DNA of 43,396 nucleotides from Verrucomicrobiaceae bacterium E54 (GTDB taxonomy: Bacteria > Verrucomicrobiota > Verrucomicrobiia > Verrucomicrobiales > Akkermansiaceae). The number at the start of each line of letters is the position of its first letter. Within the stretch, counting starts at the first letter, position 1. Positions 1-43,396 of this stretch are shown in pieces. The stretch covers positions 1 through 43,396 of the forward strand of contig JAKZES010000045.1 in assembly GCA_022548915.1 (NCBI GenBank). Direction: 5' to 3'. The notes beneath the pieces were generated by a model. It worked only from the letters and a program-made list of their open reading frames with translations. It ran no database searches and was not told where the DNA came from. The position numbers were made by a program, and so were the translations under genes.

Positions 1-1
1 G

Positions 2-427
2 CATTCCTCTGGGGTCCGGGGCGCGCGGGAGCTGGCTGACGGCCGGATTCTCTCTTGGTCGTGGGATAAGAGGCTGCGCTTGTGGAACGGGCAGAGCGGT
101 GAGTGCCTGGAGATCGTTGCACAAGCTGATGCCGCCAACCTTCATCCCGAATGGCTCCATGCTCGATTCTTAAAGGAGTCCCCTGATGCGGTTGCTGGAG
201 ATTTTCATGCCATTTCCTCCAAGCGATCGGCACATCTTCGCCACAAGAATACCCCATCCCCGCTTGCTGCTTGGAATGCGGAATCCGATTCAGAAGCGCC
301 CTTGCTGTTCCCCGATGGCACCGCCGTCGTCACCCAACAAAACGGTCAAGTTTGCATCCTCAAGCTGTATCACGGCAACCGCCGAGTGACCCTCGAAGAA
401 GTGGAAAAGTCGCTTGCTTGCGTATGA
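2..427 (+). CDS. C-terminal end of a WD40-repeat protein (cut by window edge)
   Basis: The frame is open from the first bases, so the start lies outside the window; an internal ATG at 80 is inside a WD40 blade and is unlikely to be the start. The visible part has one complete blade with the LSWSWDKRLRLWN signature, a less conserved stretch, then a closing segment (PLAAWNAESDSEAPLLFPDG followed by an NGQVCILKLYHG run). That closing segment matches the C-terminus of the TIR-NACHT-WD40 protein at 18567-22940, so this is the tail of a paralogue in the opposite orientation. Its N-terminal effector domain cannot be seen. WD40 propellers in such proteins usually act as sensor or scaffold for a STAND ATPase; that role is inferred here from the paralogue. 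Confidence 0.85.
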   Translation, partial: HSSGVRGARELADGRILSWSWDKRLRLWNGQSGECLEIVAQADAANLHPEWLHARFLKESPDAVAGDFHAISSKRSAHLRHKNTPSPLAAWNAESDSEAPLLFPDGTAVVTQQNGQVCILKLYHGNRRVTLEEVEKSLACV

Positions 428-522
428 ACGTTCTCCAGTTCACTGGAGTCCGGATCTGATGCCTATTCGACAACCGAATCCCTCTCAGCAGTTGAATTCC
501 CTGAGCCGACTCGTAAGCCTCA
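428..522. other. Short intergenic stretch between convergent genes
   Basis: It lies between the end of the WD40 fragment and the end of the GH16-like gene on the other strand. No convincing hairpin with a T-run was seen. Confidence 0.4.
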
Positions 523-1836
523 TCACTGGCCCGGCACCACGGCCACTCGGTAAAACCTCCGCGTTGCCGAAGCCGCACTGGTATCCGTCAGTTCAAAGTC
601 CTGCTCGGGTGCGATCGTCGTGGAGACCAAATCCCATTCTTTGAGATCATCGGAGCGTTCCAAACGATACCAGAGCTGGGGGTCGCCGGTGAGCTGGAGA
701 TGGAAGATCCCCGCGACATCGAGGGATACCGCGCGCACGCGTGGAGCCATCGGCTCCAACGGGATAAACGCAAAGCGGCTGATGACGACCTCGACCTCCT
801 GCCCATCGGAGGGAGACGTGCCGTTGAAGAGCCAGAGGTTCATGCGGACGCGCTCGTCGCCGGGAGTGGGTACGCTGGCACTTGTGTTGCTCCAGGTGGC
901 GATCTGAGGAATGGACGCGGGCGGCGGTGCGAAGGTTCCGTTGTGGCTGACGTAGTCCACGCGACCCGCCGACCAGGTGAAGCTGTGGGTGGTGGGGGCA
1001 GTGGCGGGAACGCTCCAGCGTGTGAGATTGCCGGAAAGGATGTAGGGCTGGACGACAAACTGGGCATTGGTCGAGTCTGCGGCATTGCCCCAGCGTGAAA
1101 ACTCGACATCAATCTCACGATGACCGCCGGTGGTGGTGGGATCGTGGTCGTAGGTGAAAAGCCCGAGCACGACATTGGGATCGAGATCGTCCACGGCGGA
1201 ATCGAGGAAGAAGCGGTAGCTGCCGTAACCGAAGGCGCGACTTGAGACGACCTCCGGGCAAAGCCACTGGCCGTCGCGGAAGGTGATGCGCAGGTGCAAG
1301 CGACCAGTTGCATCCACCCAGACGTTGTCGGTGCTGTCGGTGAATCGATTCGGCCCCGGCCCGAACAGGTAGCCACCGGAGTTTTTCACGTCCCAGTCGT
1401 AGCCGCACCAGTGAAAGGCATTCGGACTGCCGCGCTCGGTGATGACGCTGGCCACCGAGTTCGTCTCCAATTCCTCGGGAAGCACCGCCAGTCCATGCGC
1501 CAGCGGCGGCGTGTAGCTCTGGGGCACGAGAAACGCCGCGATCTTCGTGGCATACGCATCCGCACCACCGGTGGTGATGTCGCAGGACCAGGTGCCGTCG
1601 TTCTGGATGACCGTCAGCGGCGCGGCATCGGTGGGTTTGGTCCACCACCCCTGCACGAAGAGATAAACCGCGACCCGGAAGTCCGCCGGCGTGACCTCGC
1701 TGACGACACCCGAGAGGTCGGCAGGGGAACCCATCACCGGCACGGAGGTCAGGGAAATGCCGGGCGTCTGCGCGGCGAGCGGCGCGGCCCACGCCAGCCA
1801 CGCCGCAGCCGTGATCCTCGACCATTTGGTTTTCAT
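523..1836 (-). CDS. Secreted GH16-like (concanavalin-fold) protein
   Basis: The 437-residue product starts with a typical signal peptide (MKTKW, a hydrophobic core, APLAAQ, cleavage near residue 22). Residues about 30-125 form a beta-rich domain with a GTW...I...G pattern, also seen in the C-terminal half of the TIR protein at 7439-8455. Residues about 130-360 look like a GH16/laminarinase-type jelly roll. The EIDVE motif at 241-245 fits the family catalytic ExDxE signature, preceded by GGHR. Residues about 370-437 form the 'LERSDDLKEW...TRRFYRV' module common at the C-terminus of secreted verrucomicrobial proteins. Beta-glucan hydrolysis outside the cytoplasm is inferred from the family. Its link to the surrounding immune-like genes is unclear; a second glucanase-like gene (GH17) lies 4 kb away. 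Confidence 0.8.
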   Translation of the reverse strand: MKTKWSRITAAAWLAWAAPLAAQTPGISLTSVPVMGSPADLSGVVSEVTPADFRVAVYLFVQGWWTKPTDAAPLTVIQNDGTWSCDITTGGADAYATKIAAFLVPQSYTPPLAHGLAVLPEELETNSVASVITERGSPNAFHWCGYDWDVKNSGGYLFGPGPNRFTDSTDNVWVDATGRLHLRITFRDGQWLCPEVVSSRAFGYGSYRFFLDSAVDDLDPNVVLGLFTYDHDPTTTGGHREIDVEFSRWGNAADSTNAQFVVQPYILSGNLTRWSVPATAPTTHSFTWSAGRVDYVSHNGTFAPPPASIPQIATWSNTSASVPTPGDERVRMNLWLFNGTSPSDGQEVEVVISRFAFIPLEPMAPRVRAVSLDVAGIFHLQLTGDPQLWYRLERSDDLKEWDLVSTTIAPEQDFELTDTSAASATRRFYRVAVVPGQ

Positions 1837-1942
1837 CCCGACGAACGGCTGACTCTACCACCATCCACTCGGACCCGGCGAGCGGCATGTCGGGCGGGGG
1901 CGTGGAATCGAAGGTACCCGGTGGCTGCTTTGGGCGGAGCCC

Positions 1943-3070
1943 TCACAACAAATGCTCCAGCCGGACGTGGTGCTGCGCATACGCCGCGCCGGCGCGCTGC
2001 AGCCACGGGATCATCGCGAAGTTGTCCGGCCGGAAGCGCCCGGCGAATTCGCTCTCGGCCGCCGCCACCTCTTGCCGGTTGAAGACCTGATTGTAGCGCA
2101 CGTAGGCGAACTTCTTCTCGCCGTCGGCGAGCACGCCGGGGCCGGCAAGATCTCCGAGTTCCATGTCGATCGGATCCCCGAACTCGCACTGCCCAAGCAC
2201 CCGGCAGATCAGGTCTTGTTCGGTGTTGATCGACTCCGTCAGCTCGATCGGCAGGTTCACCGCGTCCTGCAGGATGCCCAGCCGATCCCGGCGGCCCGGG
2301 CCGGTCGAACTCTTCGCCCGACCCGTCCCCACCGAGACCACCCTCAGGCGGTCCGTTCCGCAGGGCCATCCGACCCGGTAGCAGGGCAGCGTGGCGGTAA
2401 GAAAGGCGATCACCGACGGATTCGCGTAGGCGGTGACGCCTCCATCAACGAAGGTGAACTCGGTGCCACCGAGCACGACCTTCTCGGGCGGGAAGAACAC
2501 CGGCAGGGCGCTGCTCGCCCTTACGAGCTGCCACAGCGGAATGTCGAGATTGCAGTCGGGCAGGTCCCGCTGGTTGAACTTCGCCCGCGGATTGTTGGTC
2601 ACCGGCCAGGCCGACCCCGAGTCGGCATTCCTCATCACCACCATCAGCAGGGTCCGCAGCTTCTCGGTGCCGAGCAGCGCCGGCACTTCGCCCTGGTCGT
2701 CCTCGCTGAAATAGCCGCGCAGGAATTCCGAAAGTGCCTGCGCGGAGTAGAGGGCCTTCCGCCGCTTCAGCAACGAGGGCCTCGCAAACATCCGCGGCCC
2801 GATCTCGGCATACATTTCCCGAATGTGAACCGCCGAGTCACCCCACGAGAGAAAGGTCGCAATGATCGCGCCGGTGCTGGTCCCGGCGATGAAATCGAAG
2901 TGATCGGCCAGAACCAGTTCGGGATTCCGGTGGTGCTCCCGCAGCAGCTCCTCCATCCGCACCAGGATCTCGATCGCGAACACCCCACGGATGCCACCCC
3001 CATCGATGGTGAGGATGCGCTTGCGGCTCGTCCCGCCAGCTTCCAGGGAGTCTGACCGCCGCGATTTCAC
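1943..3070 (-). CDS. Patatin-like phospholipase
   Basis: Patatin family enzymes hydrolyse acyl chains of membrane lipids with a Ser-Asp dyad. From the chosen GTG at 3070 the oxyanion-hole motif GGGIRG is at residues 24-29 and the nucleophile elbow GTSTG at 63-67 (Ser65); the partner Asp is in the later FVDGGV motif. Length (about 375 residues) is normal. The start is uncertain. GTG at 3070 has AGGAAAG about 10 nt upstream and lies 20 nt after the upstream stop. GTG at 3097 would overlap the upstream gene by 8 nt. An ATG at 3250 would add about 60 residues of out-of-frame sequence inside the upstream gene and is rejected. Tight coupling to the PfkB-AAA-RyR gene suggests this is its membrane-attacking effector, as patatins are in CBASS, but no CD-NTase is present. 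Confidence 0.9.
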   Translation of the reverse strand: MKSRRSDSLEAGGTSRKRILTIDGGGIRGVFAIEILVRMEELLREHHRNPELVLADHFDFIAGTSTGAIIATFLSWGDSAVHIREMYAEIGPRMFARPSLLKRRKALYSAQALSEFLRGYFSEDDQGEVPALLGTEKLRTLLMVVMRNADSGSAWPVTNNPRAKFNQRDLPDCNLDIPLWQLVRASSALPVFFPPEKVVLGGTEFTFVDGGVTAYANPSVIAFLTATLPCYRVGWPCGTDRLRVVSVGTGRAKSSTGPGRRDRLGILQDAVNLPIELTESINTEQDLICRVLGQCEFGDPIDMELGDLAGPGVLADGEKKFAYVRYNQVFNRQEVAAAESEFAGRFRPDNFAMIPWLQRAGAAYAQHHVRLEHLL

Positions 3071-3089
3071 TGGGTCGGGTCTTTCCTGC

Positions 3090-5798
3090 TCAATCACCTC
3101 CGCAGGGCTCAGGAGGCACCCCGGGCACCAGCCGATATCCCATCTCGTCCAAGACCGAGTGCATCGCCCGCACGATCGCTTCGTCGAGCAACTTGTCAGC
3201 CTCCGTGAGGGTCGCGAAGGGCTGAAGACTCCGGTGCAGCCTGAGCTCATCGGTCGTCTCGTCGCAATGCTGGTATCCTCGGATCAGGTGATCCCGCACC
3301 CAGAAGTCATGTTCCGCCATCGCCAAGCCTTCATCTACCTTGTCCGGTGGCCTCTCTCCGGCCGACCGCGGGACGGTCCGCTCCAGTTCCAGCCCGGCGA
3401 GCTGCGCCTTGACGAGCAGCAACCGGGCCGGCTTGCGATTGCCGTCCTTCTCGCCCTCGGACAGCTCCGAATAATCCTTCAGGAGCGGATGGGTCAGCGG
3501 GCCTTTGGCGAGGTCGTCGTTGCGCCTTGCGCCGTACCGGTAATTGTCCTTTTCCATTTTCGCGGTCATCCACGATTCATGGGTCGCCTCCGCAATGCGC
3601 TCGATGACGTAAGGGTCGCTGAGTTCGGGCTGCGGAGGATCGAGGAAATCCTCGGTGACGTGCAAACGGATCACGTCCGGCGTGGGTAGGGAGTTTCGGG
3701 TAAACCACCCCGCACCGCACACCCGGCTGGTCGAGACGAGGGCCTCGATCGAGCGCGCCCCGTGCAGGAATTTCTCAGCGAACAGGAAGGCCCGCACGAC
3801 ATCCAGCCCGACCTTGGCAAACTTGGATTTGGGATCGATCACGCTGCCGCAGTGAGTCTCGATCATGTGGCGGACGATGCCTGCCCGTCGGATCCGGTGG
3901 ATCCCGATCGTCCGGTCGAGCTCGGTGATGGCGTTGGGCCCCTTGATGTCCAGGTAGCCCCGCAGGCGGCTGATGAAATCCGGGACCTTGGCATTCCTTA
4001 GTCCGGAATCGTATCCGCCATGCTCGTTCCGCTGGTCGAAGGCCTCGAAGCTCTCGCACTTCCCGCCGGCGAAGACGAAGATCGCTTTGCCAAGCGGGTG
4101 CATGGCACGGCCGTCCCAGAACTCGGCATCCTGCATCGGTGCGAGGAAGTACTTCAGCCAACCAAACTCGCCGCCGAAGTTCGAGTCGAACTCATCGAAG
4201 AAGATCAGAGGCAGGTTTCCCCGGATCGTCTCGTCCCGGACCTGATGCAGGGCCTCGTAGAGTTCCTCCTCGTCACGGAATTGCGACATGTTGAAGGTGA
4301 TCGACTGCTTCTTGCCGCCGAACAGGGAATTCATCAGCTGCTTGATCGCGAAGGACTTTCCGGAACCCGGGGGGCCGAAAACGGCGATGGACAGCGGTCT
4401 CGTGTCCTTGGAGTTCTCCTGATAGGCACGTACTGCGCGCCGGAAGGCGTTGATCCTCTCGATCTCCTCCCGATCGACGGTGAGATAGGCTCCGAAGTGA
4501 ACCTTGGGAATGTCGTCGAGCGCGGCCTCGGCGCCGCGAAGGATGACCTCCGTCGCGAGTGCGGCCACCGCCTCCTCCTGGTCGCCGGCGGCATCCCGAA
4601 GGATGTGGCAGGTCGGCTCGCCCTCCTCGTGCGGATCGACTGGACCATAACCATACCGATCTCCGGTTCCTTCCTCCTCGATTTCCGGGAATGCACAGCG
4701 GAACATCTCCTCCGGCTTCGGCTCCGGCTTCTTTCCCGGTTCCGGCTTCTCCTCCTCCGGCGCGAATGCCTTGGCGAGCGGTTCAGGCAACACCTCGCCG
4801 ACCCGCGGCCCCGCGGCTTCTTCACCGCCTCCTGTCTCCAGCGCGGCCCGGCCCGCGCCGAGAGCACGTGACGCAGCGATGAACAGGGGATACGACTCCG
4901 GAGCCAGCGTGTTGAGGACCACTCCCGCCGTGAGATACGAGCCGGCCCCGAAGATCATCCCGGGGAACTGGTCGTCGTAGACGCCCTCGTGGCATTCGGG
5001 ATGGTAAAGAAAACGGACCAGACGTCCCCGTTCCCAAAGACCTTCCCCGGCTGAAGCCTGATACGCCAGATCCGCCGGGTCCCGCGAAACAATCCCAACC
5101 CCGCTCAAGCCGAAGCGAACGATCACTCGGCGGCAGCGGGCGAGCTGCCCGAGGACACCTTCGCCCCAAAGCGCCCGCAGCAGATCCTCGATCGTACTGT
5201 CCCATGAACTGCCCTCGGAAAGCCGCTCACCCGCATCGCGTAGCGCCGAGGCCGACAGCACCACCGTGAGCCGTTCTGCGCACTCCGGCGCGAACTCCCG
5301 CAAAAGCGGTGAACACGGATCGACCACGCTGGTCTTCACCAGAATGCTACCGCATCCTTTCGCCCGCTCGCGGAGCTGCCGCCAGGCAGCGGCATCGTGG
5401 GAGAAGTCCAGGCCCAGGTTCTCGACCACCAGGACGTCCCCGGCTCCGAGTTCAGGAACATCCGGGGCTCCGGACTCCCCGAGACGGCATCCCAGGAACT
5501 CGCGAACCCGCCACGTCTTGTCGAACCGGGCCCACACCTGGAATGCCTCACTGGGCTTGTTCTTGCGACGCGCAGCCTTGGCCATGGCAGCGGGCCCGAG
5601 CACGTCCGCATCCAGTCGGCCGCACACCTTCCCGAGGAGTTTAGCCAGGAAATCCGCCCCACCCGGGCTCTTGTTCAGGAAGGCCTTGTTTCCGGCCGAC
5701 GCGTAGGAGCCTTCGGCCTCGGGATACTGCACCAGGTGGAAGTCCGTCAGGCGATCGCCCGTCACTACCACCCTCCGTGGCACGCGTTCTTCAGACAT
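3090..5798 (-). CDS. PfkB-like / AAA+ ATPase / RyR-domain protein
   Basis: This 902-residue protein has three parts. Residues 8-315 resemble a ribokinase/PfkB fold: a VVTGDRLTDF start, a VVLSASALRDAG strand-helix, IVRFGLSGVGIVSR, and FGAGSYLTAGVVL where PfkB enzymes carry the GAGD anion hole (here GAGS, so catalysis is doubtful). An acidic, Pro/Glu/Lys-rich linker follows (340-400). Residues about 440-700 are an AAA+ ATPase with Walker A GPPGSGKS (475-482) and Walker B LIFFDEFDS (about 531-539). Residues 730-800 match the RyR domain (IAEATHESWM...NYRYG...HPLLKDYSELSE), which is predicted to bind a nucleotide-derived ligand. The downstream patatin is adjacent. I infer an ATP-dependent sensor or signal relay controlling the phospholipase; no activity is known for this combination. 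Confidence 0.85.
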   Translation of the reverse strand: MSEERVPRRVVVTGDRLTDFHLVQYPEAEGSYASAGNKAFLNKSPGGADFLAKLLGKVCGRLDADVLGPAAMAKAARRKNKPSEAFQVWARFDKTWRVREFLGCRLGESGAPDVPELGAGDVLVVENLGLDFSHDAAAWRQLRERAKGCGSILVKTSVVDPCSPLLREFAPECAERLTVVLSASALRDAGERLSEGSSWDSTIEDLLRALWGEGVLGQLARCRRVIVRFGLSGVGIVSRDPADLAYQASAGEGLWERGRLVRFLYHPECHEGVYDDQFPGMIFGAGSYLTAGVVLNTLAPESYPLFIAASRALGAGRAALETGGGEEAAGPRVGEVLPEPLAKAFAPEEEKPEPGKKPEPKPEEMFRCAFPEIEEEGTGDRYGYGPVDPHEEGEPTCHILRDAAGDQEEAVAALATEVILRGAEAALDDIPKVHFGAYLTVDREEIERINAFRRAVRAYQENSKDTRPLSIAVFGPPGSGKSFAIKQLMNSLFGGKKQSITFNMSQFRDEEELYEALHQVRDETIRGNLPLIFFDEFDSNFGGEFGWLKYFLAPMQDAEFWDGRAMHPLGKAIFVFAGGKCESFEAFDQRNEHGGYDSGLRNAKVPDFISRLRGYLDIKGPNAITELDRTIGIHRIRRAGIVRHMIETHCGSVIDPKSKFAKVGLDVVRAFLFAEKFLHGARSIEALVSTSRVCGAGWFTRNSLPTPDVIRLHVTEDFLDPPQPELSDPYVIERIAEATHESWMTAKMEKDNYRYGARRNDDLAKGPLTHPLLKDYSELSEGEKDGNRKPARLLLVKAQLAGLELERTVPRSAGERPPDKVDEGLAMAEHDFWVRDHLIRGYQHCDETTDELRLHRSLQPFATLTEADKLLDEAIVRAMHSVLDEMGYRLVPGVPPEPCGGD

Positions 5799-6099
5799 GG
5801 AGTCAGCCTGCCCTAACGACCTCGCCGAAGCGAGTCCGAACTCAAAGTGTTGGGTAGGCTATCTCGACTTCGCGAGGATCGTTGTCTCCGCACCCTCCGA
5901 AACGTCGACGACTCGATGGGAACGTGAACGGGGAACCAGCTTAGAACCGCAACGCGCGATCCCATCATCAGCAGCCAACAGCCCGTCCAGAACTCGTGTA
6001 CCGCATCTTCGAATGCACGCCCTGAGTTCGTTCTCCAAGACCACGCCGAAAGGTCCTCCAACTGAAAAACCGTGGGCAGCAATCATTCCAACCACTGAA
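5799..6099. other. Intergenic region without a supported gene
   Basis: About 300 bp separate the start of the PfkB-AAA-RyR gene from the end of the GH17-like gene. The promoter of the 5798 gene should be here. A tiny perfect stem-loop (CTCGC-cgaa-GCGAG, 5821-5834) lies just upstream of that gene's start. Short open frames on both strands show no domain features. Confidence 0.5.
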
Positions 6100-7431
6100 T
6101 CATCGGGGCATCACGAGTTCAACGACTACGTCTGAGACCTCATGGCGATACTCGGGTGCGACTTGCGGCAAATCCTGGGTATAGATTCCCTGCCCCCGTA
6201 GCGCCGGGTCGCGCGCCCGTTCATCGATAAGCTCTTTTGCCACGGGATCAGGTGCCGCGAGGACGAGGAGGCTGATGGTTTGCCCCTGCCGAGGGGGATA
6301 TTCGCTGTTGCCGATTTGTCCTCTGGTGGACCACTCCCCACTGTCGCGAATGTCAAAAACGCCATTTGGCGGAAGCTGCAAGAACCAGCCGGGTGCAGCA
6401 GGATCTTCAACGTTCACAAACAACAGCAAGGTGTGGTCTTTTCCGAGATTGCCACAGTGCCCTGAGACACTAAAGAAACCACCATCTGGCAGCCTGCGAA
6501 CCTCTAACTTTGACTTGTTTTTTATGCTGTCAATCCGCACCGGGGAACCCTCGGCGGGCCCGTGTGAAGCGTCCATCAGCCAAGTCGCGATCTTTTTCGG
6601 CTTCCGATTCGCATCAAAAATCCCCCAAAAGGGCTCTGCCGGGTGATGAGTCTTCCAAACTTGATCGAAGGCCTCGAAATAGACGAACGGCACCTCCAGC
6701 ACGTGCAACGCCTGATAGTATTCTGCCTGGGCCTGCTCATCAGGCAACTTGACACCGTCGTCGAGGCTATTCGTTGGCAGTCCCACCTCCTTGCAAAGGA
6801 TGGGGACTCCAGTCGCCTTTGCGCGCAACTCTTCGACCTGGGCCTTGGTCCACCTGCTGGCCCCCGGTTCGGATGTTTGGCGGTTCCAGAACGGATGGAC
6901 ATTGGGAAACAACCAATCGCCCACAGTCAGCAACTCGGGGATACTTGTATAATCCTCAATCTGCTCGCTTGTGGTGACGGGTTTCCCGCTCCATTCGCGC
7001 AACTCCTTGATGCGTGACCTCAGAACATCGAGTGTGTATCGATTCTCGCGCCCGATTCCTTCGTTGCCAACGCAGTATCCGTCCACCACTCCAGCGAGAG
7101 ACCGGGCGTTCTTCCACTCCTCTTCGTTTTCGGGATTGTAAACACCCAGAATCACAAATTCGATACCCGCCTCCCGGGCAAGCTTGGGGATCTCCATCTT
7201 GAGGCCATCACAACCATAAGTGACGATGCCGCCAAAGCCGGCAGCCGCGAGGGTTTCAAGATCAATCGTGATCTCATCAGCGCATTCAGGCATCGGTGAT
7301 CTCCCTGTGGGGGAATATGCAACCCAACGGGTGGAACGAAAAGACTCGTCGAGATAACCTGGAATCCCAGCGTTCAGGGAAGAGGTCATACTTGCAATAG
7401 CGGCGGCCAAAATGTAGGCTTGTGTTTTCAT
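6100..7431 (-). CDS. Exported GH17-like beta-1,3-glucanase
   Basis: The start is taken at ATG 7431, which gives a clean signal peptide (MKTQAYILAAAIASMTSS, then LNAG) and places it 7 nt after the upstream stop. An ATG at 7482 would only add residues read from inside the upstream gene. The protein (443 residues) has the GH17 TIM-barrel pattern: VGNEGIGREN with the probable acid/base Glu, NVHPFW, ILCKEVGLPT with the probable nucleophile Glu, and FVYFEAFDQVWK...FWGIFDANRKPK near the barrel end. A beta-rich tail of about 130 residues follows. GH17 enzymes act on beta-1,3-glucans outside the cytoplasm. It appears co-transcribed with the membrane TIR protein, an unusual pairing; the functional link is unknown. 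Confidence 0.85.
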   Translation of the reverse strand: MKTQAYILAAAIASMTSSLNAGIPGYLDESFRSTRWVAYSPTGRSPMPECADEITIDLETLAAAGFGGIVTYGCDGLKMEIPKLAREAGIEFVILGVYNPENEEEWKNARSLAGVVDGYCVGNEGIGRENRYTLDVLRSRIKELREWSGKPVTTSEQIEDYTSIPELLTVGDWLFPNVHPFWNRQTSEPGASRWTKAQVEELRAKATGVPILCKEVGLPTNSLDDGVKLPDEQAQAEYYQALHVLEVPFVYFEAFDQVWKTHHPAEPFWGIFDANRKPKKIATWLMDASHGPAEGSPVRIDSIKNKSKLEVRRLPDGGFFSVSGHCGNLGKDHTLLLFVNVEDPAAPGWFLQLPPNGVFDIRDSGEWSTRGQIGNSEYPPRQGQTISLLVLAAPDPVAKELIDERARDPALRGQGIYTQDLPQVAPEYRHEVSDVVVELVMPR

Positions 7432-7438
7432 GGTAGAA

Positions 7439-8455
7439 TCAGTCAGTGAGAAAGAATGATAGCGAGCTGACGGGAGAGACACTCGGATTATCCTCGGGTG
7501 GCCATGCGTAAACTCCTGAACGCGCGGCCGATTGATACCGTTTGAAGTCGCTTTTCGGGACGATGTAGGATTTCAAGACAAAATGGTCGCCAACGTTCGG
7601 TGGAAAACTCGCGTTTCCAACCTGAACCTCCTTGCTCCATTTGCCGGTCTCATCGGGATGAATCCGAGCCCCGCCGTACTGGGGCCGCTCGATCCCGTCT
7701 GCGGCGGTCACCGTAAGGAGAATCGCGCCGGCTTCGGAGATGCCGTAGGCGATTCCTTCCACCGTCACACGGGCTCCCTGCCCCGACGCGAAGCGGAAAG
7801 AAGCCCTTCCGCCATCGTCTGGCCTGGTGATTTCAACACGCTGAATTGAAGGGTCCATTTTCGTGGACCCGTCCCCGCTTCGGTTTTCGACAGCTTGGTT
7901 TTTTTCGTAGTAAACCCACAAGGCCGAAATACCGGCGAGAACGATGAGCACCACAGCAGCCAAAGGAATTTGTGAACGACGGCCAGCCTCAGAATTTAGA
8001 GCTCTATCAATATCTTTAATGAGATCCCTAATCCCTGACTCAAATCCTTCGGGGAACTTGACCGCATGGGAGGTGGTTAATTCTTCCAGGGAGGGCGGGA
8101 GATCTCGAGATTCCGGGAGCTCTGCACCATCAACCATGACAGGCATGACTGGGTTGCCAGTCGCTAATGCGATTTCAACTTCCTTGCGGTGCCAGTCGAC
8201 AGAATCCGCTTTCAGACGCTCTTTCAAAGTGTGAACCCACCCGGGGTCAATAATGACGATAACCAAGGAAGATGACCGGATCTTCTTTTCTATCACTCGC
8301 GGGAATTTGGATGCGGGCGGAATGCTAGTTTTGTCGAGGAAGACATTCTTCTTCCCGAATTTTTTTCGCAATCCTTCAGCAATACCACTCACCAAAGCGG
8401 GAGTGTCCTTATTATTCCTCGTCCGACGATAGGAGATGAAGATATTCGGCTTCAT
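7439..8455 (-). CDS. Membrane-anchored TIR-domain protein
   Basis: Residues 1-150 form a TIR domain: NIFISYRRT at the N-terminus, NVFLDKTSIPPASKF (the BB-loop region), SSLVIVIIDPGW, and DWHRKEVEIAL carrying the Glu expected for NADase activity. A basic RRSQ precedes a single transmembrane helix at about 162-183 (IPLAAVVLIVLAGISALWVYY), which predicts TIR inside and the C-terminal half (200-338) outside. That half is beta-rich with a GKW...VQVGN...VGDHFVL pattern resembling the N-terminal domain of the GH16-like protein. It follows the Nudix-RelA-SLOG-RyR gene by 34 nt and precedes the GH17 gene by 7 nt. NAD cleavage as effector output is inferred from the family. Confidence 0.85.
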   Translation of the reverse strand: MKPNIFISYRRTRNNKDTPALVSGIAEGLRKKFGKKNVFLDKTSIPPASKFPRVIEKKIRSSSLVIVIIDPGWVHTLKERLKADSVDWHRKEVEIALATGNPVMPVMVDGAELPESRDLPPSLEELTTSHAVKFPEGFESGIRDLIKDIDRALNSEAGRRSQIPLAAVVLIVLAGISALWVYYEKNQAVENRSGDGSTKMDPSIQRVEITRPDDGGRASFRFASGQGARVTVEGIAYGISEAGAILLTVTAADGIERPQYGGARIHPDETGKWSKEVQVGNASFPPNVGDHFVLKSYIVPKSDFKRYQSAARSGVYAWPPEDNPSVSPVSSLSFFLTD

Positions 8456-8489
8456 GCGTTCGAATCGACTTAGGTAGTTATTAGGTAAA

Positions 8490-11462
8490 TTATCCCACCA
8501 CCCACCCCGCCTTCGCGAGGATCTTGGGCCACTGGTGGACGGCGTTCCGGTCGTAGCCCTTGATGTCGTCGGGCAGCTTGGACCACGGCACGAGATAGGG
8601 GCTGATCTTGCGCTCGGTGTCCTTTTTCTCGCCGTGCCGCCAGCCGTCGTGGAGGCGCTCGGCGTTCCAGCGACCGTGCTCGGCTTCGGCCATGCTTTCG
8701 ATCAGCTCCTTGTCCTCGTCGGTGTCGGCGAACTTGAACACCGGGATCTCTTCCGGCGGCAGTTCGCTTTTCTCGACGGTGAAGCCATGGCTGCGCAGGA
8801 TCTCGGCGGCGTAGAAGGCCTGGTGGCGGTTCGAGTGCTTGAGCCCGGCGGTCAGCCGAGCCCACGGTCGCAGGTTCGGCTCCTTGATCCGTTGGCTCTG
8901 GTCGAGCAGGTAGGCTTGGTGAACCGCCTTGCCGGGTTCCTCCCATTGCTTTTCCCATTCGCTGTCGGGAGCGGCCGAGCGGAAACAGAGCATCGCGGAG
9001 AGCGTCGGAACATCGTCGGGCACGAGCATGCCGTCGGCCCGGCCCTCACCGGCATGGTCCAGCAGCTCCTTGAAACGCTCCGCGGCCTCGCTCTCGTCGT
9101 CGATCACGGCGGCCTTGGCACCGAGCGCCCAGGCAAGGGCCAATTCGGCGGCTGAGATCTTGCCGCCACCGAGGCACAGAAGCACCACCTTCGCCGGGTC
9201 CACCCCGGACGCCAGCAGGTCGGTCCACATCTGAAGCGGTTCGTGGATGGTGAAGTCGCCTGCACCGGGGGTCTTCACCGGAACGACCGGCTCGCCCGCC
9301 GGCCGGGTGCCCGGTGGCAGGTGCTCGGGGATGTAGCCATGCACCGATCCACCGGTGGATTCCTCTGCGGCGTCTTCCCTGGCGAGCTTGGCCAGCAGGC
9401 CACAGACGCCGGCGTCGGTGCCGCCGCTGAGCACCTGGGCGTCGCATCCGGCGAGCGCGGCCCGCAGGTGGGCGTCGAAGCGGGACAGGCGCCCGGCATC
9501 GATCTCGCCGGTGGCTCCGGCGATGATCAGGGCGTGGCGGTCCGCGTCATACTCCACCAGGGGATGGAGGTCTTGGGAATTCCACGATGAGCGATCGCAA
9601 CCCTGCCGGCCGAGCTCCGCTTCACGCGCGAACAGGTCGGCGGCGCATTCGAGAATCGCCACCATCGGGAAATCCTCGCCCATCGCGTCCTCCAGCCGTT
9701 CCAGGCTGCGCCGGATGTCGGCCATCGGGCGCGGGTTCTCGGAGCTTCGGGCCGCCAGGCAGAGCGCCTCGAAGGCCCCGCCGTCGTCGCCGAGGAAGAG
9801 CCGGATGCGGGTCAGCGCCAGCCAGGCGCGGTTGACCTCGATCCCGGCCTCGATGTGAGCCTTGCAGCGCTGCGCGGCCGCGCGCAGGGAGGGCGCCAGC
9901 AGGTCGAGTTGCTGCTTCCTGGCGCCGGCGATCACCTCAAGCTCGACCAGCCCACAGAGGTGGTAGGGATCTTCGGGCACCAGTTGCACGGCACCCTGCA
10001 GGCTGCGGCGCGCCAGGGCGCGGCTGCCCGGGCTGCCGATCAACACCCGGCCGAGCCAGCCCAAGGCCGTCGCGCGGCGGATCCGGTCATCATCCTCGAG
10101 AAACGCGTCGAATCCCTCGTCCGGTTGCGCGACCGATTGGAGAAGCTCCAGCCCCTGTCGGAATTTCGGGTCCTTGGGCTTGTCCTGATGCATCCGGCAC
10201 AGCGCGTGACCAAGCTCCATCCGGATCGCCTCGGCGCAGGGCGCATCGGTCCCGGCGTGGGCATCGAGCGCCTCGATCAGGGTTTCCCAGTCCCAGGCCG
10301 AGCGCGCCAGGTGGGCGATCCCGAGGGCCAGCTTCGCCTTTTTTCCAGGATCCGGTTCAAGCTCGATCAGCAAGCATTGATCCTCGATGCGCCGGTTCCG
10401 CTCGGCGCAATCCATCTGCGCGGCGTACTCGCCGACATAGGCATCCACCTGCGCGACGAAGCGGCCGAATTCGGCGTCCGCCGACTCCAGCGCCGCGGCC
10501 ACCCGGGCCGCCTCGCGTTCGCAGTGGGTGGGCGGCTTGAATCCGCTCTTGTAGAGCCGGTCGTGGGTCACCTCGGAATGGGCGTGCTGGAGCAGCGTGC
10601 GGACCTGGATCTCCGCGACCCGGTCGCCGATTTCCTCCGGGATGGTCACGCCGAGCAGGCTTTTCACCCGCGAGCTGCCATCCTTTTCCATCGGGATCCG
10701 CACCAGGAAATGCACCGACAGGTAGCCGAAGGCATCGCGGGCATGCCGCACCGCGGTGTCGTCATCCTCTTCGATCTCGAACACCTCCCGGATCTGGCGG
10801 CAGATCAGCTCCGCCTCGCGCTCGGTCGGGGCGATCATGCGTCCACCGCAAAGGTCGGTGAGATCGTGGACCGGGTCGGAATACTTGTCCGCCTTGCGCA
10901 GGCACTTCCCGGCGAAGCTGTCGACCGCCTTCGGGCGGGCCTGGACGATCGCCAGCGGCGCCCAGCGCGAACGCAGCTTGTTGAGCACGTCCACCAGCGC
11001 CCCGGCGTAGGTCTTGTAGCGGGGCAGCTCGTCGGTGGCGTAGACCTCGATCTGTCGCCGGAGCCAGTTCCATGAGAAGAACTCGAGGTGCGGCGGCATG
11101 ACCTTGTCTTCACGGGCGAGCTTCTGGAGCTCGACCGGCGTGACCCAGCGGAACGCCGAGTGCTCGTCGCTCAGCGTCACCTCGGGCCGCGAGTCGGTGA
11201 AATCGTGGCAGAACATCGAGTATTCCACCTCACGGCTGTTCGTGACGATCACCTTCTCGGGCTCACCCGGCAGCTCCGGGATCACCAGTCCGGCCTCCTC
11301 CTCCGCCTCGCGGCGGGCGGCCTCAGACGCCGTCTGGCCCTCGTCGATCTTGCCACCGGGAAACTCCCACATGCCTAGAAAATGCCGGCTGGTGCCGCCG
11401 CGCTCGAGGATGAGAATGAGACCTTCGGGATCGCGGACGAGGATCGAGGCGGAGTGTTTCAT
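8490..11462 (-). CDS. Nudix - RelA/SpoT - helical - SLOG - RyR multidomain protein
   Basis: The product has 990 residues from ATG 11462; an upstream ATG at 11498 adds 12 residues without domain support. Residues 1-130 are a Nudix hydrolase with a full Nudix box (about 36-59, GGKIDEGQ...REAEEEAGL). Residues about 140-330 are a RelA/SpoT-type synthetase (DSFAGKCLRK, DLTDLCGGRMI, FGYLSVHFLV, VAEIQVRTLLQHAHSE). Residues 360-620 are helical, TPR-like. Residues about 640-830 look like a SLOG/LSDAT Rossmann domain (ALIIAGATGE, VLSGGTDAGVCGLLAK, VVLLCLGGGKIS). Residues 918-990 are an RyR domain (MAEAEHGRWNAERLHDGWRHG...SPYLVPWSKLP). Synthesis, hydrolysis and binding of nucleotide messengers are thus predicted in one chain. 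Which activities are real is unknown. A membrane TIR protein follows and may be the effector. Confidence 0.88.
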   Translation of the reverse strand: MKHSASILVRDPEGLILILERGGTSRHFLGMWEFPGGKIDEGQTASEAARREAEEEAGLVIPELPGEPEKVIVTNSREVEYSMFCHDFTDSRPEVTLSDEHSAFRWVTPVELQKLAREDKVMPPHLEFFSWNWLRRQIEVYATDELPRYKTYAGALVDVLNKLRSRWAPLAIVQARPKAVDSFAGKCLRKADKYSDPVHDLTDLCGGRMIAPTEREAELICRQIREVFEIEEDDDTAVRHARDAFGYLSVHFLVRIPMEKDGSSRVKSLLGVTIPEEIGDRVAEIQVRTLLQHAHSEVTHDRLYKSGFKPPTHCEREAARVAAALESADAEFGRFVAQVDAYVGEYAAQMDCAERNRRIEDQCLLIELEPDPGKKAKLALGIAHLARSAWDWETLIEALDAHAGTDAPCAEAIRMELGHALCRMHQDKPKDPKFRQGLELLQSVAQPDEGFDAFLEDDDRIRRATALGWLGRVLIGSPGSRALARRSLQGAVQLVPEDPYHLCGLVELEVIAGARKQQLDLLAPSLRAAAQRCKAHIEAGIEVNRAWLALTRIRLFLGDDGGAFEALCLAARSSENPRPMADIRRSLERLEDAMGEDFPMVAILECAADLFAREAELGRQGCDRSSWNSQDLHPLVEYDADRHALIIAGATGEIDAGRLSRFDAHLRAALAGCDAQVLSGGTDAGVCGLLAKLAREDAAEESTGGSVHGYIPEHLPPGTRPAGEPVVPVKTPGAGDFTIHEPLQMWTDLLASGVDPAKVVLLCLGGGKISAAELALAWALGAKAAVIDDESEAAERFKELLDHAGEGRADGMLVPDDVPTLSAMLCFRSAAPDSEWEKQWEEPGKAVHQAYLLDQSQRIKEPNLRPWARLTAGLKHSNRHQAFYAAEILRSHGFTVEKSELPPEEIPVFKFADTDEDKELIESMAEAEHGRWNAERLHDGWRHGEKKDTERKISPYLVPWSKLPDDIKGYDRNAVHQWPKILAKAGWVVG

Positions 11463-11822
11463 GGAGGGGAGAAAATAACGATGGGGATCTGGGATCAATC
11501 AGGCCACGAGAGCCAACATAGACGGACAAGGGTTTCACCAAGCTTACCGCCTATTGCCTAACGAATCGCTGTTCGCTAGGCAAGCACGCCTCGGTGTCAT
11601 CGAGGATATGCGCGGTGGATGAGAGACCGTGCAGAGGTGCCGGGTGTTTTCCGCCGTGCAGGCACCGCCGAAACCGCCGATGGGAGATCCACCACCGCAC
11701 TCACTCACCGGAAATGGTGGACATCGGCCCGCCTGGATGGCCTCCCTGCAAATCCCAAACCGCGAACGCCGGAAGTTCGGGACGCGGCCCAGCCGGGTCC
11801 ATTGCTTCAAGTCCGGGCAACC
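11463..11822. other. Intergenic region containing an operator-like palindrome
   Basis: About 360 bp without a supported gene lie between the start of the Nudix-RelA gene and the end of the FINCPYD gene. At 11554-11583 there is a near-perfect inverted repeat: arms of 12 nt (TTGCCTAACGAA and its complement with one mismatch) around a 6-nt loop. It lies about 90 nt upstream of the 11462 start codon and has no T-run, so an operator is more likely than a terminator. Confidence 0.5.
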
Positions 11823-12491
11823 TTACCCGGCCTTCGATCTCGTCCCGATCCACTCCCTGACCTTGTCGCAGAATTCGGCGATGATCATGCGGTCCAATTC
11901 GGCTTGCTTGCGCATCCTTCCATCCTTCGTGAACTGGAGATCCGCCAAAAATTCGTTGTATTCGCGCCAGATATCGTGCCCATCGGGATAGTCGTCCCGT
12001 CCGTCGCCGTGGCGGTATTCATAGAAAAAATCCCTCACGACCGTGATCAACTCCTCCGGACTGTCGTCATGGACCTGAAAGTCACTCCCGTCGAGGTCGC
12101 TGATGGCCGCCTTCGCGGATCGCCCAGTCGATTCCACGATGAGGAACTTCTTCGGGAGGCCTTTCCCATATTCGACGGACTTCCTCGCGTAACACTCCCA
12201 CGCCCAGTCGATTCCGAGCTCGAAGGGCATGTTCATCCGGTAGTATTCCCCCGCTTTCGACGCCCTGTTCCTCGACAGGTCGTGGAATCCGAAGCGGCAG
12301 AGCGGAATCAATCCCGCGATCTTGTCGAGTCGAACTTCTTTGCAGTCCAGCCTTTCTGCCGCCGTCTCGGGCCGGTAGCCGAGCCGGATCACCGCGAAGA
12401 GCACGGCCCTCAGGAGGGGGATGTAATCCTTGTCGTAAGGACAGTTTATGAAGACACCTTGGCGGTAGTCTTTCGTTTCGGGCGGGGGCAT
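11823..12491 (-). CDS. Conserved 'FINCPYD' protein, Rossmann-like, function unassigned
   Basis: The 222-residue protein begins GVFINCPYDKDYIPLLRAVL. This is followed by CKEVRLDKIAGLIPLCRFGFHDLSR and then YYRMNMPFELGIDWA, a spaced motif set I recognise from small bacterial proteins near defence genes but cannot name. The strand-loop-helix start and the FELG segment are reminiscent of TIR-like or nucleoside deoxyribosyltransferase-like Rossmann folds, with the Glu of FELG as a possible catalytic residue. That is inference. No signal peptide or membrane segment is seen. The gene start overlaps the end of the DUF2188 gene by 46 nt, which suggests translational coupling. Confidence 0.75.
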   Translation of the reverse strand: MPPPETKDYRQGVFINCPYDKDYIPLLRAVLFAVIRLGYRPETAAERLDCKEVRLDKIAGLIPLCRFGFHDLSRNRASKAGEYYRMNMPFELGIDWAWECYARKSVEYGKGLPKKFLIVESTGRSAKAAISDLDGSDFQVHDDSPEELITVVRDFFYEYRHGDGRDDYPDGHDIWREYNEFLADLQFTKDGRMRKQAELDRMIIAEFCDKVREWIGTRSKAG

Positions 12492-12721
12492 AAGCGGGCG
12501 GCTGCCGTTGCCGGGATCCGGGTTTCAACGAGACCGCTGCGGTCGTGCACGAAGATCACCATGTCGCCCCCCTTCGCGGCGTTGTCCTTCGCGAATTGCA
12601 CCGCCTCATGGCGGGTAGGCCGAATCCGCAAAGCACGCCGTGCGTTCGGTTTCACCACGGCCCAGCCCTTCCCGTTCGAGACGACATGGATGGGCTGGGG
12701 GCCTGCCTTGGACTTGGCCAT
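12446..12721 (-). CDS. DUF2188-type small protein
   Basis: From ATG 12721 the product has 91 residues. The core QPIHVVSNGKGWAVVKPNAR...TRHEAVQFAKDNAAKGGDMVIFVHDRSG matches the compact DUF2188 pattern (HVV..GkGWaV, A-rich helix, VvHgrdG). Longer starts up to 12829 have no supporting similarity. A GGAGGG about 13 nt upstream is a poor ribosome site. The tail is basic (RLCPRPKRKTTAKVSS). DUF2188 proteins have no established function. It is translated ahead of, and overlaps, the FINCPYD gene. Confidence 0.75.
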   Translation of the reverse strand: MAKSKAGPQPIHVVSNGKGWAVVKPNARRALRIRPTRHEAVQFAKDNAAKGGDMVIFVHDRSGLVETRIPATAAARLCPRPKRKTTAKVSS

Positions 12722-12865
12722 GCCCAACAATCTACCCTCCACCGACTCAGCGTCAATGACGATCCCCCTTGCATGTCGGGCGCGACGATGCCGAAACGTT
12801 CCAATATCTGAGCCATGGCTGACCGGCATCTGGAGTTTGCTTGACCGTGGCGGGTCCCGAGGCGG

Positions 12866-15490
12866 ATGACTCTGGCAAAAATGCCCATGAAATGTTCACC
12901 CGAAACTCCCGAGACCCACGAGGACCGCGTCCGGGGTCTGCTCGGCGGATCGGCTCCGCTTGAGATCCACCGCCAGTGGCTCGCGGACAACAACCAGCTC
13001 ATCCTCGGCCCCGATCTGGACAACGCCCGGGAGATCATGAGCGCCCGCACGGCCGTGCACGACGTGCTGGTCGCCCGCTGGGCCGAGGCCCGGCAGCAGG
13101 AGTTCGGGTATGAACGACCCTTCGCGGTGGTCGCCCACGGGGGCACGGGTCGCCGCGAGCTGACCCCCTGCTCCGACCTCGATTACACGCTGCTGTTCGA
13201 CGATGACATCGAGCACAACGCATTCGTCCAGAGTCTAGCCGCCGAGACCTGCGAGTCGCGGACCTTCGAAGAGCACCACGGCTTCGCTTTCGAGCCGACC
13301 CGGTTCAATCTCGACGTCGCTCCGTTGCTGGATGAGAAAGACCTAAACTCGTTTCTCGACATGCGTGCGGTCTACGATCCGACCGGTTTGGCGGAGAAGT
13401 TCCGGGCGCGCATCCGGGCCACCTACGATCCCTTCCAGCACTTCCTCCACGTCCGCGAGTTCTGGCGGACGCAGCTCAACCGCTCGCCAGCCTGCGACCG
13501 AATCGACGAGTTCGACATCAAAAACGACGCGCTGCGCTTGTTCCAGAGCGGGGTCTGGACCCTGGCGGGCCGGGACTATCTGCACAGCGGGGAAATCTAT
13601 CGCAGCCAGGTCCACCCGCGCGATCTGGAGGCCTACCTCTTCCTCCTGCGGATCCGCTGCTGGATGCACCTCCGCAAGCCTCCGGCGGCAATGACGGCGC
13701 TCGGCAACCACCCCCAGGACGTGTTCCGCTTCGACGACTTCGAATCGTTCGGCGAGATGGCCGGGCCGGACGCCGGGCCCAGGGAGCAATTCGAGTTCGC
13801 CAACGAGGTCCGCGCCCGCTTCCTCTCGGCGCGCCGGCGCGTGCTGGGATTCGCCCGGGGCATCATCCACACCGAACTGCGCCGCGGCCGGCAGGTCCGG
13901 CCCGGCAGCCCCATCACCCTCGGTCCCGGCGGACTGTTTCACGCCGAGGCGCGGCGGTCCCGCACCGACCCAGGCCGCAGCCGCGCCGCGCTGTCCCTCC
14001 TGCATGCCGCCCAGCGCTACGGGGTGCCGGTCGATCCGTCCGAGCTGCAGGGTGCCTTCGACAACGCCGGCGACTGGCTCGAACGCGTGCCCGAGGTCGC
14101 CATGCTGTTTTCCGAACCCCGGGGCAGCCTCGCCGACAGCTTCGAATTTCTTTCCCAGATCGATGGCGCGGAAGACCGCCTCTTCCCCGGGCGCCGGGCC
14201 TTCGAAGCCTCCCTCGATGAACGGGTCCTGGCGGAACGTGCCGATCTGCGGAGCCGCTTCGAACTTGGCAAGCTCCGGAGACTCGAAGAACTGCTCAGCA
14301 TCCAGGCTCCCTCCCCCACCGACGGCGACCCCGGCGCGGTCTCGCCTGCCGCCGCGGCCGCGATGCTCGACAGCGACCATCTCACCGCAGTGAAACTCGC
14401 GCTCAAGACCAAACGCCTGCCGCTGACGGTGGAGGACGAGAAGGCACGACTCGACGAGAGCCGATCTTGGATCGAGCGGTTCTCGTCGGGCTTCTCCGGT
14501 GTCCCGCTGGAGGAATACTACCGCCGCTTCGGCCGCGAGTATGGCTTCGCCGATGACATCCTCGCGATTACCGAGTTCCTCATCGCCAACCGCCGCGCCT
14601 TCAAGGACCACACGCTGGAAGGCCAGAACGATCGCGAGCAGGTCCGCAGGTTCCGGGATCGCTGTGCCACCGAGCAGCGCCTGCACGCGCTCTACGTCTT
14701 CACCTGTGCCGACCGCTTCGAGTGGGGTGCGGAAAGCCGCGAGCCCGCCCGCTGGTTCGTCATCCGCGAGCTCTACCTGAAGACCCTCCACGCCTTCCGC
14801 AGCATCTCTCCGGATGCCGCCGCGGTTCTGCGGGCCGATGGCTACGATGCGGAAGCCCGGGCGGTGATCGAGGACCTGGGCACCGGCTTCTTCGGCGGGC
14901 TCTACGGACGCCACAAGAACCGCTTCGGCAGCCATCTCGTCCAGCTCGCCTCCCGCGACACCGACGAACCCAAGGCCGCCATCCTCCACGACGGGGCGGC
15001 TGTGATCCTCGGCGTGGCGGCACGCGACTTCCCGGGTCTCGCGGCGTGCATCACCGGCGAACTTTGGAAGCGGGGGGTCCGTGTCGGACAGGTCCACTGC
15101 TTCAGCGCCCGGAACCACGGCCTCGTCCTCGACTTCTTCCACCTCGCGCCCGATCAGGACATCGACACGCAGAAACTCCCGGCCCATGTCGAGGAGGCAG
15201 TGGCCCGACGCCTGCATCTCGATTCAAGCGAGGCGCTTCCGGAACTCGCCGGCACCATCGAACTCCACGAGCCCCAGCCCGGGAAATGCCGGATCCGCTA
15301 CAGCGGCTCCCAAGACAGCGCCGGCCTGATCCACGCCCTGTGCTGGAAACTCTTCCACCATCTGCGGGCCGACATCCACGGGCTGAATGCCCACAACACG
15401 CGCACCGGCCCGGTGATGCTGGCGCATGTCTCGCTGCCGCACGATCTGGCTGGCGATGCGGCCCGGCGGATCATGGAGGAGAGGTTCTGA
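12866..15490 (+). CDS. GlnD-like nucleotidyltransferase with degenerate HD region and ACT-like tail
   Basis: The 874-residue protein is as long as GlnD (PII uridylyltransferase). Its nucleotidyltransferase motif is VAHGGTGRRELTPCSDLDYTLLF, with both metal-binding Asp residues, followed by FDIKNDALRLFQSGVW where GlnD has its DxKxxxGGLRD segment (the Gly-rich part is not kept). The later region RRFRDRCATEQRLHALYVFTCADRFEW aligns with the end of the GlnD HD domain, but the His residues expected before it are absent (LIANRRAF). The uridylyl-removing activity may therefore be lost. The C-terminus (about 740-874) has an ACT-like VRVGQVHCFSARNHGLVLDFF segment. Start candidates are ATG 12866 (GAGG close upstream), 12881 and 12887. 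The substrate is unknown. Its last about 79 codons recur at 18013-18249. Confidence 0.8.
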   Translation: MTLAKMPMKCSPETPETHEDRVRGLLGGSAPLEIHRQWLADNNQLILGPDLDNAREIMSARTAVHDVLVARWAEARQQEFGYERPFAVVAHGGTGRRELTPCSDLDYTLLFDDDIEHNAFVQSLAAETCESRTFEEHHGFAFEPTRFNLDVAPLLDEKDLNSFLDMRAVYDPTGLAEKFRARIRATYDPFQHFLHVREFWRTQLNRSPACDRIDEFDIKNDALRLFQSGVWTLAGRDYLHSGEIYRSQVHPRDLEAYLFLLRIRCWMHLRKPPAAMTALGNHPQDVFRFDDFESFGEMAGPDAGPREQFEFANEVRARFLSARRRVLGFARGIIHTELRRGRQVRPGSPITLGPGGLFHAEARRSRTDPGRSRAALSLLHAAQRYGVPVDPSELQGAFDNAGDWLERVPEVAMLFSEPRGSLADSFEFLSQIDGAEDRLFPGRRAFEASLDERVLAERADLRSRFELGKLRRLEELLSIQAPSPTDGDPGAVSPAAAAAMLDSDHLTAVKLALKTKRLPLTVEDEKARLDESRSWIERFSSGFSGVPLEEYYRRFGREYGFADDILAITEFLIANRRAFKDHTLEGQNDREQVRRFRDRCATEQRLHALYVFTCADRFEWGAESREPARWFVIRELYLKTLHAFRSISPDAAAVLRADGYDAEARAVIEDLGTGFFGGLYGRHKNRFGSHLVQLASRDTDEPKAAILHDGAAVILGVAARDFPGLAACITGELWKRGVRVGQVHCFSARNHGLVLDFFHLAPDQDIDTQKLPAHVEEAVARRLHLDSSEALPELAGTIELHEPQPGKCRIRYSGSQDSAGLIHALCWKLFHHLRADIHGLNAHNTRTGPVMLAHVSLPHDLAGDAARRIMEERF

Positions 15491-15695
15491 TACCAATGAA
15501 CGGAATAGGCTGGTAGAATGGCAGGAGTGATTTTCCTCAAGCTCAAGGCGTGACGAGGGCGCGGTGCGGGCACCGCAACCGAGGAACAACGCCGAGATTG
15601 AGGAAAAGCGCCCGGACTTCCTTCCCTTCGCGAAGCGACTGACGTTCAAAACCTTCCGTAGTCACCATTCTACCAGCCTATTCCGTGAGTTGGTA
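15491..15695. mobile_element. MITE-like palindromic element with about 31-bp terminal inverted repeats
   Basis: The left end (15490-15521, ataccaatgaacggaatagg...) and the right end (15665-15696) are inverted copies of 32 nt with two mismatches. Inside, gattttcctcaa near the left end pairs with ttgaggaaaa near the right, and a central GCGGTGC-gg-GCACCGC hairpin exists, so the whole unit can fold on itself. TGA occurs on both sides (15488-15490, 15696-15698), a possible 3-bp target duplication; a TA duplication with ends at CCAA/TTGG is also possible. The left TGA is the stop of the GlnD-like gene. No transposase is encoded, so mobilisation would have to be in trans. Confidence 0.75.
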
Positions 15696-15737
15696 TGAGG
15701 ATCAGCCAGGACCCTCGCGAACCGATACCCACCCATC

Positions 15738-16187
15738 ATGAATCCCGAACTCCACTACCACGGCTCCTTCACCTTGACCCTGGACCGCGACCACCGCGTC
15801 CGCATCCCGGTCGAATGGAGACCGGAGGCAGGGGGCACGCTCCTACTGCTCCCCGCGAGGAGCTTCGACCTGCCGATGCTGAAGGTCATGAGCCGGTCCT
15901 GCCACGAGGGCATCATCGCCATGATCCGCGAAGCCCCCACACCCCCCGCCCGGCGCCAGGCGATCGCCGCCGCCTTCATGGCCATGTCCCATGAAACTGC
16001 GGTCGGGCCACACGGCAAGCTACGCATCCCGAAGCCGCTCTGCGAGAAGGCGGCACTCGAACCGGGTGGCGAGGTCGTCGTCGCCGGTGCCGGCGATCAC
16101 TTCATGATCTGGAACCCGGCAAACTTCGAAACCATGTGTGAACTCGCCACCGACGCGCTTGATGACGACAACCTCGGGATCCTCTGA
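15738..16187 (+). CDS. MraZ/SpoVT-AbrB-like DNA-binding protein
   Basis: The 149-residue protein has two swapped-hairpin-like repeats: FTLTLDRDHRVRIPVEWRPE near the start and AVGPHGKLRIPKPLCEKAAL after the middle, followed by GGEVVVAGAGDHFMIWNPANFE. This double architecture and length are those of MraZ. MraZ normally heads the division and cell-wall cluster and represses it; no mraW, ftsL or murein genes are nearby, so this is a stray paralogue, perhaps a local transcription regulator. It lies between the inverted-repeat element and a convergent Nudix-like/TIR gene. Confidence 0.8.
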   Translation: MNPELHYHGSFTLTLDRDHRVRIPVEWRPEAGGTLLLLPARSFDLPMLKVMSRSCHEGIIAMIREAPTPPARRQAIAAAFMAMSHETAVGPHGKLRIPKPLCEKAALEPGGEVVVAGAGDHFMIWNPANFETMCELATDALDDDNLGIL

Positions 16188-16223
16188 TGCCCGATCCCAG
16201 GCAATCAATCGCCTACGCACGGC

Positions 16224-17948
16224 CTACGCACCACGGGAAGGCAGGAAGCGAAGCAACCGGGGAAACACCGATTCAAGCGAGCCCGGGTCCGGGCAGACGA
16301 TCGATTCGCGGAACCGCAACTGGCCCGGGAGGCTCCGGGGATCAAAACCGGAAATCACCGAGATCAGCTGGGCGTCCGGCTTGTTGCCGCTGAGGATGTC
16401 CTGATGAAAGCTGCGCCACTCATACTCGGGCCACCCCTTGACAAGATGCTCGACCTTGCGCCCGACCGCGATCAGGCACCGGGCGCTCTGCAAGGCCTGG
16501 TCGATGGATTTTCCGTAGTCGGAGTCGCAGAGCGTCCGCTCGCTGAAGAAGATCTCCAGCGCCGTGCGACGGCTCAGCTCTTCGTGGAGGCGGTGGGCGA
16601 AGTCCGCATCCTCGGAGGCGAAGGTGATGAACACATCCGCCGGTTTTCCTCTCATCCACTCCCCACCACCGCTTGCCACGACATCACGATGCCGGGAGAT
16701 GATGTTGCGGGTGACGGGGCATAGATCAAACTGGCGGCTCTCGCCCTCGGCTTCTTCGTAGTCATCTTGATCGTCATCGTTCAGTTGACCTCGATCCTGC
16801 TTATCTTCGCGGAACTCCTCGACCACCTTGTCGAGTTTTTCAGCTTCCCTCAGCAGCCCTCCACGGAACAGAAAATCGGGTATGAACTCCCGGTTGACCC
16901 TGCCCTCGTCCTTGCCCTCATCCTTGACCTTCATTTGGTCCCAAACCCGATTGACCTCAAAGAGCCCGATCGGCGAGTCGAGGAGCCGGCCCTCAAGCAA
17001 CTCTCCATCGCAGAACACCGCCTCTTCCGGCACCCGCAGCTGGACGATCCGGTCGATCTCAATTCCCTGGTCCTCGGCGGTGATGTTGAGGAAGACGTCG
17101 TCCACCGCCGGGCGCGGCTTCCCTTCAAACTCCACCACCAGCGAATCCGGCCCGCGCAACCATTTCAAGGGCACCTGGGCGGTGCGATGATGCAGTTCGT
17201 CGGGGAACTTGTGCATGATGAACCGCTGCCGCCATTCGCGCCACGCGGCCTCCGCGTCCCGATCGATGGATTGCCCGTTTTCATCGCACTCGAACACGTA
17301 GCGACACGCCCATTCCGGTCGCGGATCGACGATGATCAACTCTTCGAGGAGCTCGCGACCGATGATCAGGTCCGGATTGAGCAGTTCCTGACGGTTGTCC
17401 GAACCACCGTTCGCGATGTTCCACCCCACCGGATCCACATCGCGCCAATTCAGGCAGTAGAATTGCTTGCCTCCCATGGAGACGACCACCAAGGCTCCGC
17501 CGCTCGCAAACCGGAAGCGGAAATCCGCACTGCTATGATCCAAGAACGACTCTCCCGTCCCATTGAGCACCCCGTCGATTGAGCCCTGTAGGTCAGAGAC
17601 TTGCTGATCGGAATTCTTGGCTTCGTCTGTCAGGGATTTCTTCTGTTCTCTCCGATGAATGGCCGGCGTCGAAGCATCGAAGGCGACCCGGAGACAGGAT
17701 CCTCTTCGCGCGATGCGGGCGGCCTTTTGCTTCTCGGCCTTCTCTTTACACTTCTCGCACTTCTCGGTCTCTTCCCGGCTCGCCAGCTTCTCGCACTCGG
17801 CGCAACCGTCGGCATTCTCCGCCACCTCCCTCCGGCAAGGCTTCCTGCTCAATTGGAACTTCTTCAAGAGCACCTGCAGGAAACGATTCTCCACCTCGAC
17901 CAAAGCGCGCGGCCCCTCGACCGCCCCGAGATCTTCCTTCTCGTCCAT
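16224..17948 (-). CDS. Nudix-like / TIR fusion protein
   Basis: The start is set near ATG 17948 (17957 and 17960 are also possible). Longer starts to 18287 read the antisense of a GlnD-like remnant. Residues 49-68 hold paired CxxC motifs (CAEC, CEKC) that could bind zinc. Residues about 140-260 carry a Nudix-like stretch with a near-complete Nudix box (GGSDNRQELLNPDLIIGRELLEELI, about 181-206), with spacing two residues longer than the consensus. Residues about 435-545 are a TIR domain (ADVFITFASEDADFAHRLHEEL, LEIFFSERTL, SARCLIAVG, WPEYEWRSF with the likely catalytic Glu). A TIR makes ADP-ribose derivatives from NAD and Nudix domains bind or cleave them, so self-regulation or ligand sensing is a natural hypothesis, not shown here. 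Confidence 0.8.
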   Translation of the reverse strand: MDEKEDLGAVEGPRALVEVENRFLQVLLKKFQLSRKPCRREVAENADGCAECEKLASREETEKCEKCKEKAEKQKAARIARRGSCLRVAFDASTPAIHRREQKKSLTDEAKNSDQQVSDLQGSIDGVLNGTGESFLDHSSADFRFRFASGGALVVVSMGGKQFYCLNWRDVDPVGWNIANGGSDNRQELLNPDLIIGRELLEELIIVDPRPEWACRYVFECDENGQSIDRDAEAAWREWRQRFIMHKFPDELHHRTAQVPLKWLRGPDSLVVEFEGKPRPAVDDVFLNITAEDQGIEIDRIVQLRVPEEAVFCDGELLEGRLLDSPIGLFEVNRVWDQMKVKDEGKDEGRVNREFIPDFLFRGGLLREAEKLDKVVEEFREDKQDRGQLNDDDQDDYEEAEGESRQFDLCPVTRNIISRHRDVVASGGGEWMRGKPADVFITFASEDADFAHRLHEELSRRTALEIFFSERTLCDSDYGKSIDQALQSARCLIAVGRKVEHLVKGWPEYEWRSFHQDILSGNKPDAQLISVISGFDPRSLPGQLRFRESIVCPDPGSLESVFPRLLRFLPSRGA

Positions 17949-18012
17949 CGGTTGCATCATGATACCGGTGTCATCGCAGGAAAAGACAGAATTTCGCGCG
18001 TCCACGAGGCCA

Positions 18013-18249
18013 CAGATCGAGCGGCACGAATCAAGGCCCGCGCACTTCCGGCTCCGCTTCAGCGCTTCCGCCGATACCCCCGGCCTCATCCACACCCTCT
18101 GCTGGAAACTCTTCCACCACCTGCAGGCCGACATCCACGGCCTCGCCTCCAACACCACCCGCTCCGGCCCGGTGATGCTGGCGCGTGTCTCGCTGCCGCA
18201 GGATCTGGATGGCGGTGCGGCCCGGCGGATTGTGGAGGAGAGGTTCTGA
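18013..18249 (+). pseudogene. Remnant of the 3' end of a GlnD-like gene
   Basis: Translation in one frame gives about 78 residues (GLIHTLCWKLFHHLQADIHG, SGPVMLARVSLPQDLDG, AARRIVEERF) and then TGA. This matches the last residues of the 12866-15490 product (GLIHALCWKLFHHLRADIHG, TGPVMLAHVSLPHDLAG, AARRIMEERF) without gaps over the final stretch, and the DNA is also closely similar. No nucleotidyltransferase or ACT part precedes it, so it is a fragment. It lies just upstream of, and antisense to, the promoter region of the Nudix-like/TIR gene. Confidence 0.85.
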
Positions 18250-18566
18250 GATTCAGACTTGGAATGATACGCGGTCCTCCTCAGCACTTCACCACGCCAA
18301 CTCCATCGGAATTTTCGAAGGGGCGGAACACCTATCTATGCCCCGACTACGCGAGTCTACTCCGGAGGGTCGCCGGCATTCTCAGGGCTCGACTTTTCAA
18401 GAAGAGTTCCAAATGCCTCCGGCAGTCTTAGTTCCGGCCTGTCACTGCGGCGGGGCCGTGGTATCCAGCGCCGTGTCAAGACACTTTCCTCGACCTGGAG
18501 GCTTGTTGAATCCCTCTCATCTTCATCGCTGGAATCGACTCTACCAGAATCCAATTTTGATGCGCG
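18250..18566. other. Intergenic region without a supported gene
   Basis: About 317 bp lie between the GlnD-like remnant and the end of the TIR-NACHT-WD40 gene. A short perfect palindrome GTGTC-aa-GACAC occurs at 18473-18484. Open frames here lack recognisable domains. Confidence 0.4.
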
Positions 18567-21500
18567 TCAAACACCGTTATCCTCGAAGACTTCACCCGCT
18601 TTTAGAGAAACTCTCTTCGGACCTTGGTAAAGCTTCAGAAAGCACACCTCGCCGTTCATTTGCGTCACGACCAAGTTCCCGTCCGGGAGAAGGCAGGCGG
18701 CTTCCGCGTCAGATTCTCCGTGCCACGCAGCCAGCGGCACCCCGCGCGATTTATGCCACAGGCAAGCGCTCCGTGCCAAGGAACTAGCGGACAAATCTCC
18801 AATGACACATGATTCGCTCTGAGCCAAATTGAGCATATGTCGCCAATTGGGGAAGTCCCCAAAAGCTTGGGACTCCATGTAATGCTCATCACATTCACCC
18901 CTTTCAAGATCCCACACACGGAATCCGAGTTCCCTTGTCTCCCGATCTTCAGACCACGAGAGCAAGCGATGGTCCTGCAATTCGGCAGCCCCCGCAATCC
19001 CTTCGTTGTTCTCCCGTAGGATCTTGCAACAACTTCCCGTCTCGTGATGCCAGATCCGGATGGTTCCGTCCGCGGACCAGGAAGCTATTCTGCCACCGGA
19101 AAGGAATGAGACTCCACCGACTCCAACTTCCCGGGTGTGGCCTTCCAGAACCACCGGAGATCCTCTCCCGTCGACGTCCCAAATCAGGATCGCGCCCCTC
19201 GATGACCAGGCAATCAGGCGCCCGCCGGGCAACTCACGAGCTCCTCTGAGGAAGCCTTTGCTGCCCCACCCCCGTCCTTCGAGGACGCTGATGCAGGTTC
19301 CACCCCGCTCGTCCCACACTTTGAGGGCTTCGCCACCCCAAGTCGCGAACCGTCCTTCCTGAAGGCGAATCGCTCCACTACAACCCTCCACGTGGCCCAT
19401 GACGGCAAGCTCACAGACTCCCTCATTCCCGTCCCATATCCTGAGCATCTGGCCACTCCAGGACAGCAGCTTGTCGCCTGCCAAGGCCAGGAGGCCGGAT
19501 ATCTTCGGCCTGGTCTCAGGGCTAAAGGTCCGCAAACACTTACCGCTGGCGACATCCCAAAGGCGGATCTCCCTGTCCTGGGACCATGAGGCGACACGAC
19601 CATTGGTTAGAAGCACCGCTCCCAGCGCGGCTCCTGCATGACGCTCGGTGCCTTCGCTCGCAGGCGGCTCCTGAGCGGCACGCACACCGCTACCGCTCTC
19701 GCGCAATCGCGGGCTCCCTCCCCCACTGAAAGGCACTCCCCCGGTGCCGGGGGCGCTGATTGCCTTGTCACAGTTCCAAAGCCTGAGGGTCTGATCCCAG
19801 GACCAGGAGATCAGGCGGCCATTCACCGCCAACAATCCGCCGATCACCGCATCGGTGTGCCCCTCAAGGACGCCAAGACAAATGCAGCGAACCGAATCCC
19901 AGAGTCGGAGCGTCCTGTCTCGGGACCAAGAAAGCAGCCGATCCTCCGCCAGCTTGAGGGCTCCTTTGACCTCGGCGGTGTGACCCCTCAGAACACCACT
20001 GCATTCCCCGCGGGCGACATCCCACAAACGGAGGGTTCCGTCACTGGACCAAGAGGCCACCTGATGCTCACCCAACACCATCGCGCCTCGTATGCCACCT
20101 TCGTGTCCGCTTAGCACCCTGAAGCACTCCCCGGTGTCGCAATCCCACAGTCTCAGCGTCCTGTCCCCCCACGAAATAATCCCTCCATCCTTCAGTTGGG
20201 CGGCCCCTATGATCTTCTTGGTATGGCCCTTGAGGACCTTCAAACAGGTGCCTGTCTCGCAATCCCACAAGCGAAGATTCCCATCCCATGCCCAGGAGAG
20301 CAGGCGACCGCCGGCAAGCTCCTGCGCTCCAAGAACCAAGTTTTCATGCCCTTCCAGGGACAGCAGGAATCCGCCCGTGGCAGCATCCCAGAGTTTCAAT
20401 GTTTCATCATTCGACCACGAGAGCACGCGCCCATCGGAAAGAACCATTCCGCCTGCGACCTTGTCCGAATGTCCCCTGAAGACTGCTTCACAGGCACCGC
20501 TCGAAAGGCACCACAGCCGAAGCGTCCAATCCCTTGACCATGAAAGAAACCGGCCCGGGCCACACGCGAGCACGCCCAGGACACCTTCCGTGTGGCCCTC
20601 GAATATCCTGACGCAAGAAGCGGTAGATGCGCTCCAGAGGCGGATGGCTCCCGCCTCCCAAGACCATGAAAGAAAACCGTCTCGACCGACTGCCATCGCT
20701 CCGTTCACACACTCGGGATGTCCCCGGAGATCCGCGAGGCGCGCCCCAGTATTGGTGTCCCAAACACGCAGCGTCGTGTCTATCGGTAAAGCCGACCACG
20801 ATACGAGATTTCCGTTACCCAAAGCCCGGGCTCCCGAGATCTCGGCATTGTGTCCCTCAAGAACCGAAACACATGCCTCAGCCCTCGGGGTGGAGGGCCG
20901 GCGGCTGTTCCTCCACCACAGCCAGTCGCAGCCACCATCGGCTACCCACTGCTGGGCACCCTTGGTCAGTGGGCTTTCATCGGCATACTCCATCGCAAGC
21001 TGGAGCAGGATCTTGTACGCGGGCCATTCGGCGGTCCCGCGCCGCAAGATGTGCGCCTTTTCATGGAAAAACGATCGCTCTACGCCTGTTGCCTCGCCGG
21101 AACCGGCGGAGGCATCGGGAATGCTCCGGAGGTCCGCCAGCAAACCCTCAAGCATCCCTCTCCGGACCTTCTCCATCAAGTAGCCGAAATCAGCGAGCAG
21201 GCGTAGACATCGCGGCTCGTCCTCAAGCGCCAGCAGATGGCTTGGCAACCATTGGATGAAGTAATCATCCATGCGCTCCGGCCCGTCGAGATATTGCCGC
21301 CAGCCATGCTCCGCCAGCTCACGGTGCCCATCGGAAGCGGCAATCACGTAGTGTCCCGCCGCTTCCCGGTTGGTGATCCAGTCGCACAAGGACCGGTGGA
21401 ACGGTCGGATACTGGCGTCGGGGCCTTCCCCTTCGATCGGAAACATCGATCCCAACCGGTTGAGACAGCGGCTCAGCTCCGTTTCGGAAAGGTCTCCGCA

Positions 21501-22940
21501 CTGGCGCTTCAGGAAGCCAAGCGTCAGGGGTTCAAATGCCGCCAGAACGGGCTGCAGGATGGGCGTGATCCTTTCCTCATACACGTCCAGATCACCGCCA
21601 AACTGGCGATTGAAGAAATGTTGATAAACATCACCGAGCCCACGCGGAAACTCGTCGCACCTGGCAAGGCTAAGGTGGCCAGCACCGATCGCGTCCACCA
21701 CGTGTTTGACATAGAGAAAGACACCCTCGCTGCGCTCCACAATGGTATCAATCTGCTCGCGCGCGATCGTCGGAATCCGGGCCTGCACGAAGGCCCGTAG
21801 ATCCTGGACGTTCTCCTCCTTCGCCGTGTCGAGAACATACGGGGAGAGCCCTTGGAAGGACGCTACGATCTCGGGCTCAGGACGGGAGGTCACCAGGAAA
21901 CGCAGCCAGCCGGGCGTCTTGTCGGCACAGAGCGTGAGAAAACGCACAATCTCGTTCTGGCGCCGGCAGCTTGCCTCGTCGAGCGCATCGACAAGCACCA
22001 CAATGGGCCGGTCGGGCTTGGGAAACCGGTCCGAGAGGGGCTCAATCATGAGCTTGTTGAATAGCGTGTATGCCTCGTGATACTCGCCAACGATGCTCTC
22101 CAAGGGCAAACGGGCGAGCAAGTCCCGATAGGCGGGCAATTGGGTCGAAAGCTGGTAAACGATGGAGCGGACCAATTTCGTCGGATTCCGCTTCTCCTCA
22201 CTGTTGATGTCACAAAAGTGAAATGCCGCAATCTCGCGACGGTTGTCCCGGATCCATGCCGCGATGGCGCTCTTGCCCGCTCCGGGTGCCCCGGTGATCC
22301 AGAACAGCTTGGCTCCGTCGGGGTCGTGAAACCACTCGTCAACCTCGGCAAAGACCCACTTCCTTCCGGTGAAATCGCGCAGCAGTTTAGAAATATCCGC
22401 CGTAAACGATATGGGCTCAAGCACGCTGAGCAGGCGACTCTGGGCGCCCTCGCAATCCAACTCCCTCTCCTCCAGGGCACGGCACAACTGGACGAACTTC
22501 GTGCCATAAAACGCCGCTTTCTCGTTGAGAGGAATGCATTCACGCATATCCAGCCACTGAATCCGGCATATCGAGAGCGGTGGCTCGCTGTCCACCACCA
22601 TCACCGGGACGATCCGGAGTCCTTTCGAAAGGGCGTGCGCTACCTCGTTCAGGCAGAAGCCATCTGGCCGCCTCACCGAATGAGGCGTCAGCAACAACAC
22701 CACCGCAGCCTTCGACTTATCTTCAGCCAGATGCGCGATTCCATACTCGATCGAACGTTCCCAGTCATGCCCGGGACGCAAACGTTCCTCATCGTACCAG
22801 ACCTCGTGACCTCTTTCACGAAGGTCGTCCCGCAGGCGGATTGCCAACGAAGCATGCTCATCGTGACCATAGCTGATAAAGACCCGCAGAGAGTCGCGAC
22901 AAGGGTTACCCTCTCCTTGCGTCATCACGTTGACAGACAT
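18567..22940 (-). CDS. TIR-NACHT(STAND)-WD40 protein
   Basis: Residues 18-160 are a TIR domain (LRVFISYGHDEHASLAIRLR, EVWYDEERLRPGHDW, CLNEVAHAL with the candidate catalytic Glu99). Residues about 180-530 are a NACHT/STAND ATPase: Walker A GAPGAGKS (217-224), Walker B IVVLVDALDE (about 313-322), TSRPEPE sensor-1 region, and a winged-helix-like part (PLTLGFLKRQCGDLSETELSRCLNRL). From about 690 there are 15 WD40 blades of the SWSxDxTLRLWD type plus a closing strand set, enough for two propellers, with a Gly/Ser/Pro-rich insertion after blade 9. The architecture fits an NLR-like sensor in which WD40 detects a trigger, the ATPase oligomerises and TIR consumes NAD. It follows the TssB-TssC fusion by 6 nt, so the two are co-transcribed. 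Confidence 0.92.
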   Translation of the reverse strand: MSVNVMTQGEGNPCRDSLRVFISYGHDEHASLAIRLRDDLRERGHEVWYDEERLRPGHDWERSIEYGIAHLAEDKSKAAVVLLLTPHSVRRPDGFCLNEVAHALSKGLRIVPVMVVDSEPPLSICRIQWLDMRECIPLNEKAAFYGTKFVQLCRALEERELDCEGAQSRLLSVLEPISFTADISKLLRDFTGRKWVFAEVDEWFHDPDGAKLFWITGAPGAGKSAIAAWIRDNRREIAAFHFCDINSEEKRNPTKLVRSIVYQLSTQLPAYRDLLARLPLESIVGEYHEAYTLFNKLMIEPLSDRFPKPDRPIVVLVDALDEASCRRQNEIVRFLTLCADKTPGWLRFLVTSRPEPEIVASFQGLSPYVLDTAKEENVQDLRAFVQARIPTIAREQIDTIVERSEGVFLYVKHVVDAIGAGHLSLARCDEFPRGLGDVYQHFFNRQFGGDLDVYEERITPILQPVLAAFEPLTLGFLKRQCGDLSETELSRCLNRLGSMFPIEGEGPDASIRPFHRSLCDWITNREAAGHYVIAASDGHRELAEHGWRQYLDGPERMDDYFIQWLPSHLLALEDEPRCLRLLADFGYLMEKVRRGMLEGLLADLRSIPDASAGSGEATGVERSFFHEKAHILRRGTAEWPAYKILLQLAMEYADESPLTKGAQQWVADGGCDWLWWRNSRRPSTPRAEACVSVLEGHNAEISGARALGNGNLVSWSALPIDTTLRVWDTNTGARLADLRGHPECVNGAMAVGRDGFLSWSWEAGAIRLWSASTASCVRIFEGHTEGVLGVLACGPGRFLSWSRDWTLRLWCLSSGACEAVFRGHSDKVAGGMVLSDGRVLSWSNDETLKLWDAATGGFLLSLEGHENLVLGAQELAGGRLLSWAWDGNLRLWDCETGTCLKVLKGHTKKIIGAAQLKDGGIISWGDRTLRLWDCDTGECFRVLSGHEGGIRGAMVLGEHQVASWSSDGTLRLWDVARGECSGVLRGHTAEVKGALKLAEDRLLSWSRDRTLRLWDSVRCICLGVLEGHTDAVIGGLLAVNGRLISWSWDQTLRLWNCDKAISAPGTGGVPFSGGGSPRLRESGSGVRAAQEPPASEGTERHAGAALGAVLLTNGRVASWSQDREIRLWDVASGKCLRTFSPETRPKISGLLALAGDKLLSWSGQMLRIWDGNEGVCELAVMGHVEGCSGAIRLQEGRFATWGGEALKVWDERGGTCISVLEGRGWGSKGFLRGARELPGGRLIAWSSRGAILIWDVDGRGSPVVLEGHTREVGVGGVSFLSGGRIASWSADGTIRIWHHETGSCCKILRENNEGIAGAAELQDHRLLSWSEDRETRELGFRVWDLERGECDEHYMESQAFGDFPNWRHMLNLAQSESCVIGDLSASSLARSACLWHKSRGVPLAAWHGESDAEAACLLPDGNLVVTQMNGEVCFLKLYQGPKRVSLKAGEVFEDNGV

Positions 22941-22946
22941 GGCGGA

Positions 22947-24749
22947 TCAACCCTTTTGTTTCAAAGTGATCAACACGCGCAGGGGTCCTGTGAGTCCCTC
23001 AAGCTGGAAATGGGGGTGAATGTATAGAATCGCCCTGTAGCTTCCGGGGCTGCCCACGACGTCCGCGACATCGACGCGCGCCTCGGCCAGAGGTTTCGAA
23101 GCTTTGACCTCCTCTTCGTCGGAGTCAGAGACGTAGTTGGCGAGCCATTGGTTCAGCCAAGCTTGAAGGTCCGATGTTTTCATGAATGATCCGATCTTGT
23201 CTCGGACCATGCACTTGAGATACTGGGCGAAACGACAGACACCGAACGTGTATGGAAGCCTACATGCGCAATTCTCATTTATCTGGGTATCGGCCTCCAT
23301 GTAAACATCCGGCCTCTTGAGTGCCTGAGCACCGAAGAAACAAGCATAATCACAGTTTTTGTAGTGGGAAAGGGGCATGAGTCCAAGATCCGCCAATTCC
23401 TTTTCTCTCCGATCGGTGATGGCAATTTCGGTCGGACAGCGAAGATCGATGACACCGTCGTCAGTTGGGAACGCATGGCCGGGCAGGTTATCGACGATCC
23501 CACCGCTTTCCAATCCCCGGATTTGGGTTGGCCAGCCATTTTCCTGAAAGCTCCTGTTGATATTGGCACCGAAAGCGTAGATCGCGTTCGAAAAGCAAAG
23601 CTCAGCGCCGGAGCCGACATCAGCAGCCTCCTCAAACTCAAAAGCCTCCAGCGGGTTGGTTGCGGACCCGTAGGGCATTCTCGCCAGAACCCGTGGCATG
23701 GTGAGGCCTAGGTAGCGGGCTTCTTCATCGCTGCGCAGGCTGTTCCAAGCAACGTGAGTGATGCCAGCAGTCGACCTTCGAAGATCAGGTGCATTCATCA
23801 ACTCGGCCCAGCTATCCATGTCGAATAGATCCGCCGCAGCGGCCCCGATGAAGGGCGTGTGGGAGGCGGCGGCAATTCTTGACATGCCCCGAAGCACTTG
23901 AACATCTTGACCAGAAGGGCCGAAGTCATAGTCGCCTATGACGACTCCGAAGGGCTGGCCTCCCGGTGTACCATACTCCTCCTCGTAAATTTTCTTGAAA
24001 AGCTCGGTCTGGAAGTATTCCTCAGAGTCCCTTACCTTCAGTTGCTTGTGGATCTCCTTCTTGGAAATATTGAGCACTTTAATTCTGAGGGAATCACTGG
24101 TCGCTGTATTTTCGACCAAATAGGCCAGCCCCCGCCAGCTTCCCTCAAGCCTACGAAACTTCTCATGGTGGATGATCAGGTTGATTTGCCTGCTGAGTCG
24201 GCGGTCGATGTCCGCGATGGCTGCTTCGATGGCATCCGGAGCCTTCGGATTATCTTGCAATGCCTGGGATCGCTCATCGGAAGTTCGGGCGTACCCACGG
24301 TGATTTTCACAAACATCCTCACCAACCGAGGTGGCTCCATCAAAAGACGAAAGCTGTTGCTGAAGTCGCCTTCTTCGGTCGAGCAAGCCAGTGAGAGGCT
24401 CAGCCTTGGAAGGCGATTCGTGCCCTAGCTTCCAGACAATTTTTCCCGGTGAGAAATCATCGATCTCTTCAAGCACGATGTCCACATCTATGATGCCATC
24501 CCCGGCTATCAGGTTAGCGACCGTAAACGTGACCCGTGGCTTCTGCTCCTTGAAATAGGAGCTGAAGTTCCCTGCATTCAGTTCGAAGAATGACCTGTCT
24601 CTGATATCGCACCAAATGCCCGCATTGTCGCCGGATAGGTCCGCCATGACTCCCGTAACCCACGGGAGTTGCACTTTCCGGACGCAATCCCCGATCTCGA
24701 CGTCGTATTCAATCTGAACGCGTGGCTTGCGGGGTAAGGTGGTCATCAT
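22947..24749 (-). CDS. TssB-TssC fusion (type VI secretion sheath subunits in one protein)
   Basis: Residues 1-140 match TssB: RVQIEYDVEIGD, then QLPWVTGVMADLSGD, PRVTFTVANL, EEIDDFSPGKIV and a helix LTGLLDRRRRLQQQL. A linker of about 35 residues follows. Residues about 175-600 match TssC: DRRLSRQINLIIHHEKFRRL (next EGSWRGLAYLV), EYGTPGGQPFGVVIGDYDFG, EARYLGLTMPRVLARMPYG, NAIYAFGANI, and the conserved end PGSYRAILYIHPHFQLEGL. TssB and TssC are normally separate proteins that co-assemble into the contractile sheath. No other T6SS gene (tssK, F, G, A, M, ClpV, hcp, vgrG) is in the window. It is the first gene of a two-gene unit with the TIR-NACHT-WD40 protein. A contractile or filament-forming role in defence is possible but speculative. 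Confidence 0.9.
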   Translation of the reverse strand: MMTTLPRKPRVQIEYDVEIGDCVRKVQLPWVTGVMADLSGDNAGIWCDIRDRSFFELNAGNFSSYFKEQKPRVTFTVANLIAGDGIIDVDIVLEEIDDFSPGKIVWKLGHESPSKAEPLTGLLDRRRRLQQQLSSFDGATSVGEDVCENHRGYARTSDERSQALQDNPKAPDAIEAAIADIDRRLSRQINLIIHHEKFRRLEGSWRGLAYLVENTATSDSLRIKVLNISKKEIHKQLKVRDSEEYFQTELFKKIYEEEYGTPGGQPFGVVIGDYDFGPSGQDVQVLRGMSRIAAASHTPFIGAAAADLFDMDSWAELMNAPDLRRSTAGITHVAWNSLRSDEEARYLGLTMPRVLARMPYGSATNPLEAFEFEEAADVGSGAELCFSNAIYAFGANINRSFQENGWPTQIRGLESGGIVDNLPGHAFPTDDGVIDLRCPTEIAITDRREKELADLGLMPLSHYKNCDYACFFGAQALKRPDVYMEADTQINENCACRLPYTFGVCRFAQYLKCMVRDKIGSFMKTSDLQAWLNQWLANYVSDSDEEEVKASKPLAEARVDVADVVGSPGSYRAILYIHPHFQLEGLTGPLRVLITLKQKG

Positions 24750-24923
24750 CTGGATTCAGTAAAGGTGCGGATTATACGATGCGGAATGGCGCCGCATCAA
24801 TACCTGAGCGGCAGTCTTGGGGACAGCGGGGTCAACGCCGAAACCGAGAATGAGACGAAGCTCCTCGGCTGGTCTCGGCGAGGTTGGCTGGCAGCAATTT
24901 TGTTTCCCGTCATAACGTCGCTG
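24750..24923. other. Intergenic region upstream of the TssB-TssC gene
   Basis: It should hold the promoter of the leftward TssB-TssC/TIR-NACHT-WD40 unit and the end of the leftward sigma-54 activator gene. A perfect 7-bp stem, GATGCGG-aatggcg-CCGCATC (about 24778-24798), is present; without a T-run it could be an operator or a weak terminator. Confidence 0.4.
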
Positions 24924-26201
24924 TCACTGATCCCCCCCACCCGGCACGATCCCGCGGCATTCCTCCAGCACGGCGATGGCGAGGGCCTTGGTGACGGGCT
25001 TGCGGTTGGAGAGCAGGTGGAGGTGATTGAGAAAGGCGCGCAGTTCGCGGACGTTGCCCGGCCAGGGCAGTGCCATGAGCAGGTTCAGCACGGCGTTCGG
25101 CAGCGCCCGGGGTCCGGCGATGCGGTCCCACAGGCTCCGTGCAATCTCCGGGATGTCATCGGCGTGGTCGGCCAGGGCTGGCGTGCGGATGCGGAAATTA
25201 AAAAGCCGGTAGTAGAGGTCCTCGCGGAAGGTCCCGGCGCGGACCATGGCAGGAAGGTCGCGGTTGGTGGCGGCAAGAACACGGGCGTTGCTGGTGACCT
25301 CGCGGTCGGCTCCGACTGGCGTGTAGGAGCCCTCCTCGAGCGCCCGCAGGATCTTGGCCTGTTGGTCGAGCTTGAGCTCCCCGATCTCGTCGAGAAAGAG
25401 GGTGCCATTGTGCGCCATGCTCCAGAAGCCCTTCTTCTTGCGGACCGCACCGGTGAAGGCACCGCGGTCATGGCCGAACACTTCGGACTCGAAGAGACTC
25501 TCGGAAATCCCGGCACAGTTGACCGGCAGGAACGCGCCCGCGGCACGGGAACCGAGCGCATGAATCTGACGGGCGACGACCTCCTTGCCGGTCCCGGTTT
25601 GCCCGAGGATCAGGACGGGGTGTTCGCTGCGGGCGGCCAGGACGATGAGGCGGCGCACCCAGTCGGCGTGCACGGAACCCCCGAGGAACTTTCTGCGGAG
25701 GTCGTCCGGGATCTCCAGATCGGCGCACCGGTCACGCAGGACCTGCATCGCCGGGGAGAGAAGTTGGAGAGCCTCGTCTCTCTCGGCCGCCCGCGCCCGG
25801 ATCCCGGAAAACACCTCGTCGGACACCGCCACGATGCAATGGCAGTCATTGCCCTGCCGCTCGCAGTGATCGAGCAGGGCGCGTGCGCCGCGGAGTGCCT
25901 GCGCCGGGTCGCGGTAGGGCGCGCGGAGCAGGATTCGCCCGCTGCGGTTCCCGACGTAGTAAGAGAGGGCTTTCGCCCGGTTCTTTTCGCCCCGGTCCCC
26001 GAGCTGGCTCGCGGGACAGCGGCCGATCACCTCCGGGACGTGGTCGAGGGAGATGAAGGTCACGCGGGCGAGGGCGCCATCCCCGGCGGCGTCCTGGAAC
26101 GCCAGGGTGTCCGGCATCAGATTGACGCGACGACCCTTGCGCGCCCCAACGGCGACCAGCACGGCCGGGATCGTTTCCCCTGCTGCATGTTTCAGAGCCA
26201 T
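24924..26201 (-). CDS. Sigma-54-dependent activator without an evident C-terminal HTH
   Basis: The 425-residue protein has an N-terminal region of about 170 residues with alternating strands and helices (AVLVAVGARKG, ARVTFISLD, CHCIVAVSDEVF), perhaps a Rossmann-like sensor. A full bacterial enhancer-binding AAA+ domain follows: Walker A GQTGTGKE (200-207), GAFTGA loop (247-252) for sigma-54 contact, Walker B TLFLDEIGE (about 267-275), FREDLYYRLFNFRI and WPGNVREL. Only about 40 residues follow WPGNVREL, and no Fis-type helix-turn-helix is apparent. The gene diverges from the Ub/Pup operon, whose promoter region has a sigma-54 promoter, so it is the obvious activator. Layout resembles RtcR-type regulators, where ligand binding by the N-domain releases the AAA+ domain. 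Confidence 0.9.
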   Translation of the reverse strand: MALKHAAGETIPAVLVAVGARKGRRVNLMPDTLAFQDAAGDGALARVTFISLDHVPEVIGRCPASQLGDRGEKNRAKALSYYVGNRSGRILLRAPYRDPAQALRGARALLDHCERQGNDCHCIVAVSDEVFSGIRARAAERDEALQLLSPAMQVLRDRCADLEIPDDLRRKFLGGSVHADWVRRLIVLAARSEHPVLILGQTGTGKEVVARQIHALGSRAAGAFLPVNCAGISESLFESEVFGHDRGAFTGAVRKKKGFWSMAHNGTLFLDEIGELKLDQQAKILRALEEGSYTPVGADREVTSNARVLAATNRDLPAMVRAGTFREDLYYRLFNFRIRTPALADHADDIPEIARSLWDRIAGPRALPNAVLNLLMALPWPGNVRELRAFLNHLHLLSNRKPVTKALAIAVLEECRGIVPGGGDQ

Positions 26202-26268
26202 CGAGACCTCCGGGAGTCAGTCACAAGCCGGCTGCCGATGCAATGTCGGAGACCCACAAGCCCCGTCG

Positions 26269-26286
26269 GGTTGAGTGGATTCAACC
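26269..26286. promoter_or_regulatory. Candidate upstream activator site 1
   Basis: GGTTGAGTGGATTCAACC is an inverted repeat with perfect 6-bp arms, about 115 bp upstream of the sigma-54 promoter, a usual distance for enhancer-binding proteins. It shares GTTGAGT with a second palindromic site at 26312. Confidence 0.5.
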
Positions 26287-26311
26287 TGCCAGACAGCCGA
26301 ACCCGCCCGTT

Positions 26312-26325
26312 GAGTTTGCCAACTC
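26312..26325. promoter_or_regulatory. Candidate upstream activator site 2
   Basis: GAGTTTGCCAACTC is a 5-bp-arm inverted repeat and is preceded by GTT, so the GTTGAGT word of the site at 26269 recurs here. It lies about 75 bp upstream of the sigma-54 promoter. Confidence 0.4.
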
Positions 26326-26398
26326 TCCCCTTTGCGCGTTCCCCCCGGATCGGCGCAAAGCCCGCAGCCATGGGCCTTGCAGCGGACCTAGCCAAGGC

Positions 26399-26414
26399 TG
26401 GCACGGCGCTTGCC
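26399..26414 (+). promoter_or_regulatory. Sigma-54 (-24/-12) promoter of the Ub/Pup operon
   Basis: TGGCACGGCGCTTGCC matches the sigma-54 consensus TGGCAC-N5-TTGC, with exactly 10 nt between the GG (26400-26401) and GC (26412-26413) elements. Transcription would start near 26425, about 55 nt before the first start codon. The divergent neighbour encodes a sigma-54 activator with an intact GAFTGA loop. Confidence 0.85.
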
Positions 26415-26480
26415 ATAGAGATTGGCGTGGCGATGGCCCATCGGATCGGCCTGCGCCCGAAAACCCAAAAAACCAAAATC

Positions 26481-27062
26481 ATGAATTCACCTGACCGCGC
26501 CGCCCTCCAAGCCCAGCTCGATGCACTCGCCACCGAAGTCCGTGACATCAAGAAGCTCGTAACCCGCCTCGTCGCCGCCCTGCTGGAGGAGCGCCAGTTC
26601 CCCGATCTCCGCGGCGCGAGCGAAATCCGCAACCTCGAGGCCGGATTCATGACGCGGGACCAGGTGCAGTTGATCGGCTGCACCCTGCGGGTCAATCACC
26701 GCGAGGTCATCCTATCCAAACGCCAGGCCGTGCTGGTGTCGATCCTGATGCGGCACGCGCTGGCAGGCGATCACGGGTTCATCTCCGTTGCGGCCATCAT
26801 CTCCGAGATCGAGACAGAGTTCGCGGACGAGTGGCGGCTGGCGATGCCGGAAGATGTGCACCAGGTCGTTTACCGGATCCGCCGGAAGCTCGGCCTCGAC
26901 CGCGACCTGCTCGAAACGTCCCCGGCCAAAGGGGAAGGCATCCGCCTCTCGACCCCCGCCGGTCACATCACCCGCCTCAAGAGCCCGTGGGACGACCGAA
27001 CGCATCCCTGCACCCCGACCCGTGACCGGGACTCCGGATCCGACGAGGCATCGACCATCTAA
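26481..27062 (+). CDS. Winged-helix transcription regulator (OmpR-type C-domain)
   Basis: This is the first gene after the sigma-54 promoter, 193 residues from ATG 26481. The same frame is open far upstream but that part is antisense to the sigma-54 activator and is not used. Residues 1-40 predict a coiled coil (LQAQLDALATEVRDIKKLVTRLVAALLEE). Residues about 60-160 match the winged helix of OmpR/PhoB response regulators: CTLRVNHREVILSKRQAVLVSIL, a recognition-helix region MPEDVHQVVYRIRRKLGLD, and a wing ETSPAKGEGIRLS. There is no receiver domain. It may autoregulate the operon or give DNA specificity to the HTH-less activator next door; both are inferences. The leader is A/C-rich (aacccaaaaaaccaaaatc) without a Shine-Dalgarno site. 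Confidence 0.85.
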   Translation: MNSPDRAALQAQLDALATEVRDIKKLVTRLVAALLEERQFPDLRGASEIRNLEAGFMTRDQVQLIGCTLRVNHREVILSKRQAVLVSILMRHALAGDHGFISVAAIISEIETEFADEWRLAMPEDVHQVVYRIRRKLGLDRDLLETSPAKGEGIRLSTPAGHITRLKSPWDDRTHPCTPTRDRDSGSDEASTI

Positions 27063-27173
27063 CAAGCTTTCTCCCGTGGAACCTTCCCCAATCCAAAGCC
27101 CGGGGCCCCGACCTCCTTCCCAAGCTGCGTCCATGGACCTCCACCCTCCGGTTCTGGCATATTAGAAACCGTT

Positions 27174-27647
27174 ATGGACGCCCTTCGATACCGTGACCCC
27201 GAGGCCGAAGCTGCCTGGCTTTCCTTGCCTCTTACCGAGCCCGTCCCGCTCCCTTTTCCAGGGATGCCGGTCGATCGGGAAGAGGCTCTGGTCCTGCCCT
27301 CCGGGGCATTGGTCTGCCGCGGCGACTCGCCGATCCGGGTCAACGGCCGGGCAGTGCCAGGCGGCCTGCGCGTGCTCCGGGAGAAGGATGAGATCCGGTT
27401 GGCCAGACACCGCTTCTACTTCAGCACGAAGGACGCCCTGACGATCGCCCGGCACGAGGGAGAGCCAACCACCTGTCCCCGCTGCACGGAGCCGATCAAG
27501 AGCGGAGCCGACGCGATCCGCTGCCACTGCGGGACCCTCTTCCATCAGTCGGAGGATCACCCTTGCTACACCTACGGGGAGACCTGCCCCAGCTGCGGGG
27601 TCACGACCCGGATCGATGGGAGCCCCTGGAATCCCTCTGAACTCTAG
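27174..27647 (+). CDS. FHA-like / RING-like zinc protein, candidate E3
   Basis: The product has 157 residues. Residues about 40-85 resemble an FHA or similar beta-sandwich core (PIRVNGRAVPGGLRVLREKD, then EIRLARHRFYF). Residues about 99-145 carry a treble-clef array: CPRC, a CHCG pair, FHQSEDHPC and CPSC, i.e. eight or nine Cys/His ligands spaced as in prokaryotic RING-like domains. RING domains recruit E2 enzymes, and this gene sits immediately before E1 and E2 genes (6-nt gap to E1), so an E3 role is a reasonable inference. The FHA-like part would be the substrate-binding half. A plain zinc ribbon remains possible. Confidence 0.75.
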   Translation: MDALRYRDPEAEAAWLSLPLTEPVPLPFPGMPVDREEALVLPSGALVCRGDSPIRVNGRAVPGGLRVLREKDEIRLARHRFYFSTKDALTIARHEGEPTTCPRCTEPIKSGADAIRCHCGTLFHQSEDHPCYTYGETCPSCGVTTRIDGSPWNPSEL

Positions 27648-27653
27648 CTGCCC

Positions 27654-28712
27654 ATGCCCGACTCACGTTCCATTCTCCTCGCCGGCCTCGGCAACACGGG
27701 ATCGCACCTCGCGCCGCTGATCGCGCGCATGGGTCTGAGCGAGCATCTGGTCATCGTCGATCCGGACATCGTCGAGGAGGACAACATGACGGCTCAGGCC
27801 TACCGTCCGGATGAGGTGGGGCAACCCAAGGCCTCCGGCACCGCGGATCTGCTGCGGCAGATCCGTCCGGCGCTTCGCGTCGAAGCTTTCGTCGGAGAAC
27901 TCGAGGACCTGCCCCTCGGGTGCTTTTCCGGACTGGTGATCCTGTGTCTCGACCAGGATGGGGCACGCCAGGTCGCCGCGGAGCGATGCTGGCAAACCGG
28001 CGGCGTGCTCTACGACGTTGCGGTCAATGGACCGGCAGGACTTGCCCGCCTGACCCGGATCCTCCCCGGCGCTGGCAGGGCCTGCCTTGAGTGCAGCTGG
28101 TCGGACGGGCAGTATGCAAAGCTCCCGGTCCGGAACTCGTGTCGAAAAACGCCACCCACCGACGCACCGGCTGCCTTGGGAAGCTTCGCCGCGAGCCTGA
28201 CCACCTTGTGGATGAACTCGGAGGAGGCCGGCGACGACAATGTGGAAGTCGTCTCATCCCCGACCGACGGCGAGATGTTCGTTACCCGGCTCACTCCCAA
28301 TCCCGATTGCCGGTTCGACCACCGCGTTCCCGGTATCGCGCATTTCGGTGCCCTCGACCCCCTTGCGCCTCTGCCCGTCCTGTTCGATCGCCTCCGCACC
28401 AAGGTGCTGGCGGTGCCGGGGTTCACCTTTGCCCGTCGCACCCGGTGTGTCGGCTGCGGTTCCGAGGAGGAGGTCCTGCAAATCGCCCGGGGCCCCGCCG
28501 GGCCGGGTCCGTGCAAGCGTTGCGCCAGCCCCCTCGAGTTTCCCGGTTTCCACACCAACAGCCAGCTCATCCGGTCCGAGCTCAGTCCGGCGGAAGAGGA
28601 AACGAGCCTTGAAGCCATCGGGCTGAGGGACGGCGACGTCGTCGTCGCCGATGACGACCAGTGGGTCCAACTCGGACTCCGCCAATCCAAACCCGGGCAT
28701 CTCCATGTCTGA
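27654..28712 (+). CDS. E1-like (ThiF/MoeB family) ubiquitin-activating enzyme
   Basis: The 352-residue product opens with a Rossmann adenylation domain (SILLAGLGNTGSHLAPLIAR), an acidic segment VIVDPDIVEEDNMTAQAY with the ATP/Mg-binding Asp and Asn, and VGQPKA with the conserved Lys. CLECSW and CVGCG/CKRC pairs may bind zinc. A Cys in LPVRNSCRKTPPTD is placed where E1-like proteins often have the catalytic Cys. A C-terminal part of about 60 residues (TSLEAIGLRDGDVVVADDDQ) resembles a small beta-grasp or adaptor region. The reaction would be adenylation and thioester capture of the Ubl encoded downstream. The stop overlaps the E2 start by 8 nt. Confidence 0.9.
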   Translation: MPDSRSILLAGLGNTGSHLAPLIARMGLSEHLVIVDPDIVEEDNMTAQAYRPDEVGQPKASGTADLLRQIRPALRVEAFVGELEDLPLGCFSGLVILCLDQDGARQVAAERCWQTGGVLYDVAVNGPAGLARLTRILPGAGRACLECSWSDGQYAKLPVRNSCRKTPPTDAPAALGSFAASLTTLWMNSEEAGDDNVEVVSSPTDGEMFVTRLTPNPDCRFDHRVPGIAHFGALDPLAPLPVLFDRLRTKVLAVPGFTFARRTRCVGCGSEEEVLQIARGPAGPGPCKRCASPLEFPGFHTNSQLIRSELSPAEEETSLEAIGLRDGDVVVADDDQWVQLGLRQSKPGHLHV

Positions 28713-29208
28713 TCCGATCCATCAACGATTCGTCGACGCACAGAAACTCGAGGCCGAGCGCTTCGTGGCCATGAATCCCGGCTTCTGCGAGATCCTCAGC
28801 CTGCCGGACGCCCGGTTCCTCGTGCACCTCGACTGTCCCGTCATGCGCCTCCGGCCCGGCCGGCCGCCGGTGCGGGGCACTGGCTGCCACATCGGCATCA
28901 CCTTCAGGCCCGACTACTGCCGCCGCCCCGATCCGCAAGCGGTCTCGATCCTCACCCCCTTCATCTTTCACCCGAACATCGTCGGCACGGCCGCCTGCCT
29001 GGGTCGAATGGCGCCGGCGACGCCGATCGTCGACCTACTACTACAGGTCTACGAGATGCTCGTGTGGAAGACCTATTCCGCCCACGACCCGATGAACCCC
29101 GAGGCGGCGCAGTGGGCCCGCAACCATGCCGATGAGGTCCCGCTTGAGGCCGATCGAAGCGTGCGCATCCCGAAACCGGCGGAAGCCGCCAATCCCACCG
29201 TAGGATGA
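28705..29208 (+). CDS. E2-like ubiquitin-conjugating enzyme (UBC fold)
   Basis: The start is ATG 28705, 8 nt inside the E1 gene. The 167-residue product keeps the E2 signature: FHPNI, then GTAACLGRM with the candidate active-site Cys98, then DLLLQVYEMLVW and HDPMNPEAAQWARNH, which correspond to the helices after the active site in E2 proteins. Upstream strands (RFLVHLDCPVMRL, CHIGITFRPDYCRR) form the UBC sheet. It would accept the Ubl from E1 and transfer it to substrates, possibly with the RING-like protein. The stop overlaps the next gene's ATG in an ATGA arrangement. Confidence 0.9.
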   Translation: MSDPIHQRFVDAQKLEAERFVAMNPGFCEILSLPDARFLVHLDCPVMRLRPGRPPVRGTGCHIGITFRPDYCRRPDPQAVSILTPFIFHPNIVGTAACLGRMAPATPIVDLLLQVYEMLVWKTYSAHDPMNPEAAQWARNHADEVPLEADRSVRIPKPAEAANPTVG

Positions 29209-29849
29209 ATTCCACCATTTCCACACACGACGAACTCGCCGCCGCTACAATCGCCAACGGTTACATGGCGGGCCTGTGGAAGCACGCGCTCGACGACGGG
29301 CGGTGGGTCATCAACGACCAAACGGGGGGGCGAGAGAAAACGTCCCCGCCCAACCCCGACCGGGAACCCGCCACCCGCACCCTGACCGGGAACCCGGAGG
29401 CCACGGCTGAACTGCTGTCCACGATCCAGGATGAAGGCTGGGCCGTCAGCGAAGAATCGGGCGTGAAGCGGATAGACCTCGGGCTCACACAACGGGCACG
29501 GGCAGATCTCTGCTTCGACGAAGAACCGGACCACGCCGGGTCGCTGTGTGTGCGGATCCTGCCGGATGACCTTTCGCCGAATGAGGCGGTCATCGCTTTC
29601 GCCCTTCAACTCACCGCCTCCCATCACGGGGTGCGCGCCTCGCTCCTCGAGCTTGGTCAAGGCCCCACCCTCTTCTGGGAAGCACCTTTCGACTCAACCG
29701 GTGTCTCCAGCCACCCGCCCGGCACGGCGCTCCAGTGCCTTGCCCAGGTCGTCGGCTCCGGCCAGGCCGAAGCCCGCCTGCTCGCCGCGGACCCAACCAC
29801 CGCGGCACGGTGGGTCCGCATGAATCTCCCCGATCATCCCCCGTACTGA
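29205..29849 (+). CDS. Unknown protein of the Ub/Pup operon
   Basis: The 214-residue protein starts at an ATG overlapping the E2 stop (ATGA), so it is translationally coupled. I do not recognise the family. The sequence is soluble, with a likely helical N-terminus (THDELAAATIANGYMAGLWKHA), a disordered Pro/Arg-rich stretch around residues 40-60 and a mixed alpha/beta C-terminal half (SLCVRILPDDLSPNEAVIAF). Cys residues are few, so a zinc domain is unlikely. Its position between E2 and Ubl suggests an accessory subunit or adaptor. Confidence 0.75.
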   Translation: MNSTISTHDELAAATIANGYMAGLWKHALDDGRWVINDQTGGREKTSPPNPDREPATRTLTGNPEATAELLSTIQDEGWAVSEESGVKRIDLGLTQRARADLCFDEEPDHAGSLCVRILPDDLSPNEAVIAFALQLTASHHGVRASLLELGQGPTLFWEAPFDSTGVSSHPPGTALQCLAQVVGSGQAEARLLAADPTTAARWVRMNLPDHPPY

Positions 29850-29871
29850 AACCAACAAACCAAACAACATC

Positions 29872-30165
29872 ATGGTATCCAACGAAACCAACACCCTGAC
29901 CATCACCGCCCGCGACGTCACCGGCCAACGCCGGACCGCCTACGAAGTGTCCCGCGAGTCCTCCGTGGACTCACTGATCGAGGGACTCGGAGATCGCATG
30001 AACCTGCTCCGCGAGGACGCCGACGGACGCCCGGTCACCTGGTACGCCAGGCACGAACGGGAAGGCCGCGCGCTGCATCGGAGCGAAACGGTCGGCGAGG
30101 CCCTCAAGGATCAGGATGAGATCCGCCTGCAGCCGGAAATCAGCGCCGGCGCTACCGGAAACTGA
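29872..30165 (+). CDS. Ubiquitin-like beta-grasp protein
   Basis: The 97-residue protein has a beta-grasp pattern: strand TLTITARDVTGQRR, strand TAYEVSRESSVDSLIEGLGDRM with the helix, VTWYARHEREGRAL, then the ubiquitin-like SETVGEALKDQDEIRLQPEI. It lies between the E2-linked unknown and the JAMM gene, as expected for the modifier. The C-terminus is SAGATGN, not a terminal GG, so a different activation end, processing or a non-covalent role must be considered. The leader aaccaacaaaccaaacaaca is A/C-rich with no Shine-Dalgarno site. Confidence 0.85.
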   Translation: MVSNETNTLTITARDVTGQRRTAYEVSRESSVDSLIEGLGDRMNLLREDADGRPVTWYARHEREGRALHRSETVGEALKDQDEIRLQPEISAGATGN

Positions 30166-30184
30166 GAACGAACCCCGAAACGAC

Positions 30185-31150
30185 ATGATCCCCCACGACT
30201 ACCAGTTGCAGTGCTTCAAGGAGGACGGCACCCCCTTGGGCAAAGCCATCCTTCTGCCTCTGGGCGGCGTCCTTTCCGAAGGTGTCGAGGCACTGCACTG
30301 GCAGTCGTTTGTCGAAACCGGACGAGGCCTCGCGGATCCGATTGAGGTCGTTCCGCGCTGGTCCCCCGATGCCGGAGAGCCGGTGGTTGAGGCACTCTGT
30401 CTTGAGTCCGGAAGCTCCACAGTGTCCCTGCCTGCCACCCGACTCTTCCACCCCATGGCGGTCCGGCAACGGACCCGCCTGCTAGAAGATGGAGCCCTCA
30501 AAGAAAGCGAGTCCTACGGATTCCTCGTGACCGCCCGGCCAGCGGAGGAACCTTCCCCCTTGCCGGTGTTTTCCCTCGCCGATTATCCCCTCTCCACCCA
30601 GCGCATCGAGATCGGCGGGGAACCGGTTGATGCGGAGTTTGCCGCCGCTGGCGACTTCCCCGTCCTGATTGCGCCCAAGGTGCTCCGCGATGCGGTCAAC
30701 CTCGCGGAAGTGGCGGGAGAAGCCGAGGCAGGGGGCGTGCTCTTCGGGCACCTGATGAAGACCGTGGACGGCACCACGGTTGCCCTGTCGATCACCCATC
30801 TCTGGCCGGCCACCGGTGGCCGGGGCGATCAAAGCTCCTTCACCTTCACCCCCGAGACCTGGACCTCCGCGGCAGTCGCACTGGCCGAGCGTTCTGCCGA
30901 CGAACTCATGGTCGGATCATTCCACTCACATCCCGATTTCTGTCGCAAGTGTCCGCCCGAGCGCCAGGCCGTCTGCAAGCTTCGCGAGCCGTTCTTTTCC
31001 AGGGACGACGAGCAACTCCAGCAGTCCGTGTTTCCCGCCGGCTACTCGGTCGGACTACTTGCCAGCCACGATGGCGAGAAGCCAATCCCTTCCCTGTGGG
31101 GATGGAGGGATGGATTCACCGCACGTCGCTCCTACCTCATCCCATCCTGA
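30185..31150 (+). CDS. JAB1/MPN (JAMM) metallopeptidase, candidate deubiquitinase
   Basis: From ATG 30185 the product has 321 residues. The C-terminal half is a JAMM domain with Glu181 (EAGGVLFGHL), His247 and His249 (FHSHP) and Ser272/Asp275 (FSRDD), so the zinc site is intact. An insertion with three Cys residues (CRKCPPERQAVC) separates HxH from SxxD. Residues 1-150 are an extra beta-rich domain (YQLQCFKEDGTPLGKAILLP) not seen in minimal JABs. In Ub-like operons JAMM enzymes process the Ubl or remove it from targets. It begins 19 nt after the Ubl stop and ends 3 nt before the ATPase gene. Confidence 0.92.
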   Translation: MIPHDYQLQCFKEDGTPLGKAILLPLGGVLSEGVEALHWQSFVETGRGLADPIEVVPRWSPDAGEPVVEALCLESGSSTVSLPATRLFHPMAVRQRTRLLEDGALKESESYGFLVTARPAEEPSPLPVFSLADYPLSTQRIEIGGEPVDAEFAAAGDFPVLIAPKVLRDAVNLAEVAGEAEAGGVLFGHLMKTVDGTTVALSITHLWPATGGRGDQSSFTFTPETWTSAAVALAERSADELMVGSFHSHPDFCRKCPPERQAVCKLREPFFSRDDEQLQQSVFPAGYSVGLLASHDGEKPIPSLWGWRDGFTARRSYLIPS

Positions 31151-31153
31151 ATC

Positions 31154-32806
31154 ATGCCAAGACAAGCCACCAGAACCAGAGACACGCGCACATCCACCCG
31201 GGAGAGTGCGCTGCAGAAGGCACTCGACCCACGCCGGGACATCCCTCTCGGTGTTCGGCTCCAGCTTCTGCATCAATTCCGGCAAGGAAACGTCGATGAA
31301 GCAATCCACAAGGCGGACGAGCTGATCCTACGCGGCGCGATCGGTCTCGGTCAGACCCTGCTGAAAGCCCATGCCGATCTCAAAGATCACATCGATATCC
31401 TGACCTCGCCGCCATTCTTTCCAGGTATCTATCTCGGTCCCTCCGGAGAGCGGCGCGCCCGGGTGCGCTGCGGCGAGGCCGAGCGCATCGTGGGGATCGA
31501 TGGGGATCACGAACTCCGGCCGGGCGATCCGATCTTGCTCAACAGTGACCGGACCGTGATCCTCGACCGGTGCGAGAAGGAAGCCTCGCTGGGAGAGGTC
31601 GCGCGGTTCGTCCACCTGGCGGATGGCGGCAGGATCGTCCTCGATTTCCGCGGGGAAAGCCTCGTCTGCCTGCCCGTCAACGGGCTTGCGCCGGACGCCC
31701 TTCGCAAGGGTGACCTCGTCCTCATCAATCCGCCCGCCAAGCTGGCCATCGAGCGAATCACAGAGCCCGAGGGCGGGCGCATGCCCTTCGAAGTGGAGGA
31801 AGAGATCGGGGCCGGCCCGGAAGACGTGGGTGGCCTCGAGCGGGAACTGGATGAGCTTCTCTGGAGTCTGTTGATCGCCATCGAGCACCCGGAGACGGCA
31901 CGCCGCCACCGGATCGCCGGATTTTCCTCCATCATCCTCCAAGGCCCCCCGGGGGGTGGCAAGACCCTGATGGCGAGGGTGGCCGCTGCAGAACTTCAGC
32001 GTCGCACCGGGAAACGAACCCGGTTCCTCACCGTAAGGCCGTCGGAGTGGCGCAGCGAATGGGTGGGCGTGGGTGAGCGGGCCATCCGCGAAACCTTCGC
32101 CGCGATCCGGAATCTCGCATCCCAAGGCGGACACGTGGTCGTGTTCCTCGACGAGGCGGAAAGTCTGGGCCGCGTTCGAGGAGGGCGGGCTACCACGGTG
32201 CTCGACGACCTCACCAACGCCCTGCTCGTCGAGCTGGATGGATTCTCCGGAGACGGATTGAACAACGTGGTCGTAATCTCGGCGACCAATCGCAAGGACC
32301 TGTTGGATCCCGCCCTGAGGGACAGGCTCAGCGGGGTTGAAATCCGCGTCCCAAGACCGCGAATGGACGCGGCACGCGCGATCTTCCGGGTTCATCTCCG
32401 GGAAGATGACCCGTGGGCCGACCCGCAGGCTCGCGAGGAGGCCATCGAGACAGCGGTTTCGCTCCTCTACGCCCCAGCTGGTGACACTAATGAAGTTTGC
32501 CGCATCCGCTTCAATGACGGTTCCTCGCGCGTCGTGCGGGCCGGGGCGCTCATCAGTGGCCGACTCATCCGGCAGATCTCCGACAACGCCCGACGTCTGG
32601 CCGCGCGCCGCGAAGTCGACGGGCAGAGCGACGGGCTCGGCATTGATGACCTGGTCTCCGCCACGGAGCAGGCCATCGACACCTTGCGAACCACCCTGAC
32701 TCGCGACAACGCAGCCAGCTGCCTCGAGGACCTTCCCCAGGATCTGGCGATTGTGGCGGTGGATCCCATCTGGCCAACACATCGCCGCCACCGACAACCC
32801 CGCTGA
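31154..32806 (+). CDS. Mpa/ARC-like AAA+ ATPase (unfoldase)
   Basis: The 550-residue protein has the order of Mpa/ARC proteasomal ATPases: a helical N-terminus (about 1-80), two OB-like domains (about 85-205, e.g. PGIYLGPSGERRARVRCGEA and DALRKGDLVLINPPAKLAIE), then one AAA+ module with Walker A GPPGGGKT (264-271), Walker B VVVFLDEAES (about 328-337), ATNRKDLLDPALRDRL with the Arg finger, and a helical lid. In Actinobacteria Mpa threads pupylated proteins into the 20S proteasome through a C-terminal GQYL. Here the C-terminus is basic (RRHRQPR) with no such motif, and no proteasome gene is in the window. Pupylation genes follow directly (3-nt gap). Confidence 0.88.
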   Translation: MPRQATRTRDTRTSTRESALQKALDPRRDIPLGVRLQLLHQFRQGNVDEAIHKADELILRGAIGLGQTLLKAHADLKDHIDILTSPPFFPGIYLGPSGERRARVRCGEAERIVGIDGDHELRPGDPILLNSDRTVILDRCEKEASLGEVARFVHLADGGRIVLDFRGESLVCLPVNGLAPDALRKGDLVLINPPAKLAIERITEPEGGRMPFEVEEEIGAGPEDVGGLERELDELLWSLLIAIEHPETARRHRIAGFSSIILQGPPGGGKTLMARVAAAELQRRTGKRTRFLTVRPSEWRSEWVGVGERAIRETFAAIRNLASQGGHVVVFLDEAESLGRVRGGRATTVLDDLTNALLVELDGFSGDGLNNVVVISATNRKDLLDPALRDRLSGVEIRVPRPRMDAARAIFRVHLREDDPWADPQAREEAIETAVSLLYAPAGDTNEVCRIRFNDGSSRVVRAGALISGRLIRQISDNARRLAARREVDGQSDGLGIDDLVSATEQAIDTLRTTLTRDNAASCLEDLPQDLAIVAVDPIWPTHRRHRQPR

Positions 32807-32809
32807 GCC

Positions 32810-34306
32810 ATGGATCTCTACATCAAAAGGGATATCCCGGATCCCCGCGCTCCGAAAATCGTCGGATTCGACACTGAGTTGATGAACGTCAACCCGGCCA
32901 AGGATGACGCCGGGTTCTCTGCCTCGAGGGCGCTTCTGAGAGAGGTGTCCGGTTGTTCCGCCAACCTGCCCGGCTCGCTGCAGGACAGCGGCCGGAAGTT
33001 CCTCCCCGGATCCGGTGGCAGCATTTATATCGACCTCAACCACCTCGAACTCGCCAGCCCCGAATGCCGGAGCGCCGTGGATTTCATGACATGGTTTCAC
33101 GCCATGCTCGGAATCGCCCGCGAGGCCACCCAGGCGGCCAACCATGACCGGCTCGAGGAACGAAAGCTTCGGGTGCATGCCAACAACTCCGACGGTCTCG
33201 GCAATGCGTGGGGCGGGCACGTTTCGGTCATGCTCTCCGACAGCGCGTATCAGTGGATCTTTTTCGAGCGGCTGCACCTCCAGCTCTACCTGGCCTCGGC
33301 CCAGATCAGCTCGATCATCTTTACCGGTGCCGGGGAGGTCGGGACCGAGAAGGGGAGGAACAAGGTCCCGTTCAGCATCTCGCAAAGGGCCGGCTTCATG
33401 GAAGTCATGAGTTCCATCGAAACGACCCGCAACCGCCCGCTGGTAAACACTCGCGATGAGCGCCTGGCAGGCGTCGGCTTGTCCCGCCTCCACTGCATCT
33501 TCCACGACACGACCCTCACCCACACCTCCCTGGTAATGAAGGCGGGACTCATGCAGATCTTCCTCGCCTCCATCGAGGCGGGGCGGGACGATCCCGGGCT
33601 CTGTTTTGAAGAGCCGCTCGTGGCGCTCCGGACCTTCAACACCGATCCAAGCTTGCAGGCGAAAGCACGGTTGCTCAACGGCCAGCAGGTCACCGCTGTC
33701 GAACACCAGATGCTCCTGCTCGAAGGAGCAACCAAACTGCTCGACGGCGGAGGGGAAGCCTACATCCCGGGTTTGGCGGAGCTCCTCGCCTTGTGGGAGA
33801 GGCTGTTGCAGGCGTTCCGGGACGAGGATCGCGACTTCCTCTTCCCGCGAGTGGACTGGATTGCGAAGCATGCGGTACTCAATCGTGCCGCCTCCGCAAG
33901 GGGTCTCGCCTTCTCGGAGCCGTCGATGAAGGCCCTGGACTTCGCGTGGTCCGATCTGGAAAACGGCATCTACTTCGATCTTGAGCGTTCCAAGTCGGTC
34001 GAACGGCTTGCCTCGCAGCATCACATCGCCCACGCCGAGAAATCCGCTCCCGCGGACACCCGCGCCTACCCACGCTCCCGCCTCATCCGCGCCTTCGGTG
34101 GCCGCGGTGGAGTATCCATCGACTGGCACCGCGTCGTGGTGGGCCGCGGCAACCGCAAGCGGGCCGTCGTCCGTCTCCCCGACCCTGGCGCGGGACGCCA
34201 ACAATTCGGCGACCTCGACGGGCTGACGGAGCACGAACTTGCCGCCACGCTCGGCGTCACAATCGAGCCCGACAAGTGGTTCTTCAGCGTGCTCAACACC
34301 CGCTGA
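32810..34306 (+). CDS. Dop/PafA-family protein 1 (Dop-like)
   Basis: The 498-residue product has the glutamine-synthetase-like Dop/PafA fold: IVGFDTELMN for the GxExE-type ATP/Mg segment, SIYIDLNHLELASPECR with Asp75 in the place of the catalytic Asp (family motif YxD.xHxEyxxPE), the VHANNSDGLGNAWGGHVSVM region and QISSIIFTGAG. The length is that of Dop (about 500). Dop deamidates Pup-GGQ to Pup-GGE and removes Pup; the neighbouring Pup ends in GGQ and so needs this activity. Assignment as Dop rather than ligase is by length, order and the presence of a second family member downstream, and is tentative. Confidence 0.85.
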   Translation: MDLYIKRDIPDPRAPKIVGFDTELMNVNPAKDDAGFSASRALLREVSGCSANLPGSLQDSGRKFLPGSGGSIYIDLNHLELASPECRSAVDFMTWFHAMLGIAREATQAANHDRLEERKLRVHANNSDGLGNAWGGHVSVMLSDSAYQWIFFERLHLQLYLASAQISSIIFTGAGEVGTEKGRNKVPFSISQRAGFMEVMSSIETTRNRPLVNTRDERLAGVGLSRLHCIFHDTTLTHTSLVMKAGLMQIFLASIEAGRDDPGLCFEEPLVALRTFNTDPSLQAKARLLNGQQVTAVEHQMLLLEGATKLLDGGGEAYIPGLAELLALWERLLQAFRDEDRDFLFPRVDWIAKHAVLNRAASARGLAFSEPSMKALDFAWSDLENGIYFDLERSKSVERLASQHHIAHAEKSAPADTRAYPRSRLIRAFGGRGGVSIDWHRVVVGRGNRKRAVVRLPDPGAGRQQFGDLDGLTEHELAATLGVTIEPDKWFFSVLNTR

Positions 34307-34331
34307 CACAGCGGTCCGGACACTTTGCATC

Positions 34332-34526
34332 ATGAAAGAAAAACAACGACAACAACACGACATCCAACCGGGGAACGAAGACGACTGCGGCTCGGAGGAA
34401 CCATCCCAAAATGCCCAGCAGGCCCTTGCCAAGGTCGCTTCGGTGGACGGGATCATCGATGACATCCTCTCGTCGGCCACGACGGGGAACTACCTGGAAT
34501 CGATCCGGCAGCGTGGCGGACAGTGA
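34332..34526 (+). CDS. pup: Pup, prokaryotic ubiquitin-like protein
   Basis: The 64-residue protein begins KEKQRQQHD, is rich in Asp/Glu/Gln/Ser and low in hydrophobics in its first half, as expected of disordered Pup. Its second half, KVASVDGIIDDILSSATTGN then YLESIRQRGGQ, has the helix-forming VDxxxDDIL and the terminal Gly-Gly-Gln of Pup. Mycobacterial Pup is also 64 residues and ends YVQKGGQ. Position between two Dop/PafA-family genes supports the call. The stop overlaps the GTG start of the next gene. Confidence 0.95.
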   Translation: MKEKQRQQHDIQPGNEDDCGSEEPSQNAQQALAKVASVDGIIDDILSSATTGNYLESIRQRGGQ

Positions 34527-37021
34527 GCAACGCCCTTTGGTTTGGAACCGAATGGGAGATTGCCCTCTCGGCAATTGACCGGACCGGCGCGGTCGCGGAC
34601 ACCGGGAACCTTCTCGCCCACATCGACCGCACCCTCGTCCAGCACCTCAGGCATGTTCCTGACGGCGGGCGGGGGTGGTGGCTCGAGAATGGGGCGCGCT
34701 ACTACCGCGACGCGGCCCAGGGAGCTGAAGGGCATGACGAGCTTTGCTCCGCGGAGTGCTGCCACCCTGATGAGTTATTGCTCCAGGAAATGGCGGGCGA
34801 GCGCCTCGTCCTCGGCCTGGCCGACCTCGTCGCTTCCAAGGCTCACTTCGAAAAGGTCAACGTTTCGAAGTCGAACGTCTGCTACTCCGCGTCCACGAGC
34901 TGGGGATCCCACGAGAACTACGAAGCGAGCCAGCAGGTGGATCCGGTGCCGATGCTGGCATGGCTGGCCAGCAGAATCCTCCTGACCGGCTCGGGAGGGC
35001 TGGAAGCCGGCCATCCGGGGATTCGCTTCACGCTTTCACCTCGGGCCCACTTCATTGATTGCCCGGTCAGCAGGGAAACCGAGTTCTCTCGCGGGCTCCA
35101 CAACAGCGGCAAGGCGGAGCCTCTCGGAACCCGGCATCGCGTGCATGTGGTGGCCGGAGACGGGAACCGGGCACCGCTGTCTACCTGGTTGAAGGTCGCC
35201 ACCACCGCGATTGTCATTCGCCTCCTCGATACCAACCAGGGGCCGGACCTTGCTCTGGAACGACCCGTGGAGGACCTGAAGGCCTTCGCCCTCAACTCGG
35301 GAATGACATCCGGGGCCCCGGACTCAAGGGAGCAACTCGAAAGGGCACTTGATATTCAGTTCGCCTTTCTCGAGTCGGCACGCAACGCCGCTGGCGATCT
35401 TCCGGGCTGGGCACCACTCGCCCTCGCCCGGTGGCAAAGCGTTCTCGAAACCCTGGCCTCGAAGTCGACGTGGCGGGGCTTGGTCGGACAACTGGACTGG
35501 CCGACCAAACTTGCCACCTTCGAGATGATTCTGAAAAAGCACGGCTGGAATTGGGGGCGAGTCGGGGAGGTCAACAACCGGATGAGCCAGACCCTTGCGG
35601 ACATCGATGAGGGTATCAGCCAAGGCAACCCTCCAAGGAGAGGACGACACGCAGCGATGATGACAGCCGTCGGAAAGTCGTTGGGGCCAACTCTTGTCGA
35701 AGAGTTCGTGGAACTCCGACAAAAACTGGCCGTGGTGGACGCTCGCTACATGCAGTTGGGGCTCGATTCACTTTACGATCATGTCGCGGACCCGCTCCCC
35801 GAGTTCCGGAAGCTTGCCGACAGCCTTTCGCCGGACCCCTTCGAGCTTCCCCTTCCCAAGTCGGGACGGGCCCGGGCACGTGCGAAACTGATCCGGGAAC
35901 ACGGAGGAACCGGGGAACGGGGAGAAAGCGAGGCATCCTGGACCTACTTCGTCGCCAAGGGTCGTTACCTTTCCATGCCCAATGTTTCTGACGAGAACCC
36001 GCGGGACTGGTCTGAAACTTCGCCGCGGCTCCCCCATTCCAGCGGGCAGGAACGAAGAGAGCCCAACATCTTCACCATCCTCAGGGCAGCCAGACGATCT
36101 TCAAGCTCCCTCAATTCCGGCGACTACCCTCGGGGGACGGCGCTACTCCGCGAAGTCGAGCCACTCCTGAGCCCTCCCCGACCGGGAAGTTTCGAAATCA
36201 TCTCCTATTGGAGGCAATCCGTCCGAGTGCATGCACGCCTCCAAGATGAGAGGTCGATGGAAGATTCCCTCTACTACCTCAAACTCGTGGACCCCGAAGA
36301 CATGGAATACCTCTGGGAGGAGTGCAACGCGAAGACCTGGTTGGGGCTTCGTGGGCATGCCTGTGTGCCAGAGCTTGGCGACCAGGTGAAACGAAAGATG
36401 GCTCAAGTGCGCACCCGCGCCTCCGGGGTTGCTTGCTGGAAATCCCATTTCGCCACGTGGTTGAACCGCCACGGCAAACCAGCGGAAGCACTCGAGTTGC
36501 TGGAGAGCACCCTGGAAAGCGAATACGGCGCAACGAGCCCCAGCGTCCAGGTACGAATCCATACCCAGATGGCCGAGGCCGACCGCATTCTCGGCAATTA
36601 CGACACCGCGGAGCAATACCTCAGCTTTGCAGAACGGACTGGCCGAACCGGCCGGGTGCGTTCGGGCCTCATTGACTACGTCCAAACCGGACAGGCCCGC
36701 CTTCTTGCCCAGAAGGGTGACCACCCTGCGGCCACGCGCCTTATGCTCGAAACGATCCTTCCCGCTCAGCGGCGACTGAGAATGCCGAACCTTATCCGGA
36801 CCCAGCTGATGCTCGCCCGCCTGCAGCCTGGCCGGCAATCCCAGCTTACCTGGGAAGATGAACGGCGAATGATCAAGCACGCCGCCCATGACTACGCCGG
36901 ATTCGCCAACTGCCCGCTTCTCGCCCAGATCTTCAAGCACTGGGTTGCCTGGTGTGAGGGGAAGCCCCACCCAACTCCGGACTCGGAGATCAACAAAGAG
37001 GATTTCTTCTGGGGGGCCTGA
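34523..37021 (+). CDS. Dop/PafA-family protein 2 (PafA-like Pup ligase) with helical C-terminus
   Basis: The start is GTG 34523, overlapping the Pup stop (GTGA). Residues 1-480 match Pup ligase/Dop: LWFGTEWEIAL for the ATP/Mg segment, GWWLENGARYYRDAAQ with Asp63 at the catalytic position, AECCHPDELLLQEM, and RVHVVAGDGNRAPLSTWLKVATTAIV, a family core stretch. Residues about 540-832 form an added helical, TPR-like region (AEALELLESTLESE, RILGNYDTAEQYLSFAERTG) not present in the about 450-residue PafA. Pup ligase activity (Pup-GGE to substrate Lys) is inferred; the TPR-like tail may select substrates. It is the last gene of the plus-strand operon. Confidence 0.88.
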   Translation: MSNALWFGTEWEIALSAIDRTGAVADTGNLLAHIDRTLVQHLRHVPDGGRGWWLENGARYYRDAAQGAEGHDELCSAECCHPDELLLQEMAGERLVLGLADLVASKAHFEKVNVSKSNVCYSASTSWGSHENYEASQQVDPVPMLAWLASRILLTGSGGLEAGHPGIRFTLSPRAHFIDCPVSRETEFSRGLHNSGKAEPLGTRHRVHVVAGDGNRAPLSTWLKVATTAIVIRLLDTNQGPDLALERPVEDLKAFALNSGMTSGAPDSREQLERALDIQFAFLESARNAAGDLPGWAPLALARWQSVLETLASKSTWRGLVGQLDWPTKLATFEMILKKHGWNWGRVGEVNNRMSQTLADIDEGISQGNPPRRGRHAAMMTAVGKSLGPTLVEEFVELRQKLAVVDARYMQLGLDSLYDHVADPLPEFRKLADSLSPDPFELPLPKSGRARARAKLIREHGGTGERGESEASWTYFVAKGRYLSMPNVSDENPRDWSETSPRLPHSSGQERREPNIFTILRAARRSSSSLNSGDYPRGTALLREVEPLLSPPRPGSFEIISYWRQSVRVHARLQDERSMEDSLYYLKLVDPEDMEYLWEECNAKTWLGLRGHACVPELGDQVKRKMAQVRTRASGVACWKSHFATWLNRHGKPAEALELLESTLESEYGATSPSVQVRIHTQMAEADRILGNYDTAEQYLSFAERTGRTGRVRSGLIDYVQTGQARLLAQKGDHPAATRLMLETILPAQRRLRMPNLIRTQLMLARLQPGRQSQLTWEDERRMIKHAAHDYAGFANCPLLAQIFKHWVAWCEGKPHPTPDSEINKEDFFWGA

Positions 37022-37185
37022 GACTCTCGGCGGTCCGTTTGGACACAGCATGGAGTCGCTCGCCCCCCGTGAACAAACGTTCCCGGAAGACGTCCGGAAG
37101 TGCCTCGGAAAGGCACCGCCTCGCCGCGAATGATGAAAACCCTTCCATTGGCCGAGGACCTGGGCGAAATGCCGGGTGGGTCTCT
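37022..37185. other. Intergenic stretch between convergent transcription units
   Basis: It separates the end of the Ub/Pup operon from the end of the leftward SLOG-SLATT/unknown pair. No clear T-tailed terminator was seen. Confidence 0.4.
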
Positions 37186-37602
37186 TCAATGCTTTTCGGT
37201 CCGACGCTGGAAGAGCCTTTGAACCTCCCGCAGCAATTCCTCCCGGGGAGGCAGTGACGGAAGGATCATCTGCTGGACCAGCGGCAAATCCCTCGGAGTC
37301 ATCTGCTGGGAAATCCGGGCAACCAAGCTGATCATGCCGCGGCGGCTCAGGTGAAAACGATGGAAGATGACCTCGACCGGAGAGGCTTCGAAAGGTTCCC
37401 CAATGACACGCGTGCTCAGGCGGTCATCCTGCTGGCTGCTCCTGAGCCAACCCGTACCGACAAGACGCCGACCCTGGTAATCGAGCCGATACTCGACCCT
37501 CAACGGCGAGAGAGCGAGAACCGCCCTTCCAACCCGACTGGCGATGGAAAGGGTTTCGATCTCCCGGTCGCAGATGAACGGCTTGAGGCTCCTGCTCTCC
37601 AT
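37186..37602 (-). CDS. Unknown small protein downstream of SLOG-SLATT gene
   Basis: The start is uncertain: ATG 37602 gives 138 residues and lies 41 nt after the SLOG-SLATT stop; ATG 37680 gives 164 residues and overlaps that gene by 37 nt. The sequence (ETLSIASRVGRAVLALSPLR, VEYRLDYQGRRLVGTGWLRS, FHRFHLSRRGMISLVARISQ, EELLREVQRLFQRRTEKH) is basic and soluble, with a beta-rich middle and an amphipathic C-terminal helix. I recognise no family. Confidence 0.6.
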   Translation of the reverse strand: MESRSLKPFICDREIETLSIASRVGRAVLALSPLRVEYRLDYQGRRLVGTGWLRSSQQDDRLSTRVIGEPFEASPVEVIFHRFHLSRRGMISLVARISQQMTPRDLPLVQQMILPSLPPREELLREVQRLFQRRTEKH

Positions 37603-37643
37603 GGTTTGCTGATCGTTCTGGGAGTGACTGCCTGCACGCCATG

Positions 37644-39245
37644 TCAGTGACCCAGGCCCGACTTCTGGGTAGCGAGCCATTCGATATTCTCAGCGAGCAA
37701 CCTCTCTTCGGTCCAGCTGACTGTCCTCCGAATCGTCGGCAACGTTTCCTGGGTGCGAAGCCGACGTTCCATGTGTTCGAGGGTCTCGACCATGACCCCG
37801 TAGCCAAGGCTTCGGCGGCCAAAATCGAAATGCGCCATGAACGCAAAACTCAAGCTGGCCAACAGAGGGAAGAAGACCGGAAGAAAGAGAAAGAGGAGGG
37901 CATTGCTCCAATCGCCCTTGAAAACGGCGCTCCAGGTATGCCCATGGTCGATCGCAATCCCCGCCTTGGCGACAAACGCCACACCGACGGCAAGCAGCGC
38001 CGCCGGACTGGCCAAATGGGCGAGCTTGACAAACGCCTTCCCGGGACCGGCGGCCCGCTTCTTCTCACGGGTGAAGTAACCGATCTGATCCTGAATCCGC
38101 CCTTCAATGTATTGGTCCCTCGCCTGGGCAATCGCCACGGGATCATCCGTACGCAGGGGTTCCCTTCTGGCATTCATCTCAAGCGCGCAACTCGTCGCGA
38201 ACCGACCCCAATCCGGGAGGTGCCGGTGGATCTTGAGAAACAACGGATCGAGAAAAGGTGCCGCTGACTCAAGTCCCCGGATCACTTCGCGGGCAAACCG
38301 GCAGTCAAGCCAAACACCCTCGACGTGATCACGCCCGACTTTGAATTCCAGAAAGAAGCCATAACCGACGAGCAACAGTTCAACGAGGGCGAACAGCGCG
38401 AGCAGCCAGTAGCTCACCTCGGCAAGATCCACCTTGAAGACGTGGTAGCAGGATGCCGCGAGCGCGGCGATGAAACCCGCGGCGGCATGGCTGCAGATGG
38501 CTCGTTTGGTGAAGGTTCGGAACCGTTTCGATGAATGGTTCGCTGCTTGATCCAAGCGCTCGGCGAAGTCCTCGATCCCTTCGGCTTCGGTGCCCCCATC
38601 GTAGCCTAGATGATCGCCGAGCCGTTCAAAGACCGGAAAACCCTCCACCTTGGATACTTGGAACGCAGCCTCGCTGAGCAGGCCGGTCGAACCATCGGCA
38701 GGATCAACATTCACGTGGGGAAGCCCGAGCGCCGCGGCCTGTCGCGTCACATGGGCGGTCCCGCCGGTCTCTTCCGCGCCCCCGAGGAAGTTGACCGTGA
38801 GCAGGACATCGGCAACATCCAGAAGCAAGAAGTTCACCGCTTCGTAGCAATCCGGTTCCCGGGAGGGGGCATCGACCACACGGAGCGTGCAATGTCGCTC
38901 CCCTGCCTCCGAAGGTCTCACGCCCGACTTGACGTGATCGAGAATCGAAACCGCACGATCCCGCCATGCAGCCGCATCCCCTCCGAAATCTTCGGCCAAG
39001 AATTCCTCCTCCGGCTTGGGAAGGATGAGATGCATCGGCATCTCCCGATCGCGAGCGATCTCACAAGCCACCAAATCCGCCCCCGCAGCCACACTGCACA
39101 CCAGATGAAGCTCGCCACCCACCGCTTCGACCTCTTCTTCCAGCTTCGACAGCTCCCTCTCCAGTTGCCCGCGTACCGCGTCGAGGCGCTCGGACGTGCG
39201 CCACGGCTTCGCTCCGACCGGCCGATGTCCCGAAAGCGCAACCAT
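37644..39245 (-). CDS. SLOG - SLATT-like membrane protein
   Basis: The start is taken at ATG 39245 (MVALSGHRPVG); longer starts add residues with no domain signal. Residues 1-185 resemble a SLOG nucleotide-binding Rossmann domain: VALSGHRPVG, HLVCSVAAGADLVACEIA, PMHLILPKPEEEFLAEDF, DVADVLLTVNFLGGA. Residues about 250-525 have four predicted membrane helices in two pairs (253-270, 277-299, and two near 430-495) around a cytosolic helical part with DYIEGRIQDQIGYFTREKKR-like sequence (here beginning DQYIEGR), as in SLATT domains. SLATT proteins are predicted pore-formers triggered by nucleotide signals sensed by SLOG. Together with a small unknown gene it may form a stand-alone conflict unit. 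Confidence 0.8.
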   Translation of the reverse strand: MVALSGHRPVGAKPWRTSERLDAVRGQLERELSKLEEEVEAVGGELHLVCSVAAGADLVACEIARDREMPMHLILPKPEEEFLAEDFGGDAAAWRDRAVSILDHVKSGVRPSEAGERHCTLRVVDAPSREPDCYEAVNFLLLDVADVLLTVNFLGGAEETGGTAHVTRQAAALGLPHVNVDPADGSTGLLSEAAFQVSKVEGFPVFERLGDHLGYDGGTEAEGIEDFAERLDQAANHSSKRFRTFTKRAICSHAAAGFIAALAASCYHVFKVDLAEVSYWLLALFALVELLLVGYGFFLEFKVGRDHVEGVWLDCRFAREVIRGLESAAPFLDPLFLKIHRHLPDWGRFATSCALEMNARREPLRTDDPVAIAQARDQYIEGRIQDQIGYFTREKKRAAGPGKAFVKLAHLASPAALLAVGVAFVAKAGIAIDHGHTWSAVFKGDWSNALLFLFLPVFFPLLASLSFAFMAHFDFGRRSLGYGVMVETLEHMERRLRTQETLPTIRRTVSWTEERLLAENIEWLATQKSGLGH

Positions 39246-39412
39246 GAAGCACGGACGCATGAAAGCTGCGCTGCAAAGGGTGGAATTCGGCCGCTGCACG
39301 TTAAGAAAAGTTACCTTCGGCATTGAAGCGACTAACCCTCCTGATGGGAACTCAGAACGACAACGGACACGATGTTTGTCACCCAATCCATCCAAGCTTG
39401 GCGCGGAGTAGC

Positions 39413-39456
39413 AAAAAGAAAGCCGCGCGCTCGGGGCACACGCCCCGAACGCCGGC
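39413..39456 (-). terminator. Intrinsic terminator of the clamp-ligase-DUF932-DUF4230 unit
   Basis: On the minus strand a long GC-rich stem, whose inner part TTCGGGGC-gtgt-GCCCCGA is nearly perfect, is followed by TTTCTTTTT. It begins about 20 nt after the DUF4230 stop codon. Confidence 0.85.
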
Positions 39457-39473
39457 TGTTGTTCTTTTCGGCG

Positions 39474-40148
39474 TTACGCCGGGGGCGGCGGGAGGATCTC
39501 GACGCGTACGTCGAGGCCCAGGTCGCCGAGGCCGTCACGCATCCGGCGGACCAGGCGTTTTGTGGCGCCCTTGAGCAGCTCGGGGTCGTCAAGACGCCGT
39601 TCGGCTTCCGCCCGGTTGGCCCGGTAGGCGGCTTCCATTTCGGCGGGTTCCAGTGGATTCCACCACGATACGTCCTCCGTCTGGCGCCGGACCTTGAGGG
39701 TCTCGAAGGCGAGCACCCGGGGCTTCGGTAGCCACAGGCGCAACACCCCGTCCTCGACTTCGGCCGAGGCCTTGCCCAGGTCGAAGCCGACCTTGGCCCG
39801 GTAGGTGCCACCCATGACCACATGGGACTTGCCCCAGCCAAACCATCCGGTCGACCGGTAGCGGGTGCTCGCCTGAATGTCGTGGTTCTCCAGAACGACC
39901 TCGCACACCTCCCGGGGGAAGGCGACGATGCCGTCGGAGTGGATGGTGACGGTGCGGCCGAGGACCTTTTGGATCTGCCGGCCGACCTTCTCCATGGCCC
40001 GCTCGCCAGCGGCGGTGGCCGGGGCCTGGACGATCGAGTCGCCACAGGTGGCCAGCAGCAGGCCGGTCACCGACAGGACGACGACACCCATGATCAGTAG
40101 AATGGGCCGGACCTTCTTCCGACCCTGAGACTGGGGATAGTATTCCAT
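39474..40148 (-). CDS. DUF4230-like membrane-anchored protein
   Basis: From ATG 40148 the product has 224 residues. Longer starts read an Arg/Pro-rich shadow. A basic N-terminus (QGRKKVR) precedes one hydrophobic helix (PILLIMGVVVLSVTGLLLA) ending in TCGDS, so it is anchored or possibly lipidated, although Thr before the Cys is not ideal for a lipobox. The exported part has TYRAKVGFDLGKASAEVEDG, VLRLWLPKPRVLAFETL and a long C-terminal helix with AEMEAAYRANRAEAERRL, the usual DUF4230 pattern. Its function is unknown. It lies 14 nt after the DUF932 gene. Confidence 0.75.
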   Translation of the reverse strand: MEYYPQSQGRKKVRPILLIMGVVVLSVTGLLLATCGDSIVQAPATAAGERAMEKVGRQIQKVLGRTVTIHSDGIVAFPREVCEVVLENHDIQASTRYRSTGWFGWGKSHVVMGGTYRAKVGFDLGKASAEVEDGVLRLWLPKPRVLAFETLKVRRQTEDVSWWNPLEPAEMEAAYRANRAEAERRLDDPELLKGATKRLVRRMRDGLGDLGLDVRVEILPPPPA

Positions 40149-40162
40149 GACGTCCTCCCTTC

Positions 40163-40966
40163 TCAGTTGGCGAGTCCGACGACGCCGTCGCAAAGCCCGT
40201 GGAGGGCCTCGCTGCGGGCGAGCGTCAGGCTGGGGTTCTGGCCCTTGTACACCTCGGTGAAGGCGTTGAAGAGCGACCACAAGTTCCGGGGGCGGAACTC
40301 GCGGTGGCTCGGTTCGCGCCATTCGTGGACGACGTCGGGCACCTGCATGGGAGTGATCGCCCCGCAGTCGGTGGCCCGGATGACCAGATCGTGCGCCGCC
40401 CAGTCGGGGACGGAGCAGTCGCGGTAGGCGTCGATGCGCTTGTCGAGGCTCCGGAACCGGTCACCAAGACGACCGACGGCACGGGCCGTCAGATGCCGCA
40501 GGTCGCGGTAGGCGAAGCGGGTGTGCTTGCGGCTGATCTTCACCTCGCCGGAGAAGGCGAGGTTGTCACACGTGAAGACCGAGGTCCCTGCCACTAGTCC
40601 GGCCGGGAAGGTCTTGTCGTGGCTGTTCCGCAAGCCGACGACCCAGGCGTAATCCCGCTCGGGGGTGTCGGGCTGGCGGACCTCCATCACGCCGAAGTAG
40701 CGTCGGCCCTCGTGGGAGAGGGCGTGACTTTCGCGGCCGATGGAAAACCCGGCGGTTTCGAGCTGGTTCTGGACCTCCTCCAGCAGCGCCCGGTGGGCGA
40801 GCGGATACCAGGTGTTCGTGCCCCTCGGGGTGGGCACGGCGTTGAGCGTGGGCCGATCGACGAGCTCCGCCCCACAGTGGAGCAGCATCCCGGCAACGGG
40901 CTTCTGTTTTTCGGGATCGACGATCTCGTAGGGCACGGGAGCGTCGGGATTCATGAGTTGGTTCAT
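40163..40966 (-). CDS. DUF932-like (phage/plasmid-type) protein
   Basis: From ATG 40966 the product has 267 residues. The core is YAWVVGLRNSHDKTFPAGLV then AGTSVFTCDNLAFSGEVKIS, KHTRFAYRDL, and NLWSLFNAFTEVYKG near the C-terminus, as in DUF932 proteins from phages, plasmids and integrated elements. Its biochemical role is unknown. The start is supported by an A/C-rich leader (caaccagccaaatacac) like those of other genes here. However, the frame remains open upstream to 41362, so a longer fused product cannot be excluded. Confidence 0.75.
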   Translation of the reverse strand: MNQLMNPDAPVPYEIVDPEKQKPVAGMLLHCGAELVDRPTLNAVPTPRGTNTWYPLAHRALLEEVQNQLETAGFSIGRESHALSHEGRRYFGVMEVRQPDTPERDYAWVVGLRNSHDKTFPAGLVAGTSVFTCDNLAFSGEVKISRKHTRFAYRDLRHLTARAVGRLGDRFRSLDKRIDAYRDCSVPDWAAHDLVIRATDCGAITPMQVPDVVHEWREPSHREFRPRNLWSLFNAFTEVYKGQNPSLTLARSEALHGLCDGVVGLAN

Positions 40967-41362
40967 GTGTATTTGGCTGGTTGTTGGTTTGTTGTTTTCA
41001 GAAGGCACGAAGGACGGCATCGGAGCCGACCCACGCGCGGAAAATGAAACGCCCGCCACGGCAAGAGGCCGGGGCGGGCGTGGGTAGCTGACGCTTCCAG
41101 CGGCAGGCGGTGTCCGTGGCTTCCAGCCGCGGTGCCATCGATCGGGCAGCCGGATGAGCTGGCTCACCTCAATCCACTCGGTCGGCGGATGCTCGAAACC
41201 CGGGATCAGGGTGCGGACAAGCACCCGGGGGCTGTCGGCTGGTGCCTCGATGACGACGCGCTCGAAGTCGTCGTCGCCGGGGTCCTGCCACTCCGGGTGG
41301 ATCCGCACCCGGTCGCCGACCCGGAAGGGTCCGGGTGCGGCGTGGGAGTCGGACTTGCTCAT
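40967..41362 (-). CDS. Small SH3-like coding segment in frame with the DUF932 gene
   Basis: ATG 41362 overlaps the ligase stop (ATGA). The first about 75 residues look genuine: FRVGDRVRIHPEWQDPGDDD, ERVVIEAPADSPRVLVRTL, EWIEVSQLIRLP, a beta-barrel-like SH3/KOW-type pattern. After that the frame crosses a strong hairpin (41049-41081) and a low-information stretch before continuing without a stop into the DUF932 start. Either this is the N-terminus of a 399-residue protein or a short gene whose own stop was lost. Both are possible. Confidence 0.45.
41049..41081 (-). promoter_or_regulatory. Leader hairpin upstream of the DUF932 gene
   Basis: Arms ACGCCCGCC and GGCGGGCGT pair perfectly around a 15-nt loop, about 80 nt upstream of ATG 40966. 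The hairpin and the bases after it (TTTCATTTTCCGCGCG on the minus strand) resemble the hairpin upstream of the ligase gene. No T-run follows, so it is not a typical terminator. Confidence 0.6.
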
Positions 41363-42459
41363 GGCGTGACCACTGCAAGCGGCTCGGCCTTGAACTTCAG
41401 TTGGTCCACCGTGCATTCGTCCGCCGGGATGTCGTCCCGGGGGCCGAGGTAGACCGGCTGGTAAATCGCGCCGCTCTCGCGATGGGCGTAGAGGTAGCGT
41501 GCCTCGACGACGGTACCCTTTTCCGGCACCTCATGGTTTGCGGGAATGGTCACATTTCCGGCGGAGACGCGGTTGCCCTCCGCGGTGAGCAGCTCCAGGC
41601 CGACGCTGTGCTTCGTTCCGTTCCTCCCGGCGACGATGAACGACGCGGTCTCGACGAACTTGAACTTGAGCTGGGGTCCCCCGCTGTTCGGACGACCGGG
41701 ACGGTAAGGCGCGTCAATGTCCTTGAATACGACTCCCTCGGCACCGGTAGCGCGGAGTTCCTCGTAGGTCGCCAGCTTGTCGTCGGGATCGAGCGGGGTC
41801 GCGATCCAGCAGAGGGCTGGGTTTCCCATGGGAAGAACGCCCATGAGAACCTTGAAGCGGTCGAGGTAGCCGAGTTCGCGCAGGGTGCGGCCTTCGAGCT
41901 CGAGGAGGTCGAAGGCGTGCAGGGCGTCGCCGACAGCCTCACCGTCGATGATCACATCGCAGGGAAGCCCCGCAACCGCATCGTGGACTGGCCCTGGGAT
42001 GGCAACTGCCAGTCCCCGGCGGTTGATCCCGGTGATGGTGTCCCCGCGCTTGCGGACGAGCAGCCGGCGTCCGTCGTGCTTCTCTTGGAGGCAGAACTTC
42101 GGCGAGCCGATCAGGCGACCCACTTCGCTCTCCTCGATGGGATTGAGGAGCTGCGGGCGGATGCCGGTGTCGATGGACCCGGAGGCGGTGCCCCGGTAGG
42201 GCGTGCCGTCGGTGCTCCGGGTGTATCCCTTGCGGAGCTTCGAGTGGACCAGCTTGTCGAAGACCTGCCTTGCCTGCTCCAGCGGAACGGGCTGCGGGGT
42301 CTTGATCCCGGTGGTAAGCGTGTTGCCGCGACGACCATAGGCGAAGGTGACGATGTAACCATCGCCCTTCGATTCGATGGCGGCGTGATAGACTTTGTCG
42401 GACCTTCCCTCGCGGAAATGGAGGGAGGCCGAGTCGATGGTGGTGATGCTGGTGGACAT
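41359..42459 (-). CDS. WGR-domain ATP-dependent DNA ligase
   Basis: Residues 1-85 form a WGR domain (SASLHFREGRSDKVYHAAIE, then YIVTFAYGRRGNTLTTGIK). Residues about 100-366 are an ATP-dependent DNA ligase: motif I LQEKHDGRRL with Lys127 as the adenylated residue (KxDGxR), VIIDGEAVG (motif III-like), EGVVFKDIDAPYRPG (motif IV) and LKFKF (motif V). The C-terminal part is an OB-like domain. WGR domains contact nucleic-acid ends in PARPs. The pairing with a clamp-like gene upstream suggests a small replication or repair module, perhaps of plasmid or phage origin. The leader carries the shared hairpin at 42524 and an A/C-rich start region. Confidence 0.9.
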   Translation of the reverse strand: MSTSITTIDSASLHFREGRSDKVYHAAIESKGDGYIVTFAYGRRGNTLTTGIKTPQPVPLEQARQVFDKLVHSKLRKGYTRSTDGTPYRGTASGSIDTGIRPQLLNPIEESEVGRLIGSPKFCLQEKHDGRRLLVRKRGDTITGINRRGLAVAIPGPVHDAVAGLPCDVIIDGEAVGDALHAFDLLELEGRTLRELGYLDRFKVLMGVLPMGNPALCWIATPLDPDDKLATYEELRATGAEGVVFKDIDAPYRPGRPNSGGPQLKFKFVETASFIVAGRNGTKHSVGLELLTAEGNRVSAGNVTIPANHEVPEKGTVVEARYLYAHRESGAIYQPVYLGPRDDIPADECTVDQLKFKAEPLAVVTP

Positions 42460-42523
42460 GTTGTTTCAGTTGGTGGTTTCGGGTTGAGTTGCCCTTCGCG
42501 GAATGCGTCGGGCGGAGAATGGA

Positions 42524-42557
42524 GACGCCCGCCAAGGTGTGAGACCGGGCGGGCGTC
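42524..42557 (-). promoter_or_regulatory. Leader hairpin upstream of the WGR-ligase gene
   Basis: Arms GACGCCCGCC and GGCGGGCGTC pair perfectly around a 14-nt loop, about 65 nt upstream of ATG 42459. It is homologous to the hairpin at 41049-41081 in arms, part of the loop and 3' flank. Confidence 0.6.
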
Positions 42558-42568
42558 GGTTTTGGGAG

Positions 42569-42697
42569 TGCGGAGGCTTGCCTCCGCTTTCGACCTGCCG
42601 GTGGCGTGGTTGCCGGATGGAGCAGATCTGGTCCTGTGGGTGCTTTTTGAGCTGCGGATCCCGGGAGTAGCTCCCAAAGCGGAGGCAAGCCTCCGCA
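42569..42697. repeat. REP/MITE-like element with palindromic inverted ends
   Basis: TGCGGAGGCTTGCCTCCGC followed by TTT (42569-42590) recurs as its exact reverse complement at 42676-42697. Each end is itself a perfect hairpin (GCGGAGGC-tt-GCCTCCGC). The 85-nt interior encodes nothing. It lies between the clamp-like and ligase genes, right after the clamp stop. Confidence 0.75.
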
Positions 42698-42706
42698 GTC
42701 CAAAGC

Positions 42707-43300
42707 TCACGCGGCGGCGCGATCGGATGCCCCGAGGCGCATCGGCATGACGACGCACAGGGTGTCGTCGAGGCGACGGGCGACGACCGGGCTCATCTCG
42801 TCGATGAACCACAGCGTCGGTGCGATGGTCAGAGCATCGGCCAGATAGGCGGCGTTGAGCGCCACCGGTTGGGGTTTCCCGGTGATGTCCGCCGGCACCT
42901 CGATACGCGACGCGTGGCTGGTGCCCGGCGCGTGGCTCAGTTCGAGGTGTCCGCGTTTCGCGGGCCGCAACTCGACGGCGACCTCCTTGCCGCCCTTGGC
43001 CAGCGCCTTGAGCCAGTCGATCACTGCGACACGGTTGTTCTCGTCGAAGCCCGCCGAAGCGACGCGCTCATTCGGGACGACCTGCTTCCAGTTCGGGTAG
43101 TGGCCATCGATGAGGCGGCTGACCAGGGTGTGGTCGCCAGCCTCGATGCGGACGTGGTCGGGATCACCCGGCTTGCCCTTGGGCTCCTCCTCCGTCACCG
43201 GACGCGCGAAGGGCGTCACCCGCACAACTCCCTGTTGGAAATCGGCATGGCCGAGCACGTGGACAGCCACGGTCGGGATCACCAGTTTGCGATCCGGCAC
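42707..43300 (-). CDS. Beta-sliding-clamp-like protein, short form
   Basis: The product has 197 residues from GTG 43300; an in-frame TGA lies just upstream, so it cannot be longer. HTLVSRLIDGHYPNWKQVVP matches the DnaN segment SRLIeGxFPdyxxVIP, and VALNAAYLADAL ... VVARRLDDTLCVVMPMRL matches the end of the clamp (N-YLxdAL, PvxxxxxxxxxxVlMPmR). DnaN is about 370 residues in three domains; only the equivalent of the end of domain 2 and domain 3 is present. It is either a truncated gene or a minimal accessory clamp working with the downstream ligase. The leader beyond the start contains A/C-rich sequence on the minus strand (caccaacaacttacacc). Confidence 0.8.
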   Translation of the reverse strand: MPDRKLVIPTVAVHVLGHADFQQGVVRVTPFARPVTEEEPKGKPGDPDHVRIEAGDHTLVSRLIDGHYPNWKQVVPNERVASAGFDENNRVAVIDWLKALAKGGKEVAVELRPAKRGHLELSHAPGTSHASRIEVPADITGKPQPVALNAAYLADALTIAPTLWFIDEMSPVVARRLDDTLCVVMPMRLGASDRAAA

Positions 43301-43396
43301 ACTAGCCCGGATTTCTCATACCGAGAATTGAGGGCGGTTGGAGTTTTGGTGTAAGTTGTTGGTGTTCAAATCAATGACTCACACACAAAACCCAAC

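Follow-up and report, generated by a model that had tools for sequence, protein, structure and literature searches.

A ten-gene operon combines ubiquitin-type conjugation genes with a divergent Pup cassette in genomes without a detected 20S proteasome

Ubiquitination and pupylation are textbook cases of convergent protein tagging. The actinobacterial Pup-proteasome system comprises Pup with a GGQ end, Dop, PafA, an Mpa ATPase with a GQYL tail and a 20S proteasome. Prokaryotic operons that encode RING, E1, E2, ubiquitin-like (Ubl) and JAB proteins were reportedly described by Burroughs et al. in 2011.

For Thermofonsia and Planctomycetes, one sentence of a previous study notes that Ubl conjugation is coupled to conjugation of Pup (Kaur et al., eLife 2020; PMC7159879). 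The same study presents FtsH-ternary relatives that possess a Ubl-E2-EAD1 fusion, vWA/MoxR and a double FtsH-type ATPase. Pupylation and unfolding of ferritin without a 20S proteasome is recounted for C. glutamicum in a section of a review (PMC8223512).

We analyzed a 43,396-nucleotide stretch of Verrucomicrobiaceae bacterium E54 DNA (the window), in which an earlier note had placed ten genes for both kinds of tagging on one strand. All of these ORFs were found on the plus strand at positions 27174–37021, in the order that had been given; neighbors overlap slightly or lie no more than 25 nt apart (Table 1). This spacing suggests that the ten genes form one transcript.

Table 1. Predicted genes of the operon and an accessory upstream feature; negative gaps are overlaps.
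Feature	Position	Strand	Support	Gap to next gene (nt)
Possible winged-helix regulator, accessory (C-terminal part of ORF 24765-27062)	26481..27062	+		111
RING-like protein, candidate E3	27174..27647	+	FHA-like N-terminal half by eye only	6
E1-like ThiF-fold activating enzyme	27654..28712	+	PF00899, 3.3e-19	-8
E2-like conjugating enzyme, HPN-x6-C	28705..29208	+	five-sequence profile	-4
Unknown protein (gene 4)	29205..29849	+	position conserved, sequence fast-evolving	22
Ubl modifier, single, 97 aa	29872..30165	+	SAMP1, 5.6e-4	19
JAMM isopeptidase with conserved Cys-bearing insertion	30185..31150	+	PF14464	3
Mpa/ARC-like AAA+ ATPase, no proteasome-docking tail	31154..32806	+	TIGR03689	3
Dop-like (noncanonical) depupylase/deamidase	32810..34306	+	PF03136, 1.2e-81	25
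Pup modifier, 64 aa, GGQ end	34332..34526	+	family of 13 proteins	-4
PafA-like ligase with TPR-like C-terminal extension	34523..37021	+	PF03136, 1.2e-50	

The identical ten-gene order occurs at three more DNA loci: L001, from an Omnitrophota MAG, and L075 and L076, from genomes of the window genome's own order. Identity among the four operons is about 25–45%, and the motif residues of E1, E2, JAMM and RING proteins are invariant in all four. Relatives of E1, Dop and Pup also occur together on contigs of 14300 and 129008 nt, E1 and Pup relatives on contigs of 22160 and 47709 nt (the latter being the contig of L001), and Dop and Pup relatives on contigs of 5290 and 11820 nt, with contigs equated by nucleotide count throughout. 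These shared contigs extend the predicted linkage of E1, Dop and Pup.

Family models recognized the E1, the JAMM, the AAA+ and both Pup-ligase homologues, and multi-sequence profiles linked the E2 to eukaryotic E2s and, weakly, the Ubl to polyubiquitin; the RING protein exceeded its cut-off in one orthologue, and the Pup model (PF05639) missed the window Pup. The first product had been called FHA/RING-like. Its RING ligand pattern is conserved (C101, C104, C117, C119, H124, C131, C138 and C141 are invariant in four operons), but no profile supported the FHA half. Matches of the window protein to zf-RING_2 (0.013) and Prok-RING_1 (0.02) fall below cut-off; the G689 orthologue is the sole one above it (33.6 bits against a Prok-RING_1 cut-off of 29.1).

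Of the features of an E1/E2/E3/JAMM cascade, the window has a ThiF-fold E1, the HPN motif and active cysteine of an E2, and the metal-binding and catalytic residues of a JAMM protein. E1 residues G11, G13, D36, N44, K59, D100 and C144 are invariant in the four operons, as are C147, C163, C219, C265, C268, C287 and C290. The window E2 alone matched no Pfam family. The five-sequence profile recovered eukaryotic E2s (best 5.6e-7), and the E2 H, P, N and C are invariant in the four operons and in one further genome, G447. The predicted E2 structure is poor (pLDDT 52); four of its five top Foldseek rows are E2 entries, none significant (best 0.26).

Gene 4 had no family match in profile searches. 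Among the four operons it gave one significant pair (G671-Omnitrophota, 1.2e-5), and its G447 counterpart has a weak likeness to YbjN (0.013). The predicted structure of gene 4 has a pLDDT of 36, and Foldseek returned nothing useful for it.

The window Ubl alone gave weak profile matches only. Its tail reads ..QPEISAG followed by an ATGN extension, and its relatives end in ..AG or ..AGAF. A six-sequence Ubl profile weakly matched chains of ubiquitin, both polyubiquitin and di-ubiquitin (3e-4, in places where a single stretch passes), and matched single ubiquitins at 0.1 or weaker. The JAMM protein scores 27.3 bits against Prok-JAB (PF14464; cut-off 25; 3.5e-6); E181, H247, H249, S272 and D275, together with C256 and C264, are invariant in four operons. 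A three-sequence JAMM profile recovered CSN5 (4.9e-5) and Rpn11 (0.003).

Two loci of the Burroughs type (L036 and L037) share with the window a Ubl with an AG tail, an E1, a JAMM and an E2, and L036 also has a RING gene. Unlike the window, neither stretch gave an AAA+, Dop, Pup or PafA match when searched. BilABCD likewise has an E1, an E2, a JAMM and a Ubl, but BilA has two Ubl domains where the window Ubl is single, and the relevant portion of a review (PMC11354881) mentions no gene for RING, AAA+ or Pup.

Both Pup-ligase homologues keep the catalytic Asp, according to an alignment for the window and L001 and by eye for L075 and L076. The Dop-like protein scores 163 bits against solved Dop and 123 bits against solved PafA. 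The PafA-like protein lacks the Dop-loop in an alignment with canonical pairs, and its extension matches TPR_12 below cut-off (0.0017). Both homologues score nearer solved Dop than solved PafA, so the ligase activity of gene 10 is putative.

Pup candidates from G671 and G689 were, like the window Pup, unmatched by PF05639, and the Omnitrophota Pup scores under the cut-off (18.3 bits against 27). A Pup search gave a set of 13 GGQ-ending proteins, comprising those of the window and Omnitrophota plus 11 more. The G671 Pup also ends in GGQ; the peptide in the Pup position of G689 ends in KSAQ. Pairwise similarity of Pup among the four operons is weak. Judged from sequence, the Pups of window-type operons form a divergent family. 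A quick tree of Dop proteins, built from the window, L001, six canonical sequences and 45 of the 119 other listed proteins, puts the window and Omnitrophota proteins in different clades. The Pup cassette may therefore have come together, or been exchanged, on more than one occasion.

The AAA+ protein matches the AAA profile (1.5e-26) and the proteasome ATPase model TIGR03689 (3.1e-64, with the match ending at 479 of 512). It scores 217 bits with the latter and 91 with FtsH, and so differs from the FtsH-ternary ATPases; the window Ubl and E2 are also separate proteins, and Pfam found no vWA match among the ten products. AAA+ C-terminal tails in the operons end in neither GQYL nor HbYX. The window resembles the actinobacterial system in its GGQ Pup, Dop and PafA homologues and Mpa-like AAA+. 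It differs in the missing GQYL, a Pup unmatched by PF05639, a TPR-like ligase extension, the E1, E2, Ubl, JAMM and RING genes in the operon, and a genome with no 20S proteasome found.

A PF00227 search of the four operon genomes, which are drafts, found no 20S proteasome in any (completeness 97.5% for G000, 96% for G671 and 90% for G689). G000 and G671 gave no match. G689 and G459 each gave a single match that looks like HslV rather than a 20S subunit, as judged by neighbor gene and by eye: in G689 a 181-aa ORF itself reads like HslV, and in G459 the neighboring ORF reads like HslU. Degradation by the same genome's 20S proteasome is thus unsupported. G100 and G131 also contain untyped PF00227 matches and apparently no window-type operon.

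The explanation that we prefer, as plausible but short of probable, is that a proteasome-free operon tags targets with both Ubl and Pup and that one AAA+ pulls these targets apart. The JAMM would trim the Ubl to ..AG, the E1 would adenylate it and transfer it to the cysteine of the E2, the RING protein would steer it to a target, and the JAMM would also remove it. Dop would deamidate the C-terminal Gln of Pup to Glu, the PafA-like ligase, whose TPR extension probably recognizes substrates or partners, would link that Glu to a lysine, and Dop would undo the Pup-lysine link. The AAA+ ring would hold Pup by its N-terminal helical region and thread the target. Since no 20S core was found in the operon genomes, double tagging followed by disassembly or remodeling would be a likelier outcome than proteasomal shredding. 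The parallel is ferritin in C. glutamicum, where Pup and unfolding likewise operate without a proteasome; no Ubl cascade is named for that organism in the corresponding part of the review (PMC8223512).

As to the earlier proposal of a two-tag system, a joint module finds support in the gene order and motif residues that these divergent genomes share; the note's alternative, in which Pup would mark or regulate the ubiquitin branch, is conjectural. Several observations run against the preferred explanation: the AAA+ of G447 occurs without Pup, the G689 Pup-position peptide lacks GGQ, both Pup-ligase homologues score nearer solved Dop, gene 4 is barely alignable, Pup is weak in pairwise comparison, the Dop clades are split and the genomes searched for 20S are drafts.

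G447 has the first seven operon positions, followed by a PRTRC-like JAB/E1 cassette; Pup genes are absent. Four of these positions were assigned by sequence and three (RING, Ubl and unknown) by motif or position; pairwise comparison of these three with the four operons gave nothing significant. The PRTRC-like cassette suggests that the second tag may be swappable, and an AAA+ without Pup genes is not bound to recognize Pup and may instead recognize the Ubl. We also consider a proteasome-free machine with a RING/E1/E2/X/Ubl/JAMM/AAA+ core, an interchangeable second-tag cassette (Pup in the window type, a PRTRC-like Ubl system in G447) and an unfoldase that would need both tags on a protein. This arrangement is doubtful.

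The Mpa-like character of the AAA+ is also consistent with a system that passes proteins bearing Ubl or Pup on to FtsH, Lon, Clp or another peptidase, and degradation of targets was suggested for such coupled systems in the passage that mentions them (PMC7159879). In profile searches none of the ten products was recognized as a chambered protease, no 20S was found in the four genomes and the AAA+ has no docking tail, and we regard this outcome as unlikely.

The distribution of the operon is sporadic. It was found in none of 96 relatives and, within the window genome's order, in 3 of the 386 genomes searched. Six of these 386 match the Dop profile, and the three strongest matches (G000, G671 and G689) have the whole operon. 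Loci were retrieved from G671, G689 and G666; G685 and G699 (229–231 bits) were classed as canonical from score alone. One of 14 genomes in the phylum of G459 (G459 itself) has an E1 at 1e-25, and 4 of 288 in the class of G447 matched, including G496 (7.5e-26). A plasmid search yielded no further operon and two actinobacterial records (28–32% identity), and a viral contig search yielded no match.

Such sporadic occurrence, and the TIR proteins nearby in the window, would fit an anti-phage or conflict role, with Ubl and Pup both inactivating proteins of the invader and the AAA+ taking them apart. Ubl systems are known in prokaryotic conflict systems, as the relevant part of one study relates (PMC7159879). 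The E1 partially matches PADLOC E1-E2 models (best 5.5e-11), the JAMM a JAB model (0.0021) and the AAA+ TRIP13/IetA models (4.7e-20). These matches reflect shared folds only, however, and the E2, unknown, Ubl, Dop, Pup and PafA-like proteins have no PADLOC match. The flanks of L075 and L076 are known as untyped ORF lists. An anti-phage role seems unlikely.

The single operon common to both arms in four genomes could also reflect a brake, in which PafA would pupylate the E1, E2, RING or JAMM protein, or else Ubl conjugates, for removal by the AAA+; the ubiquitin-type half occurs without Pup in G447, and we give this role little credence. Accidental adjacency of two unrelated systems, for which one might cite ubiquitin-type loci without Pup (L036 and L037) and a Pup locus, L077, that holds a PF00227 gene and gave no match to E1, is extremely improbable and was rejected because three further loci keep the identical order across four divergent genomes.

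The earlier note's view of the operon as a candidate undescribed system holds only in part. The variant is new, but Ubl and Pup coupling had already appeared in the sentence of Kaur et al., who likewise join a Ubl cascade to a Pup system and give, at that point in the paper, neither a parts list nor a missing proteasome (PMC7159879). The window operon is a novel form of this barely noted coupling. Its core resembles a eukaryotic set (E1/E2/RING, an Rpn11/CSN5-like JAMM and an Rpt/Cdc48-like motor). With both tags, an unfoldase and no detected proteasome, the operon makes it testable whether unrelated tags are read jointly and what Pup and ubiquitin-type tags do without a 20S.

In an E1 tree, the Omnitrophota E1 is loosely placed (the L038 row is out of frame there). 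Profile A2 comprised 34 of the 46 E1 proteins with E < 1e-26, and profile A14 comprised 30 rows.

Position 26481, where the earlier note began the operon, is an ATG within the winged-helix-like ORF. This ORF has no Pfam match and, by eye, no same-strand counterpart in the L075 and L076 ORF lists. Two ORFs that precede the G447 core align with it at 28–29% identity, and one of them has a sub-threshold match to Trans_reg_C (0.043).

We identified ten successive genes at 27174-37021 on the forward strand that overlap or lie at most 25 nt apart, which confirms the one-strand run of ubiquitin-type and Pup-type genes claimed by the earlier note. Its product assignments are borne out by profile searches for E1 (ThiF profile, 3.3e-19), JAMM (3.5e-6), AAA+ (1.5e-26) and two Pup-ligase homologues (1.2e-81 and 1.2e-50). 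Pup (34332-34526) has no match in Pfam. RING, E2 and Ubl give weak or no matches when queried singly, but a profile built from five E2s matches eukaryotic ubiquitin-conjugating enzymes (best 5.6e-7), and one built from six Ubls weakly matches polyubiquitin and di-ubiquitin chains. The JAMM profile matches CSN5 and Rpn11, and the RING of G689, a genome of the same order, exceeds the Prok-RING_1 cut-off. The top NCBIfam match of the AAA+ protein is the proteasome ATPase TIGR03689 (3.1e-64, 217 bits; equivalog cut-off 505 bits).

The ten-gene operon is conserved. All ten genes occur in identical order in a Candidatus Omnitrophota MAG (locus L001). Within the window genome's order, a Dop profile matched 6 of 386 genomes, the strongest three being the window genome (G000), G671 and G689; the latter two both encode the full operon. 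Among the four operons, RING, E1, E2, Ubl, JAMM, AAA+, Dop and PafA match significantly in every pair; the fourth gene does so in just one, and Pup pairs reach 6e-4 at best. Invariant in all four are the E2 His-Pro-Asn and Cys, the E1 glycine-loop, Asp, Lys and Cys residues, eight Cys/His of the RING, and the JAMM Glu, His, His, Ser and Asp, as well as two Cys that lie in a family-specific insertion; these residues presumably have the roles typical of their families. The JAMM insertion (30932-30997) lies between HxH and SxxD, at the same site in L001, the G671 and G689 operons (L075 and L076) and the G447 locus L038; C256 and C264 are common to all five.

Searches with PF00227 gave no hit in either G000 (97.5% complete) or G671 (96% complete). 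The single match in the Omnitrophota genome adjoins an HslU-like ORF, that in G689 is a 181-aa HslV-like ORF, and 20S proteasome genes were thus not found by this search in the four operon genomes. In contrast, the two Pup-ligase genes of the G666 Pup locus flank a PF00227 gene. The AAA+ match to TIGR03689 stops at position 479-488 of 512, and none of the C-termini carries a terminal GQYL or HbYX motif.

With gene content, order, conserved residues and no detected 20S proteasome established, we infer that the Ubl would be attached via E1, E2 and RING and be matured and removed by JAMM. Pup would be deamidated by Dop and then attached by PafA, and the tagged protein would be pulled apart by AAA+. 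Ubls of L036, L037, L010, L001 and G671 end in AG, and that of G447 in AA. The tails extend past AG in the window (by ATGN) and G689 (by AF), which suggests maturation by JAMM in these two. The AAA+ may read Pup, the Ubl or both; G447 carries the AAA+ gene without Pup, which argues that this protein could serve a Pup-free neighbourhood. In Corynebacterium glutamicum, according to a review, ferritin is pupylated and unfolded without a 20S proteasome (PMC8223512).

Pup and PafA without proteasome genes were described in Rhodopirellula and Plesiocystis (Iyer et al., 2008; PMC2588565), in a text that contains neither 'JAB' nor 'E2 enzyme'. The accessible text of Kaur et al. (2020; PMC7159879) gives Ubl/Pup coupling in a single sentence. 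Within the literature searched, which included few subscription papers, 'Pup-conjugation' and 'Ubl-conjugation' occur together only in that paper, and no fuller description was found there.

The eighth gene product is closer to solved Dop (163 bits) than to solved PafA (123 bits). The tenth is also nearer Dop (106 versus 44 bits), despite having no Dop-loop, a feature that distinguishes Dop from PafA according to Hecht et al. (PMC7947786). By alignment, most of this loop is missing from the window's eighth gene as well; both proteins retain the catalytic Asp and first-strand Glu (by eye). In the window, G671 and G689 the tenth protein bears a TPR-like extension; its L001 counterpart lacks this and is 524 aa long. 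In a quick tree of 53 rows, subject to a long-branch warning, noncanonical Dops (47 rows) separate from same-phylum canonical Dop/PafA, with window and Omnitrophota Dops in different noncanonical clades. This noncanonical family is broad (L001, P0002-P0120) and stands apart from both canonical Dop and PafA in that tree. G000 encodes a second PafA-like TPR protein on contig C144 (L005:3031-5628; 45% identity to the tenth gene product), adjoined by a TIR-like ORF (by eye); no other operon gene had a significant match in the 19 kb read there. G671 has an additional PafA-like gene (L078:9659-11068).

Three protein searches returned E1, Dop and Pup relatives on contigs of equal size (14300 and 129008 nt), as well as E1 with Pup (22160 and 47709 nt, the latter being L001's contig), Dop with Pup (5290 and 11820 nt) and E1 with Dop (259199 nt); this linkage is read from equal sizes, and from DNA for the 47709-nt contig only. 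A Pup search (E up to 1) returned 13 of 15 candidates, all 13 ending in GGQ, with the final 27 residues near-constant except in the Omnitrophota sequence. The G671 Pup also ends in GGQ; the G689 peptide at the Pup position (L076:14234-14473) ends in KSAQ instead, keeping the terminal Gln.

In G447, winged-helix, RING-like, E1, E2, unknown, Ubl-like, JAMM and AAA+ genes follow the window order. Replacing Dop-Pup-PafA are a small Ubl-like ORF (called by eye, no family match), an untyped ORF, a JAB (PRTRC_A, 2.8e-9) and a ThiF (PRTRC_ThiF, 3.8e-8). Best significant pairs with the four operons are E1 1e-16, E2 8e-10, JAMM 1e-6 and AAA+ 3e-24; RING, Ubl and the unknown gene have no significant pair and are assigned from motif or position. 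This one genome raises the question of whether the second cassette may be swappable.

Coordinates of other window genes and of related loci
Location	Strand	Feature
window 1943-3250	-	patatin
window 3090-5798	-	RyR-AAA
window 7439-8455	-	another TIR protein
window 18567-22940	-	TIR, NTPase and WD40-repeat protein
window 22947-24749	-	one ORF matching both VipA and VipB contractile-sheath families
L038:5006-7825	-	PRTRC-like JAB and ThiF genes in the Pup cassette's place, after the Ubl/JAMM/AAA+ core
L036:8224-13355		Ubl-E1-JAMM-E2 type locus without Pup genes
L037:7460-13829		Ubl-E1-JAMM-E2 type locus without Pup genes

An E1 profile matched 29 of 387 genomes of the phylum and PF03136 matched 10, apparently in the same 387-genome draw; only G000 is on both lists. 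L036 and L037 encode Ubl, E1, JAMM and E2, and a search of both loci gave no AAA+ or Pup matches. RING is found in L036 only, where its ORF runs on into a stretch that by eye looks hydrophobic and membrane-like.
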